The notes under the pieces were generated by a model, which had not been told where the DNA came from, did not search any database, and saw only the letters and a program-made list of their open reading frames with translations. Of a stretch of 64,000 bases of DNA, positions 1 to 64,000 are shown piece after piece (position 1 is the stretch's first letter; every line of letters starts with the position of its first letter). Source of the DNA: Plasmopara viticola (lineage: Eukaryota > Oomycota > Peronosporomycetes > Peronosporales > Peronosporaceae). The stretch spans positions 682,001 to 746,000 of the forward strand of contig MBPM02000026.1 of NCBI GenBank assembly GCA_001695595.3, read 5' to 3'. The position numbers were made by a program, and so were the translations under genes.

Positions 1-108
1 TAAACCACCATGCTTTGTAGCCAGCCCAAGTCGACGAAGGCATTCTTGCACATGAATTCCTTGCAGCTCATCCTTTGCATTGTAGTCGCTAGCAGACATG
101 GACAGCAT
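1..108 (-). CDS. Partial 5' end of an unidentified gene running off the left edge
   Basis: Reading leftward from an ATG at 108-106, 36 codons are open to the window edge, beginning MLSMSASDYNAKDELQ. The frame has no stop, and the ATG lies about 360 bases upstream of the divergently transcribed GH3 gene. No domain can be recognised in so short a piece. The ATG could instead lie inside an internal exon, because an AG dinucleotide sits a few bases upstream. Seen: an open frame with a plausible composition. Inferred: that it is coding. Confidence is low. Confidence 0.3.
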   Translation of the reverse strand, partial: MLSMSASDYNAKDELQGIHVQECLRRLGLATKHGGL

Positions 109-471
109 TCTACTAATTACCACACTCATACACCTACCGATACGAAATGATTCGTTTGCTCAGTCCGTCGACAGGCACGTCGCCGCAACTTGAGCTGAAT
201 GCGTACCGCCATTCGTACTTGCATCTCCATGAAGACATGCTTGGCAATAGACTGTACATGTTCATGGCTCACGTTGACGCGCGTAAAAGGTCGCGTGGAA
301 GAAGTAAGATGCATCGTAACATCCGAGAATTGATATCCGACCTAATCGCTTAGCCAATCAAAAGCCTTGAATGCCAATCAATGGAATTCGTGTTTCTGTG
401 GTGGTCAGTTATCCAAAAGTAGTGGCTGCGTATCAGATCCCTAAAAGCTTGTCTTCATTCATCTGCTTCCC

Positions 472-2793
472 ATGAGGCTCTTCCCCGTGCCAACGATCGT
501 GGCCGGCTTTCTCGGCCTCTCCACTACCACTGCGTCCATTCCACGTGCTTGCTCTTCTCCGGAGCATCTCGCGTTTGCGTTTTGCAACGCATCGCTATCA
601 ATTTCCGACCGGGTCGAGGATCTTTTGCGCCGTTTGCCACTGGATGAAAAGGTAACGCTCTTGACTGCTCGTGCCAGCCCGAAAGGCAATTTGAGTAGCA
701 TTGGACTGCCCGAGTATAATTGGGGTGCCAACTGTGTGCACGGGGTCCAGTCCACGTGCGGAACCAACTGCGCCACATCGTTTCCAAACCCTGTGAATCT
801 TGGTGCCATCTTTGACCCACAAGCAGTGTTTGATATGGCGCAAGTCATAGGCTGGGAGCTTCGTGCTCTGTGGCTTGAAGGAGCTAGAGAGAATTACGCT
901 GCAGGTCCGCACTTGGGGCTCGATTGCTGGTCACCCAATATTAATATAAACAGAGACCCTCGCTGGGGTCGAAACATGGAGACCCCATCGGAAGACCCAC
1001 TAGTCAATAGCAAATACAGTGTGGCCTACACGAAAGGACTGCAAGAAGGAAAAGACAAGAGATATCTGCAAGCAGTCGTGACTGTAAAGCATTACGTTGC
1101 CTACTCTTTAGAGCATTACAATGGTATTGATCGAATGGCATTTAACGCTGTGGTGTCAAACTACGACTTTGCCGATACGTATTTGCCGGCATTTAAAGCG
1201 TCCGTCGTGGAAGCGAATGCCAAGGGGATCATGTGCTCGTACAACGCTGTGAACGGTGTACCTATGTGTGCAAACGAAAAGCTCAATACCGGACTGTTGC
1301 GTAATACGTTGGGCTTTGACGGGTACATTACAAGCGATTCAAGCGCAATTGATGGCATTTTTCATCCACATAATTATACCAAAACGCTGTGTGAGGCTGG
1401 ACGACTGGCAATATTGTCGGGAACGGACATCAACAGTGGAAACGTCTACAAAAAGTGTTTGGCTGAGCTTGTGACAAGTGGACAATTGCCGGAGAAAGTA
1501 GTGGACGATGCCATGCGAAGGACGTTAAAGTTGCGTTTTGAATTGGGTCTGTTTGACCCAATTGACGATCAGCCGTACTGGCATGTGGCACCCGAGGAAG
1601 TCAACACGGCGAAATCAAAGCAATTGAGTCTCGATCTCACGCGAAAGTCCATTGTGTTGCTACAGAACCACGGCAATATTTTGCCGCTAGCCAAAGGTAC
1701 AAAACTGGCAGTGATTGGACCACACGCGATGGCGAAGCGAGCTTTGTTGGGCAACTACTTAGGACAGATGTGCCATGGCGATTACTTGGAGGTTGGCTGC
1801 GTGCAAACGCCACTTGAGGCACTTTTGGCTGTAAACGGGGAATCGCACACTGTATACGCCAAAGGCTCTTCCATTAACGACACTTCAACTGCAGACTTTG
1901 CCGAGGCGGAAGCTGCTGCACATAAAGCGGAAGTGGTTGTCCTGTTTCTAGGCATCGATACGTCAATCGAGCGTGAATCCGGGGACCGTGTAAATATTGA
2001 CGTGCCCAAAATCCAAATGGAGTTGCTGAAACGAGTCCGCCTTGCAGGCAAGCCAACTGTTGTCGTGCTGTTTAATGGAGGAGTGTTGGGTATCGAAGAG
2101 CTTACATTACACGCAGATAGCGTTATTGAAGCATTCTATCCTGGCTTTTTTGGAGCCCAAGCCGTGGCTGACATTCTTTTTGGGAACGCCGTTCCGAGCG
2201 GAAAACTTCCCGTCACTATGTATGCGTCAAACTATATAAATCGTGTAGACATGACGAGCATGAGTATGACCAAGTACCCTGGACGTTCTTATCGTTATTA
2301 CAAGGAAGTGCCAGTATTTCCATTCGGTTGGGGACTTAGTTACACCAAGTTTACATTGGCATTGGACAAAGAGGATAATGTGACCCAGTCAAACCAATTC
2401 CTTGAAGTCACGCGTGATCGAGACCAAACTGTGTCCGTGATTGTGTCAAACGACGGGAATTTGGCTGGAGATGAAGTTGTATTTGCGCTGTTTCGGCCAC
2501 TGAACGTCAATGCAACTGGCAATGCGAAATTGTTGAACGAACAATTGTTCGACTACCGCCGGGTGAGTCTACGCCCCACACAGTTTCGTAAGCTTAGCTT
2601 CCGCATTCAGCAGAGCACTTTGGCCATGGTCGATGACTCGGGCGACCACGCCAGTTTTCCGGGCTTCTATGAGGTCATCGTTACCAATGGTGTGCACGAG
2701 CGTGTAACGTTTGCTATCCATCTAGTTGGAAATTTTGAGACGCTAAGTGTTTACCCAGTAAATGCTGATTCGCCGCCCTCCACTCATGCGTAG
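472..2793 (+). CDS. Secreted glycoside hydrolase family 3 (beta-glucosidase/beta-xylosidase type)
   Basis: Intronless, 773 residues. The first ~22 residues form a signal peptide (MRLFPVPTIVAGFLGLS followed by small residues), so the enzyme is predicted to be secreted and to act on plant or own cell-wall beta-glycosides. The GH3 N-terminal barrel is complete: DPRWGRNMETPSEDP at about 162-176, the KH pair at 206-207, and the nucleophile Asp289 in GYITSDSS. The second alpha/beta domain follows (about 395-620, with SIVLLQNHGNILPL), then a fibronectin-III-like C-terminal domain (about 660-755) ending near GFYEVIVTNG. Length and order fit GH3 enzymes with an Fn3-like tail. The spelling around the nucleophile is closer to plant beta-xylosidase/arabinofuranosidase members than to bacterial beta-glucosidases, but substrate cannot be fixed from sequence. 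The ATG used is the first that gives a signal peptide. The gene looks intact. Confidence 0.93.
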   Translation: MRLFPVPTIVAGFLGLSTTTASIPRACSSPEHLAFAFCNASLSISDRVEDLLRRLPLDEKVTLLTARASPKGNLSSIGLPEYNWGANCVHGVQSTCGTNCATSFPNPVNLGAIFDPQAVFDMAQVIGWELRALWLEGARENYAAGPHLGLDCWSPNININRDPRWGRNMETPSEDPLVNSKYSVAYTKGLQEGKDKRYLQAVVTVKHYVAYSLEHYNGIDRMAFNAVVSNYDFADTYLPAFKASVVEANAKGIMCSYNAVNGVPMCANEKLNTGLLRNTLGFDGYITSDSSAIDGIFHPHNYTKTLCEAGRLAILSGTDINSGNVYKKCLAELVTSGQLPEKVVDDAMRRTLKLRFELGLFDPIDDQPYWHVAPEEVNTAKSKQLSLDLTRKSIVLLQNHGNILPLAKGTKLAVIGPHAMAKRALLGNYLGQMCHGDYLEVGCVQTPLEALLAVNGESHTVYAKGSSINDTSTADFAEAEAAAHKAEVVVLFLGIDTSIERESGDRVNIDVPKIQMELLKRVRLAGKPTVVVLFNGGVLGIEELTLHADSVIEAFYPGFFGAQAVADILFGNAVPSGKLPVTMYASNYINRVDMTSMSMTKYPGRSYRYYKEVPVFPFGWGLSYTKFTLALDKEDNVTQSNQFLEVTRDRDQTVSVIVSNDGNLAGDEVVFALFRPLNVNATGNAKLLNEQLFDYRRVSLRPTQFRKLSFRIQQSTLAMVDDSGDHASFPGFYEVIVTNGVHERVTFAIHLVGNFETLSVYPVNADSPPSTHA

Positions 2794-2920
2794 ATCGCAG
2801 CCGACGCGTTTCAAAGGACGTTCTACTTCGTCCTACTTAGGATCGAGAGTCGTGGTTATTGCGGCTTGACTTGGAAGTTAGGCTAATGAGTGTGCAATAC
2901 AACAAATACGATTTGGAAAA

Positions 2921-3185
2921 GGGAGCCGCTTACCCCCCCTCTAAATCCTAACACCACGTGCAAGGTTTTTTGCACGGATGCTTCTTAAGACAATGATCTT
3001 CCGTCGCGATCTTTATCAAATCATCATCTTCCATACGAGCAAGGTTTTTTGCATGGCGAATGTTCTATATCCTACAGATCCGGTGGTGTTCGCTCTAGCC
3101 AATCATCAATCGTTAATATAGCTTAGGGGTACTGCATTAAGGAGGGGGTCTGGTTAGCGAGAGGGGGGGCTGGTTAACGGCTCCC
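2921..3185. mobile_element. Candidate MITE with GGGAGCCG terminal inverted repeats
   Basis: A 265-bp noncoding block starts GGGAGCCGCTTACCCC and ends GGGGCTGGTTAACGGCTCCC, giving imperfect terminal inverted repeats of about 14-18 bp. It is flanked by the similar words TTTGGAAAA (2912-2920) and TTTGTGAAAA (3186-3195), which could be an imperfect 9-10-bp target duplication as in Mutator-like elements. Inside, the word GCAAGGTTTTTTGCA occurs twice, near 2961 and 3041. No ORF is present. Autonomous partner and family are unknown. Confidence 0.5.
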
Positions 3186-3469
3186 TTTGTGAAAATGTGG
3201 TATATGGAATTTACGATTACTTCCACAATTGCAGGTAACGATAAAATTTGAATTTCGCTTACGGCCATCATCCTGCCATCATAATTATATTTGTATATTC
3301 CTTGCAAGATGTTCAGATCAAATTATTGCCTTAAGTATCTGCAAAGTGACAAAACTCCTCCCAGCAATCTATTTATCGAAAAGTAAAACTTGTGACCGCC
3401 ACACCAACGCCAAATATATATTTCTATACACAGCTTAGTCAATTTGTGAATAAAATTCCACAAAATACA
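3186..3469. other. Unassigned AT-rich sequence
   Basis: Between the candidate MITE and the decayed repeat copy I see AT-rich sequence with no gene, RNA or repeat I can support. Confidence 0.5.
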
Positions 3470-4720
3470 ACTTGGCAATGCAAGCCGCGCTGTTTCACCT
3501 CCTGCTCCTGCTCCTGCAGCAATAGGCAATCACGAAGTTGAGGTCTAGATTTGGTAACTAGTCAAAGTATACGGTCAAGTCGCCAATTTCTTAAACGATA
3601 AGCGATGTGATGCGATCATTGACCAAGCAATTTCGATTGTTTCATTGTTGGTTCTAAAGGCAAACGAGATGTTGGTGGATGGAACATGCGTACTACTGTC
3701 TTGCAAATGCTGCCGACTTAGACTACTTTTACGAACATCCAATGCAACCAAACTTTAAGGTGCGTGGAGTCTAAATCTAGATGCAGCATTTGCGCTTCTC
3801 AAACGAGTGTTTTACGTGAATGCCAACATATGTAGAAAGAGTGTCTCATCGTGTGATGCAGAGCTCGATCTGGTGTAGGCTATAAAGATGGATTAGCGCG
3901 GATGAGGTCGCAGATTACCATCGGCAGCTTTACAATGCCTACGAAAATTGGAGAGTGAACGCGCAGAAACTGCGGTGAGTTTTTTTATAAGCTTTTGCAC
4001 GTTACTTGCTTTTTTCTCATCGATTTATTTGCCTTTTTAATTTTCGTACTTGAGAATCGGTCTTTGTCATTTCTGTCTTTCTGCGTAATTTACAAACAAC
4101 GGACAGTGGTGCGACAGTTGCAATATGTCTACCTGTTCAATGAGTTTGAAGTCTTCTGATGCAGCTCGTAGGCTTATGTCATCTTTCAACTATCACTCGA
4201 TTATTTTGGCTAATTTAAATGAGCTATCTGACATCGGATTCGCGCGAGTGAAAGAAACAAAACGAGACCACTAGGGATAGTAGATGCGAGAAAAAAAAAG
4301 AGCTCATACCTTTTGCGATCGACGATGTTTTTCGCATCACGTCAGCAACGATGAAATGAATAGCCGGCGATCCATGCGCTACTCATGTCTAAAATTCGCG
4401 CGTGGGGTGATTTCTTTTGCAGCTTGGTCAGTATTTTTTGTAGTAAAAATTGCATCATCCCGTTTATGATTCTGTAATTGCTCGTCAACTTTTTCACCTG
4501 CTTTACTCGACAGCACGTTCCCTCAAGACTTTTTAAAGGTTGTTGAGTTCGGCTTGGTCACCAAAATAGTGAAACCGAGCTGAGTTTTTTTCAGCCACTA
4601 TCGACAATGTGAAATCATAAGCTCTTGCTGGGCCTGCGCCTTGATATTCAAAACTTCTAGCTGCATGGGTTGGTCTCATACTAGTCGGATGCTATTAGAT
4701 AAGGTGTGCGTCCGAGAAGG
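3470..4720. pseudogene. Decayed copy of the tail-anchored-gene plus GRASP segment
   Basis: 3474-3780 aligns with exon 1 of the small two-exon gene found at 52856-53399: same start context (GGCAATGCAAGCCGC), the GGTGGATGGAACATG block near 3670, and a terminal stretch at 3720-3770 reading like AAxxxYFxEHPMQPNFK. The intron, with a GTGCGT donor at about 3763, and exon 2 (3860-3952, with an internal stop) follow. The same 3' noncoding tail seen in the other copies comes next (about 3955-4330). Then come GRASP-derived pieces in reverse sense: the last exon near 4480-4560 and, after a deletion, part of exon 1 at 4600-4705, which matches 47140-47310. It contains GRASP exon 1 sequence but no RPC3 piece, unlike the array units, so it looks like an older and separate duplication of the donor locus. 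Many frameshifts; not functional. Confidence 0.75.
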
Positions 4721-5099
4721 TAGAATGCGAAGTAAAGATGTTTAGATCCTTAGTTCGCTCTGTGCTACCTCTAAGCCTGTCCTTCTAGATCCTTCTAAAT
4801 GCTTCTTTGTGACGTCATCTAATAAAGTCTCTCCAGCGAAGTCAGCCTACGATGTCATAACCTTACCGGTATTGGCCGTACTCCTCTCCGTAATCCTGTG
4901 TCGTTATTCGCTTGTCCCACATGCATTCAACGGATATCATGTGCTCGAAAATAAAATTAATAGAGCTCACTAAGCCATGGTCGTTGCTCCTGAAAACTCA
5001 ATACACGGAAGTCTAAGCACTCTCCGCGTTTTTCAGCTTTGCTTACAGTGCAATTGTCAGCCACCTTCTCTATCAGCATCGAATTTTTGATGACTGTAG
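4721..5099. other. Unassigned sequence
   Basis: Between the decayed GRASP-like copy and the gypsy LTR I find no gene, RNA or repeat that I can support. Confidence 0.5.
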
Positions 5100-5505
5100 A
5101 TGTATCACAGTCGCGGAAAAACCTGATTAAGGTCGGCTGTCGGACGAGGCTGAGGCGCGGACGAGATAAAAGGAGGAGTGCTTGATGCTTAAAAAAATTA
5201 TTAGTGATACTAGATGAATAATTATTTTCTTAGTACAGCCTGACTGGCGGCTCTCAGCCATCCACTGCTACCATCCTAAATGCTATCATTCTTCTTTATT
5301 CCATGTGGCTTGTTACACATCCCGAATCTCATTTAGCCGATAAGGTGCCTAGGTTCCCAATTATTATGGGACATCTGGACCTGTTTTCTGGTCGGAAACT
5401 GTATAATCGCCTATAAGCATGTATAGTACGAGTGCATATGTATCTTGAAGATATTTTTTTGTGCGTAAAGTCGTTAACGGCACAACTGCCGGTGGCGACA
5501 GTTAC
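5100..5505 (-). repeat. 3' LTR of the gypsy element
   Basis: Shares with 8400-8790 an ordered series of words: a TCGCGG start, GCTGAGGCGCGG, TACAGCCT, GGCTCTCA, GGACAT, CGGAAACTGTATAA, and a terminal block resembling GCGTAAAGTCGTTAACGGCA. The two copies differ by many substitutions and indels, so insertion is old. Boundaries are good to about 10 bp. Confidence 0.8.
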
Positions 5506-5699
5506 GTAACTGACCCCCCTTCAAAAAAATGCCTACTTTAAATGATAGGTCGATGAATCCGGAACTCTGATTTAAAATCTACACGGACCCCCAAGTGGTT
5601 TCCTTCTGACTTTCACCAAGCTACCATGTTTGTTTTCCTTGTACTTACGATGTCCAATTACGGCTTCAACGAATTGTCTCTTGAAGCAATGACCTTATT

Positions 5700-7980
5700 C
5701 ATCTTTTACCGACGCTTCGAGTCCTTGAGATACGGCATCAACAGTTGCGTACACTGAGTATAGCTTTAATCCCTTCGATAATACTAACTCATAGAATTTT
5801 CGCGAAACTCTCTTCACGATCGGGAATGGGCCAATACATTATGGCGCGAGTTTCTTCGACTGAGCAAATCCTTGTGACGGACATCCAAATTCTTGCCGTC
5901 CAAAAGCACCAAACCACCAACTTTAAAGTCTTGGACAAGTCTATTCTTGTCATAGTAGATGTTCATGCGCTCTTGCGCTTCGCTCATCCGGCCCTGTGCG
6001 ACCTTGAGTAACGAAATCGAATTAATTGTGCCTAATTTCCTAACTTATGAAAGTCTGGATCTGATGTTACATCATCCGGCATGTAAGAAACATATCCTAG
6101 ATCCGCTTCGAACGGTGACAATCCAATTGTAGAGTATACACGTCGATGTTAGGCTATCTCAGCTAAATACAAGAAGTTGTCGATATCATTCTGCGCTAAA
6201 TTGACGAGAGGTAGAGGTAATCCTAAAAAAAACGTTAGATTTTTCCGCTTGTCTATCCATTTGCGGCCTTAAAATCGAAGCCAAATTGTGTTGCGTTCCC
6301 ATAGCAAACACGATTGCTTTATAATTTGGATGTGAGCTTGGCGGCTCGGTCGAATACAATGATCTTTGGTATGCCATGTTCCTTCATATATATCTTCATG
6401 AAGACTTTTGCAATCTCTGCATCATCGTCCTTTGTCTTTGTAGCGATGAACATGGCCCTTTATGCTAAGCGATCAACGATCACCATGTTGTTATTCAAAT
6501 CACTTTTGGTCTACGGTAAAGAGAAATGAAGTCTTTTATAATGTCGCTTCATCTGCCTCTTGGAATATCCAAAGACTGAATAATCCTGGCTGTCTGGTCT
6601 GCCTAGCCGCGTCGCGCTGACACATTTCGCATGGGTTGATATTGCGCTAGATGGACTGCGTCAATTTGACCACTTGCACTTTTGACGCACAGACAGACAC
6701 GTCTTATAAAGCCCTGGGTGGCCTGCCGATACAAAATCATGGTTCTCACAGATGACTTGGTTTTTGAGATCTTAGTCGTCTGAATTTTAACAGTCGTGGC
6801 GTCTCGTCTTCGCCAGCTTAGAAATACCTAGTACCATCGTGCAATGAGTAATTTGGCGCATCGTTTCCTATTTTTAGCTTCTTGATGCTGTACGATACGT
6901 CTCTATGCCACGCATATATCATTTTTGTAGATCTAGCAACTGTGACGAAGTTGACAATGCATCAGCCTTGAAATACTTTCACCGGAAACCCACTAGAAGA
7001 AATACAAAAATTTAGCAAGCACTTTAAATCTTCGAGCTACTCTGCGACTTGTAGTCTTCAGCGCCAGAAACATCTAAAAACTTTTGTGATTCGTTTCGAC
7101 CGTGAATGGTCGATCGAGAAGATACACACTTCATATTTCAAGCGCATCCATAATTGCAAGGAGCTCTTGCTCACGAACAGGGTACTTCAACTCGGCTGGC
7201 TTCATCTTCCGACTTACGGAGAATTGGCTCTATGATAACTTGATGTATAGTTGCTATTTCTTAAACCGTTTGAGTACACGGTCTAAAGCCGTTACGTGGT
7301 CTGCGACATATTTACTTTGAGAGAACACGTAGATGTCGTCAAAGTAGATTCTCATCATATCCATTAAATCGAATAAGACTTTTGCAGAAGCCGGTAAATG
7401 TATCTGGGCTTCCACTCAGTCCCATGGGAGTGACTAGACTTTCAAATAGACCATCTGAGGCTGAAAAAGTGGCAAAAGGAATATCCGATTCAAGCAAATT
7501 AATCTAAATATAACCTTGAAGTAGGTCCATGCGCGAATACCAATGACTTCCGAACATGGCGTCAAAGATGTCTTCCTTACGCGGCATTGTAATCGTCGGC
7601 ACGATCGTCGCCAAATTTAGTTGGCGAAAATCGTGCACAATACGCCAACCTAAAGACTTCTTGACACAAAAGGTTGGTGTCGAAAAGGCTGACGTTCTTG
7701 GTCGAATAATGCCTGCTTGAATAATCTCTCTGGTCCATTCTTGGATTGTATTGCGCTGTTCAGGCCTCTGACGCCATTTTTTGACGAATATCGGTTTGGT
7801 ACCAGGCTTAAGCAAAATTTCGGGCTTATCATTTCCCGTGCTAAAGATGTCTCGCTTGGAAGCTCTGTGTGAGATACTGTATTTGCGTACGACGGAAACA
7901 TCCTCAAGCGGATTCTGTCCTTCTCAGCCTTTTCAAAAACATGAAAATTAACGACGAAGACAGCTCCGTTGATCACCACA
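5700..7980 (-). pseudogene. gypsy pol remnant (RT, RNase H, integrase)
   Basis: Minus-strand pieces in several frames. 7815-7504 is the N-terminal palm of the reverse transcriptase (WTREIIQAGIIRPRTSAF, then WRIVHDFRQLN). YFDDIYVF is at 7335-7346. The RNase H motif KYPVREQELLAIMDALE lies around 7140-7195. The integrase zinc-finger half reads NPCEMCQRD at about 6610-6650, MVIVDRLA at 6463-6490 is the catalytic core, and NLAQNDIDNFLYLAEIA near 6150-6200 is the end of the core. Stops and shifts separate the pieces. Small plus-strand ORFs here are antisense shadows. Confidence 0.85.
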
Positions 7981-8399
7981 AGTCTTTTCGCAGCTTGTCG
8001 AGCTCCTCGTTACGGCTTGTTAGGAGCTCAGCAGTATCGATGAACGTATTTGTGGGTTCACGAGTCCTTCATTTTCCCATACAACAAAGCCAGACAAAAC
8101 AGCTCAGAAGTATTAAATGTGGATCAAGCAAAGCCAAGTGGGTAGCTTATTTGTATGTTATTATCCAATAACACCATAAGGCAAAAGCACAAAATCAAAG
8201 ACCAACTAAGAAGCTCCAGATAAATGTACCACACTAGCGTGCAACCGCACCAATCAACCACTGAACGTTAACTTTATGCTCCAAGCCAACCTTTGTAATC
8301 TAGTACTTCCCATTATATGGCTCGTATCAATAATTACAGGATGTCTCGCTTCTCACTATGTGATCACGAGCAAACTTGTTTTGAACTTTTGGACTTGAC

Positions 8400-8790
8400 A
8401 CGGCAAGTGTTTCTATGTCGCGGAAGATGCTGATTAAGGTCGGTTTTTGTACAAGGCTGAGGCGCGGGCGAGGTAAAATCGTAGAAGAGGAGGAGTATTT
8501 GTTGCTCAAAGCAAATTGAGAAGTGATAATTAATGAAGAACTCTTACGACATACTTCTTGATACAGCCTAGGTGGTGGCTCTCACCCATCTACTTCCACC
8601 ATCTTTAAAGTCATCATTCTTCAGCATTCCACTTGGGTTTTACAAATATAAATTTCTTTAGCTTATATGGTCTCTTGGTTTCCAATGGTTACGGGACATT
8701 CGGAATTATCGGAAACTGTATAAATATGTATTTTGGAGATATTTTATTTTTTGCGTAAAAGCCGTTACCGGCAGAACAGGGTCACGTCAG
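8400..8790 (-). repeat. 5' LTR of the gypsy element
   Basis: Direct repeat partner of 5100-5505, preserving the same word order (GCTGAGGCGCGG, GATACAGCCT, GGTGGCTCTCA, CGGAAACTGTATAA, GCGTAAAAGCCGTTACCGGCA). It lies upstream of pol on the minus strand. Confidence 0.8.
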
Positions 8791-9998
8791 AGTAAATTTG
8801 TTGAAAAATACCAAAAGCTAAAAATCTATTACGCTAAGCACTACTGAATTGCCTTGAGCATGTGGAGCGTCTTAAGTTCACAATAGAGAAACGTATCCGC
8901 ACAATATGCGAGGAAGGACGGAAGGAATCGGTGTTTTATCGTCAAACTTACCCATTCAACATTTTTGGTGTAAACAACCTCGAAATTTACCGACATGGAA
9001 GACCACCAAATTAAGAATTTCACTGGTCTGGGATGTGTAATCGCCACGTGTCGACCAATTAGAGCTGGCTGCTTAAAATATTGGTATAGCTGTGTAGTAT
9101 TAAAAGAGAGCACTTTTTGATAAAGCAGTCATAGCAAACACTACGAATTAAGTTGGTTAATAGCCTGGGTATTTAGTTCCCGTAAAAATATTCGCTGCGT
9201 ATTATCTATCCTCTGGTAAAAGATTGATATATATATCAATAAGCGAATAAAACCCGCCTTTGGTGTTACAACGTGAGTAAGGTGTACGTCATGCACTTTG
9301 ATCGACTTTAGTGGCCAAACGCGGTCTGCAGGGAAGTGTTTTTTATTAAACGAACCGTGCAACGTTCTTGACATATTCGTGCGTGCAAAGTACGTGACGG
9401 CAAAGAAGTCACGCCAAGTTACGATGTCAAGAACCTAAATGACAAGTAGTCCATCGAACACCCTAGTACAACCAAAATGCGGTCACCATTCTTATATAGA
9501 CGCCAGTTTTAATTGGCATTTGCACTGGGATGGTACCTCAAAAAATTGGCGGGTGTACAATGAACACTGCATTCGAATCATTTAACAGATGAGGGTGAAA
9601 TCGTCGACCGCGGTCAGCACTTCTAGTAATATTTATAGAAAGTGGTAGGTCATCTCACGAGTGCGCCAGGTACCCAGAGCGTATTATGCACATATTTCGA
9701 TGACGGTAATGTAAAACGAATGTGGAACACCTCATTGTCTACTTGTAGATAGTGGTGGCCATCTTGCTCGAATAAGCTTTTCGCTTGATGAGCGCCTAAT
9801 GTTGGTGGCCCAAGTCAATTGAGTGTATATGCACGTGTCGAACATGGCTAATAGTGGCGGCATAGCGACTGTATCTCGTGATCGTTTATACAACATGGCC
9901 TCGACGAAGACTTAAATTATTCATATATCGAAAAAAATGTATAATAAACATTTGATTTTGCTGACAAGTGCATAGGACAAGCACATTGATAGTAACCT
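8791..9998. other. Unassigned sequence between gypsy element and EZH2 gene
   Basis: About 1.2 kb in which I recognise no gene. Short minus-strand ORFs (90 aa at 8841-9113, 77 aa at 9141-9374) have no recognisable domain. The word AGTGGTGGCCATCTT near 9763 recurs at 34413, after the copia element, so part of this may be old repeat debris. Confidence 0.5.
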
Positions 9999-12900
9999 CT
10001 ACTGGTCCATCCACTCGGTGACTGTTGGCGGCTTTAGAAGCTCAGCGTGGTACAACTCTTTGTCATAGCCATAGTCAAAGAAAAGCTATAAATGATATGA
10101 GTGGGAAGATCATAAACACGGACATCATACCGTCACGTACCTCTGTGTGCGGGTGAATGTCACGAATTGCGTACAAGCCGATGCGAAAATCACTATTGAC
10201 ATTCATAATTTTGCACGCGCAATTCGGATCCTTGGAGGAATGGTTAATAAACTACTCATTCGAAAAATTATTCAATAATGAAGATGACTCAGTTTGTAGA
10301 TATCGCAAAAAAGAAATGTAGAACGTACCCTAGTCTTGTTACCCTTTCTAGTTGAATCGATGACGGTCTTTGTGTCCAAATTAAACAGGTAACTGTACGT
10401 GAATAGAGTAAGAAATACAAACACTTAATTCGCGAAAACTGTTGCCATACCTTCGGTCAACCTTATCGTAGACCGCTCCTCGCCTATCGGCCTCTTCTTG
10501 TGACACCATTTCACCAATGTATTCAATGATAAATTCATCTTTCGCAACAAAGTCTTCCACAAAGAGCCCCCAACCAGCTCCATTTAGCTTTGAACGACCC
10601 ATGCGAACGTGCTTTTCCTTCGATAATGCGATGCTGCGGTTCTGGCATGACATTTGGTGCTTCATGTCTTTCATCCCCGACTTGCAATCATAGAGTACGC
10701 CGCTCGTACGTGCATTGATTTCGTCTACGCAACACAACTTGCACAAATCGATATCACATTCGCGCCCAGAGCAGTAACAGGGACACGCCTTCGTACGACA
10801 GCGACCACGCTGACACTGACAACCGCGAAAGAATATCTTGCACTCATCGTGAACACAGTGGCAGTGTTTCGTGCAAAAGATGCCGTCTTCAAAACAAGAG
10901 CAAACACCGGGTTCGCATGGTCCCTCGTGGGAGCACGGCTCAATCCTACAACATCACACCAACACAACGGTCACACCAGTCATAAAAGCACTTTTTCATT
11001 TAGTGACGTACTTGATCTGGATTGAGTCCACTGCACCATGCTCAGTATCTGTAGTTAGGTTATCATTGAATAAGCAAGGTTAGCAATGCAGTTAGCGGAA
11101 TATTGAAAAAGATAGAATGTGCAACCCGCAATAGCCCAAGAAAAGTGAATCTTTCCTTTTTTGGGGAAAAGAAGGTATACGCACAGCTTTAGTCACTGTA
11201 TGTCATTCCATGTGGCCGTTGTGCTCGAATCTCATAGCATTCAGCGTATCAAAGGTGACAATAGCACACGCAGCGCTATTCTACCATAACACGTAGACTT
11301 ACTTTGAAGATGAGAAATCGATATTCGAGATGATCTTTTCTTTCGGGAGCGTCGACTCCTTGACTGGAGTCGAATCTATAAAATTGTAATACTAATCGTA
11401 AGGCCAATCTTTACATACGAAATCTTCATCTCAGACTTACCCCTTTTGGCATATTGCAATCATTAAAGCCGTAGTATGCACACATTTCAGCTACTTCCAT
11501 ACAAGTTAAGCCCCCAAGTATCTTTGCCATTTCACAAAAGTTGCCCGAGCAAAGCAGGTATATGCGCGCACAAAGAATGCGCATCGACTTGTTCCATCCA
11601 AATGTAGCCGAAATGGCTCTGGTTTCGGAAAGACCATTGGACGTGGACGAACTCATTTGGCCAAGGAAGCACTGATTTCCACAATTTCGACCTTTGTTAA
11701 TCATTGTTTCCTTCTCCTTCAGATTTCGTGCCACAGCATTTTGCTCCAATATCTTCTAAAAGTACTCAAAAGTATCAGCGGTTAATCCAATAAAGACACC
11801 AACAAAGCTGATGAGTTTTCATACCAGCTTTGGCTGCTCGATGCACCCATGATAATCACAGTCGTAGACGCAGCAACGACGACAGAAAAGACCTAAAGGC
11901 TCGAAATAAACACGCATCGTCACTAAGTTGCAAATCGATGACATTTGCAACGTACTGCGATAGGAATCAACAGATTGCTCGTAGAACTCGAAATATTTTC
12001 CCATTGATAGATTTGACTGGTCAGCCGAGTCCACTGCACCATTCTTTGCCTCTCCTTTAGCCAATGTCAAGATGGCCTGTGAGTTTGCAATAGGCGTCAC
12101 CTCCGTGCGTCGTTTCTTCTTTGCTGCGCGTTGCGATAGACACAACTTCTTGTGCACCTCTACCAACACTTTTTCTTCCACACAAATGACACTCGCCACG
12201 CGCTTAAGATCACTCAAAGTAAGATCCCACGTGGACTGAAGTGTCTTGAGAACACCTTGACACAATTCTTTTGTGAATTCTACCTCGCACGCACTCGTTC
12301 TCTGCTGCCTACACATCATCAAAACTTCGTCAAACATAGCTACTCATCAACTTTACACCTTTTCCTTACTTGATTTGATAAAATTCGGACACGACGTCTT
12401 CTTCATCATCATCACCAAAATACGGCAGAAACTTAAGCGTCGGTTCGTCCTCCACCTTGTAATTTTTGGTCAGCGCCGTCCACATCGTCGCTGTTGGTAT
12501 TAAAGGCACTTTGGGCAGAATAACAGCTCGCTTAAACACTGTTGTGTTGGGATTGGTCATGGTAAATTTTACTCTGTGCCGTACTTGCTGGTCTGGTTCC
12601 ACTAGAAACTCCGACGCTGGCAAAGCATGTTTAAATGTTTTAAAAGTGTAATCCTATTCTTCTAAGGCGGAAAATGACGTACTCTGCGCTCTGGAGCCCT
12701 GCAATGCTTCAAGTGCGACAATATCCGCCAGTACTGGGTACTGGATCCGACGACGCCGATGCTCAATCATGTACAGCGAGCCTTTGAGGCGGTTGCGCGC
12801 CATTTTTGTCTGTAAAAAGCAATTGCACAATAAATAATGACCACAAACAAAAGACGTCTATCGTCCATCTGAAGCGTACACTGGCGGAAATTTGGTGCAA

Positions 12901-13029
12901 TCGAATGACGTGATTAAATGCTTCCGCAGCCTGTGCACAGAGCTGTTCTTCCATCTCAGACTCAGACGGCTCAGAAGTGTCGTCTTCTTCCACATTACTT
13001 GGCCGCTTGCGGCTCAGATGCTCCGACAT
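9999..13029 (-). CDS. EZH2: EZH2/E(z)-type histone H3 lysine-27 methyltransferase
   Basis: Catalytic subunit of Polycomb repressive complex 2, expected to methylate H3K27 in the nucleus. Eleven exons fit in phase and give 729 residues: 12880-13029, 12683-12809, 12370-12616, 11825-12308, 11441-11755, 11303-11375, 11012-11048, 10451-10945, 10329-10392, 10141-10251 and 9999-10085. Introns start GTACGT or GTAAG. Seen: NYKVEDEPTLKFLPYFGDD (exon 3), LGLFCRRCCVYDCDYHGC (exon 4), a SANT-like stretch in exon 5, a basic linker (RSRRSRKKRSSR, exon 6), the cysteine-rich CXC domain at about 482-550, and a SET domain from about 585. The SET domain has GAGWGLF (600-606), NHS (667-669) with DPNC, and FFDYGYD (703-709). 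All catalytic elements are present and the C-terminus ends shortly after SET, as in the family. The gene is head to head with RPC3, 94 bp apart start to start. Exon joins are inferred from phase and homology, not from transcripts. Confidence 0.93.
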
Positions 13030-13123
13030 AATCGCTACTTTTTAAACTTCATGAATCCTAACCACAATTTAATGTATTTGACACAACTCATCATGATCTT
13101 ATTTGCTTGGCCCGTGGTACTCA
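13030..13123. promoter_or_regulatory. Bidirectional intergenic promoter, EZH2 / RPC3
   Basis: Only 94 bp separate the EZH2 ATG (13029, minus) and the RPC3 ATG (13124, plus), so both must start from this stretch or from within the neighbouring gene. No clear TATA box or initiator can be claimed. A diverged copy of the whole interval, including EZH2 exon 1 bases, lies at 63795-63905, and shorter copies precede each array unit. Confidence 0.6.
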
Positions 13124-15243
13124 ATGGCGACCAGCGAGAAGAAGGCGGCGTTTGCCTCGCGTTCGCAACGCGCGCTAGTGCTGAGCATCGTACGTGAAGA
13201 CTTTGGTGACGTAGCAGAAAAGGTAGCCAAGACTTTGTTGCGCTCTGAAGGATTGCGATTAGCTGAGATTGCGCATCAATTACAAGGCCAGACTACCCCG
13301 ACGTCCTCGGCCCCTACAATGCACGAGGTAACATCATTGCTACTTTTTGAGTATATGTATTGATGAACAACCAATAGATCATGATACAACAATATTTGTA
13401 TTTGCATTGCTGGTATGAAGATCAAGTGTGCCTTGCTAAAGCTGCTGCAGCACAACGTGCTCGACGTGACACCCGTACCTCCGGTTCGAGGTTGTGCTTC
13501 CACAGTTTCCTACAATGTGCGTCCTTGAGTGGGTAATTATGATCTGTGACATACAATAATGTTTCGTGGCTGTGGCAGATTAATGTGGAGGAGGCTTTGT
13601 ACCGATTGCGGTTTCCGAAATTCATTGAGTTGGCAAAGGAGACTTTTGGTATCGAGGGCGAAGTGGTCATGGAGGAAGTGCTGGTACAGGGACGTGTGCG
13701 CATGGATCAGTCACTGGAGACAATGGCCCACACTTTAGCGGAGCTTCGGCGTCAAAATCAAAAATTAAAGACCCAGGAAGGCGAAGCTAGTGGGGAAGAT
13801 TTGGGCGAAGATGAACTGGCCAAGTGTCGCTCTTTAGTGCGTGAAGTGTTCGTGAAAATGGCCAAGAAGCGCTACATTTCGCGGGTACATCCGCTGGACT
13901 TGAAGGTGGCGAAAGCTGAAGAGACGCCAGACTTTCCTGCGAGTATCACAGCTGGACAAAACAAAAGTAAAATGCGAAATTTTGATAGCAAATCGGCGGC
14001 TACATTATCGACTGGTGCCGGCACAAACGTGAACAGTGGGGTTGGTAATGAAACAATTGTTGATAAAGACGGAATTTCAGTGCGTGATAAAAAGCGAAAG
14101 GCCTCAACGTTGTCTTCAGTAAACGCTATCCCAGTGGAATTGCAAATGATGTTGGATGCTGATGAAGCAGCTCGTAAAGAAAACGACGACTCGGAAGCCG
14201 AATGGGAGCCGAACTCTGCTTCGTCATCCATATCTTCATGTGGCAAGCGCAAGAAGAAGTCAAAACGTGCGAAATTGCCTGCTTGGGGAGCATCTTTTAA
14301 AAACGGGAATACCAATGGCGAAACTAGTGGTGAAGACGTTACTGAAAGCGCGGAAGCACACACAGACGAGCGATCGCTTGTGTGGCGCTTTGGCATGACG
14401 CAAATGTTGCGAGACTTGCGGCACAAAGCCTGTATCCGATTCGCAACGGAAAATATCAATGCAGTGGCTGGAGTTATTGTGGCAGCCATGCTCCAACACT
14501 CGTCTCCGCGCGAACGCGAAAAGGATGAACCGACCTCTGCTCCCGTGTCAGCGCGTGACTTGTTCGATATGGAGAGCGTCAAGAAAGCACTCCCTTCAGA
14601 AGCGAATAATCCGTGGCGTCTTTTACTGAACTACATCACAGTTATGTGTCGTGACAAGTCTGAAATGGTCATGAAGGTTGCTCAGGAAGCATTTGACCCG
14701 ACTAAAGCACGCGCAGGTGATGGCGGTCAGTACGTTGTGCATATGCAAAAGATTGTGGAATATTTGCAACACGCGACTACCCATGGGTACATTCAGGAAA
14801 AATATGGCGTCGCGAGCGCTCGTATCGTGCGTCTGTTGATAGAAAAGCGCCAATTAGAGCAAAAAACTATTGGCGAGCTCGCGCTGCTACCGTCCAACGA
14901 TGCGCGGCATCGATTGTACGAGTTATATGCGGACAAAATGCTAAATTTGCAGGAGATTTCCAAGCGCGCAGACCACAATCCCGCCTTTACCTTTTACTGT
15001 TGGTCTGTGAACGTTCCGCAGATGCAAATAAGGATTACTGAGCGCGTACAGGATTCACTATGCCGGCTTCGTCGGCGGCGGAAATTTGAGGCAGAGGAAA
15101 ACAAAGAGCTAATCGCGCGGTCAGAGCAGCTCGTGGAAGCTTACGATCTTGACAAGTTCGACAAGCTCAGTCGTTCACTTGACCGTCTTGATCGTGCCAT
15201 CATCCACTTGGACGAAATGCTAATGCTTTACCGCGATTTCTAG
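13124..15243 (+). CDS. POLR3C: DNA-directed RNA polymerase III subunit RPC3 (RPC82/POLR3C)
   Basis: Subunit of the Pol III heterotrimer that helps promoter opening on tRNA and 5S genes. Three exons in phase (13124-13327, 13421-13516, 13579-15243) give 654 residues. The N-terminus (ATG at 13124) carries the winged-helix start ALVLSIVREDFGDVAEKVAK. Exon 2 continues with IKCALLKLLQHNVLDVTPV, exon 3 with EEALYRLRFPKFIELA and then EEVLVQGRVRMDQSL. The C-terminal third (GYIQEKYGVASARIVRLLIE, DEMLMLYRDF at the end) is the usual RPC3 winged helix and coiled coil. It is longer than animal RPC3 (about 530 residues) because of a Ser/Lys/acid-rich insert around residues 205-370. The 5' half, to about 14240, has been copied with its introns into the array at 48-64 kb. 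Confidence 0.88.
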
Positions 15244-15377
15244 GTTAACCTTTCTTGACGCTTTACACACATAATAGATCAGCGTTTCATCATAAGTGTA
15301 GTAACCCAATTTTAGTCATTTAACGGCGTCTCCCGTTCCTCGAAACGACTGAAGTCTGCGTCCCGGTGTCTACTACG

Positions 15378-16370
15378 ATGGATTATTATGAGGTGTTGCA
15401 GGTCCCGCGCGGCGCCACTGAGCAGGAAATCAAAAAAGCGTGAGTCAATGAGGTATCTAATAGTTGAATTGAAACATGCTGAGTGTTTATTTCTTTCCGT
15501 GACGCCAGTTATCGCAAACTTGCGATGAAATGGCACCCTGACAAGAACAAGAGCAACCAAGTTGAGGCTCAATATCGTTTTCAAGAAATTTCGGAGGCTT
15601 ATGACGTCATGAGTGACCCGGAACGTCGGGCTATCTTTGATCAGTATGGATACGATGGCCTCAAGAATGGAATTCCAGACGAGAATGGAGATATGCGCGA
15701 TGGCTACGCCTTTAACGAACGTGCGTCTGAAGATGTTTTTAACAAGTTTTTTGGCACCACAAACCCGTTCATGGATTTCGGATTCGGTGAAACACAGCCA
15801 TTCGCGAGTTCCTTGCGGAAGAAGGGTCCCGAGAAGGCCGAGCCGATCGTGGCTGATCTCATTTGTACGTTAGAGGACCTTTTTCTCGGGTCTTCTAAGT
15901 CGATAATTATTGCGCGCAAACGATTGCTAAACGACGAACTTGTGAATGATAGCAAGACCTTTGTGATCAAAATTAAACCTGGCTGGAAAGCTGGCACTAA
16001 AATTACGTTCGACCGCGATGGCAACGAAACCCGAACCAATGAAGCCGGTGACGTTATCTTTCAAATCGTGCAACAAGAACACAGTGTGTTCAAGCGCGAT
16101 GGCGCCCACCTTGTATACACGGCAAAGTTAAAACTGAGTGAGGCACTAGGGGACTATTGTGTTGAAGTGCCGATGCTGGACGGACGCAAGCTGGCCATCT
16201 CGTGCAACGAAGTCTTATGCCCGACCTCGGAGAAGGTGATCAAGAAAGAAGGCATGCCTATATCCAACCAACCAGGCGACCGCGGCGATTTGCGCATTCG
16301 ATTTGACATATCCTTCCCTCGTTACCTCACATCACTCCAGAAGACGGCACTTACAAAAGTTTTGGGGTAA
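15378..16370 (+). CDS. Class B DnaJ (Hsp40) co-chaperone
   Basis: Two exons (15378-15439 and 15509-16370; GT-AG intron of 69 bp) join in phase to 307 residues. The J domain occupies about 1-70, with the Hsp70-stimulating HPD at 30-32 (KWHPDKNK). There is no G/F-rich stretch of the usual size and no cysteine zinc finger, so it is a class B protein. Two C-terminal substrate-binding domains follow, with [18 protein letters not shown] and the final [15 protein letters not shown]. It resembles DNAJB1/DNAJB13 members. It lies 135 bp downstream of RPC3 on the same strand and converges on ETFDH. It looks intact. Confidence 0.9.
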
Positions 16371-16584
16371 TATTAGCATACTCTACAACGATGCCGAAAT
16401 TTGTCGCTTTTGAGTGTGGGTTTATTATTCAATTTTAAGTGCATATCGACCTTAAAGGTCGGATGATTTTTGTTGGGAGTTTAGGTCGATACGGTCCTTA
16501 CATGAGTTCACTGCACAAGTTAAGAAGCAACATCGAGATATCAATTCAACAACCCATCTTCACCACACAATACAATCACACTTA

Positions 16585-18649
16585 CTACGCAGGGCCACCT
16601 CCACCTTCAGGAACAGTCCACTTTATGTACTCCTTTGGCATTTTGATTGAGCAACACTTACAATGAACGCAATTCTGAGCATTAATTACGAGCTGCGGGA
16701 CGCCATTGGCCTCATTACCGTCCGTATACTCGTAAACCCGCGCGGGACAAAATCGCTGTTCCGGTCCGGCGTACACAGGGTATGACTCTTTCGACGGAAC
16801 CTCTGTAAGCCCTGACTTGATGCGCAAGTGAACGGGCTGGTCGTGGTTGTGGTTGGTACCACTGCGCTGCAGGTTAGAAAGCAAATCAAAAGTCAATTGA
16901 CCGTCCGGTTTTGGGTATTCGATGGGAGAAAAGTCCTTCGCCGGGCGCGTCTTGTTTGCGTCTATTTCGGTGTTCGAGATCGTCCATGGCTCTTTTCCTC
17001 TCAAGACGTGCGTTGCTATTCCAGCATGCAGTAAACCGGGTAAGAATCCCTTATGAAAACCAGCATGCACGTTGCGAACGGCCTTGAGTTCCTCAGCAAT
17101 CCACGAGTTTTCCACAGCAGCTCCGTAGCTTGAAATATCAACAGCCTGTTCCTCAGTATCAATCTCCGCCGTCTCAGCCACAGGAGTCGCACCAGTGGCA
17201 GTCAAAGCTTCGTACGCAGCCTCAGCAGCAAGCATCCCAGACTTCATTGCAGTGTGCGTGCCTTTGATTTTTACGCCATTCAAAAAACCAGCCGAGCATC
17301 CAATCAAACCTCCACCGGGGAACGTCAATTTCGGAATAGCATGGTAGCCACCCTCATTTAAGCAACGGGCTCCGTATTGGATACATTCACCACCTTCAAG
17401 GTATTCTCGGATTGCTGGATGGGTCTTGAATTGCTGAAACTCTTCGTACGGGTTAATGTACGGGTTTTCATAATCCAGACCAACAACTAGACCAATCTGT
17501 ACAAGGTCGTCTTCCATATGATACATAAATGAACCACCAAACGTCTTGTCCAATACCGAGCGCTGCAACGGCCAGCCAAGTGTGTGCTGTACAAGACCAG
17601 CCTGATGCTTTTCCTTGGGAATGCGCCACACCTCTTTTACACCAATCCCATATGTCTGAGGCTGACCACCTTCTCGCAAATTGAATTTTTCTATCAATTC
17701 TTCACTACAAGAGCCACGACACCCCTCCCCAAAAAGTGTCTGCACAAATAAAAGAATTATAAATCTACAACTACTCCTACAAAGAGAACGTTTGTACACG
17801 TACCACACGTGCACGGAGCTCCATGCCACGAGCGAACGTACTTTTGGGCTTGCCATCCTTGCCAATGCCAACGTCACGCGTGGCGATACCACCCACAGAA
17901 CCGTCTTTGCGGTATAAAACTTCAGAGGCGGAAAAGCCCGGATAAATCTCGACACCAGCTTCTTCGGCTTGCTGGCCCATCCAGCGCACAAACTTGCTGA
18001 GACTTATGATATAATTGCCATCATTGTGCTACGAGAATCCGAACCCGACATGGAAACAAATTGACAATATCAAAACCCGAGTATCGCACTTGTGGTGTCA
18101 CATACCAGAATGCGACTTAAATGATAATCTTACCTCTTCACGAGGCAGTAGAAAGTGCGGCAGACTTAGTGACTTGTTCTTTGTAAGCAACAGAAACCGA
18201 TCTTTTGTCACAGGTGTGTCCAATGGAGCTCCTAGCTCCTTCCAGTCGGGTAGCAACTCGTTCAAAGCGCGCGGTTCAAGCACGTTGCCCGACACAATGT
18301 GCGAGCCCACCTCAACCCCTTTCTCGACGACGCATACAGACAGGTCCGTGCCTTTCTCCGCTGATAATTGTTTCATGCGGATAGCGGCGGAAAGACTCGC
18401 GGGTCCAGCACCCACCTATCCACCACAATTTTTAAAAAAAAAACATCATTCTGACTCCGCACGTAGCAATAGAACCATCACTCTTATCCTGCGTACCAGT
18501 AGCACGTCGTAGTCCATGGCCTCGCGCGGCTCGTTGAGCATTTTGTGTTCCTCGGACACAATCCTGGTGTATGAAACAAAGCGCGTGGCAATTGGCGGGC
18601 ACTGAAACGTCTGTAGCCGCGTGCGCAACAAAAGCGAGCGGCGCCACAT
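16585..18649 (-). CDS. ETFDH: Electron transfer flavoprotein-ubiquinone oxidoreductase, mitochondrial
   Basis: Inner mitochondrial membrane enzyme that passes electrons from ETF (fatty acid and amino acid oxidation) to ubiquinone. Four exons in phase (18497-18649, 18134-18415, 17804-18028, 16585-17739) give 604 residues. The chosen ATG at 18649 gives a basic mitochondrial presequence ([15 protein letters not shown]). Upstream in-frame start codons lengthen the N-terminus without improving it. The FAD-binding motif VGAGPAS is at 52-58, with [20 protein letters not shown] following. [14 protein letters not shown]-like [30 protein letters not shown], and [16 protein letters not shown] are all present. 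The C-terminal ferredoxin-like part has cysteines 551, 577, 580 and 583 (CVHCKCC) for the 4Fe-4S cluster and ends in the family tail VPEGGGGPA. It is complete and apparently functional. Confidence 0.95.
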
Positions 18650-18824
18650 GGTTGTCTTTTGAGCAAAGATTTTTTTTTGTGCACGTTCGAATTTAAGGGT
18701 CACATTGTCCAACAAACGATACGGACAGAATACGGCTCACTGATTGGTAGGAAATCGATTCTGGCGGTGCAGGCCTTGTAGATGATCTTTTACTATTTCT
18801 GATTACATACTTTATATAATCAGC

Positions 18825-19731
18825 TTATACGTCAGGTTTTTGAAATTTACCGTGCACCCAAACTCGGTCCATGGCGACTCCTCTCTTGCGATTCCGCAGT
18901 CGAACGGTGCAGTAATTGTTCTCCACTATGGTAAATCCGGCCTGTTCGAACAGCGCCGCCAGCACCTCGCGCGAGAAAAAGTATGCAAAGGTACCGTCGC
19001 TTCGGTAGTACAAATTCGGGCCCAATTTCTTGGCGTTGCGCCGCATAGCAAGATCGTAAAGTCCATAGTCTCGAAAACAGACAATCCCTCCTGGTCGAAG
19101 CGCCGTAAAGGTCTTTTTCAGTATCTGTGCGAATAATTCTGGTGGTATAGCCGAGAGAACAAAAATCATCAAGACAATATTGACGGACGCTGGAGCGACG
19201 CCCATCAACTCCTCCCGAGCTATGTCGCAAACAAAAGCGCGGCATCGTTTCGGATCATAATCAGAACCTTGCTGCAGGAGATCAATGGCGTGTGCACTAA
19301 AATCGCAAACCTGTGCGTGCACGTTGGGGCATTCTGCAAGAATCGGAACAATAGCGCTGCCATACCCACATCCCAACTCCAGAACCTCTACCACCTCACG
19401 TTCCGGCGATTTTAGCTCCGGAAACTCCTTAACAAGATAGTTGCGGGGTCTGTAAGCTTTTCCTTGTGAACAAAAAGATTGACACTAACGCTTAGCTGGC
19501 TTTGATACAATATCAACTATTTTAAAACTAACCATTATTGCGCTGATGGAAGACGTTCCATCTATCCTTGGCTTCCTCAGCAAGTTGCCGCGTCGCGAGG
19601 GGCTCCTTTTTTGCCTCATTGTCGAGCGCCTCCTCTTCCTGCACTTGCCTTTCGTATTTTTTGGCAAGGTCTTCCCATGCAAAGTCATTCGAGTGCAATT
19701 GCACCTCGTGCTTTGATGTGAGCTTTGCCAT
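18825..19731 (-). CDS. tRNA N3-methylcytidine methyltransferase (METTL2/METTL6/METTL8 family)
   Basis: SAM-dependent methyltransferase expected to make m3C32 in tRNA anticodon loops. Two exons (19533-19731 and 18825-19462) join in phase to 278 residues. The N-terminus has the family tryptophan region (SNDFAWEDLAKKYERQ, DRWNVFHQRN) and the join yields NNGKAYRPRNYLVKEFPEL. Motif I is VLELGCGYGSA at about 93-103, followed by the acidic VCDFSAHAIDLL. Further down are LIFVLSAI-type (IVLMIFVLSAIPPE), LRPGGIVCFRDYGLYDLA and YFFSREVLAALFEQAGF. The C-terminus ends RVWVHGKFQKP. Closest by eye to METTL6/METTL2 types; which tRNAs are substrates cannot be said. It is head to head with the RRM gene, with 53 bp between starts. 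Confidence 0.9.
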
Positions 19732-19784
19732 CCTTACACCAACTCAAATGTAGCTAAAACCGAGTATAAGACTTGGTATTTGAT
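19732..19784. promoter_or_regulatory. Bidirectional intergenic spacer, METTL / RRM gene
   Basis: The two start codons (19731 minus, 19785 plus) are 53 bp apart, so the genes must share a promoter region. No defined element can be named. Confidence 0.5.
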
Positions 19785-20467
19785 ATGATAACGACCAATC
19801 AAAATCTTATGGTTCAAGCGACACAGAAGAAGAGCTCATGCCGCGTAAAGAAGGAACCGGTCGTCGTCAAGTCTGCTGACAAGAATGCTGCGAGAACCGG
19901 CCACGTCGTCTGTGTCACGAATGTTCCGTCAACGCTATGCGCCAGCGAGCGCACTGTACGCGACTTTTTCGCCGAGTATGGAATGTTGCTGTCCGTCACG
20001 GTGTGTCACATTATCAATGTTCGTGTATAATTCTGACATGCTTGTAGTAGATTCATCACAATTTCCTAGATATGGAACCTGATGGCTTCATGTACTTGGA
20101 ATATGCTGAGAAGACGGAAGCGGAGGCTGCTGTCACTGCAGTGAAGGAGAAGAGTGTAGGTCTAGCTGCTGCAAAGAACGTCAAGTTTAAGCGAGCAGTC
20201 GAACCTGCTGAAATTACAGGAATGGAGGCGGTGTTGGCTTTGCCTCGAGGAGAACCAAAGTTCCAAGTAAACGAAGGCATAAAAGACATTTTGTTGGGCA
20301 GACTGACGATAAATCGATTTTCGCAGAGCCAACAGAGTCAAAATATGGACGAGGACGATCTTATCTTGCAAAGTTTGTCGCAGCATTCTTTTGCTAGTCT
20401 TCAACCAAAGCGGAAAAAGAAGCAACGCAAGTATTTCGATGAAGCCACAAACTTTCAAAAGCCTTGA
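19785..20467 (+). CDS. RRM-type RNA-binding protein, function unknown
   Basis: Two exons (19785-20000 and 20051-20467) join in phase to 210 residues. The join runs LLSVT then IHHNFLDMEP. A single RNA-recognition motif spans about 44-125, with an RNP2-like VVCVTNVPSTL and an RNP1-like DGFMYLEYAEK. The C-terminal half is low-complexity: a Gln/Ser-rich piece (RFSQSQQSQNMDEDD) and a basic tail (PKRKKKQRKYFDEA), which could direct it to the nucleus. The 50-bp intron is near the lower limit for this genome. I do not recognise the specific family. An upstream in-frame non-ATG codon at 19773 was not used. Confidence 0.75.
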
Positions 20468-20527
20468 TGTTTGGGTCTGGCAAAGTGGCGATACTCACTA
20501 AGTAGCAAGATGGTCGTCGCTATGATT

Positions 20528-23500
20528 TCATTGCAACGAAGACGACGAACGTTTCTCCCTCATCCGACGCAATAGCAAGTGCATGCGTTCGCTAGATGAG
20601 CATATGCATCTTGACTGACAGCAAGTTGGACATTGCTGCAACTTTGGCTTTTTATTGGGAGACAGCTCGGTGCCATTTATAGTAGTTTCGTGCCGTAAAG
20701 TTGTTGAATCCGCAAATGCTGGTTTTGGTTTTTCATTGTCGTCCTCTGCAAACACCACTACTGATTGTTGACCGTCTTCACCTGATCCATACTCGTCAGA
20801 GCTAGAGGGAAGTTCAACAACCTCAAACTCTTCGTCCCCAGATTCTTCTTTCCATATACCATCAAGAGTCTCATCTGGTCCACTTGCTTGTTTGCCACCT
20901 TCTCTATTGCGTGCAACTGCATCCTGTTGGATTGTTTTACAAGTTGTAATTACATTAGCATGGAGAGGTGCCACAAGCGTAGACACCATTTTACGCTTCG
21001 AGCGCGAACTCGATGCAGATTGAAAACTGTTTGCAGATGGCCGAGCAGACCTATCCACACTCTTTCCAATCATTTCGAGTTCCGAGAGTTCAGGAATGCG
21101 CAACATACGTTCATTGCCAGGATGGTTTGAACTGTTGAGGTAAAGAGGAGGTCTGTGTCTCGGCGAAGACTTAGCTGACGAAGAAGGCGATTGAAAGGGT
21201 GTACAGACTGAATTTGCGCCAAAATCAGAGGTACCATCTGAGTCGGGCATTGGAGTATTCTGTTTAAAAAGCGTTTTACCATTGCCGTTTTCATAGCCGT
21301 CCTCATCAATCTCGTCGTCGTCTGTAAACTCCAATTGCTCGAAATCTGAGTTGCTTTCATCATTTTCGGACGAAAGCAATTCATCATGCTCATAATCACT
21401 GTCATCATCCTCGTCCTCGTTCGCCTTTCGTGCCATACGAGCATCCATGAGAAGAGTAGCTTGAGGCATTTGTGCAAGACCCACATGGGTGGTCAATGGT
21501 TCACTTTGGTCGGAAGGCACCGCATTCTCCATCATGTGTTGCATTGATGCACTTCCAATAGAGTCCGAATTTTTCACTTCACTAAACGGATTGTTCACTA
21601 CCGTCTGCAAATCGTCGACTACATGACTCTTTTGCGGTATCTCCTTACTCTCCGCGCTTTCATTCATAAAAGACGGCCAGTTATGCTTGCATGTTGAATT
21701 CAAAAGTGTTGAAGGGCTGATAAATGACCATGAAGAGAAAAACAGAGCAGGATGCAAATTCTTCGCTCGGCAAGAATTATCATTATCTTTCCTGTGAGCA
21801 GCTGTTATCAACGATGAGACCCCAGGTGCACTGTCGAAGCCACTGGGACAATAATTTCCTACCGCTTGAGCTCCTTGCAAGCCCTGACCAAGTTGCTGGA
21901 GCTTAAGTGCCGCACCCAGCTTAGCTTTTTCTGCCTCCCCTCTTTGTCGCACTATTCGGTGTCGTAATTTATCTTCTAGGTACTCTTTCATGGCAACTGC
22001 AAGATCAAGCGAGTCGTTCTCGGGTACTGAAAGACCAATATTGGCAAGATATGAACGAAATTTTACCCCTAGTCTCTCCCAACGCTTTCGCACTTCTAGG
22101 CGGTTGCGATGTGGAAGATACTTTTTCGCCAAACATGCAAAACGATACTTTTCCTTGTGAAGCTCAATAAAGCCACGAGCAATTCGAAGATCCTCTTCAA
22201 GTAGCCAGCTATTGCTGTGGTGTTGTGGTTGGACCGTAAAATGCAACGCTTTGACCACATTCATGGGAATTTTTGGACGAATCAAGTACTTGTATCTATG
22301 GCGCAGATTCTGCGTCGTCTTGGTCGGAAGAAAGTGCTTTTGAATTAGCTCCCAGGAATTTGACTGTGTACCAAATCGTTTCGCGCCATGAGCCAACAAA
22401 AGGTCTTCCGTAATTGTGTACCCTTTTTTACTCTTGCGACGATTCTTGGCGCATTGTAAGTGCGTATCTAGCTGTAGCATTTGTTCTTGGATGACGCGAT
22501 TACGCTCTTCCAGTGAACAACCTCGAACAAAAAGAGCTAAAAGTTCGTCTAACGTCTGGGATCCTATAAGTTCAAACATCGACGGGTGAGCCACTGCCGC
22601 GTGTGCTGCAGTCAGCGACCTCGTCACTCGTCGTAACACTAATAAATTTTCCGTGCTGTCGCTCCCATCATTTGGCTCCACTTCCGACTTCATGTTGGTG
22701 GATGGAGTCTCCTTTGCTTCAACGCCTTCTCCAGCGGTTGATCCAGTATTTCTTGTCATTGTTGGTTGTAGTTTGGATAGCAATACGTTCTTGCACTTAA
22801 GTGCATTTTCACCTCGTTGCTGCAATTCCTTAATCATCGCATAACATGACGCTAAATTCGGTGACGGGGACTTATTGGCCAATAAATGATAGGTCTGCAA
22901 CAATAACTGAAGATGTTTTTGCATCTGTGATGCCAATTGAATGCATTGTGCTTGAGTCACAGCTCCTGTTCTATCTCGGAGCATCACTGGCGTACTGACA
23001 GCCATTTGCCGAGTAAAATTCATTTTCACGAGTTGACTAACCCCATCTGCATCCTTCATGGATATTTCTCCTTCTATTGATCCAGCAGTTGGAAGTGCGA
23101 CTTCATCGTTAATATTTACATTCAGCACTTCATCTCGACATGGCTCAGCTGGCAACGCCGCTGCTATTGGTGTCGGTAACATTGGATATGCCACGTGCGT
23201 TGAATCCAGTAGCAGATCGGTCAGCTCCTTCTTGGAGATACCCCGTCGAGTCTCTTCATCCTCCTGGTCATCCTCTTCTTCCTCTGGTTTATACTCCTCG
23301 TCCTCTTCGTCCAGGAATGACAAATTCTCTTGCTCAGTTGGCAACAAACTTGACAGGAATCGCTGGTACTCTCGATCCTCCTCCGTTTCTGTAGTTGTCT
23401 ATAAAAATTGTGTTAGATTAAGTAGTGCGATGGAAATAAAATTATTCGCAACGCCATTATTGGCACCAGGTCAAAATAGGCATTTGGCGCCAATAATGGC

Positions 23501-23671
23501 GACAAGTATTACCAATTCTGGCTCGGCGTCGGGAAGCGAGGCCTCCAACGTGTCGATCGGTACATCCACGAGCGAGAATTTAGTACGAGTTCGGCGAGCA
23601 ATAGTGTCTGTATCTGCATCGAAGTCGAGAACATCAGAAATAGCTGCAGGGCCCTCGGATGCAGGTAGCAT
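20528..23671 (-). CDS. GON4L-like Myb/SANT-domain nuclear regulator
   Basis: Two exons (23513-23671 and 20528-23398; 114-bp intron) join in phase to 1009 residues. The N-terminal acid-rich region has the GON4 family signature EYQRFLSSLLP (63-73) followed by FLDEEDEEYKPEEEED. A middle helix QMQKHLQLLLQTYHLLA (about 211-227) also matches GON4L. Then comes a Myb/SANT-like segment (about 380-430: GYTITEDLLLAHGAKRFG, FLPTKTTQNLRHRYKYLI) and a second related block (LLEEDLRIARGFIELHKEKY). The rest is Ser/Asp-rich with basic patches, and the C-terminus is cysteine-rich (CPTCCQSRCICSSSERM). GON4L proteins act as transcriptional cofactors; a similar role is inferred. The gene converges on the RRM gene with 60 bp between stops. 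Confidence 0.85.
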
Positions 23672-26023
23672 TTATTGATAGGGCTTCGTCGTTTAATTAA
23701 GTTAAATACTGCATTTTTTGTATATCAAAGATCGAGGAATAATTTGAAAAGATTCTCTGCAGGTTGCGGGCGGTAAATGAATACTGGATCCCACTTGCTT
23801 GCTGCTTTAGCCTGCTCTACTATATGGCTCATTAGTTTTCGTGTTAGCCGATGTCTTGTCTTGTGCGTATGAAAACAAAACGATCATGCGGTTTCTTATG
23901 GCTGATAGGAAATTCTAATCTATACTAAACTAGAACTTAGAAACTTTAAGCAGTCTAAAAGCATTCGAAATTGCAGTTTGCGGTTTTCACACATTTTTTT
24001 TGATTCGTAGACATGATAATTACCCAAGGAAAAATATCTTGACGATTGAAGACGTAAAAGATCCGATAAATTTGCTGATGAAGTCGTGAAAGAATTAGCC
24101 AAACTTCTGCAACCATGAGAAATTGCGCGAATGAATCTTTGCATGAAGATAAAATTGCTGAAGAGCTGCTAAGCGAGATGGAAGCGTTACTCGAAGTTTT
24201 CTAGCGATTGAATGATGGAGAAAGCCACGATGAAGATTTATAAGAAGATAAGAGATTGCGCGAAGAGAATGTTGATATGACAAAGCTAACACCCACAAAT
24301 GTAAATTCCGTTTGTTTGGCATTTATCCAGCTCGCAATAAGCTTACACAAAAGTTCTAACGAATAGTTGAAGACGCGGCCGAGCGGTGAAAAGACAAGTT
24401 ATTTTACAAACAATGCTTAGAAAGCATATAGTGAACCGAATTATTTTAAAGCAGTACAAAGCGGAAACGAAAGGCTGACTCCACCGGAAGTTTACCGCAC
24501 CAAAAGCATCTTCGTACTTGAGCCTTGCAGCAATATTGTCACTAACAAATTCCTGGGCTGGAACGTGAAGCCTGGCGATGGTGAGCTCTATTTCGTTTTT
24601 GACCCCCCTGGGTCAAAAATCGTTTAAAGGATGTTATTGTTCTTTTGAATAAATTAGGTGCTTCTATCACACCTCGCAATATTAGATGAAGTTTTATCAG
24701 ATCAAACACTCAACACTAGTCATGACGATTCGAAGGATATGGTGCTATCTACAGCTTAACGCTGTTGCTGACTCGGTAGAGCTAAGCCCACTCGGACAGA
24801 TTCGGTGTTGACGATTAGCACAAACTTACAGTGACTCAGCCTCGCAACTGCCAACATCTACTATAATAAGCTTTCCGTGTTTAGATGGAAGCACCTGACA
24901 AAGCAGCTGATCGATCCTTGAAACAAGAGCATTTCAAAATGGATCGTACAATACGAACCGGCACTCTAGGTACTATATCCCCGACCAACTTTTTACAAGG
25001 GTAGAGTCATAGCCATGTCTTGTTTTGTAATCCAACTTTGTGAGATTCATATGTATATAGAGATGACTGTCAAGCAATGTCGAACAGACCTTGATCAAAA
25101 TGTGAATTTCGGACATCACACGTAGCCTCGGCAAGGCGAGGGAATCAAAGTGAGCCTTATGTTGGTTTGAGGCTGCTAACCAATGCGTATCTCTGTTCTC
25201 ATGTTCTGACTTTTCGATTTCATGGCAATGCCGCCAGAAATAAATTTGACCTATTTTGACTCAAGCAAATTGACAAACTGCATATTCTTCCTAACTTTTC
25301 AATAATTCTTTTTCCGCTCACGGTGTTTTTGACGTCTATGAGAAATGGCTGCCTACAATTCGCGCCAGGTACGTATCTGATATCAATACGCCGTATTGAA
25401 GTTCATACAAATTGCACACATTGTTTTGAATGCTGGAAGCATGTGTATAGAGTATTTGCGATGCTACGATAGCTTGATGCCGCTACTGTATAATCTGCTT
25501 TTTAAGGGCTAACAACAATTTTACTATTGTTTAATAACGATTTTCGTTGGATGACTCGCAAATTGTTGTAGTCGCTATCACAGCATCCGGGTGAGTGCGC
25601 AAACACTTATTACTTCATTTGAATCTTCAGGTAAAGTCTCAACGACTCTGGATATTGTTTTTACCGGAGCTGCGAACTCTTACGAAGTGGAGGCTTCGTT
25701 TCGAGGATCGGCCCAATCTTTAGTTTAAATATTATTTCTATTTGATTTTCATCGGCTTCTTGTTAGAGTGATTCTATTAGTGAAGCCGTCACGTAAAATA
25801 AATCTCGTCAGATATTGATTACAAAACTAAGGAGATGAGGTGTCTCTATACGTTAGGTGCATTATCCAAGACGCTAAAAGAACTTGGATTGGTTCTTTGT
25901 CGACTTTAGCGATGTTTTTCTTATAACGGGGTCTCAATTGTTGGTAGCAAAGTTTGTGGTTTACTCTATATTGCATCAAACCAACAACAAAAGAAATGCA
26001 ACGGCTTCGAGTTGTAGACCGTT
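23672..26023. other. Long stretch without a recognisable gene
   Basis: About 2.3 kb of AT-rich sequence. Minus-strand ORFs of 74-75 aa at 23920-24322 have no identifiable domain and the rest is closed in all frames. It may be remnants of mobile elements, but no RT, transposase or LTR signal could be found. It contains the short perfect hairpin at 24596-24619. Confidence 0.5.
24596..24619. repeat. 10-bp perfect inverted repeat
   Basis: TTTTTGACCC, a 4-base loop, then GGGTCAAAAA. It is isolated in unassigned sequence. It could be a hairpin terminator or the fused tips of an excised inverted-repeat element; there is no transcribed gene next to it to decide. Confidence 0.4.
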
Positions 26024-26506
26024 TTATTTGAATAAAGAATTGGTCCCACTGATCTCAGAGCGCTTTGCCTCAGAGCAAAGCCTTTCCACATGTGCTTGAC
26101 TACCCATCGAGCCCTCTGCTATTTTGCAAAGGCCGTACTTGCACGCCACGCGATTGGTCTTGCAAAAGACATTCATATACGCGACAATTTCGTTCGCACA
26201 CTGATTCGATACATCATGGAAGCACACCATGATGTTTTCGTCTCGAGCAGGTGTGACAACAAAGTCGAGACCCTGCCAATCTGCCGCGATGGCTTTGTGC
26301 ATTTCGACCATCATTTGTGGAATCAGCTTTCGCGTCACAGCGTCGGCTCGAGGTCGTTGACCAGATAATACAAAAGAATCGTGCAAAATTTTCTTCTCTT
26401 TACACCACCGCTCAATATTTCTCTGTTCACGTTTGTCCGAATACGCTCGTGCAAGTGTGGGGACTAGAATGCGACGAAGTGTACTCAAACCGATTGAAAG
26501 AACCAT
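26024..26506 (-). CDS. Hypothetical protein with mitochondrial-type N-terminus
   Basis: A 160-residue intronless frame. Its start, MVLSIGLSTLRRILVPTLAR, is hydrophobic and arginine-rich without acids, like a mitochondrial presequence, and is followed by a basic region (SDKREQRNIERWCKEKK). The body has FVVTPARDENIMVCFHDVS and a cysteine-containing AYMNVFCKTNRVACKYGLC but no domain I can name. The coding look (balanced composition, no internal low complexity) and its place in a gene-dense interval favour a real gene. Upstream exons cannot be excluded. Confidence 0.55.
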   Translation of the reverse strand: MVLSIGLSTLRRILVPTLARAYSDKREQRNIERWCKEKKILHDSFVLSGQRPRADAVTRKLIPQMMVEMHKAIAADWQGLDFVVTPARDENIMVCFHDVSNQCANEIVAYMNVFCKTNRVACKYGLCKIAEGSMGSQAHVERLCSEAKRSEISGTNSLFK

Positions 26507-26577
26507 TTAAAAGGCATTTTTGCCTGTCTTAAACTGAATAAGTCGATTTTAATTTAACTTTTTGAACCGCGCCTAGA

Positions 26578-26829
26578 TCACAGCAATGTTGCGCGCATTG
26601 TCTGAATGTTGGTAAAATTTCCGGTAACAAAGGCATTGCGGATGTGATCCGTCTCCGCGTTGGCATATGTAGGGGGAATAGATGGAAACGTGGGCCGCAT
26701 GTAGCGTGGCGGCATTGAAGTCGGCTGCGTGTCTTTTATCGCTCTGAAACTTCAACCATCTTTGGAAACAAATAAAAAAGTTTGCTACAATATTAGACAA
26801 AATTAGCTCCCCACGATACGGGACGACAT
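26578..26829 (-). CDS. Possible 57-residue two-exon small protein
   Basis: An ATG at 26829 followed by 10 bases, a 78-bp GT-AG intron (26742-26819) and a second exon (26578-26741) join in phase. The result starts MSSPIKDTQPTSMPPRYMRP and continues with IPPTYANAETDHIRNAF. The second exon reads well as protein and is proline-rich at its start. The first exon is very short and its donor (GTATCG) and acceptor (CAGAG) are not the commonest, so the model is tentative. No family recognised. Confidence 0.3.
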
Positions 26830-27003
26830 GTGGATACGATAATGACTGAAGACGGTAATGAACTGAAAGATTAGGGCAAGCTAGACTTACACTAAGCACA
26901 ACAAGCATAAAACACTGTTGATGTTGTTGATGTTGTTGGTATACATTGTGTACTATTTTGTTATGAAGGCTAGCCTTTGGGCGGCACTTCCTCAGTTCGT
27001 CGA

Positions 27004-29097
27004 TTACTTTGTAGACCAGAAATCTGCCGATTCTTCCGAGTCAGCATTCCACATGAAGGAATTTGAGCCCCACTTGGTTCCCTCATGCGGTGGACATCCA
27101 CCATGACGACTGAAGAGATCCTCATCGCCTTCGGGTGTTTGGACGTAGAACAGAGAAGCGTGCAAGCCGAGAGGGGGCACTGCCAGCCCCGACGAGCACT
27201 CGTCCATCCCATCACGAACTATCTCCTCGTCAGAATACCGATCCAGAGAGCACGGAAACACCGTCTCGCCACCAATCTTGGTCTCATTGTTCAAGTACAA
27301 AAATAATGTGACGTAGCGCTGCGGGTGGAAATGCTTTACGTATGTGGGTAGCTTATACCGCAGCTGAGTGGGCGCACGTACGCGCGATTCCCACGTCTTG
27401 ATCACAAGCTCAGCAAATTGTGGAAAGGCCTTGAGCACATTGAACAAAATATGGTTCTTACCACGCTCTTTGATCATATAATCGTACCATTCGGCGTTAG
27501 TAAAACGCGTGACCATCTCGCGAGTATAGTCGTCCAACACGAAACTAAGCATTTCGTTTTGAAACGCAACCGTGTACTTTGGATAAAGTTCTCCCGTTGG
27601 GCGGGCCATCGGTGGCACTTCATCACCCAAAAAACTTATACGTTCCTTGACCCAACGCACCCACGCAAAATAGTGCGAAATTGATTTCATCTCGTGCTTT
27701 GGAAAAGTGTAGTACAATTCAGGTAGCCCGAGCGCTTTTTCCCAAGCTTTGACAAGATATGGTAAATAGTGTGGCTTGTTATCGTCAGCAAGGAGAACAG
27801 GTATAATTCCCGTCGCATTTCTGTTCACGTTTTCAACAATCCAGGTGAGCCATGACTCATCGGACAAGGCTTTGAACAAGTTTGTTGCGTTAGCTTCAGG
27901 ATAAAACATTTCGAGCAAAGCTATTGGAAAGCGATGACTGTCGGTTGCGTTCGGAAAGAGGAGCCCGCCTTCACGAAAGACTTCGGGAATCTCACGTTGT
28001 GAACTTAGCTCACGAATCTTGTCAGCTGCCCAATTGGCCCACTCAGTGTATCCATCCAACCCAAACTTAAGCCCTGATTTTTTCGGCAAAATCTCGCGAG
28101 ATGAGAATGTGTCTAAATGTTTGCGGTAGAACTCACCAGCATTGTAACGTACTAGTTGCAACCGCTCAGCATACGATGGACTAGGCAGTCGAGCCAAATG
28201 AGTTGAACGCACTCGAAAGTCCCTCGTAAAGAAGCTGTCAGACAAGAAAGCCGTGTGACTTGTGCGCAACTGGCTTAACTCGTTCGACGTATTTTGGCCA
28301 TCTACCATTGACCGATTTAACGTTGGCGACCCGATTTCAATGATTTTGTCTGCCTCATCTTTAGTGAGAAAGTATTCGACATCAAACACTTTGGGATTAA
28401 TCCCCACCATCGTCAACGTCACACCATCCTCCAGCACGTACTTGTATCCCTTTTTAATACCTGGCCATTGCCACAGCTGAAAGTTCAACAAAACATGAAC
28501 AATGTTCTTCGTTTCAAGCAACTCTTTCTTATTGCGGACAGGCCAGCCAAGCTGACCATACAGACGAACACCATTCACCATCTCGTCACGGTCTGCTCCG
28601 AGCCACGCCGCAGCCAGCTCGGCTGCTTGTCCAATGCACTCAAACTGGCCGTTCCAAGAGACGTACACACCGTCATTGGCACCATTGAGCATAAAAAACA
28701 CTCGGTCGTCAGCCATCGGTATCTCCGCTTCCATAGGCTTAGTGACAGGAAAAGTTTTGCCGTCTAGCAAAGGCGAGGCCTTGTAGTCCGAATCATTGCA
28801 CGTGAGCTCACTCACAACATGGCGCACTTGAAGGGCCACCATATCCGTCTCGTACTTGTCCGGTAGCAAGTCAATAAGTTTCAAGAAGCTTGTCGGGGCA
28901 CGAGAGAGCAGCTTGGAATCTCTTAGCACCTTCAGCACCGCTTCATCAAAACCCTCGCGATCGCGAGCAATCCAACCGCCAGCAACTGCAAGCACGACCA
29001 CTACAATCGATAAAAGCGTAAAAGGGATGGAATGGGAGCCACGAGCGTGATCTAAAGACTTGTTTGCTGCGGCATCAGTCGTTGATTTTAGTGCCAT
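27004..29097 (-). CDS. Membrane-anchored prolyl 4-hydroxylase (2-oxoglutarate/Fe(II) dioxygenase)
   Basis: Intronless, 697 residues. A single transmembrane anchor (about 24-42, SIVVVVLAVAGGW) after a short cytosolic start makes it a type II membrane protein of the secretory pathway. The C-terminal oxygenase domain resembles the prolyl 4-hydroxylase alpha subunit. The iron ligands are His327 and Asp329 (EFYRKHLDTF) and His665 (SRHGGCPP). Lys675 in EGTKWGSNS is the 2-oxoglutarate-binding lysine, and YVTLFLYLNN with GGETVFP precedes the distal His. The spacing between HxD and the distal His is about 336 residues, several times the usual value, because of an extra segment (about 345-580) that contains Trp-rich and helical stretches. 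Substrate unknown; collagen-like or extensin-like hydroxyproline proteins are the usual targets in the family. It looks intact. Confidence 0.9.
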   Translation of the reverse strand: MALKSTTDAAANKSLDHARGSHSIPFTLLSIVVVVLAVAGGWIARDREGFDEAVLKVLRDSKLLSRAPTSFLKLIDLLPDKYETDMVALQVRHVVSELTCNDSDYKASPLLDGKTFPVTKPMEAEIPMADDRVFFMLNGANDGVYVSWNGQFECIGQAAELAAAWLGADRDEMVNGVRLYGQLGWPVRNKKELLETKNIVHVLLNFQLWQWPGIKKGYKYVLEDGVTLTMVGINPKVFDVEYFLTKDEADKIIEIGSPTLNRSMVDGQNTSNELSQLRTSHTAFLSDSFFTRDFRVRSTHLARLPSPSYAERLQLVRYNAGEFYRKHLDTFSSREILPKKSGLKFGLDGYTEWANWAADKIRELSSQREIPEVFREGGLLFPNATDSHRFPIALLEMFYPEANATNLFKALSDESWLTWIVENVNRNATGIIPVLLADDNKPHYLPYLVKAWEKALGLPELYYTFPKHEMKSISHYFAWVRWVKERISFLGDEVPPMARPTGELYPKYTVAFQNEMLSFVLDDYTREMVTRFTNAEWYDYMIKERGKNHILFNVLKAFPQFAELVIKTWESRVRAPTQLRYKLPTYVKHFHPQRYVTLFLYLNNETKIGGETVFPCSLDRYSDEEIVRDGMDECSSGLAVPPLGLHASLFYVQTPEGDEDLFSRHGGCPPHEGTKWGSNSFMWNADSEESADFWSTK

Positions 29098-29791
29098 TAT
29101 CGTTGCGTAGTTTACTCGGGGAGGCGACGCGTCTGTATCTGCGCTTCCAAATCTGACAAATGATAAATAGGTCCCTCCCTCCTTATAGAAATGTCACACG
29201 TAAGGTGTGTGACTCTCAACTTTAGAACAGATGTGGACTAAACATTTTAAGACACTATCTCAATTTTCACGATACATTTGTCAGACTAATCGCGACAAAA
29301 TTTTAGGACAAAAAAGACTTGATTCTATTATTCAATCTATGGTGGTCAAATCGCAAACACCATTCACGAGACAACCCACTCGCCAACGACGCAAAACTAA
29401 TTATCTCGAAAATCAAAAAGACAGAAACTGGGCTTGAATTAGAATGCGTGACGCGGACTTTGTGCGACGCTGAGTTTGTGGACACAGCGGGTGCTCGCGT
29501 GCGTGGAAATAGCTAAGAGTAAGAGTGTTTAAGCCAGTAATGCTTTGGGATAAAGAGATGAAAGACAGCGAGTCGTCACGTACGTTTTTTAAAGTTTAAA
29601 ATAAACACGTTTGCGGCACTACGAACGTGTTACGATATGGCCAACTGAAAACCTAGAGTCCGAAATGAAAAAAAGGTGATGGCTTTGAAGCTCGCGAGGT
29701 GGCTGTACGACAGAAGGAGCTGTACAAACAAATGAGCTAGGCATTCGATTGAGAAACCGCTAATGCGCGATGCAGCATAGTGAAAAGCTGC
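29098..29791. other. Intergenic region upstream of P4H and before the copia element
   Basis: About 0.7 kb holding the presumed promoter of the minus-strand hydroxylase near 29100-29300. The remainder has only short overlapping ORFs (60-68 aa) on both strands and no recognisable feature. Confidence 0.5.
29787..29791. repeat. Left target-site duplication GCTGC of the copia element
   Basis: Identical to 34336-34340 and directly abuts the TGTTG start of the LTR. Confidence 0.8.
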
Positions 29792-30072
29792 TGTTGAAGG
29801 TAAGGCTGTGGCTGTGTGCAATGTGTATGTTTCTGCATGTAAAGGTATTTCGGTAAGATACCGGTAGGGTACCTGTATATGACGTCAAATGATGACAGCA
29901 TTAGAATGACGTCGTATGATGACGTCAGACGATGACGTCAGAAGCTTCTAGAAGATACTAAGCTTAGACGTAGATGTGGTGCGAACTAAGTCTTAGAATT
30001 ACACTTTGATTTTACCTCTTCGATCACAAGCCGTCTTCAACGTAATCCTCTGCGTCCATTAGACCTTTAAGA
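29792..30072 (+). repeat. 5' LTR of the copia element (281 bp)
   Basis: Nearly the same as 34049-34335 apart from scattered substitutions and small indels. It includes the repeated TGACGTCA-like words at 29880-29940 (several TGACGTC motifs, resembling CRE/bZIP sites) and the shared ACCTCTTCGATCACAAGCCG. Confidence 0.93.
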
Positions 30073-30076
30073 GGTT

Positions 30077-33000
30077 GTGAGCCCAAGTACGGACGCGATA
30101 CCGAAGATGGAGCCGTTCGACGGATCGAACTACGCGCTATGGGCGTTAAAGATAAAGATGTACCTCGCCTCAATGGGACTGTGGGAAGCAGTGCTCAATA
30201 AAGCCAGTGTCACGTCGGCGAAAGAGCAGCAAGCGCACGCGGCGATCGTGCTTAACCTGGTATACTCTCAGCTGATACATGGTATGAATGCTACGAGTGC
30301 TCAAGAAACCTGGGAAGCACTGGAGAGATTCCACCATTTGCAGGACATGGCGAGCCGGCTATGGCGCAAGGAGAAGTTTGCGTCGTTTATGTACACGACG
30401 ACGAACATGAGCGCGCACGTGATGGAGCTGGAGCGACTGGTGCTGCAGATGAGAAGCGCGAATTACGGGCCAACTTAAGAATACGTATGTGCGACAACGC
30501 TGCGCAGCCTGCCAGAGTCGTACGAGAGCCTGGTGCAGGCATTTCACATGAGTGTGCCCAGTTCAATTTCAGCGATCTCGTAAGCAGCTCATTGCTAAAG
30601 AAGTGCGCAAGAACAAATCTTGCCGCACCGAAAATAAAACGGTGCTGCACGTAAGCAAGCATCCTGAAAGACACCAGTTTGGAAAGAAAAATGACAGTCA
30701 GCGCAAGAAGGGAGCGGGTGATCAGTGCTTTAACTGTGGAAAGCGCGGGCACTACGCACGCGACTGCTGGGCAAAGGCTAACGACAACAGTGGGAACGGC
30801 AGCCGATATGAAGATCACTCGAACGTGGCGTTCAGCGCCAGCGAACGAAGTGAAGGCGACTGCTGAATCATGGACAGTGGTGCTGCAGCACATATGTGCA
30901 ACGAGCGCAAAGCTTTCACAGAGCACATGGAAGCAACGACGGCACGGATCGTATCGAGCGCGAAAAGCAGCGCGTAGTCGAAGGTGCTTGGACAAGGCAC
31001 AGCGATGCTGCGAGTCTGGAATGGCACGAGATGGAGAAATTCTCGGGTTGACAACGCGCTACACGTACAAGATCTGACGAAGAACTTGTTTTCTTTGACT
31101 GCGGCAGCAGCGCGCAGGATGAAGGTTGAGATCTTCCACAACGGCTGCGTTGTGAGTTGAAACGGACGAACTGTCGTGACTGGATGCGGCGTGGCATGCT
31201 AATGATGCTGGACGTCGAGACAAACGCCGAGTGCCATACAGAATAAGATGAAGCCGAACTGTGGCAACGCCGGCTCGGGCACGTGTCCTATTCGACAGTC
31301 AACAATCTGATAAAAAGCGGCTACATCGATGGCGACTGCATCGACACGAGACTTGTATGCGATGTGTGCACGACAGCCAAACAAGTACGAAAACGTTTGT
31401 AAGCACCGAAATGGACTCTTCCGCAAGAGAAAACCTTCGTGCAGACAGTTTTGTGTGCTTGGACGTGCTGGGACCGATCTCGCCGAAGTCGAAGTCGGGA
31501 TACCGCTACGTTGTGAGTTTCATTGCCACGCGGAGTCGCTTTGCGACGATTTACCGGCTGCGCAAGAAGAGCGATGTGCCGGAGGCATTCATGAAATACT
31601 ATCACGACATCAAGCTTAAGTGCGATATTGACATAAAGGTACTGCGTAGTGACAATGGCGATGCAACGCGAAGTTGGAGAGTTTTTGCAAGAAATACAAA
31701 ATCAAACAAGAATGCATAGTGCCACACAACCCGGAACAAAACGGCATGGCAGAGCGCATGATTCGCACTCTAACCGAGATGACTCGCTGCATGCTGAGCG
31801 AGGCCAAGATGAGCAAGGTCTACTGGTGTGGAACTATGATGACCACCGTAGACATCCGTAATGTGGCACCAAACTCATCGAGTCCAAACGCGAGCCCTTT
31901 TGAGCTCGTGATTAAACGTAAGCCACGCTTTCATCACATGCGCGTGTTTGGCAGCCAGTGCTATGCACATGTGGCCAAGGCGACGCGAGGGAAGCTCGAC
32001 AGCTTAGGCTTGCGCTGTTTGATGCTTGGCTACTCGAAGCAGCACAGAGCGTATCGACTGCTGGATGCATGAACGGGTGCGATCGGTGTCTCGTGCAGCG
32101 TGACATTTGTGGAACACGCGCCGACGCTGGTAGCGCGCAAACAATTTGCGTCAAGTGTGATCGACAAAATGGGTGATGGGGAGCACGATAGAGAACCGTG
32201 CAATACCACTGCAATGGAGAGTTACCAAACTCCAAAAATGGGACCGAGTGTGACTTCAACACACGTTGTACAAGAGATGACCGAACGACCGGGAGGTGTC
32301 GTGTCGACACAAAGATCAAGCACGCCTGGACGCGACGGCGAGAATGAGTCGCATGTGCGACCGGTGCGTAAAAAGCAAGCAATAACACGTTACGAGTAAG
32401 AATTTCTAAATATGTGGCGCGGAGAGTTCAACCTGGACGACTACGAAGCCGAGTACGACGCGCTGTACTGCTTTATCGCTAAAGTCGGCGAGAATGCGCC
32501 ATCTTTTGATCATGTTTTGCAAAGCAAATACAAAGATGAATGGTTACGCGCGAAGAAAAGTGAGATACAATCACTGGCGAAGCACGAAACTCAGACGCTT
32601 GTGGATCTACCGAGAGATAAGAATGCGATTGGGTGCAAGTGGGTCTTCCGCATTAAGCGTGAGCCAAGTGGCAAGATCGTCAAACTTAAGCGAGGCTCGT
32701 GGCCAAGAACTTCAGTCGGCAACCAGGAGTGGATTATTTTGAAACGTTTGCGCCGGTCGCGTATAAGGAGCCAATCAATGTAGCTTTAGCGCTCACAGCT
32801 AAGCAGGTCCTGGTCATAGAAAACGTCGATGTCGACACAGCGTTCCTGTATGGCGAAGTCGAGAAGGCAATTTACATGGATCAGCCTGACGGCTTCATGA
32901 GCGTGTGACATCCGAGCAAAACGTGTCCAGTGCGCAAGGCACTTTACGGCACAAAGCAGGCTGCTCACGAATGGAACAATCGATTCAATGCGCACCTTCG

Positions 33001-33800
33001 AGAGCAAGGATTCGATCGTACGGCGGCCGTTCTATGCGTCTACGTGAAACGCTCGGGGCGTGATTTCAGCATTGTCATCATTCACGTTGATGACTTGGTG
33101 CTCTCTGCGCGGGCGCAAGAGCACATTGCAGCTATCAAGAGCACGCTCAAGGGCGAATTTAGCATCAAAGAGTTAAGACCGCTCAAGTACTGTCTGCGGC
33201 GTGACGCGGTAAATAAGATCACCCGCATCGACCAGCGCGCGTACATCAAACGGCTGGCCGAAAAAAATGGCGTCAATAAGTGCAAGGAGGTACACACAAC
33301 AGCGAACGAGAGTTAGAAGCTGATCAAACTTCGAGATGACGCCGTATTTGTGCCAAAGTGGCTATACCGTGAGCTTGTTGGCGCACTGATGTATGTTGCA
33401 ACGTGCACGCGACCAGACATTGCCCACGCTGTGGGCGAATTGGCCAAGTACTGCGAGTGCCATGTAATGCAACATTGGATCGCGGCCAAGCGCATACTGA
33501 GGTGCTTGAAGACGACTGCAGACTACAGTGTTGTGTTTAGCGGAAAGAACAAGAGAGAGCTACAGGGCTATCCGGATGGATCATGGGCGAGCGACTTAGA
33601 CTCACGCCGCTCCACGACAGGCTATGCTTTCTTGATCAATGTCAGCGTGGTATCATGAAAGTCAAAAAGACAACCTACTGTGGCGATATCAAGCACTGAG
33701 GCGAAGTATATAGCCTTATACTCTGCGACCCAAGAAGCAGTGTGGCTGCGTCTGCTTTTAAGTGACATTGGAAAGGCCTACGATGATCTATCAAGACAGT
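30077..33800 (+). pseudogene. copia gag-pol remnant
   Basis: 30077-30478 encodes gag (MEPFDGSNYALWALKIKMYL). The CCHC zinc knuckle CFNCGKRGHYARDC is at about 30726-30768. The protease motif DSGAAAHMC is at about 30870. The integrase zinc-binding start (RLGHVSYSTVNNLIKSG) is near 31270-31320, and its core has DVLGPISPKSKSGY and PHNPEQNGMAERMIRT. The RT shows KWVFRIKREPSGK (32640), YFETFAPVA (32730) and IHVDDLVLSA (33080). RNase H has YRELVGALMYVATCTRPDIA, then SSTEAKYIAL near 33700, and KYHFLRETVVEGVI at 33870. At least six stops or frameshifts break the frame. Confidence 0.93.
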
Positions 33801-34048
33801 TAAGGCTGCATCGCGTTAGCATAGAACATAATCTTCCACGCGCAAACCAAGCACATTGATATCAAGTACCACTTCTTGCGTGAAACGGTGGTAGAAGGTG
33901 TCATAACACTCGGGTACAAGTCGACGGATGAGATGGTAGCGGATGGGCTGACGAAGGCATTTAGGCGAGTCAAGCATGAAACTTTCGTCTTTAATTTATG
34001 CCTTGCCGCGTAAAGGGACCGAACACATACGCACACTTCAAGAGAGAG

Positions 34049-34335
34049 TGTTGGAGATGATGCTGTGGCTTTGTGTAATGTGTATGTTTCTGCATGTAAA
34101 GGTATTTCGGTAAGATACCGGTAGGGTACCTGTATATGACGTCAAAGATGATGATGACAGCATTAGGGTGACGTCATATGATGACATCAGACAATGACGT
34201 CAGAAGCTTCTAGAAGGTTCTAAGCTTAGACGTAGTAGTAGTGCGAGCTAAGTCTTAGTAATTCTTTTATAATTTTACCTCTTCGATCACAAGCCGTCAT
34301 CAATGTATTCTTCTGCGTCCAATAAATCTTTGAGA
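34049..34335 (+). repeat. 3' LTR of the copia element (287 bp)
   Basis: Direct repeat of 29792-30072, bounded on the right by the GCTGC target duplication at 34336-34340. It has a few extra bases (for example GATGATGATGACAG) compared with the 5' LTR. Confidence 0.93.
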
Positions 34336-34340
34336 GCTGC

Positions 34341-36224
34341 AATATAGGATGGACCCGATAAGTTATGACTAGGCTGGTAAGAAAATAAGATGCGGCTCGC
34401 ACAGTCAACGGCGACAGTGGTGGCCATCTTTTGTCAAGGTATTAGAAAGCGGGCAAATAAGTCATTAACCTGAAAAGCGACTACAATAAAGTTGGGTAGC
34501 ATCGAGTCAATGTTAATATTCAATTTAAGGCAGCTTTGTCCAAAGGTGTTGGTTGTAAACCGGGAATCATTACGATTCACTTTCGCACTTTTTACGTCCT
34601 AAATATTACAGTAATGCCAAGGCATCCACTTAATATTTGTATTATATTACACTAAAACCATTTGAGATATATGCAGAAACATCTCTAATTTTTACTTGAC
34701 AAAAGGCTCAAATTCCAAATATAATTTAACTTTAATTTTTCCATGGATATCTGAGTCAACTGTACCAAAAACGGGGGGTAGTCACCGATTCGTGAAATCG
34801 GCAAAAGCTTAGAACCGCCAAATTAAAGCACCACTGGATGCGGCTGCGTTTTATGAGTCTAACGCATGTTCTACATCGCCGCAATCTGCCTTGTTTCTAA
34901 GTTATCATTGGTGACGTGAAGCTATCGCTCCATATTTGTGCGACATCTGGGTGCTCGATGACATGCCTTATCAACTTGAAAAGTCTAAGAAACCCGGCAT
35001 ACTTAATAGAAGAATTCGGTTCGTGGCTTTGCGCTGGAAATTTGCCATTCGAATTGACCCGGAGCGCGTGCGGCGCGCGGCGCGACACACTTCCAAAGCA
35101 TGCGCTCGCTGTGTATTGCTCCACGTACAGTTTACACTTTTATCCAGCAAATTGCCTAGCTACTGTTGTAGTATCTAGAAGTATACCAAAGTAGGTTACT
35201 GAAAAATCGAGAACGGCAGGCAAACTTTCAGTCACATAGGGAGCCAAAGAATCATCCACAGTAAGCACAAAAATTCCGTTGTATTCATAACGGTTTTTTT
35301 TTGTGCAGTGATTTAAACCTCTGCTCCAAGTCGATATCGAATCCCACCGTGGACGAAAACTGACTGGTGATGCTATTTGGGGAATTAGTCGAAAAGCTGA
35401 TAGCTTGCGATAAATGCCGAAGGCACTGTCGTGAGGGAGTCGTTACAACACCTAGCCATAAGACGACGGTATGCGAAGCCCCTAATTAGGGGTAGACAAC
35501 ACCTTGGCGAAGCCTAATGCAAATTGGGAGAGACGGTAATACTGGGTGGCGGAAAGCTGCAAGGATCGCTAACTTGACAGAAGTCCCACCGAATCGTAAG
35601 ATATGACGTAGATCGAGTAAACCCGTGACCTCAAGCAGGCGCAATTAGCATATTGGCTACGACTAATTCTAGGAGTAAAGACCCCTTAAAAGACGAAAGG
35701 CCAAAAATGCCAAACTGTTCAAAAGGTGCTAAGGCCGGAATAACGAAAGTCCGAAAGCAAGCTTAAAAACAGCATTTTTGTGTTGAGCCACTCTTTTTTT
35801 TTGCAAAGGAGCTAAGAGGGTCATCCTTTCAGCTAGAATAGGACCCATTTGTGGCGGCTGCTAAAGTGGGTCCAGGGTAACGTTGAGGGCACAATTAGCA
35901 ATACTGCCCCGAATTATTTTCCATCGTAAAGAGAACGTGCCGAAGCGTTATTTAGCTGCACTAGATCTTCATTGTGGAATTTCAGCTGTAAATTGCTGGT
36001 GGATTTCAGTCTGGCTAGCATTTCAAGTAATTGCCGCAGTTTGGCACTGGAATGGCCTAGGCTTTTGCAGCATTAGTTTCGATAGAAGTGACGTATGTGA
36101 ACCACTATAACAGCCTCGACTTGAGCGATAACTTCGATGATGTTGGCTTAAATCTCATGAAAGCGAATATCATTCCTGTGCATCCACAAGCAACGTAGAA
36201 CCACTACTCAAACAATGTGGAAAT
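34341..36224. other. Unassigned stretch between copia and LINE
   Basis: About 1.9 kb. 34916-35194 is open in two plus frames (80-92 aa) without any recognisable domain. Around 35330-35460 the minus strand reads like an LTR start and primer-binding area (TGTTGTAACGACTCCC, and GGTGGGATTCGATATC downstream of it), perhaps a broken LTR element, but no partner LTR was found. 35880-36224 may belong to the 3' end of the LINE. Confidence 0.45.
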
Positions 36225-39200
36225 TCACAAATAAAGTATAATCGTAACGTGACTTGGCATGGTCGGTTGGTTCAAGTTTAAAAAGTATAATTGACTCCCA
36301 TTCCAGTAGGGCCCGAAAAAAACCTCGAAAAGCATTGAGCCATTTAGACCAAACTCGAGTCGCAAAATCGCAATACCAAACCAAGTGTGGGGCAGTCTCC
36401 AGAATTTTACAACCATGATGGCAGGTTGAAACTGCAGCAGTGAGATGCTGAAGACGATAACCGAGAAATAAAGCGTTGTGCTGGAGCCGATAAAGAAGGT
36501 CGGAGTAGACTGGCCCAGTTTGTAGTTACGGGCCCACATAGTCGTATCGGATCTACCTGAGACGCCGAGTCGAGAAAGGGGCAATGCTGGTGAATTAAAT
36601 TTTAATTGGAATTTTTCGAATTCTTGTCACACTTAGCTCGGATATGATTTAAGTATCAAAAGTCCAGGTGTGATGTACGGCGCAAAATTTTGGCACTTGA
36701 CTATGCCCTATTGGATAAGGGTCTAGTGAACGCAGCAGAGAGCCGGCTTTGTCCAAGAAATTGTTGCATGAAATCGCGCTGACAATCCGCCCCGAGCCAA
36801 ATAGGCTGTAAAAAACGGGAAAGGTTTGTAGCTGTAATAGGTATTGGGCAAGCCTTGTATAGTTGCGCCGGCCTTAAAATTCCTTGGGCAGCTAGTAATT
36901 ATACCAACCCCAGTGGCCTTGTAGCTAGAGTTCTACCACAGTTGCCGTAGATGATATCCACATTATTCAAAATGGGCATGGTTAGCCTGTCAAATTTGAC
37001 CTGAAGCCTTGTAAGTTTTTTGCGTAATTGAGTATGCCATGTAAAAAGTACGAAGAGCCAATACGACCCAAGACTTGTCCAGCGATGGAAACGGTGTGAT
37101 ACCACGTGGTCCGGGCCAATAAAAATGGGGGCGAAAAAAGAATCATAGTCTTGTCCCCAAGGCGAAATTGCTTCATCGAAAAGTCGAATAATTGGGTCCG
37201 CCCAAGATGGTAAATTAGCCGGCCTCCTGCCAGCTAAAATCACTTTACATAGCTCGTGAAGTTGAAGACTTTTAATGGAGTCTAAGATAGGTGTTTAGCC
37301 TAATCCACCATGACTTTTAGGGTAGAACCGCCACTCGCGGGCCAGAGCGTTGGAAGACTTAAAACGACACATAAAGCGTAAAACGAGTCGTGAAAGCTGA
37401 TCTTGAAAGCCAGTGGACGGAATATAACAAACACTGGCCGTGTACCATAGGACAGGTAAAAATTTTTGTTGGAGAATAACAACTTGACCCCGTAAAGTCC
37501 TTGCGCGGTGAAGCCATAGCGAACACCGGTTTCCATTTCCACGATACGGTGCTGAAGTCAATTAGAGTCCGAAAGAGTTGGTCCGTAAATACTCAAAAGT
37601 TTGGTGCAGGCATTATTGTCTACCACAACAACTCCCAGTGATAGAAGGTTTTGTCGTAATGGCTCATTTTCCGCAGTCCAAGGTTGGAAAAGAAGGATTA
37701 CTGTCTTAGCCGTATTTAGACTCATTCCAGAGGTCTCGCAAGATTTCCCTACCAATTTTAAAAAGTAACTGATATGGCGTGGATCATGAAGGAGTCTGGT
37801 GCAGTCATCAGCAAAGCTAATTTTTGTATTGTCGGATCATTGAGTGAGTCGGAGTCACAAATTGAGTGAGTACCACTAATTGAGTGAGTGGTCGATTCAC
37901 TTTGAAGACCATAATTTTGAAGACGAACTCGAAGGAAATTAAGCAAAAACTCAATAAAGAGCACAAATAATGCCGGCGATAATGGGTCTCCTTGACGGAC
38001 CCCCGCACCTAGTTCAAATGGGTCAAGTGGTTGGCCATTGAACATCAGGGTAGTTAGGGTACCCGGAAAGAGGATTTGTATCCAGCGGCGGAATTGGTCC
38101 CCAAATCCATAGTGCATTAGAACCATATCGAGTGCGTCCCATACGACACTATCAAAGGCTTTAGCGAAATCTGGTAAAACGGCGCCAGCCAAGGAATTGC
38201 CACCCCAAATAATTGGGTCAAAGCTTGAAACCGTAAATGTGCGTGGCGAATATCCCGGCCCGGTACAAATCCAAATTGGTACGGGTGAAGTAATTTTCCC
38301 AATATGGAGCCGAGCCTATGGACCAAAATTTTGGGCCCGATTTTAGCGTCCACATTAAGTGATGTATTTGGTCGATAATTGCTGGGAAGTTTCCGACCGC
38401 CTTTTTATAAAGAAGCGAGACTTAAACCCTCCGCTGGAATCTAGTCGTTTTTCCCCTTTGGAATTGAGCAGCATATATAACTTCGAATATTCTGCTCCTG
38501 AGGGGTAGATCTGTCTTATAATATTCAACAGGAAGGCCGTACGGTCCCGGAGTTTTTCCAATGCAGTGTGTGTTAGCGCCCAATAAAACTCAAAAGCTGT
38601 GAAGGGGCTGTCCAAAAAAGCCTGATCCGTCAAATTAAGTCGCGCTTTAGTGTCTTGGAAAATTTGGACTAATTTTAAAGGATCCCATTTTGGTTTACTA
38701 TGGCCAACTTCCTACGAAGGCGGACAGTAAATCCCAGACCAGTACGACAAAAAAGAGAAACAAGTCGACTCCAGGTCTTCGATTGAATCGACTGGGATGG
38801 GCGTCTTGCGGAGAATGGCTGGCGGTCTAGAGCAGCGCTCAGTGGATTCCAAGTCGGAGGTAAACTTCCGCTTGGACGAATAGTACTTTTGTTCATTCAG
38901 CATTTCTCTAAGCTGGGTCTTTGTAATAGTAACACGGTTTGGATGGACACTAGATGCTGAAGTTCGTTGACTTTAAGGTGAAGATTTTCAAGCACCCGCA
39001 TGCGTTCATTTTTTTTTCAGGAACAACTCACGCAGAAAAATAGAATCGTTTCGTTTGTGTTCATCTAAAAGGAATCCCTTATTATAGGAATTTCAATTAG
39101 GGGCCCAGAAAGAGTCTGCTAACTCATTTAAGGTATTGTGCAAATACTCTTGGGCTTCAGGCAACTGGATTACCCAAATTGGGCATTTCCATGGGGCCCT

Positions 39201-39700
39201 TTTTGACGGTCTGAAGATCGAACATCCAAGTCGAAAAGAAATTCCAGTATGGCCGCCAATTCCTGCCAAGTTTTTAAAATCGTGGCGAATAATCTGAAAT
39301 TCCGTGTGAAAAAGTTGGAAGCTGACTAAAATATAGTCAATTCTTGAACTTGAGTTGGGGCTTGTAAATTGTTGGAGATGGGGGTTTTGAAGTCGCCAAG
39401 GGTCGACCAGACTGATTGAACTCATCCAGTCAAGCAATCATTGCGCCCTTGAAGACGATTTCGATTGCCGTGTCGTGCCTTATCTAGTTGACTGGAAATG
39501 ACGGTATTAAAGTCCCCCAGAACAACATGATGACTGTTTTCTTCAAAATGACGTGGCAAATATCCAAAAAAATCAGCCCGGTGTCCCGGCTGAACTGGGG
39601 CGTATAGTACCTGTATGTATGTTATAGCCGATTCAATATTTCCCCGGATCAGGAGATAGCGGGAGAGGATATCCATAGAAGTGACGTGCCGGCGCGTAAC
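36225..39700 (-). pseudogene. LINE ORF2 remnant (endonuclease, RT, zinc knuckle)
   Basis: The endonuclease is shown by YAPVQPGHRADFF and HHVVLGDFNTVISS (39676-39422), then SSRIDYILVSFQLF near 39330. The RT is shown by LPDFAKAFDSVVWDALD and GVRQGDPLSPALFVLFIEFL (38192-37900), and the active site FADD with CTRLLHDPRHISYFLK at about 37812-37750. The C-terminal zf-RVT-like cluster CHHGCKILETAPHLVWYC is readable at about 36430-36370. Pieces are separated by stops. Confidence 0.88.
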
Positions 39701-40134
39701 GTCTTAAAGCTTGCGGATAGGGCAAGTAGGTGTTGATAACAAACCAACACCAGCTTGACCTGTAAAAGTGTTCATATTATCGTGAGACCAAAAACTGGTT
39801 TTGAGCTGGTAAGCTGTTTTCCAGTGAAATTGGACTTTTTTAAGCTTTTGTTACCCGCAAATTTTGTTTCTTGAATTCCCACCATGTCAAAATTGTCTGA
39901 GAACTAATTTAGGGCTCGTTGTGATACATTGTTTATTCCATTCGCATTAATTGAGTATCTTCAAGAGTCCATTGTACTTTAGGGGTAAATGGAGACCTGG
40001 GGGTCTACTTAAGTGGCCTGCTTACGCAGATACTCAAAAGTTTTGCGAAATTCATAGGGAATTGGCCCAGCCAATATTCTTTCCATCAAGGGAAAATTCA
40101 TTTTGGCGGACAGAGTTGAGTTATCCCATTATAA

Positions 40135-41890
40135 TCATAACGAGTGGGGCAGTGACGATGCTGCCTTCTTGAGAACCGCACTCAATTTAAGTGGGTCCAT
40201 ATAGATGCTAGGTGCAATAATTTGCAGAGCTAGATCGGCCTCAGCCAGCTTTGACTTTGACCAGAATTGAGTCTGTTCAGAGCATAATTGACTCAAAAGT
40301 GACTGGAAGTCAAAGTCGGTCTGGTTTGGGTAAAGTGCTGAGACGCGGCCTGAGATTGATCCATCGGCTGACGAAGGGTAATCATGTGAGCTCAACTCTC
40401 GGAGGACCGCGTGACTAAAAGCCTTAGACCGAAGGTGGTGAAAATTGGCATCCATTTCCGAATCGAGTGAAACTCGGTGAGGGCTGGGTTGTGCTTGAAC
40501 CGTTGATAGTAGTATGTCTGGGTCAGTAAGTTGGGTAAAAGATCCCAAGAATTCCTCAATCACCGCGCAGAGTAGAGAAAGGGTTAATTCTTCAACATTG
40601 CCTTGGTATACGGCCCCATTCAATATTTCTTCGCTCACCCTCGAGACCGTTACAAAAGACGCCACAGACTGAGGTGGGTCCATATTTGTGTCCCAAAGAA
40701 TGATATTTTGGACCGGCGGAATGGGTCCTGCCTAGCCTTCACGAAGCCATTCGTAAGAGTTTATAGAGGAATTAGGCGGATATTCCCGTTGGGAGGGAGG
40801 TAAACGCCGCAAATCCACAGTCGAGGTGGCAACGGTACTAAAGACCAATTGTTTTGTCCGAAGAATGCGCGCAGGCGAAGAATCAGCCGCTGTAATTGAT
40901 CCCACCGGAAATTTTGGCTCGCCCGCATTTGGCCAGATTGATTTTGGTCTAGCCATAATTGTAGGCTCAATGTCTTCCATTGAGGAAAGTGGACCGAGTT
41001 CTGAATTAGAGTAATCCCCACTATGCGGCTCACATTCCAACCCAGAATCGTCACTCGTTGTCGAATGGTCTCTTGAGTCACTTCCATTGTCATCCACTGG
41101 TGGAATGATTCCAGCAGCATCTGAATTGCGACTTGGTTCCTCAGGCTCAGATTTGCGAATTTTGGCTTTTTTTCCTAACTATTTAATAAACAGAGGGGCC
41201 ACGTTATTGTGGGCCCTGTTACGGTGGTAAACCACCGAAAAGCCGTGACTTGAAAATTGGATTTGACGAAGCGGGGTCCACTTATCCAGCATAGCTAAGA
41301 CCGGAGGCATTTTTTTGTTAAAATACACCCGGCGGCTGCGTGAACGAAGACCACCAACAACATGAGCCGGTGTAATAAACACAGGAGGTGTACCTTCTTG
41401 GGCAAATAGTCATAAATGAGGCCATCCGATGCGTCATCTGGTAGGCGCTGAAGGTCCACATAATACCAGTGAATGTACTTGGAATAAGGTTGAACTTTAA
41501 ATTTGCGACCGCAAATGGTCACAGTTTCACCACCCAATTTTCAGCACACCTCCCGATCGGTGCACTGAAAATAATTCCAGCATTACGAATAGCCTTAAAG
41601 TCACGAAGATGGGCCAAATTAGACGACCACAACGGTGTCTGCGGTGTTGAAAAGAGTGAGGTCATTGTTTCCGTATCAGAAAAACTAGACGTGAGCTCTC
41701 TAGCCGGAATCCACATCGGAAGGCATAGCTCGGGAGAGACCTGCTGGGGTACTCCAGCTAAAGCGGCGCAACGCTTATCTTGTGGGTCACACTCCGGATC
41801 CAACAAAGCAGCTTCCGCCTTTTCAAAAATAGCGTCAGCCGGACGCGAAATTCGGCTCTTGGTGCAGCATTTTGACATGTCTGGCGCCAT
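40135..41890 (-). pseudogene. LINE ORF1-like region
   Basis: Successive minus-strand frames: 41890-41519 (start MAPDMSKCCTKSRISRP), then TVTICGRKFKVQPYSKYIHW near 41530-41460, a Ser/Asp-rich segment (41097-40732) and a helical segment (40683-40135, with LTLSLLCAVIEEFLGSFTQL). They lie directly upstream of the endonuclease, as ORF1 of a LINE would. No nucleic-acid-binding motif is obvious. Assignment is by position. Confidence 0.6.
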
Positions 41891-41930
41891 TTTTTGTCCC
41901 TTTGGGGACCCGTCATGTTTTAACAGGTAA

Positions 41931-42819
41931 AAACTACCTTTTTTGTGCTTGTTCTTTTTTATTTTAGTTTTGTCGTTTAGCAGGGTTGAACCTACAGTAA
42001 AATACTATAAGCGCCTAACAGTCAAGTTGACGTGAACTTCGGTAACTGTTTAACTCGGCACGACCCGTTAAACGGGGGGGGGCGGAGCGAGAGCGATTTG
42101 ACGGCTGAAAAAGTGGGTGAGCAAGCTTGGGCCTGTCTCTGACCACTTTCGGTGTAGCTGGCAAATTGCGGAATTGCTCCACGTACAGTGAGGGTGGGCT
42201 ATCAGTCAGTCAGCTTAATGCAAAGTTCAGCAGTCTAAAGAATCGACGGAAGCAGACTCTCGATGTCTCGTAGGCAGTATTATACGTGTCATACACGAAT
42301 GTTGCATAATTTTTCGAAAAAATGGTATCTTTAACTGGCAGGCATGTCAATCATAGGTTCGTATGGCCTCTTCGAGGTCGCATATCTCCACGGAAACTGC
42401 TCCAATCTCTACACAACTTGAACGAGGAGATCCCTGAGACCCCACCAACGTAGCGAACGCTGGGTCCAAACTCGTTTCGCTTTTGCCTATTTCATTCCCC
42501 ACCGATCACCTACCCAAAATACCACATTTTGGTACAGTTGACTCAGAAATCCACAATCAATAAAACGGTAGCCCGAAAGCTCTAAATTATAATTTTTTGG
42601 AACGAAAAAGATCACAAAAATTAGATACCCTTTTATGCCCTTTACCCGAGTTGTGGCTAAAAAAAGTTGTACTGCTATAGACATCGCACGAAAACGTTTC
42701 GTACGTGCAATTATTGATGCGATTATACTTGATACTTTTCTTGATACTTATGTGGGCACTACTACTCGACACCTGAACGCAAACGCTACCTTCAACAAAT
42801 AAAAGCATGCTTGCAGTGC
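41931..42819. other. Possible LINE 5' leader and unassigned sequence
   Basis: Contains a G-run with GC-rich flank at 42074-42100 (CCGTTAAACGGGGG region), likely near the LINE 5' end, then sequence with no gene I can support. Confidence 0.4.
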
Positions 42820-43258
42820 TTTGAAGCAAGAGCATTGAGAAGAAGGCTTTGTTGCTCGTGTCCGGCATGTTAGACGCATTGGTGGTTCTAAGGATGGCGA
42901 AATAAAAGTCAAGCGCTTTGACTGCACTTGCGCATCTTCTGAGCAACCTCATGACCAAAAACAACACCAACGTTCTCGTGTGCGTCCCAGCCGCTCCATC
43001 AACTGTCCTTGGAGCTGCATGATATTAACAGCGACAGGACACCTTACTTGGTCAATCAAGTATGGGTTGAGAAATCACATTCACGAGGCCTTTGTTGTCA
43101 AATCAATGCGCGCCCAGGGCCGCACGCTGGGTCCAGCTGAAATGCGGAAGGTTGTTGGCCTTCTGCAAACAAGTACGAAGCCCTCGCGAATCGTAATTGA
43201 CCTTCAACTTGAGAACAATGTCGTCAAAACACCTCAAGATGTATCTAACATTTATTAG
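42820..43258 (+). pseudogene. FAR1/MULE-type transposase N-terminal fragment
   Basis: The 92-residue frame at 42980-43258 has the layout of the FAR1 DNA-binding/MULE start: a cysteine-tryptophan site (SINCPWSCMILTATG), a tryptophan strand (HLTWSIKYGLRNHIHEAFV) with the histidine, the LGPAEMRKVVGLLQTS helix region, and QDVSNIY in place of the usual D-I-x-N step. A preceding cysteine pair (CTCASS) lies just upstream at about 42930. The DDE catalytic domain was not found, so this is a fragment. Confidence 0.5.
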
Positions 43259-43516
43259 GCTGAGCACTGCCATTACTTGGCAGGTCGCTTATCCCTTGTA
43301 GCATCTTTCGATACTCTGGAAGGCTTTAAACTTCCTTTTTTTACCCAATTTAATGGATAAAAAAGAGTTACTCTTTGTCCTTGTCTTCCAAGGAGATTGC
43401 CACCAGATTTTCGGCAAAAAAGGTTTGGCTTATTTATGCAACGTCCGAAACCAATCGATTCGGCCTTCCACTTCTGCACCTGGTGGGAATAACCGCTACT
43501 AGCGAGGCTTCTAGCT

Positions 43517-44435
43517 TTGCGCATCGCTAAAAGAAGGCTGAACAAACACACAACTTTTGCCACGATTCAAGGAGTCTCCCAAGACTTTGCTACGACTCAA
43601 GCAAATTCTGTGACAAGCCGCAAGTTGGCTTTGATGCGCGCACTTGATAAAGCACTTTCTAAAGCCAGCTTATCCGTCGTCGCACATTACCACCAATATC
43701 GCAAATCAAAGCCTCGGACTGCATTCGAGGACCTTTTTAAGACATATGCAAATTTAATTAGGTGCGATAACTGAGACAATTATGATCAAAAATGGCGGTA
43801 ATGCACCAAACAGTGCCCAGCCATGTCATGAATTACTGGATCATTTACAAGGACCGGTCTTTATGCGTGGGAAGCAGCACTTCAACCATACAAAGTGCAC
43901 ACGCAGCTATAAACGTTGGATTAAATGCTTGACAGGCGAGCTTTTGACAGTGGATAGTGCTTGTCGGCTTGCCTGCGATGGAAAGTTGCCGGCCAACAAG
44001 CACAAGACTGCAAAGGAGTGCGCAATCGCTGACATGAGATATACCAATGTCTTTGCCAACGTTAAAAGAGAGATCGTTGAAGCGGGGCTGACGTCTACGT
44101 ACGCGCAGTATGAAGCTCGTCTTGCTGCTGCTGCGAGCTGTTTGGGTAGTTTACACAAACTTGAAACAGCTCCCTTAGTGCGGGAAAATTTTCACGTGCA
44201 TTGGTGGTTGGAACAGCCAATTCGAGCACAACGACAGCTTCAGAAAATCAAATTACACAGCATCAAGGGCTCTTTAAAGCGCTTTCAGAAAAAAATCGAG
44301 GAGGATACTGCCTTTCGTTGTCGAACAATCCCAGATCATAAATTGCTTCTCCTGGCTGCGGAAGTCCGACATTTATTGAGATTGCGCGTTCGTGGGCGAC
44401 GTGTTGGCACTGGCTGCAACATTTTGCACAGCTGA
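43517..44435 (+). pseudogene. Unidentified ORF pair, probably broken
   Basis: 43517-43774 (85 aa) and 43782-44435 (217 aa) are in different frames on the plus strand and abut, suggesting one older frame with a shift near 43775. The longer piece is basic and helical (AYKRWIK-like, ARLAAAASCLGSLHKLETA, KIKLHSIKGSLKRFQKKIEE) with scattered cysteines (KCTRSYKRWIKCLTGE, ACRLACDGK). I do not recognise a family. Its position behind a transposase fragment suggests a mobile-element or nearby decayed gene origin. Confidence 0.4.
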
Positions 44436-45059
44436 AGCTCTACTACTCGGTACAATAGAAACAGATGGTGTGAATGAAACAAGACCTTTATTATGCGTTG
44501 TAATATACACATAGTCGTACAACGACTCAAAAGGAGCTACAACCAATGCAAATTGACGATTCTGACAACTCCCGAAGTCAATACAAAAGCAATTAAGCCA
44601 AAAACTACTTTGGACGACATCAATCACGTCACCAAAAGTACTTTTTCGGCCGAAGATGGCATGGTGGGAATTGCGTTGCTCACGCAATTGCACGCATGAT
44701 ATTAAATAGTTAGATAGTGTTTAATGAAGCTTTACTCAAAGAATCGCACATTTGCTGATTGTCATTCGAGTGCGTCTCCATGAGATTCCACTGACTCATC
44801 TATCTATGACTGATTGCACGTGCATTCCGACGTCTATTCGCTCATCAAATCGATGAAGAAGTTTCCTTTTCCTTCCAGTCACTCTATTCATCATTCTCAA
44901 ACTTTTAAAGAAGGGTTATATGACAGAGGACATTTACGACACAATAGTGACTGTAAATAATGGGTGGAAGTTGCAAAAAGCAGTGATTCGGTGTCTTCAC
45001 ATAAAGTTGGCTGTCGATGAATGGAAGGTGATGACTTCTGATCTCTTAGTGTTGTAATA
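44436..45059. other. Unassigned sequence
   Basis: No gene or repeat that I can support; ORFs overlap on both strands at 44373-44700 without a clear coding strand. Confidence 0.45.
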
Positions 45060-45655
45060 CGGCGCCTTCAGATAAGCGGTGCCATCAAATTAAAAGGGAA
45101 GCATTTGTGGTACTTAAATTCGCTGAAAATTACTTGACTGTTAATTCTATGAACATTTAGCGATGTGATACAAAATGTCCACATGCGATATGAGCATTTC
45201 TTCCACGCCATCGTTGTTGGTTTTGACATGGTGGTTGGAATATAAGTATTACTGTCATGCAAAGGCTAACAATCTCAGTACCTAGAAACTTTGACGAAGC
45301 AGACTACCTTAGCGAACATTTAATATAACCGAAATTTACGGTGCATGTTGTTTTAATAAAGTGTCAAACGCGTTTGTTATGAAACTGTCTGTATATTACT
45401 ACTGGTTGTCATTATTTTTTTACTTCCTTTTTCACTTAGTATATTATTCAGAGACCTTAGTGATCAATCTGGGCTGTTTCCCTCTTGACAAAAGACCTTA
45501 GCGCCTGATGTCTGTCTATTTAAATAACGTTTTTTTGTATTCGTCTATTTTTTGATGATTTTTTTAGCCTAAAAAGTGTTATCTTTTTTTTGATTGCCAT
45601 CTAGAGGTTACTAATGTTATCTACAAAAAGTGATAAATGAGCGCGTCAGAGACTG
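45060..45655 (+). pseudogene. Decayed tail-anchored-family gene convergent to GRASP
   Basis: Collinear with the array gene 52856-53399. 45130-45190 (CGATGTGATACAAAATGTCC) matches the CEVMENV coding part, 45190-45260 the VGF..GGWN part (TGGTGGTTGGAATAT), and 45290-45335 (CGAAGCAGACTACC ... CCGAAATTTACGG) the AAYF..PKFK end. After the intron region, GATTGCCATC with TTATCTACAAAAAGTG at 45592-45635 matches exon 2 through the stop, and GCGCGTCAGAGACTG the 3' flank. Stops interrupt the frame. It lies on the plus strand, pointing at the GRASP gene, in the same order as in every array unit. It therefore marks the original neighbourhood of the ORF-GRASP segment, though this copy itself is dead. Confidence 0.7.
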
Positions 45656-45659
45656 AGAT

Positions 45660-45905
45660 ACTATGGAAACTCGGTAGCGTGGGTTAGTGGACTATGCTTC
45701 TAGTTCACTCGGTGTGTGTTGCGGGTTCGAGCTCCACACCGGACAAATTTCGTAATCAACCAGACTTGGGGAGAAGACGGCTCCAAGCGAAATATCTCCG
45801 ATCCCGATCAAGAAAAAGACAATAACAAGACGAAAAAGAGACTTCAGACTAACCTCCTGTTAACAAGGCTTGTTCTGAAGTACAATATACTATAGGTGAA
45901 AAAAA
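45660..45905 (+). mobile_element. Candidate tRNA-derived SINE
   Basis: 45673-45745 looks like a degenerate tRNA: an A-box-like TAGCGTGGGTTAGTGG and a B-box-like GGGTTCGAGCTCC inside the stem CGGTGTG...CACACCG. About 150 bp of unrelated body and an A-rich end (TGAAAAAAAAGCAAAAAAG) follow. The words ATACTATGG (45658-45666) and ATACTATAGG (45887-45896) flank it and could be a target duplication. It lies between the decayed small gene and the GRASP 3' end, in place of the tail sequence found in the array units. Confidence 0.45.
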
Positions 45906-46162
45906 AGCAAAAAAGTTAGCAAAGAAAACAATGGGCGGAAGCACATCCGCCTGTTGGATGAGATTGTAGACTACTGATGCAGCTCGTTACGCTTCTGTCA
46001 TCCCTAGCAACGGCTACAGCTACTAAAAGGCTGTCGTTCATCACCTGATTCAACATGCATTTCGAATAATAAACCTGACATTTTCTTAGCACGAATGGAA
46101 ACAACAAAACCCAATGTTGGGAGATACGAGCAATTTGACGATAGTTTTTGCAACACAACTTT

Positions 46163-47465
46163 TTATGGGTCTACGAGAACAGCAACGGTCGAAATGGGAA
46201 ATTGGTGATCCATACGCACCACGTATCTAGGATTTGCACTTGGAGCAATCGTTTGTGCAGCTTGCCCGGTTGTTTCACTGGCTAAACTTGCATCATCTCG
46301 TTTCTGATTTTGTGAGTGCTCACCACCTTTCTGACTTGCCTCACTTGACAGCACGCTCTCACGAGTCATTCTTACTGGTGTTAAAGACGACTGATCACCA
46401 AAAATAGAATCTTCGCTTTGCTTCTCGTCCTTGCAGCTGATTGTATTCACTAGAGTGCTATCACTGTGTCGCTGAGGCTTTACTGGAATACACAAATCAC
46501 CATACAAATTAGACCAAACGCAGAAAGAGATTACAATATCTTACAAAAAGCGTCTGTGGCAGCCTTAACATCTTCAGGAAGATTGATAAAGCCCACGGAA
46601 GAGCCGATGGTACTCCGGCAAGTACTTGGAAGTCGATGAAGATAGCCATGACCAACTTCAGCTCCTAAAACACCTTCACCTTGCCATTGTTTACTTAAAA
46701 TAATTGACACGATGCGAACCTGGTCTTCTAAAGAGCTAGAAATCTTTAAATCAATTTCTCGTGAATTTGCTCATGCGTAAATAAGATGCACTCACTTATA
46801 CACATAGCACTGAAACGATCCATCAAGAGCGTCCATAATCTCGTCGTGCAAATCCTCCGCATCCGCAAAGACACGCTCAGGCGTGCCTAAAAGATAGTCA
46901 GAATTAGCGCGAAGCTTTGCACGCTCGGCCGGCGACGATGTTGCCACAGACTACAATAAAGTATTGTAAGGTATTGTGAGAACATCATGATGTAATGAAT
47001 AGGAGTACGGCTTGTAAGAGGACGTACAAGTACGTGTAGTAACTGGTCCTCAGCTCCTTCGTACGAGTCAAAGCGAACAGTGACGCCGAGCAAACCTTTT
47101 CCCGGCCACTTTCGACTAGGTGTAAGCAACAGCTCTCGCATGGTCTGCGCCTTGACATTAAACACTCTCAGCTGCATAGGCCGGTCTTCACTTTGCGCAA
47201 TGAGTTCCATAAACGTGGCATCTTTCGTGTCCTGGCGATGCAAGCAATTGATTAGGAACAATGTTGCGTGGTGATGATCTGCGCCTACCAGTCGGATGCC
47301 ATTTGCCTCAAGGATAAAGTCGAAAAAGCTCACAAAGCCAACGGCCGAGGCCGGTGACATCTCCTGAATACCCAGTACACGAAAGCCACAGCATTCGCCG
47401 CCCTGTACAGCGTCATTGCTTAAGTGAGATACCTCATCCATCAGCGTCGAATTTTCATTGCCCAT
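46163..47465 (-). CDS. GRASP55/65 family Golgi reassembly-stacking protein
   Basis: Golgi peripheral membrane protein that links cisternae through paired PDZ-like domains and also works in unconventional secretion. Four exons in phase (47028-47465, 46796-46950, 46545-46735, 46163-46482) give 367 residues. Gly2 in MGNENS is a myristoylation site, as in the family. PDZ1 covers about 22-110 (GECCGFRVLGIQEMSPAS, FFDFILEANGIRL) and ends GKGLLGVTVRFDSYEGAED. PDZ2 continues across exons 2-3 (SPAERAKLRANSDYLLG, DGSFQCYVYN, WQGEGVLGAEVGHGYLHRLP). The rest is the usual Ser/Gln-rich tail. It is apparently intact. Its exons 2-4 and 3' flank are the donor of the GRASP pieces in the array to the right, and part of exon 1 also occurs in the copy at 3470-4720. 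Confidence 0.92.
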
Positions 47466-48420
47466 TCCGAACTACTAAGTAATCATACTATACAAGATGC
47501 ATTTAGCCCAACACTAAGTACGATTTAAATAAAGGCGGCGTCTAAAGTTCTCAGTGAAGAAAAAGTCTCCGCACAGTGTGCTAGGAAGAACGAAAGTTAT
47601 TAAATGTATTCATTATTTCATCATTGAACATACGAGTCGCTAAATCAATGTGCATGGGAAATCAGAATTTATAGCATGATTCTGCTCAACGCACAAGGGT
47701 AGGCAACAACACGCGGTGCAAGTCGCCATCCCTCATACTCATACAAGAGGTGTCAGAACAATGAGCTATTCATCACTTGTCCCAACAAGGTTATCTATTC
47801 AAAAGTTCCTCAGGAAAAACAGCCAGTTTATATCCTCATTCTTCTTCGGACGGTAATTCCAAAACAGTGTTGGACATCACTGGAACATTTGGGGCTATAA
47901 GGCTATAGGTCAATCTCTTGCCTATGCAAGATACATGAAATTGTCGGAATGGCACAAAGTCTACGTGCTAAGCAACAGTGTTCGCCACCACTGAATAATA
48001 GCTGCGTTGATTGGCTTAAAAAATGGGTAATTACGCTAAGTAAAAACGAAATCTCATAATATCAATAGTGTTCCGCTTTATAGTACTATATGTAGTAGAA
48101 CTTTAGCATCTAATACAGTGACGTATTGACATATATAGGACGTCATTATTGAGCATAGTATATTACCGTCTAGTAGTAGTACTTAAGTACGTCAATGTTC
48201 CATACTATGAGTCTCGAATTGGCTTGCATTTTATAAGCAAGCACCGGCACTTAGGGGTGTGAAAATAAACACAGAGATTGTTCATAGCTATCTGACCCAT
48301 GCTGACCCCGGGCTCCAAAATTCTCATCACACCGTAAGACTCGAAAGGGCGTCCAGACCACCCAACTATTACGCAACCCATTTTCGGAAATTGGAGCGAT
48401 CTCACGTATGCAGCTTATGT
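47466..48420. other. Intergenic sequence between GRASP and the array
   Basis: Presumed GRASP promoter near 47470-47600. The rest holds no recognisable gene. Two overlapping short minus ORFs at 48205-48457 have no domain. Confidence 0.5.
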
Positions 48421-49045
48421 TTGAGCCTTTGTACCGATTGCGGTTCCCCAAATTCATTGATTGGCAAAGAAACTTTTGAATCGAGGGTGAATTGGGGATG
48501 GAGGAGGTGCTGGTACAGGGACGTGTGCGTTTAAATCAGTCGCTGGAGACAATGGCCTACAATTAAGCGGAACATCAAGGTCGGAATCAAAAGTTAGAGA
48601 CCTAGAAAGGCGAAGCTGGTGAGGAGGAGGTGGACTAAGAAAAACTTGACAAATGCCGCTATTTAGTGCGTGGGATGTTTGTGAAAAGTATCAAGAAGCG
48701 CTGCACTTTGCGGGTACATCCGCTGCACTTAAAGTTGACGGAGGCTAGAGGGACCCTAGACTCTACTGCGAGTATCACAGATGGACAGAATGAAAGTACG
48801 ATGATAGATTTGAATGGCGAATAGGCGGCAACTGGAACCGGCACAAATGCGAACAGTGGCAATAATAGAGGAACAACTGTTGATGAGAACGGCTTTTCAG
48901 TGCGTGGTCAAACTCGAAAGACAACATTGCTGTCGTAAAAAACGCAGCCCAGTGGAGCTGCAAATGATGTTGGATGCTGATAAAGCATCTCGTAAGGAAA
49001 ATGACGACGCGGAAACCGAATTTGGCTTCGTTGTCAATGTCTTCA
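48421..49045 (+). pseudogene. RPC3 exon 3 fragment (unit B)
   Basis: Matches 13595-14240: CTTTGTACCGATTGCGGTTCC, the GAGGTGCTGGTACAGGGACG block, and CTGCAAATGATGTTGGATGC near 48958. Stops and frameshifts throughout (for example ATTAAGCGG at 48561). It runs directly into the GRASP fragment. Its left end marks the array edge. Confidence 0.85.
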
Positions 49046-49785
49046 CGTGTCGCCGGCTGGGCGTGCAAAGCTTCGAAGTGGTTCTAGCTCCTCTCTAGGC
49101 AGGCCGGAGTGCCTTTGCAAATGCTGAGGATCTGCACGACGATGTTCTGGACGCTCGTGATGAATTGTTTTTGTGCTATGTGTTCAAGTGAGTGCAACTT
49201 CGTTGAGTATGAGCGGGTTGACAAACAATTTGATTAGACTTTTTGGCTTCTCAAAAGACCAAGTTTGCATCGCGTGAAATGTTTTGGCTGAACAATGGGA
49301 AGGTGAAGGTCTTTTAAATGCTGAAAATGGTCATGGCTATTTCCATTGACTTTCGACAATTTGGAGTAGTATCGTCAGCTTTTTAAAAGACGCCAGGACA
49401 GCCACAAGTGCCATTTGTAATGGCATTCTACATTTGATGGTCCAATCTGAGTAATGCTTTGTGCATTTCAGTAAAGCCTCACCGACACATTCGTAACACT
49501 TCAGCGACTTCAATTCGCTACGAGCACGAAATGCAGAGCGACGATTTGAATTTTGGTGACCAATTCGAGAAATGGCTTGAGAGACCGTGCTGTCAAGCAG
49601 AGTAGGTCAGAAAGTTGATAATTACAAAAGTAGAGACGAGACGATGCAAGTCAAGACACTGAAACTTCTGGACGAGCTGCCAAGAAATCGAGTACCCTAT
49701 GCGCGAATACTATCGATGTGGTGCCTTTGGATCACCGACATCTCATTCGACCGTTGCTGTGCTTATAGACCTATAAACGATGTGA
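49046..49785 (+). pseudogene. GRASP 3'-half fragment (unit B, inverted)
   Basis: In gene-sense orientation on the plus strand: the GATGCTGAGGATCTGCACGACG-like block near 49115 matches GRASP exon 2 (46830-46865 reversed). The AAAGCCTCACCGACACATTC block near 49480 matches exon 4, and the match ends near the GRASP stop at about 49785. Introns are present and the frame is broken. Confidence 0.8.
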
Positions 49786-50214
49786 AGCAAAAATCATCGT
49801 CAAATCGCAAAAACGCAAAGAATCTTATACTTTTTTCGCACCTTCTATCACTAGTGGTTCCGTTTTGTAGCTTTCAGTCGTGCACATACAATGTCGGATA
49901 GATCATTCAAAGGCTGCTCAAATAATCGAGTGATAGATGACAGCCTGTAGCTGTTGCTTAGGATGACATAGCACAGCAGTCTTCGAACTCACCGAACAGG
50001 CAAACGTATTTTTTGTGTCGCAAGACTGTGCGTTGCTTATAGAAAATAATGCAGGAGGACAAGAGGCATAAGCAAAGGTAAAAGACCGAATAAATTTGTT
50101 TTTTGTTAGAAATTGCTGTTCTGAAGTACTAAATCAAAGGCAATGAAAGTAATGAGAATCAAGCAAGTAACAAGCAAAAGCTTAGAAGACAAACCAACCA
50201 CATCCTCTGTGCTT

Positions 50215-50781
50215 TCAGTATCCAATCTTCGTAGACATTATCAAGCTGACGATGGCAACCACGAGAGCGAGAAATGCGACTACATTCGCGATGATCCATC
50301 TCCATAGCCTAAACCATAGCGAATCCTGCGTTACAAAATGAGACACTCTTTCTACATATCCAGCCAGACATTCAAATAAGACACTCGTTCGAGTACTGCA
50401 AGTGCTCTGTCTAGATTTCACGTACCTTAAATTTCGGTTGAATTGGATGGTCTTGAAGTAGGCTGCTACGTTGAAATCTTCAGGTCTTTCTTTTGGCAGC
50501 ATTTCCGAGACGCAAGTTTTCATATTCCAACCACCTTCTCCGCCTTTGAAACCAACACAGATGCCTTGAAACAATCGACCATATCGTTTGTTGACATTTT
50601 CCATGACTTCGCAAAATCTTGATGAGATTGGCAGCGTAACCGGATACTCTGTACCATTAACGTCACAAACCCAGACTTCAACATCGATATCGTCCATCGA
50701 GGCTGCTTGCGAGTTGTTGCTCTGAATGCTATAGTCCGCGTCAGGTGAATTGGGCTGTTCAATCGCGGCGTGGATTGTCAT
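50215..50781 (-). pseudogene. Small tail-anchored gene, unit B, with one-base deletion
   Basis: Exon 1 is 50426-50781 and exon 2 is 50215-50325, with the same splice positions as unit D. A single base is missing in the codons after AAYF (near 50446), which breaks the spliced frame. Unexpectedly, the unspliced sequence is then open right through the 100-bp intron into the correct exon 2 frame. This gives a 231-residue frame from 50910 that still ends in the membrane segment (WIIANVVAFLALVVAIVSLI). It may be a pseudogene or a form translated from unspliced RNA. Confidence 0.6.
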
Positions 50782-50944
50782 GTTGCTTTTCTGAAGAATT
50801 TTGTTTGATTGAAGTACCAAAGTACACCCTTTCAAAGTCGATGATGACCTTGGCATCATATTTTTTAGAAGCATTTTTACCGACCGGAATGGCGATTTTA
50901 GAAAGAACACAAACCTATGAAGAAATTCACCATTATCCTTTTTA

Positions 50945-51985
50945 GCTAACCGTGGTACCTAAGCGAGAAAATGGTGGCGTTCGCCTTGCGTTTGCAATGC
51001 GTGCTGTTGCCACTTGTCGTAGCAGATTATGTAGTTGAGACTCTGTTGCACTCTGAATGACTGCAAGTCTAGACTACCGCGACGTTCTCGGCGCCATCAA
51101 TGCCCAAGATGGTATCATTGCTACATTTGAAAATGTTTGTTGACGAAAATTAAAAATGGCATTCTGTGTTTACATTAGACCAAGTGTGCCGTGCTGCAGC
51201 ACAACGTTCTAGACGTGACGCACGAACCTGAGGCTCGAGGCGGTCAGTACTTCTACACATTCCTAAAATGTGCGTTCTTCAATTTCTTTCTAAATTTGTG
51301 ACAAAGCCTCCTTCACGTTAATCTGTGAGTGGCAGATTAAGGTGTAGGAGGCTTTGTACCGATTGCGTTTCTCCAAATTCATTGATTGGCAATGAAAATT
51401 TTGAATTAAAAGCGAAGTGATCATGGAGGGAGTGCTGAAACAGGATTGTTTGAGTATCATTCGCTGGATACAATGCCTAAGATTGAGCGGAGCTTTAGCG
51501 TCGATAGTAAAGTTGAAAACCCTGGAAGGTGAAGGTGATGAGAAGGAGTTGGGCGAAGATAAGTTGACAAATGTCGCTATTTAGTACGCGAGGTAGTTGT
51601 GAAAATGGCCAAGAAGCGCTACGTTTCTCGAGAACGTCCGCTAAAGTGAAGTTAGCGAAGGCTGAAGAGACCTTAGACATAATGCGAGTATCACTGATGG
51701 ACAGGACAAAAGAACGATGCAAAATTCAATTAGCAGATCGGCGGCCACGTCGACTGAAAGTGGCACGAATGTGAACAGTAGGAATAAAAGAGGAACAGCT
51801 GTTAATGAAATTGAATTTTCAGTGTGTGGTTAAGCTCGATTGACAACAACGCTGACGTCAAAAAAAGCACCTCAGTGAGGCTGCAATTGATGTTGGACGA
51901 TAATGTAGCAGCTCATAAGAAAAAAACGACTCATAAGCCAAATGGGAACCTTATTTGGCTTTGTCGTTAACGTCTTCACGTGGCA
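50945..51985 (+). pseudogene. RPC3 5'-half fragment with introns (adjacent to unit B)
   Basis: Starts just upstream of the RPC3 ATG position (CGTGGTACC at 50950, GCGAGAAAATGG) and follows RPC3 exon 1, intron 1 (GGTATCATTGCTAC near 51110), exon 2 (ACCAAGTGTGCCGTGCTGC, CAGCACAACGTTCTAGACGTG), intron 2, and exon 3 from GTGGCAGATTAAGG (51330) to about 51985. Intron retention shows a DNA-level copy. Many stops. Confidence 0.85.
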
Positions 51986-51989
51986 TCAC

Positions 51990-52742
51990 CCTTAACAACG
52001 GCTACATCTACTTAAGGGCGGTTGTTTATCACTTGATTCTTCGAATGATCTTTTTGTCATTGTATGCGAACGAATAAGGCATAAAACAAATCATCAGTGA
52101 AAATAGATGCGAGAAAAGTATCAGTCTCCATGTACGTGCAATTTACATTTTTTGCAACACGTCGATTTATGGGCTTACCAGCAGAGCAACGGTTCGAATT
52201 GAAATTGGTGATCCTATGCGCCACGTATCAAGGATGCTTGCATGAGGCGATCTCTTTTGTAGCTACTTCGATGACTTAGTGGTAAAATTTATGACATCGT
52301 GTTTCAGCTTCATCTCTTTTCTCACCTTCTTCACTTGACTGCACGTTCTCTCAGCTGCTGTTGAACTGACTTGGTCGCCATATACAAAATCTTCGCTTTG
52401 CATTTTGTGCTCGCAGCTAATTGTCATCATCAAAGTGTAATAAATGAGTTGTGAGATTTTACTGGAATGCACAGAGCACCGCACGAACTCGACCAGGACT
52501 ATATGCGAACAAAAGCTACAATACAAGGTCATCTTCCAAAAGGCATCTGTGGCTGCCGTGGCGTCTTTGTAAATTGACAAATCCCACGAAAAACTAACGG
52601 TATTCCAGCAAATAATCAGAGATAGCCTTGGCCAACTTCAGCTCGAATAACGCCGTCACCTTTATGTTGTTCAGTCAAAGCATTCGGCACGATGAAATCC
52701 GTTTTTTTTCTTCTAAATTCCTCTACCATCGTAGCTGGTGCT
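51990..52742 (-). pseudogene. GRASP 3'-half fragment after the inversion point
   Basis: Begins in the GRASP 3' flank (ACAACGGCTACATCTACT, compare 46008) and continues through exon 4 (52170-52480) and exon 3 (52530-52720, with GATAGCCTTGGCCAACTTCAGCTC). It is in the same orientation as the functional GRASP gene. Its left border at about 51985-51990 is where the array changes direction. Confidence 0.8.
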
Positions 52743-52855
52743 AGTATCGAGAACGCAAGTGAGTTTTTTTAAGTAAAACTGATGCCAAGGTCATCATCGA
52801 CTTTGAAAGGGTTTACTTTTATGGTACTTCAATTTCTCCAGAATTCCACTTGACA

Positions 52856-53399
52856 ATGCAAGCCGCAATTGAACAGCCCAATTCACCTGGTGCGGACCAT
52901 AAAATCCATGTCGACCCGATGGACAATCACGATGTTGAAGTCTGGGTTTGTGACGTTAATGGTACAGAGTATCCGGTTACGCTGCCAATCTCATCAAGAT
53001 TTTGCGAAGTCATGGAAAATGTCACCAAGCAATATCGGTTGTTCCAAGGCATCTATGTTGGTTTCAAAGGCGGAGAAGGTGGTTGGAATATGAAAACTTG
53101 CGTCTCGGAAATGCGACCAAAACAAAGACCTAAAGATTTCAACGTAGCAGCCTACTTTAAAGACCATCCAATTCAACCGAAATTTAAGGTACGTGAAATC
53201 TAGACAGAGCACTTGCAGTACTCGAGCGAGTGTCTTATGTGAATGTCTGGCTGGATATGTAGAAAGAGTGTCTCATTTTGTAACGCAGGATTCGCTATGG
53301 TTTAGGCTTTGGAGATGGATCATCGCGAATGTAGTCGCATTTCTCGCTCTCGTGATTGCCATCGTTAGCTTGATAAAGTCTACGAAGATTGGAGACTGA
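52856..53399 (+). CDS. Unrecognised tail-anchored protein, unit D (apparently intact)
   Basis: Exon 1 (52856-53188) and exon 2 (53289-53399) join in phase across a 100-bp intron (donor GTACGT, acceptor AACGCAG) to a 147-residue protein. The N-terminus is MQAAIEQPNSPG, then a soluble domain of about 90 residues with EVWVCDVNGTEYPVTLPISS, FCEVMENVTKQY and VGFKGGEGGW. Exon 2 encodes a C-terminal membrane helix, WIIANVVAFLALVIAIVSLI, and a short polar tail KSTKIGD, the layout of a tail-anchored membrane protein. If the intron were not spliced, the protein would end five codons later at KVREI without the helix. The start codon lies about 110 bp after the GRASP fragment. I know no family with this signature. 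Copies sit in every unit; D and E are the only ones without frame damage. Confidence 0.6.
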
Positions 53400-53840
53400 A
53401 CGCACAGAGACTGCGGTTGGTTTGTCTTCTAAGCTTTTGCTTGTTACTTGCTTAATTCTCATTACTTTTAATTGCCTCTGATTTCGTACTTCAGAACAGC
53501 AATTTCTTACAAAATGTATTTGTTCGGTCTCTTATCTTTGCTTATGCCTCTTGTCTTCCTGCATTATTTTCTATAAGCACCGCACAGTGTTGCTTAGGAT
53601 GACATAGAACAGCAGTCTTCAAACTCATCGAACAGGCAAACGTATTTCTCGTGTCGCAAGACAGCCACACGCTGTCATTTATCACTCGATTATTTGAGCA
53701 GCTTTTGAATGATTTTTTCGACGCTGTTGATACACGACTGAAAGCTACAAAACGGAACCACTAGTGATAGAAGGTGCGAAAAAAGTAAAAGATTCTTTGC
53801 GTTTTTTCAATTTGACGATATTTTTGCTTCACATCGTTTA
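53400..53840. repeat. Unit 3' tail with micro-inversion (unit D)
   Basis: Noncoding tail shared by all units (ACGCACAGAGACTGCGGTTGG ...). At about 53588-53650 the block TTGCTTAGGATGACATAG to CAAACGTATTT is the reverse complement of the same block in units B, F and G. Confidence 0.75.
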
Positions 53841-53841
53841 T

Positions 53842-54540
53842 AGGTCTATAAGCACAGCAACGGTCGAATGAGATGTCGGTGATTCAAGGCACCACAGCGT
53901 GAGTATTCGCGCATACAGTACTCGATTTCTTGGCAGCTCGTCCAGAAGTTTCGGTGTCTTGACTAGCATCGTCTCGTCTCTAATTTTGTAATTGCTCACC
54001 AACTTTCTGACCTGCTTTACTTGACAGCACGGTCTCTCAAGACACTTCTTTTGTTGTTGAAATCGACTTGGTCACCAAAATTCAAATCTTCGCTCTGCAT
54101 TTCGTTCTTGTAGCGAATTGAAGTCGCTGAAGTGTTACAAATGTGTCGGTGAGGCTTTACACAAACCATCATTCCGATTAGACCACTAAATGTAGAATAC
54201 TATTACAAAGGGCATTTGTGGCTGTCCAGGCGTCTTTTGAAAGAGCTGACGATACTTGTGTAAATAGTCGAAAGTCAAGAAATAGCCATGACCATCTTCA
54301 GCATTTGAAAAACCTTCATCTGGTCCTTTGAAAAGACCAAGAGTTTCTAATTAAATCGTATACAACACGCTCATACTCAACGAAGTTGCCCTCACTTTAA
54401 CACATAGCACAAAAACAATTTATCACGAGCGTCCAAAACCTCATCGTGCAGATCCTCAGCATTTGCAAAGGCACTCCGGCCTGCCTAGAGAGCAGCTTGA
54501 ACCACTTTGAAGCTTTGCACGCCCAGCCGGCGACGCGTGA
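53842..54540 (-). pseudogene. GRASP 3'-half fragment (unit D)
   Basis: From the GRASP stop region (GTCTATAAGCACAGCAACGGTCG) through exons 4, 3 and 2 (CATCGTGCAGATCCTCAGC near 54447) to the fusion with RPC3. Frames are broken by substitutions and indels. Confidence 0.8.
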
Positions 54541-55535
54541 AGACATTGACAACGAAGCCAAATTCGGTTTCCGCGTCGTCATTTTCCTTACGAAAAGCTT
54601 TATCAGCATCCAACATCATTTGCAGCTCCACTGGAATGCGTTAATTTACGACAGCATTGTTGTCTTTCGAGTTTGACCACGCACTGAAAAGCCGTTCTTA
54701 TCAACAGTTGTTCCTCTATTATCGCCACTGTTCGCATTTGTGCCGGATCCAGTTGACGTGGCCGCCGATTCGCCATTCAAATTTATCATGGTACTTTCGT
54801 TCTGTCCATCTGTGATAGCCGCAGAAGAGTCTAGGGTCTCTTCAGCCTCCGTCAACTCTAAGTCCAGCGGATGTACCCGCAAAGTGCAGCGCTTCTTTAT
54901 ACCTTTCACAAACATCCCACGCACTAAAAAGCGGCATTTGTCAAGTTTATCTTAGCCCACCTCCTCCTCACCAGCTTCGCCTTCCTGGGTCTTTAACTTT
55001 TAATTCCGACCTTGATGTTCCGCTTAATTGTAGGCCATTGTCTCTAGCGACTGATTCAAACGCACACGACCCTATACCAGCACTTCCTCTATGACCTTTT
55101 CGCCTTCGATCTAAAAACTTCTTTGCCAATCAATGGATTTGGGGAACCGCAATCGGTTTAAAGTCTCCTTCATCTTAATCTGCCACTCACAAAACATTCA
55201 CTTCTGTCACAAATGAAAATAAAAATTGAAGAACGAACATTTTAGAAAACTGTAGAAGTATTGACTGCCTCGAACCACAGGTTTATGCGTCACGTCTAGC
55301 ACGTTGTGCTGCAGCAAGGCACACTGCGTCTGATGTAAACACAAATTGATTTCTTTAATTTTCGTCGACAAACATTTTCAAAATGTAGCAATGATACCAT
55401 CCCGTGCGTTGACGGTGCCGAGAACGTTGGAGTAGTCTAGACTTGCAGTCATTCAGAGTGCAACAGAGTCTCAACTACATTATCTGCTACGACAAGTGGC
55501 ACCAGCGCTCGTTCGATTTTCTCGCTTGGTACCAA
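54541..55535 (-). pseudogene. RPC3 5'-half fragment (unit D)
   Basis: Antiparallel copy of RPC3 14240 to 13124: exon 3 down to about 55180, intron 2, exon 2 near 55280 (CACGTCTAGCACGTTGTGCTGC) and intron 1/exon 1 to 55535 next to the promoter remnant. Stops in every frame. Confidence 0.82.
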
Positions 55536-55682
55536 GGCCAGCAAAAATAGGATAATGGTTAAGCTTCGGTGTTTTTTTTGAAAAAACTCCTTTACGATCG
55601 GTTTTCTTATGTGCTTGCTTTGTCGGTCTGGTCAATAGTGGTACTTCAATCAAACAGAATTCTCCAGAAAGGCCACTTGACA

Positions 55683-56244
55683 ATGCAAGCCGCAATTGAA
55701 CAGCCCAATTCCCCTGGTTCGGACCATAGATGCCAGAATGACACCTCGCTAGCAGCCCCGATGGACAATCACGATGTTGAAGTCTGGGTTTGTGACGTTA
55801 ATGGTACAGAGTATCCGGTTATGCTGCCAATCTCATCAAGATTTTGCGAAGTCATGGAAAATGTCAACAAGCGATATGGTCGATTGTTTCAAGGCATCTG
55901 TGTTGGCTTCAAAGGCGGAGAAGGTGGTTGCAATACGAAAACTTGCGTCTCGGAAATGCTGCCAAAAGAAAGACCTGAAGATTTCAACGTAGCAGCCTAC
56001 TTTAAAGACCATCCAATTCAACCGAAATTTAAGGTACGTAAAATCTAGACAGAGCACTTGCAGTACTCGAACGAGTGTCTTATGTGAATGTCTGGCTGGA
56101 TATGTAGAAAGAGTGTCTCATTTTGTAACGCAGGATTCGCTATGGTTTAGGCTTTGGAGATGGATCATCGCGAATGTAGTCGCATTTCTCGCTCTCGTGA
56201 TTGCCATCGTTAGCTTGATAAAGTCTACGAAGATTGGAGACTGA
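55683..56244 (+). CDS. Unrecognised tail-anchored protein, unit E (apparently intact)
   Basis: Exons 55683-56033 and 56134-56244 join in phase to 153 residues. It has the same domain order as unit D, with a slightly longer N-terminal linker (DTSLAAPMDNHDVEVWVCD) and an exon 2 product identical to D, including the membrane helix. Substitutions relative to D fall mainly in exon 1 (for example GICVGFKGGEGGCNTKT and PKERPEDFNVAAYF). The start used is the ATG in ACAATGCAAGCCGC, which is conserved in D and in the old copy at 3474. An upstream in-frame extension exists (MFFLKKLLYDRFSYVLAL) but is not conserved between copies. It lies about 150 bp from the position of the RPC3 pseudogene start, with which it is head to head. 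Whether it is expressed is unknown. Confidence 0.6.
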
Positions 56245-56687
56245 ACGCACAGAGACTGCGGTTGGTTTGTCTTCTAAGCTTTTGCTTGTTACTTGCTTAA
56301 TGTTCATTAATTCTAATTGCCTTTAATTTCTCGTACTTCAGAACAGCAATGTCTTACAAAATATATTCATTCGGTCTTTTGCCTTTGCTGATGCCTCTTG
56401 TCTTCCTGCATTATTTTCTATAAGCACCGCACAGTGTTGCTTAGGATGACATAGAACAGCAGTCTTCAAACTCATCGAACAGGCAAACGTATTTCTCGTG
56501 TCGCAAGACAGCCACACGCTGTCATTTATCACTCGATTATTTGAGCAGCTTTTGAATGATTTTTTCGACGCTGTTGATACACGACTGAAAGCTACAAAAC
56601 GGAACCACTAGTGATAGAAGGTGCGAAAAAAGTAAAAGATTCTTTGCGTTTTTTCAATTTGACGATATTTTTGCTTCACATCGTTTA
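56245..56687. repeat. Unit 3' tail with micro-inversion (unit E)
   Basis: Nearly identical to 53400-53840, including the inverted block, so D and E share a recent common copy. Confidence 0.75.
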
Positions 56688-57385
56688 TAGGTCTATAAGC
56701 ACAGCAACGGTCGACTGAGATGTCGGTGATTTAAGGCACCACAGCGTGAGTATTCGCGCATACAGTACTCGATTTCTTGGCAGCTCGTCCAGAAGTTTCG
56801 GTGTCTTGACTAGCATCGTCTCGTCTCTAATTTTGTAATTGCTCACCAACTTTCTGACCTGCTTTACTTGACAGCACGGTCTCTCAAGACACTTCTTTTG
56901 TTGTTGAAATCGACTTGGTCACGAAAATTCAAATCTTCGCTCTGCATTTCGTTCTTGTAGCGAATTGAAGTCGCTGAAGTGTTACAAATGTGTCGGTGAG
57001 GCTTTACACAAACCATCATTCCGATTAGACCACTAAATGTAGAATGCTATTACAAAGGGCATTTGTGGCTGTCCAGGCGTCTTTTGAAAGAGCTGACGAT
57101 ACTTGTGTAAATAGTCGAAAGTCAAGAAATAGCCATGACCATCTTCAGCATTTGAAAAACCTTCATCTGGTCCTTTGAAAAGACCAAGAGTTTCTAATTA
57201 AATCGTATGCAACACGCTCATACTCAACGAAGTTGCGCTCACTTGAACACATAGCACAAAAACAATCCATCAAGAGCGTCCAGAACCTCATCGTGCAGAT
57301 CCTCAGCATCCGCTAAGGCACACTCAGGCGTGCTTAAAGAGGAGTTGGAACCGACTCGAAGCTTTGCACGCCCGGCCGTCGACCC
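56688..57385 (-). pseudogene. GRASP 3'-half fragment (unit E)
   Basis: Nearly the same as 53842-54540 up to about 57200. The last part (CACACTCAGGCGTGCTTAAAG) belongs to the sequence type of units F and G rather than D. Confidence 0.8.
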
Positions 57386-58405
57386 ATGAAGACGTTGACA
57401 ACGAAGCCAAGTTCGGTTTCCGCGTCGTCATTTTCCTTACGAGCTGCTTCATCAGCATCCAACATCATTTGCAGCTCCACTGGGATGCGTATTTTGACGT
57501 CAGCGTTGTTGTCTTTCGAGTTTGACCACGCACTGAAAAGCCGTTCTCATCAACAGTTGTTCCTCTATTATTGCCACTGTTTGCATTTGTGCCGATTCCA
57601 CGTGGCCACCGGTTCGCCATTTAAATCTATCATCGTGCTTCCGTTCTGTCTTTCTGTGATACCCGCAGAAGAGTCTAGGGTCTCTTCAGCCTCCGTCAAC
57701 TCAAGTCCAGCGGATGTACCCGCAAAGTGCAGCGCTTCTTGACACTTTTCACAAACATCCCACGCACTAAATAGCGGCATTTGTCAAGTTTTTCTTAGCC
57801 CACCTCCTCCTCACCAGCTTCGCCTTCCTGGGTCTTTAACTTTTACTTCCAACGCTGAAGATCCGCTCAATTGAAGGCCATTGTCTCCAGCGACTGATCC
57901 AAACGCACACGTCCCTGTTCCAACATTTTCTCCATGACCTTTTCGCCTTCGATCTAAAAACTTCTTTGCCAATCAATGTATTTGGGGAACCGCAATCGGT
58001 TCAAAGTCATCTTCACCTTAATCTGCTACTCACAAAACATTCACTTCTGTCACAAATGAAAGTAAAAATTGAAAAACGCACATTTTAGAAAACTGTAGAA
58101 GTACTGACTGCCTCGAACCACAGGTTTATGCGTCACGTCTAGCACGTTGTGCTGCAGCAAGGCACACTTGGTCTAATGTAAACACAGAATGTTTCATGAT
58201 TTCTTTAATTCTCGTCAACAAACATTTTCAAAATGTAGCACTGATACCATCTTGTGCATTGATGGTGCCGAGAACGTCGCGGTAGTCTAGACTTGCAGAC
58301 ATTCAGAGTGCAACAGAGTCTTAGCTACATTATCTGCTACGACAAGTGGCACCAGCGCGCGTTGCAAATGCGAGGCAAACGCCACCATTTTCTCGCTAGG
58401 TACCA
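57386..58405 (-). pseudogene. RPC3 5'-half fragment (unit E)
   Basis: Antiparallel copy of RPC3 14240-13124 with both introns. It ends near CATTTTCTCGCTAGGTACCACG, the position of the RPC3 start and upstream region. Not translatable. Confidence 0.82.
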
Positions 58406-58575
58406 CGGTTAGTTAAAAAAGGATAATGGTGAATTGTATTAGAGGTTTGTGTTCTTTCTAAAAAACGCCACTCCGGTCGGTATTCAGTATGTGCTTGCTT
58501 TAAAAATGCTTCATCGACTGTGGAAGGGTGTACTTTCAGGTACTTTAATCAGAAGAAATTCTTCAGAAAGGCAAC

Positions 58576-59130
58576 ATGACAATGCACGCCGCGATTCCAA
58601 TTCACCTGGCGAGGACTATAGCATTCAGAACAACAACTCGCTAACAGCCTCGATGGACGATATCGATGTTGAAGTCTGGGTTTGTGACGGTAACGGTACA
58701 GAGTATTCGGTCACGCTGCCAATTTCATCAACATTTTGCGAAGTAATGGAAAATGTCACCAAGCAATATCGATTGTTCCAAGGCATCTATGTTGGTGTGA
58801 AAGGCGGAGAAGGTGGTTGGAATATGAATACTTGCGTCTCGGAAATGCTGCCAAAACAAAGACCTTATATTTTAACGTAGCAGCCTACTTTAAACACCAT
58901 TCAATTCAACCGAAATTTAAGGTACGTGAAATCTAGACAGAGCACTTGCAGTACTCGAGCGAGTGTCTTATGTGAATGTCTGGCTGGATATGTAGAAAGA
59001 GTGTCCCATTTTGTAACGCAGGATTCGCTATGGTTTAGGCTTTGGAGATATTAATCGCAAATGTAGTTGCATTTCTCGCTCTCGTGATTGCCATCGTTAG
59101 CTTGATAATGTCTACGAAAATTGGATACTG
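58576..59130 (+). pseudogene. Small tail-anchored gene, unit F (frameshifted)
   Basis: A 7-bp deletion after the MHAAI codons (58597) shifts the frame, and a second change after PKQRP (58862) ends the downstream frame early. Exon 2 has a deletion that brings a stop (GGAGATATTAATCG at 59043). A 143-residue composite frame from 58449 still shows the conserved core (DVEVWVCDGNGTEYSVTL). Confidence 0.75.
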
Positions 59131-59570
59131 AACGCACAGAGACTGCGGTTGGTTTGTCTTCTAAGCTTTTGCTTGTTACTTGCTTAATTTTCATTAATTC
59201 TATTTGCCTTCAACTTCTCGTACTTCAGAACAGCAATTTCTTACAAAATATATTCATTCGGTCTTTTGCCTTTGCTGATGCCTCTTGTCTTCCTGCATTA
59301 TTTTCTATAAGCAACGCACAGTCTTGCCACAAAAAATACGTTTGCCTGTTCGATGAGTTCGAAGACTGCTGTGCTATGTCATCCTAAGCAACAGCTACAG
59401 GCTGTCATTTATCACTCGATTTTTTGAGCAGCCTTTGAATGATCTATCCGACATTGTAAGTGCACGACTGAAAGCTACAAAACGGAACCACTAGTGATAG
59501 TAGGTGCGAAAAAAGTATAAGATTCTTTGCGTTTTTGCAATTTGACGATGATTTTTGCTTCACATCGTTT

Positions 59571-60275
59571 ATAGGTCTATAAGCACAGCAACGGTCGAAT
59601 GAGATGTCGGTGATCCAAAGGCACCACATCGATAGTATTCGCGCATACGGTACTCGATTTCTTGTGCAGCTCGTCCAAAAGTTTCAGTGTCTTGACTTGC
59701 ATCGTCTCGTCTCTAATTTTGCAATTGCTCATCAACTTTCTGACCTGCTTTACTTGACAGCACGGTCTCTCAAGACATTTCTTTTGTTGTTGAAATCGAC
59801 TTGGTCACCAAAATTCAAATCTTCGCTCTGCATTTCGTGCTTGTAGCGAATTGAAGTCGCTGAAGTGTTACAAATGTGTCGGTGAGGCTTTACACAAACC
59901 ATCATTCCGATTAGACCACTAAATGTAGAATGCTATTACAAAGGGCATTTGTGGCTGTCCAGGCGTCTTTTGAAAGAGCTGACGATACTTGTGTAAATAG
60001 TCGAAAGTCAAGAAATAGCCATGACCATCTTCAGCATTTGAAAAACCTTCATCTGGTCCTTTGAAAAGACCAAGAGTTTCTAATTAAATCGTATGCAACA
60101 CGCTCATACTCAACGAAGTTGCGCTCACTTGAACACATAGCACAAAAACAATCCATCAAGAGCGTCCAGAACCTCATCGTGCAGATCCTCAGCATCCGCT
60201 AAGGCACACTTAGGCGTGCTTAAAGAGGAGTTGGAACCGACTCGAAGCTTTGCACGCCCGGCCGTCGACCCATGA
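59571..60275 (-). pseudogene. GRASP 3'-half fragment (unit F)
   Basis: Same content as 56688-57385, with very few differences. The tail before it (59131-59570) keeps the ancestral orientation of the block inverted in D and E. Confidence 0.8.
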
Positions 60276-60920
60276 AGACGTTGACAACGAAGCCAAGTTC
60301 GGTTTCCGCGTCCTCCTCCTCACCAGCTTCGCCTTCCTGGGTCTTTAACTTTTACTTCCAACGCTGAAGTTCCGCTCAATTGAAGGCCATTGTCTCCAGC
60401 GACTGATCCAAACGCACACGTCCCTGTTCCAACATTTCCTCTATGACCTTTTCGCCTTCGATCTAAAAACTTCTTTGCCAATCAATGTATTTGGGGAACC
60501 GCAATCGGTTTAAAGTCTCCTTCACCTTAATCTGCTACTCACAAAACATTCACTTCTGTCACAAATGAAAGTAAAAATTGAAAAACGCACATTTTAGAAA
60601 ACTGTAGAAGTACTGACTGCCTCGAACCACAGGTTTATGCGTCACGTCTAGCACGTTGTGCTGCAGCAAGGCACACTTGGTCTAATGTAAACACAGAATG
60701 TTTCATGATTTCTTTAATTCTCGTCAACAAACATTTTCAAAATGTAGCACTGATACCATCTTGTGCATTGATGGTGCCGAGAACGTCGCGGTAGTCTAGA
60801 CTTGCAGACATTCAGAGTGCAACAGAGTCTTAGCTACATTATCTGCTACGACAAGTGGCACCAGCGCGCGTTGCAAATGCGAGGCAAACGCCACCATTTT
60901 CTCGCTAGGTACCACGGTTA
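60276..60920 (-). pseudogene. RPC3 5'-half fragment with 370-bp internal deletion (unit F)
   Basis: Compared with unit E, the stretch corresponding to 57427-57800 is missing: GGTTTCCGCGTC joins directly to CTCCTCCTCACCAGC at 60301-60325. The rest equals 57804-58405 almost base for base. Confidence 0.82.
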
Positions 60921-61084
60921 GTTAAAAAAGGATAATGGTGAATTGTATTAGAGGTTTGTGTTCTTTCTAAAAAACGCCACTCCGGTCGGTATTCAGTATG
61001 TGCTTGCTTTGAAAATGCTTCATCGACTGTGGAAGGGTGTACTTTCAGGTACTTTAATCAAACAAAATTCTTCAGAAAGGCAAC

Positions 61085-61640
61085 ATGACAATGCACGCCG
61101 CGATTCCAATTCACCTGGCGAGGACTATAGCATTCAGAACAACAACTCGCTAACAGCCTCGATGGACGATATCGATGTTGAAGTCTGGGTTTGTGACGGT
61201 AACGGTACAGAGTATTCGGTCACGCTGCCAATTTCATCAACATTTTGCGAAGTAATGGAAAATGTCACCAAGCAATATCGATTGTTCCAAGGCATCTATG
61301 TTGGTGTGAAAGGCGGAGAAGGTGGTTGGAATATGAATACTTGCGTCTCGGAAATGCTGCCAAAACAAAGACCTTATATTTTAACGTAGCAGCCTACTTT
61401 AAACACCATTCAATTCAACCGAAATTTAAGGTACGTGAAATCTAGACAGAGCACTTGCAGTACTCGAGCGAGTGTCTTATGTGAATGTCTGGCTGGATAT
61501 GTAGAAAGAGTGTCCCATTTTGTAACGCAGGATTCGCTATGGTTTAGGCTTTGGAGATGAATTATCGCGAATGTAGTTGCATTTCTCGCTCTCGTGATTG
61601 CCATCGTCAGCTTGATAATGTCTACGAAAATTGGATACTG
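61085..61640 (+). pseudogene. Small tail-anchored gene, unit G (frameshifted)
   Basis: Shares with unit F the 7-bp deletion and the change after PKQRP, so both are one lineage. Exon 2 carries its own stop (GGAGATGAATTATCG at 61553). Confidence 0.75.
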
Positions 61641-62079
61641 AACGCACAGAGACTGCGGTTGGTTTGTCTTCTAAGCTTTTGCTTGTTACTTGCTTAATTT
61701 TCATTAATTCTATTTGCCTTCAACTTCTCGTACTTCAGAACAGCAATTTCTTACAAAATATATTCATTCGGTCTTTTGCCTTTGCTGATGCCTCTTGTCT
61801 TCCTGCATTATTTTCTATAAGCAACGCACAGTCTTGCCACAAAAAATACGTTTGCCTGTTCGATGAGTTCGAAGACTGCTGTGCTATGTCATCCTAAGCA
61901 ACAGCTACAGGCTGTCATTAATCACTCGATTTTTTGAGCAGCCTTTGAATGATCTATCCGACATTGTAAGTGCACGACTGAAAGCTACAAAACGGAACCA
62001 CTAGTGATAGTAGGTGCGAAAAAAGTATAAGATTCTTTGCGTTTTTGCAATTTGACGATGATTTTTGCTTCACATCGTT

Positions 62080-62834
62080 TATAGGTCTATAAGCACAGCA
62101 ACGGTCGAATGAGATGTCGGTGATCCAAAGGCACCACATCGATAGTATTCGCGCATACGGTACTCGATTTCTTGTGCAGCTCGTCCAAAAGTTTCAGTGT
62201 CTTGACTTGCATCGTCTCGTCTCTACTTTTGTAATTGCTCATCAACTTTCTGACCTGCTTTACTTGACAGCACGGTCTCTTGAGACATTTCTTTTGTTGT
62301 TGAAATCGACTTGGTCCCCAAAATTAAATCGTCGCTCTGCATTTCGTGCTCGTAGCAAATTGAAGTCGCTGAAGTGTTGCGAATGTGTCGGTGAGGCTTT
62401 ATTGGAATACACAAACCATTACTCAGATTGGACCACCAAATGTAGAATGCCATTACAATTGGCATTTGTGGTTGTCCAGTCGTCCTTGAAAGAGCTGACG
62501 ATACTTGTGCAAATAGTCGAAATTCAATGGAAATAGCCATGACCATCTTCGGCATTAAAAAGACCTTCATTTTTTCATTGTTCAGCCAAAATATTTCACG
62601 CGATGCAAACCTGGTCTTCTGAAGTAGTCAAGAGTTCCTAACTAAATCTTTTGTCAACCCGCTCATACTCAACGAAGGTGCACTCACTTTGACACATAGC
62701 ACAAAAACAATTCATCAAGATCGTCCATAACCTCATCGTGCAGATCCTCAGCATTTGCAAAGGCACACTCAGGCGTGCCTAAAGAGGAGTTCCAGCTCTC
62801 TCGAAGCTTTGCACGCCCGGCCGGCGACCCATGA
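62080..62834 (-). pseudogene. GRASP 3'-half fragment (unit G)
   Basis: Identical in type to unit F up to about 62275, then switches to a less eroded sequence (62280-62834). This part keeps an open minus frame of 115 codons at 62223-62570 whose end reads like the GRASP tail (SSKAGQKVDEQLQK) and includes LCIPIKPHRH. This is a mosaic of two unit types. Confidence 0.8.
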
Positions 62835-63795
62835 AGTCGTTGACAACGAAGCCAAATTCGGTTTCCGCGTCGTCAATTTCCTTACAAGCTGCTTCATCAG
62901 CATCCAACACCATTTGCAGCTCCACTGGGATGCGTATTTTTACGTCAGTGTTGTTGTCTTTCGAGTTTGACCACGCACTGAAAAGCCGTTCACATCAACA
63001 GTTGTTCCTCTATTATTGCCACTGTTCACATTTGTGCCGGTTCCAGTCGACGTGGCCGCCGATTTGACATTCAAATCTATCATCGTACTTTCGTTCTGTC
63101 CATCTGTGATACTCGCAGGAGAGTCTATAGTCTCTTTAGCCTCCGTCAACTCTAAGTCCAGAGGATGTACCCGCAAAGTGTAGCGCTTCTTGATCCCACG
63201 CACTAAATATCGGCATTTGTCATGTTTATCTTAGCCCACCAGCTTCGCCTTCCTGGGTCTTTAAGTCTTGATTCCGACCTTGATGTTCCGTTTAAGTGTA
63301 GGCCATTGTCTCCAGCGACTGATTCAAACGCACACGTCCCTGTTCCAGCACTTCGTCCATGATCACTTCGCCCTCGATTCAAAGGCTCTTTTGCCAATCA
63401 ATATATTTGGGGTATCGCAATCGGTTCAAAGTCTCTTCCACCTCAATCTGCCACTCACAAAACGATCACTTCTGTCTCAAATTGAAAAAAAATTGAAGAA
63501 CGCACTTCTTAAAAAACTGTAGAAGTACTTACTGCCTCGAAATACAGGTTCGTGCGTCACGTCTAGCACGCTGTGCTGCAGCAAGGCACACTTGCTCTTT
63601 ACATTAGCAACGTAAACACAGAATGTATCATGATTTGTCAACAAACATTCTCAAAGTGTGGTTCCGAGAACATCGCGGTAGTCTAGCCTTGCAGCTCTCC
63701 AGAGCGCAACAGTGTCTTAGCTACATTTTCTGCTATGACAATTAGCACCAGCGCGCGTTGCAAATGCGAGGCAAATGCCGCCTTTTCCTCTCTGG
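62835..63795 (-). pseudogene. RPC3 5'-half fragment (unit G)
   Basis: Antiparallel RPC3 copy. It keeps open pieces such as an 87-codon frame at 62940-63203 (VHPLDLELTEAKETIDSPAS), which corresponds to RPC3 residues around 170-230. Exons 1-2 and the introns follow to about 63795. Confidence 0.82.
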
Positions 63796-63905
63796 ATTTC
63801 ACGGCCAGCGAATGAAAGATAATGGTGGGTTTCGTTTAGAATTTGTGGTTTCTGGTAGTGACTCTGTCGCGAAGTGATGAGCATCTGGGCCGCAAGCGGC
63901 ACGCC
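63796..63905 (+). pseudogene. EZH2/RPC3 promoter and EZH2 exon 1 fragment (array right edge)
   Basis: Continues from the RPC3 start through the intergenic spacer into GATGAGCATCTGGGCCGCAA at 63875-63894, matching the first codons of EZH2 exon 1 (13022-13000 reversed). In the other units this point has been replaced by the small gene. After about 63905 the match ends. Confidence 0.7.
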
Positions 63906-64000
63906 CCATATGACAGCTCCGCCGACCTTTGCAATTTAAACCACATTACTTTCATTGCTCACACTTGTTCTGAACCCCTTATAAATCTGTTGAGCTATGC
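63906..64000. other. Unassigned right edge
   Basis: About 95 bp of sequence with no match found elsewhere in the window. Confidence 0.4.

Follow-up and report, generated by a model that had tools for sequence, protein, structure and literature searches.

A tandem array of chimeric RPC3-GRASP units in Plasmopara viticola, probably a mosaic segmental duplication with a small conserved gene at its core

Within a 64,000-nucleotide stretch of the P. viticola genome (the window) begins an array of chimeric gene pieces that is probably best explained as a mosaic segmental duplication whose core is the small conserved gene SG. In window coordinates the array starts at 48,410 and, after some 23 kb, ends near 71,370, beyond the window end at 64,000. 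It contains five copies of a joint between RPC3 and GRASP (J1), a sixth RPC3 piece with a different joint and six copies of SG (Table 1). The units are 2.5-2.9 kb long, and identity between them is unequal, ranging from 80 to 99%. Consistent with an earlier reading of this DNA (the sequence-only reading), each chimeric unit combines the GRASP 3' half with the inverted RPC3 5' half and the convergent small gene. The head-to-tail order proposed in that reading holds for the four units U2-U5, whereas the leftmost 1.5 units (48.4-52.0 kb) are inverted relative to the rest. The array had also been taken to end at 63.9 kb, but EZH2, SG and GRASP pieces, interrupted by a Copia element, extend as far as 71.37 kb. 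The last unit retains the neighbouring 5' part of EZH2, split by the Copia element and followed by an inverted SG-GRASP block; only at this right end of the array does EZH2 adjoin an RPC3 piece. The proposal that just two fragments were joined could not be kept: EZH2 is included too, and SG-GRASP blocks flank the EZH2-RPC3 segment on both sides in opposite orientation.

Table 1. Parental loci and array features in window coordinates
Feature	Position	Strand	Remarks
Decayed SG-GRASP block	3514..5087	+	no RPC3 seen
Parental EZH2/RPC3 divergent intergenic region	13031..13123		93 bp between start codons
Parental RPC3 (POLR3C) 5' half	13124..14241	+	source of RPC3 pieces; breakpoint near 14240 common to J1 and J3
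Degenerate SG relic adjoining real GRASP	45138..45423	+
Parental GRASP 3' half	45939..46956	-	GRASP start codon near 47465
U1 (inverted) RPC3 piece	48410..49045	+	corresponds to 13575 to about 14240
U1 GRASP piece	49028..50011	-
U1 SG	50137..50870	-	frameshift close to exon 1 end; CaaX exon retained
L51, extra RPC3 piece	50962..51985	+	from 13133-14245; joined to GRASP about 45998 (joint J3)
GRASP' piece	51986..52717	+	from 45998-46732
U2 SG, intact	52856..53283	+	exon 1 52856-53188, 74-nt intron, exon 2 53263-53283, end KECLIL
U2 GRASP piece	53808..54555	+
U2 RPC3 piece	54562..55494	-
Joint J2	55495..55682	+	RPC3 promoter side fused to SG upstream region; also precedes U1, U4, U5
U3 SG, intact	55683..56128	+	exon 1 55683-56033, intron 56034-56107, exon 2 56108-56128, end KECLIL
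U3 GRASP piece	56655..57404	+
U3 RPC3 piece	57386..58405	-
U4 SG	58509..59211	+	frameshifted; CPIL in place of CLIL
U4 GRASP piece	59334..60290	+	U5-like to U3-like switch between about 59.7 and 59.9 kb
U4 RPC3 piece	60292..60914	-	internal deletion
U5 SG	61018..61721	+	frameshifted; CPIL
U5 GRASP piece	61844..62849	+
U5 RPC3 piece	62856..63795	-
Right end, first part	63796..64000	-	continues beyond window
Right end: EZH2 piece	64022-64393		beyond window
Right end: Copia element	64396-68832		beyond window
Right end: second EZH2 piece	68835-69046		beyond window
Right end: GRASP piece	69075-69164		beyond window
Right end: inverted SG	69560-70320		beyond window
Right end: GRASP' (R70)	70556-71367		beyond window

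Self-BLAST showed the array to be collinear with both parental loci, as the sequence-only reading had anticipated: with RPC3 at 13.13-14.24 kb (70-78% identity in the main matches, E as low as 1.9e-174) and with GRASP at 46.13-46.94 kb (66-71%), the latter match widening to 45.94-46.96 kb in a more sensitive run. The top score among 100 Markov-shuffled donor pairs was 33.5 bits, compared with 228-560 bits for the 12 main real matches and 44-54 bits for the 5 minor ones. Exact matches of at least 19 nt between 48410-64000 and parental RPC3 number 5 on one strand and 12 on the other and reach 37 nt; none to parental GRASP or EZH2 was found in the same interval. RPC3 intron 2 is kept in five of the six RPC3 pieces, the sixth ending before it reaches this intron. 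All five units keep the GRASP intron at 46745-46796 and keep in part (38 of 51 positions) that at 46491-46541. Since the pieces that reach these introns retain them, where a processed pseudogene would lack them, duplication occurred at the DNA level and not by retroposition, in agreement with the earlier reading.

J1 is present in all five units (U1-U5), and the RPC3 start codon has been lost through a common ~10-bp deletion in five of the six RPC3 pieces, which are all those reaching the site. Stop codons number 5 in a majority consensus of the five unit pieces and 3-6 in single pieces, and the RPC3 pieces are dead passengers. We infer from their missing 5' half that the GRASP pieces are dead as well. 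In J3 the RPC3 breakpoint lies within about 5 bp of that in J1 and the partner is a different one, a reuse that our model leaves unexplained.

SG is a member of an oomycete family found in P. infestans, P. fragariae and Pythium, which resembles plant MUBs and whose proteins probably have a ubiquitin-like fold. A single SG frame found nothing in the protein database; an SG alignment used as query found the relatives. Among 23 relatives fetched, 6 have a C-x-x-L end (KECLIL, RECVIL, KDCIIL three times, KECLLL), and most of the others stop just past the exon-1 border, which we read as unspliced models. Spliced SG models carry a C-terminal CaaX box, with a KECLIL end in U1, U2 and U3. U2 and U3 have kept the frame, the splice donor and acceptor, the 74-nt intron and a KECLIL end identical to that of the P. 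infestans protein. This protein, used to search the genome, gave U2 (58%) and U3 (57%) as top matches and also returned the stop-bearing relic adjoining GRASP. No other intact SG was found in the genome search or in the other SG-like places read. Three of the five unit SGs are frameshifted (U1, U4, U5), the right-end SG has a stop and has lost its splice donor, the copies on C13, C15 (two) and C2 have no frame longer than 82 codons, and at the SG-like place at 621 kb on C26 the N-terminal part lies in a different frame and the CaaX-like cysteine is not followed by a stop. U2 and U3 are the best candidates for a live SG in the P. viticola genome. A derivation of the small gene from an intact 45.0-kb neighbourhood, as read earlier, is not supported: the copy there (45.1-45.4 kb), 66-68% identical to unit SGs across about 200 bp, is a degenerate relic and thus not a live donor, and other SG-GRASP blocks exist.

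An SG with a C-terminal transmembrane exon (219-aa frame, 50215-50874) was dropped, the relatives showing exon 2 to be a short CaaX exon; a nonsense test run on this wrong exon had given 2 new stops against 0.9 expected. A Crinkler-like SG, read by eye, was without Pfam support, and a first structure model from 6 sequences (pLDDT 47) was set aside. Our literature search found no description of a multi-copy family of small CaaX proteins in oomycetes and no paper naming PITG_09909.

The fate of SG is the sole point that separates our explanation from one that otherwise overlaps it, namely that the whole array is junk, the SG copies being dead too and neutral decay having spared the open frames in U2 and U3 by chance. 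We consider this a serious possibility, though the less probable of the two. It draws on the selection tests, in which constraint on SG is weak. SG has no codon-position bias, and its dN/dS is 0.45-0.69 between units and 0.79-1.15 when units are compared with the right-end copy, with dead RPC3 pairs at 0.62-1.07. The nonsense test gave 0 stops against 4.0 expected over 102 gap-free codons (P=0.016) and 1 against 4.4 over 120 codons (P=0.061); with the right-end copy left out it gave 0 against 2.35 (P=0.089); the other SG frames gave 3 against 4.9 and 6 against 5.9. Avoidance of family-invariant residues by SG changes reached p<0.05 in two of nine pairs (0.014 and 0.025), with the rest at 0.063-0.367 and a pooled p of 0.25, and U2 and U3 depart from the 29 family-invariant residues at 6 and 5 positions. 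The three frameshifted unit SGs and the damaged right-end copy also favour junk. What argues for a live SG is that two copies have kept the frame, both splice sites and the KECLIL end, and that the genome search yielded no intact copy besides them.

U4 arose by crossover between a U5-like and a U3-like unit: its sequence is 98-100% like U5 as far as about 59.7 kb, and past about 59.9 kb it is 98-100% like U3. A tandem array undergoing unequal crossover produces just such mosaics, in which a unit changes from the sequence of one neighbour to that of the other, so tandem duplication and unequal crossover suffice; the circle suggested earlier as one form of the intermediate is not needed. Ligation of the fragments into an extrachromosomal circle, rolling-circle amplification and reintegration would be expected to leave a head-to-tail array such as U2-U5 with one common joint. 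We nevertheless find this route improbable, as step-wise tandem duplication explains without a circle the uneven identity between units, the U4 mosaic, the inversion of the leftmost 1.5 units and the RPC3-EZH2 continuity kept in the right-end unit.

Blocks of SG with GRASP lie on at least three contigs: besides those of the array, they occur in the window at 3.5 and 45 kb, 24 kb ahead of its start, and on C13 and C2. C28 has a GRASP piece alone within the 4.5 kb examined, and C15 has SG alone, twice. The same core segment is thus found at several loci with different flanks, as in a core duplicon. Dispersed SG-GRASP blocks, and several intron-bearing gene fragments per unit, would also follow from gene capture by a transposon of the Pack-MULE or Helitron type and subsequent tandem insertion, which we rate as more improbable still than the circle. 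The dispersed-block ends fall at differing GRASP positions, about 46405 to 47478, and the inverted repeats in the three regions tested are only 14-23 nt long, imperfect and 73-93% complementary, although short or decayed termini could escape such a test. Helitron ends have the form TC...CTRR with a 3' hairpin. Pfam detected no transposase in the selection of ORFs scanned, and the earlier remark that no transposase or terminal inverted repeat was seen in the unit agrees with the results for these ORFs and regions. Scans of the window for tRNAs and Rfam families (gathering threshold) were empty, and a viral-contig scan with RPC3 gave no match. Least probable of all is an assembly artefact by haplotype or repeat mis-join: the heterozygous diploid was assembled pseudo-haploid, the mean PacBio read of 8.1 kb is shorter than the array and U4 could be a haplotype mosaic, but the units differ by 1-20%, are well below the mean read length at 185x, and include an RPC3 deletion private to U4 and a Copia insertion confined to the right end.

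For a mosaic duplication around SG, we infer the following course. SG, encoding a CaaX and probably ubiquitin-like protein, would have been convergent to GRASP, and SG with the GRASP 3' half would have been duplicated several times. Two of these blocks, in opposite orientation, would have gained between them, on the GRASP 5' side, a ~2.3 kb segment of the EZH2-RPC3 divergent pair from some 50 kb away, perhaps by break repair with template switching. Later tandem duplication joined the RPC3 promoter side to SG (J2), and unequal crossover then raised the unit number; a local inversion flipped the leftmost 1.5 units, and Copia inserted into the EZH2 piece. The GRASP' copies L52 and R70 are 68% alike while the SGs adjoining them are 81% alike, and trees do not resolve how the GRASP' copies branch relative to the parent and to other blocks, so it is uncertain whether L52 and R70 are mirror arms of one event.

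As described for the core-duplicon segmental duplications of primate LCR16a/NPIP (PMC7419210), a gene-bearing segment recurs here at several sites with varied flanking gene fragments, mosaics and possible fusions. Unlike those duplications, which measure tens to hundreds of kb, the blocks here are 1-3 kb and the host is an oomycete; expression and positive selection mark the core gene there, and SG is a conserved gene with intact copies in U2 and U3. Opposite-orientation segments with a distant segment between them and later rearrangement are also described for complex inverted duplications, namely inverted triplication/ODIRA (PMC10766186) and DUP-TRP/INV-DUP (PMC4352052). In contrast to these, the array is old, the RPC3 pieces being about 78% identical to their parent, and joint microhomology is for that reason no longer reliably readable. 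With MUB/UBL3, described as membrane-anchored ubiquitin-fold proteins (PMC4996978), the SG family shares a C-terminal CaaX box, a putative prenylation site; SG has no such Pfam match at E<=10 and no PDB sequence match at E<=1. Among the papers listed we found no description of the array, and the main text of PMC6660063 is without the terms tandem, segmental, pseudogene and chimer.

The array is a compact record of mosaic duplication growth in a filamentous plant pathogen, in which the founder joint, the tandem joint, the crossover unit and the inversion are all locatable. It also draws attention to a family of small CaaX proteins, multi-copy in oomycetes, that resembles the MUB/UBL3 regulators of ubiquitination, and it suggests that a conserved gene can come under a new promoter through array turnover. 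A more far-reaching reading, which we hold to be doubtful, is that the ancestral locus of a conserved CaaX ubiquitin-fold gene has been lost and that the gene now survives nowhere but in the chimeric array. Four of the five unit copies are at the EZH2 side of the captured EZH2/RPC3 divergent promoter, and this promoter of a Polycomb and a Pol III subunit may drive a membrane-anchored ubiquitin-like protein; the inverted halves, with their exact matches, could yield double-stranded RNA against RPC3. The mating-type locus is placed on pseudochromosome 7 by published work.

The sequence-only reading described an array of chimeric units assembled from two gene neighbourhoods, and this observation is real, the array being larger than described (see table). 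The main matches score 228-560 bits, versus 33.5 bits for the best from shuffled donors (100 trials), and the pieces retain RPC3 and GRASP introns. The proposed small gene convergent to GRASP (SG, probably ubiquitin-like with a CaaX end) and its orientation hold good; the copy at 45.0 kb, taken for the SG donor, is a degenerate relic. Overall the array is a mosaic segmental duplication whose core is tandem; its mechanism is ordinary and its record unusually legible.

The RPC3, EZH2 and GRASP parents lie inside the window. RPC3, starting at 13124, matches the POLR3C winged helix (E 4e-23), and a search of the genome (358 contigs, 92,937,831 bases, the window lying on contig 26 at 682001-746000) turned up no second full copy. 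EZH2 is divergent to it, with 93 bp between the start codons. The EZH2 exon spanning 10381-10953 is matched by EZH2 chains (E 1e-26), and two of the gene's Pfam matches fall slightly below cut-off. GRASP, on the minus strand with its start near 47465, matches GRASP55/65 (E 8e-22), and the only two family matches above cut-off in the whole genome are both exons of this one gene at 47 kb. The description of the Plasmopara viticola INRA-PV221 assembly gives 92.94 Mb, pseudo-haploid, in 358 (main text) or 359 (abstract) scaffolds, from PacBio reads averaging 8,072 bp at 185x (Dussert et al. 2019, PMC6660063).

Layout of the array and associated features (window positions unless stated; GRASP', the GRASP copies at 51986-52717 and 70556-71367)
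Feature	Position	Content or order
Array (sensitive map)	48410 to 71367	ends 7.4 kb beyond window end
Array, left part		RPC3+ / GRASP- / SG- / RPC3+ joined to GRASP'+
Array, middle		four times SG+ / GRASP+ / RPC3-
Array, right end		EZH2- / Copia / EZH2- / GRASP- / SG- / GRASP'-
Copia-type element	64396-68832, past window end	within right-end EZH2 piece; integrase and Pol domains
Contig 15 duplicated blocks	5359-9346 in one stretch, 4748-10000 in the other (local coordinates)

In all five units (U1 to U5, U1 inverted), RPC3 at about 14240 is joined to GRASP at about 46950, and because this joint is common to them we conclude that they had one founder. The RPC3 start codon was lost through a deletion of ~10 bp common to five of six pieces, those reaching that codon. 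A second joint links the RPC3 promoter side to a site upstream of SG, roughly 0.1 kb from its start, and precedes U1, U3, U4 and U5; U2 lacks it, its SG being preceded by a GRASP piece. At a third joint (51985), bounding an extra RPC3 piece, the RPC3 end is that of the first within about 5 bp and the GRASP partner position is different. In the units the RPC3-proximal part of the EZH2/RPC3 intergenic region is recognisable; divergence of the EZH2-proximal part is too great for a call. Only the right-end copy continues into EZH2.

Unit RPC3 pieces are about 78% identical to the parent (74% for the extra piece) and unit GRASP pieces, which lack the GRASP 5' half, 72-74%; among units, identity is 89-99% for SG, 89-98% for GRASP and 80-97% for RPC3. 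The RPC3 pieces carry three to six stops singly, and five are already present in the majority consensus of the five. The trees place the right-end SG as closest outgroup to the SGs of the units; the extra RPC3 piece, parent and unit group join at a single node, and the GRASP' copies and other blocks form no resolved order. As far as about 59.7 kb U4 resembles U5 (98-100% identity), and beyond about 59.9 kb it resembles U3 (98-100%), the mark of a recent unequal crossover.

Further SG-GRASP blocks or parts lie at 3.5 kb in the window, 24 kb ahead of its start, and on other contigs: both parts on 13 and on 2, a GRASP piece alone on 28 (in the 4.5 kb inspected there), and SG alone, twice, on 15. 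These counts are lower bounds. The contig 13 GRASP piece is broken at about 47020, and its 5' part lies inverted on the far side of SG, an arrangement that a single inversion would produce; this block is adjoined by the same Copia family as the right-end element. That element, which we take to be Copia from its domain order, carries LTRs of about 140 bp that share 89% identity and, as read from the sequence, has TGAAG on both flanks. Beside the contig 15 SG copies lie duplicated blocks, 68-94% identical and partly inverted.

The conserved SG is likely the sole living part of the array. A profile of its copies retrieved 8 proteins (E<=0.1), and a wider one retrieved 28 (E<=0.01); the proteins either carry the name of Phytophthora infestans, P. 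fragariae, P. fragariaefolia, P. rubi, P. lilii or Pythium insidiosum or bear no species name. In the array, ...HPIQPKFK is followed by a 74-nt intron and KECLIL; six of the 23 relatives retrieved have a C-x-x-L end (KECLIL, RECVIL, KECLLL and, three times, KDCIIL), and most others end in KVRRV or similar, slightly beyond the exon-1 border, which we read as unspliced models. SG is intact in U2 and U3 and frameshifted in U1, U4 and U5 (CPIL in U4 and U5), and the right-end copy has lost its splice donor and contains a stop. The P. infestans protein, searched against the genome, matched U2 (58%) and U3 (57%) best, and the GRASP-side copy is a relic with a stop. A farther match at 621 kb of contig 26 (40%) is free of stops over the aligned stretch; its N-terminal part is in another frame, and its CaaX-like cysteine has no stop after it. 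The search was scored exon by exon for the best candidates only, and a further copy is therefore possible. Of the residues invariant among the relatives used (n=29), U2 keeps 23 and U3 24; selection tests gave a mixed outcome, which we read as weak or recently relaxed constraint. A 347-aa P. fragariae model with two SG domains (PF008_g18618) suggests that tandem copies may exist in that genome too.

Elsewhere in the window, 5110-5878 and 8068-8723 belong to a dispersed repeat family, also present on contig 26 beyond the window and on contig 15, which by eye are perhaps LTR retrotransposon remnants. A direct repeat of 288 bp (87% identity) lies at 29792-30073 and 34049-34336.
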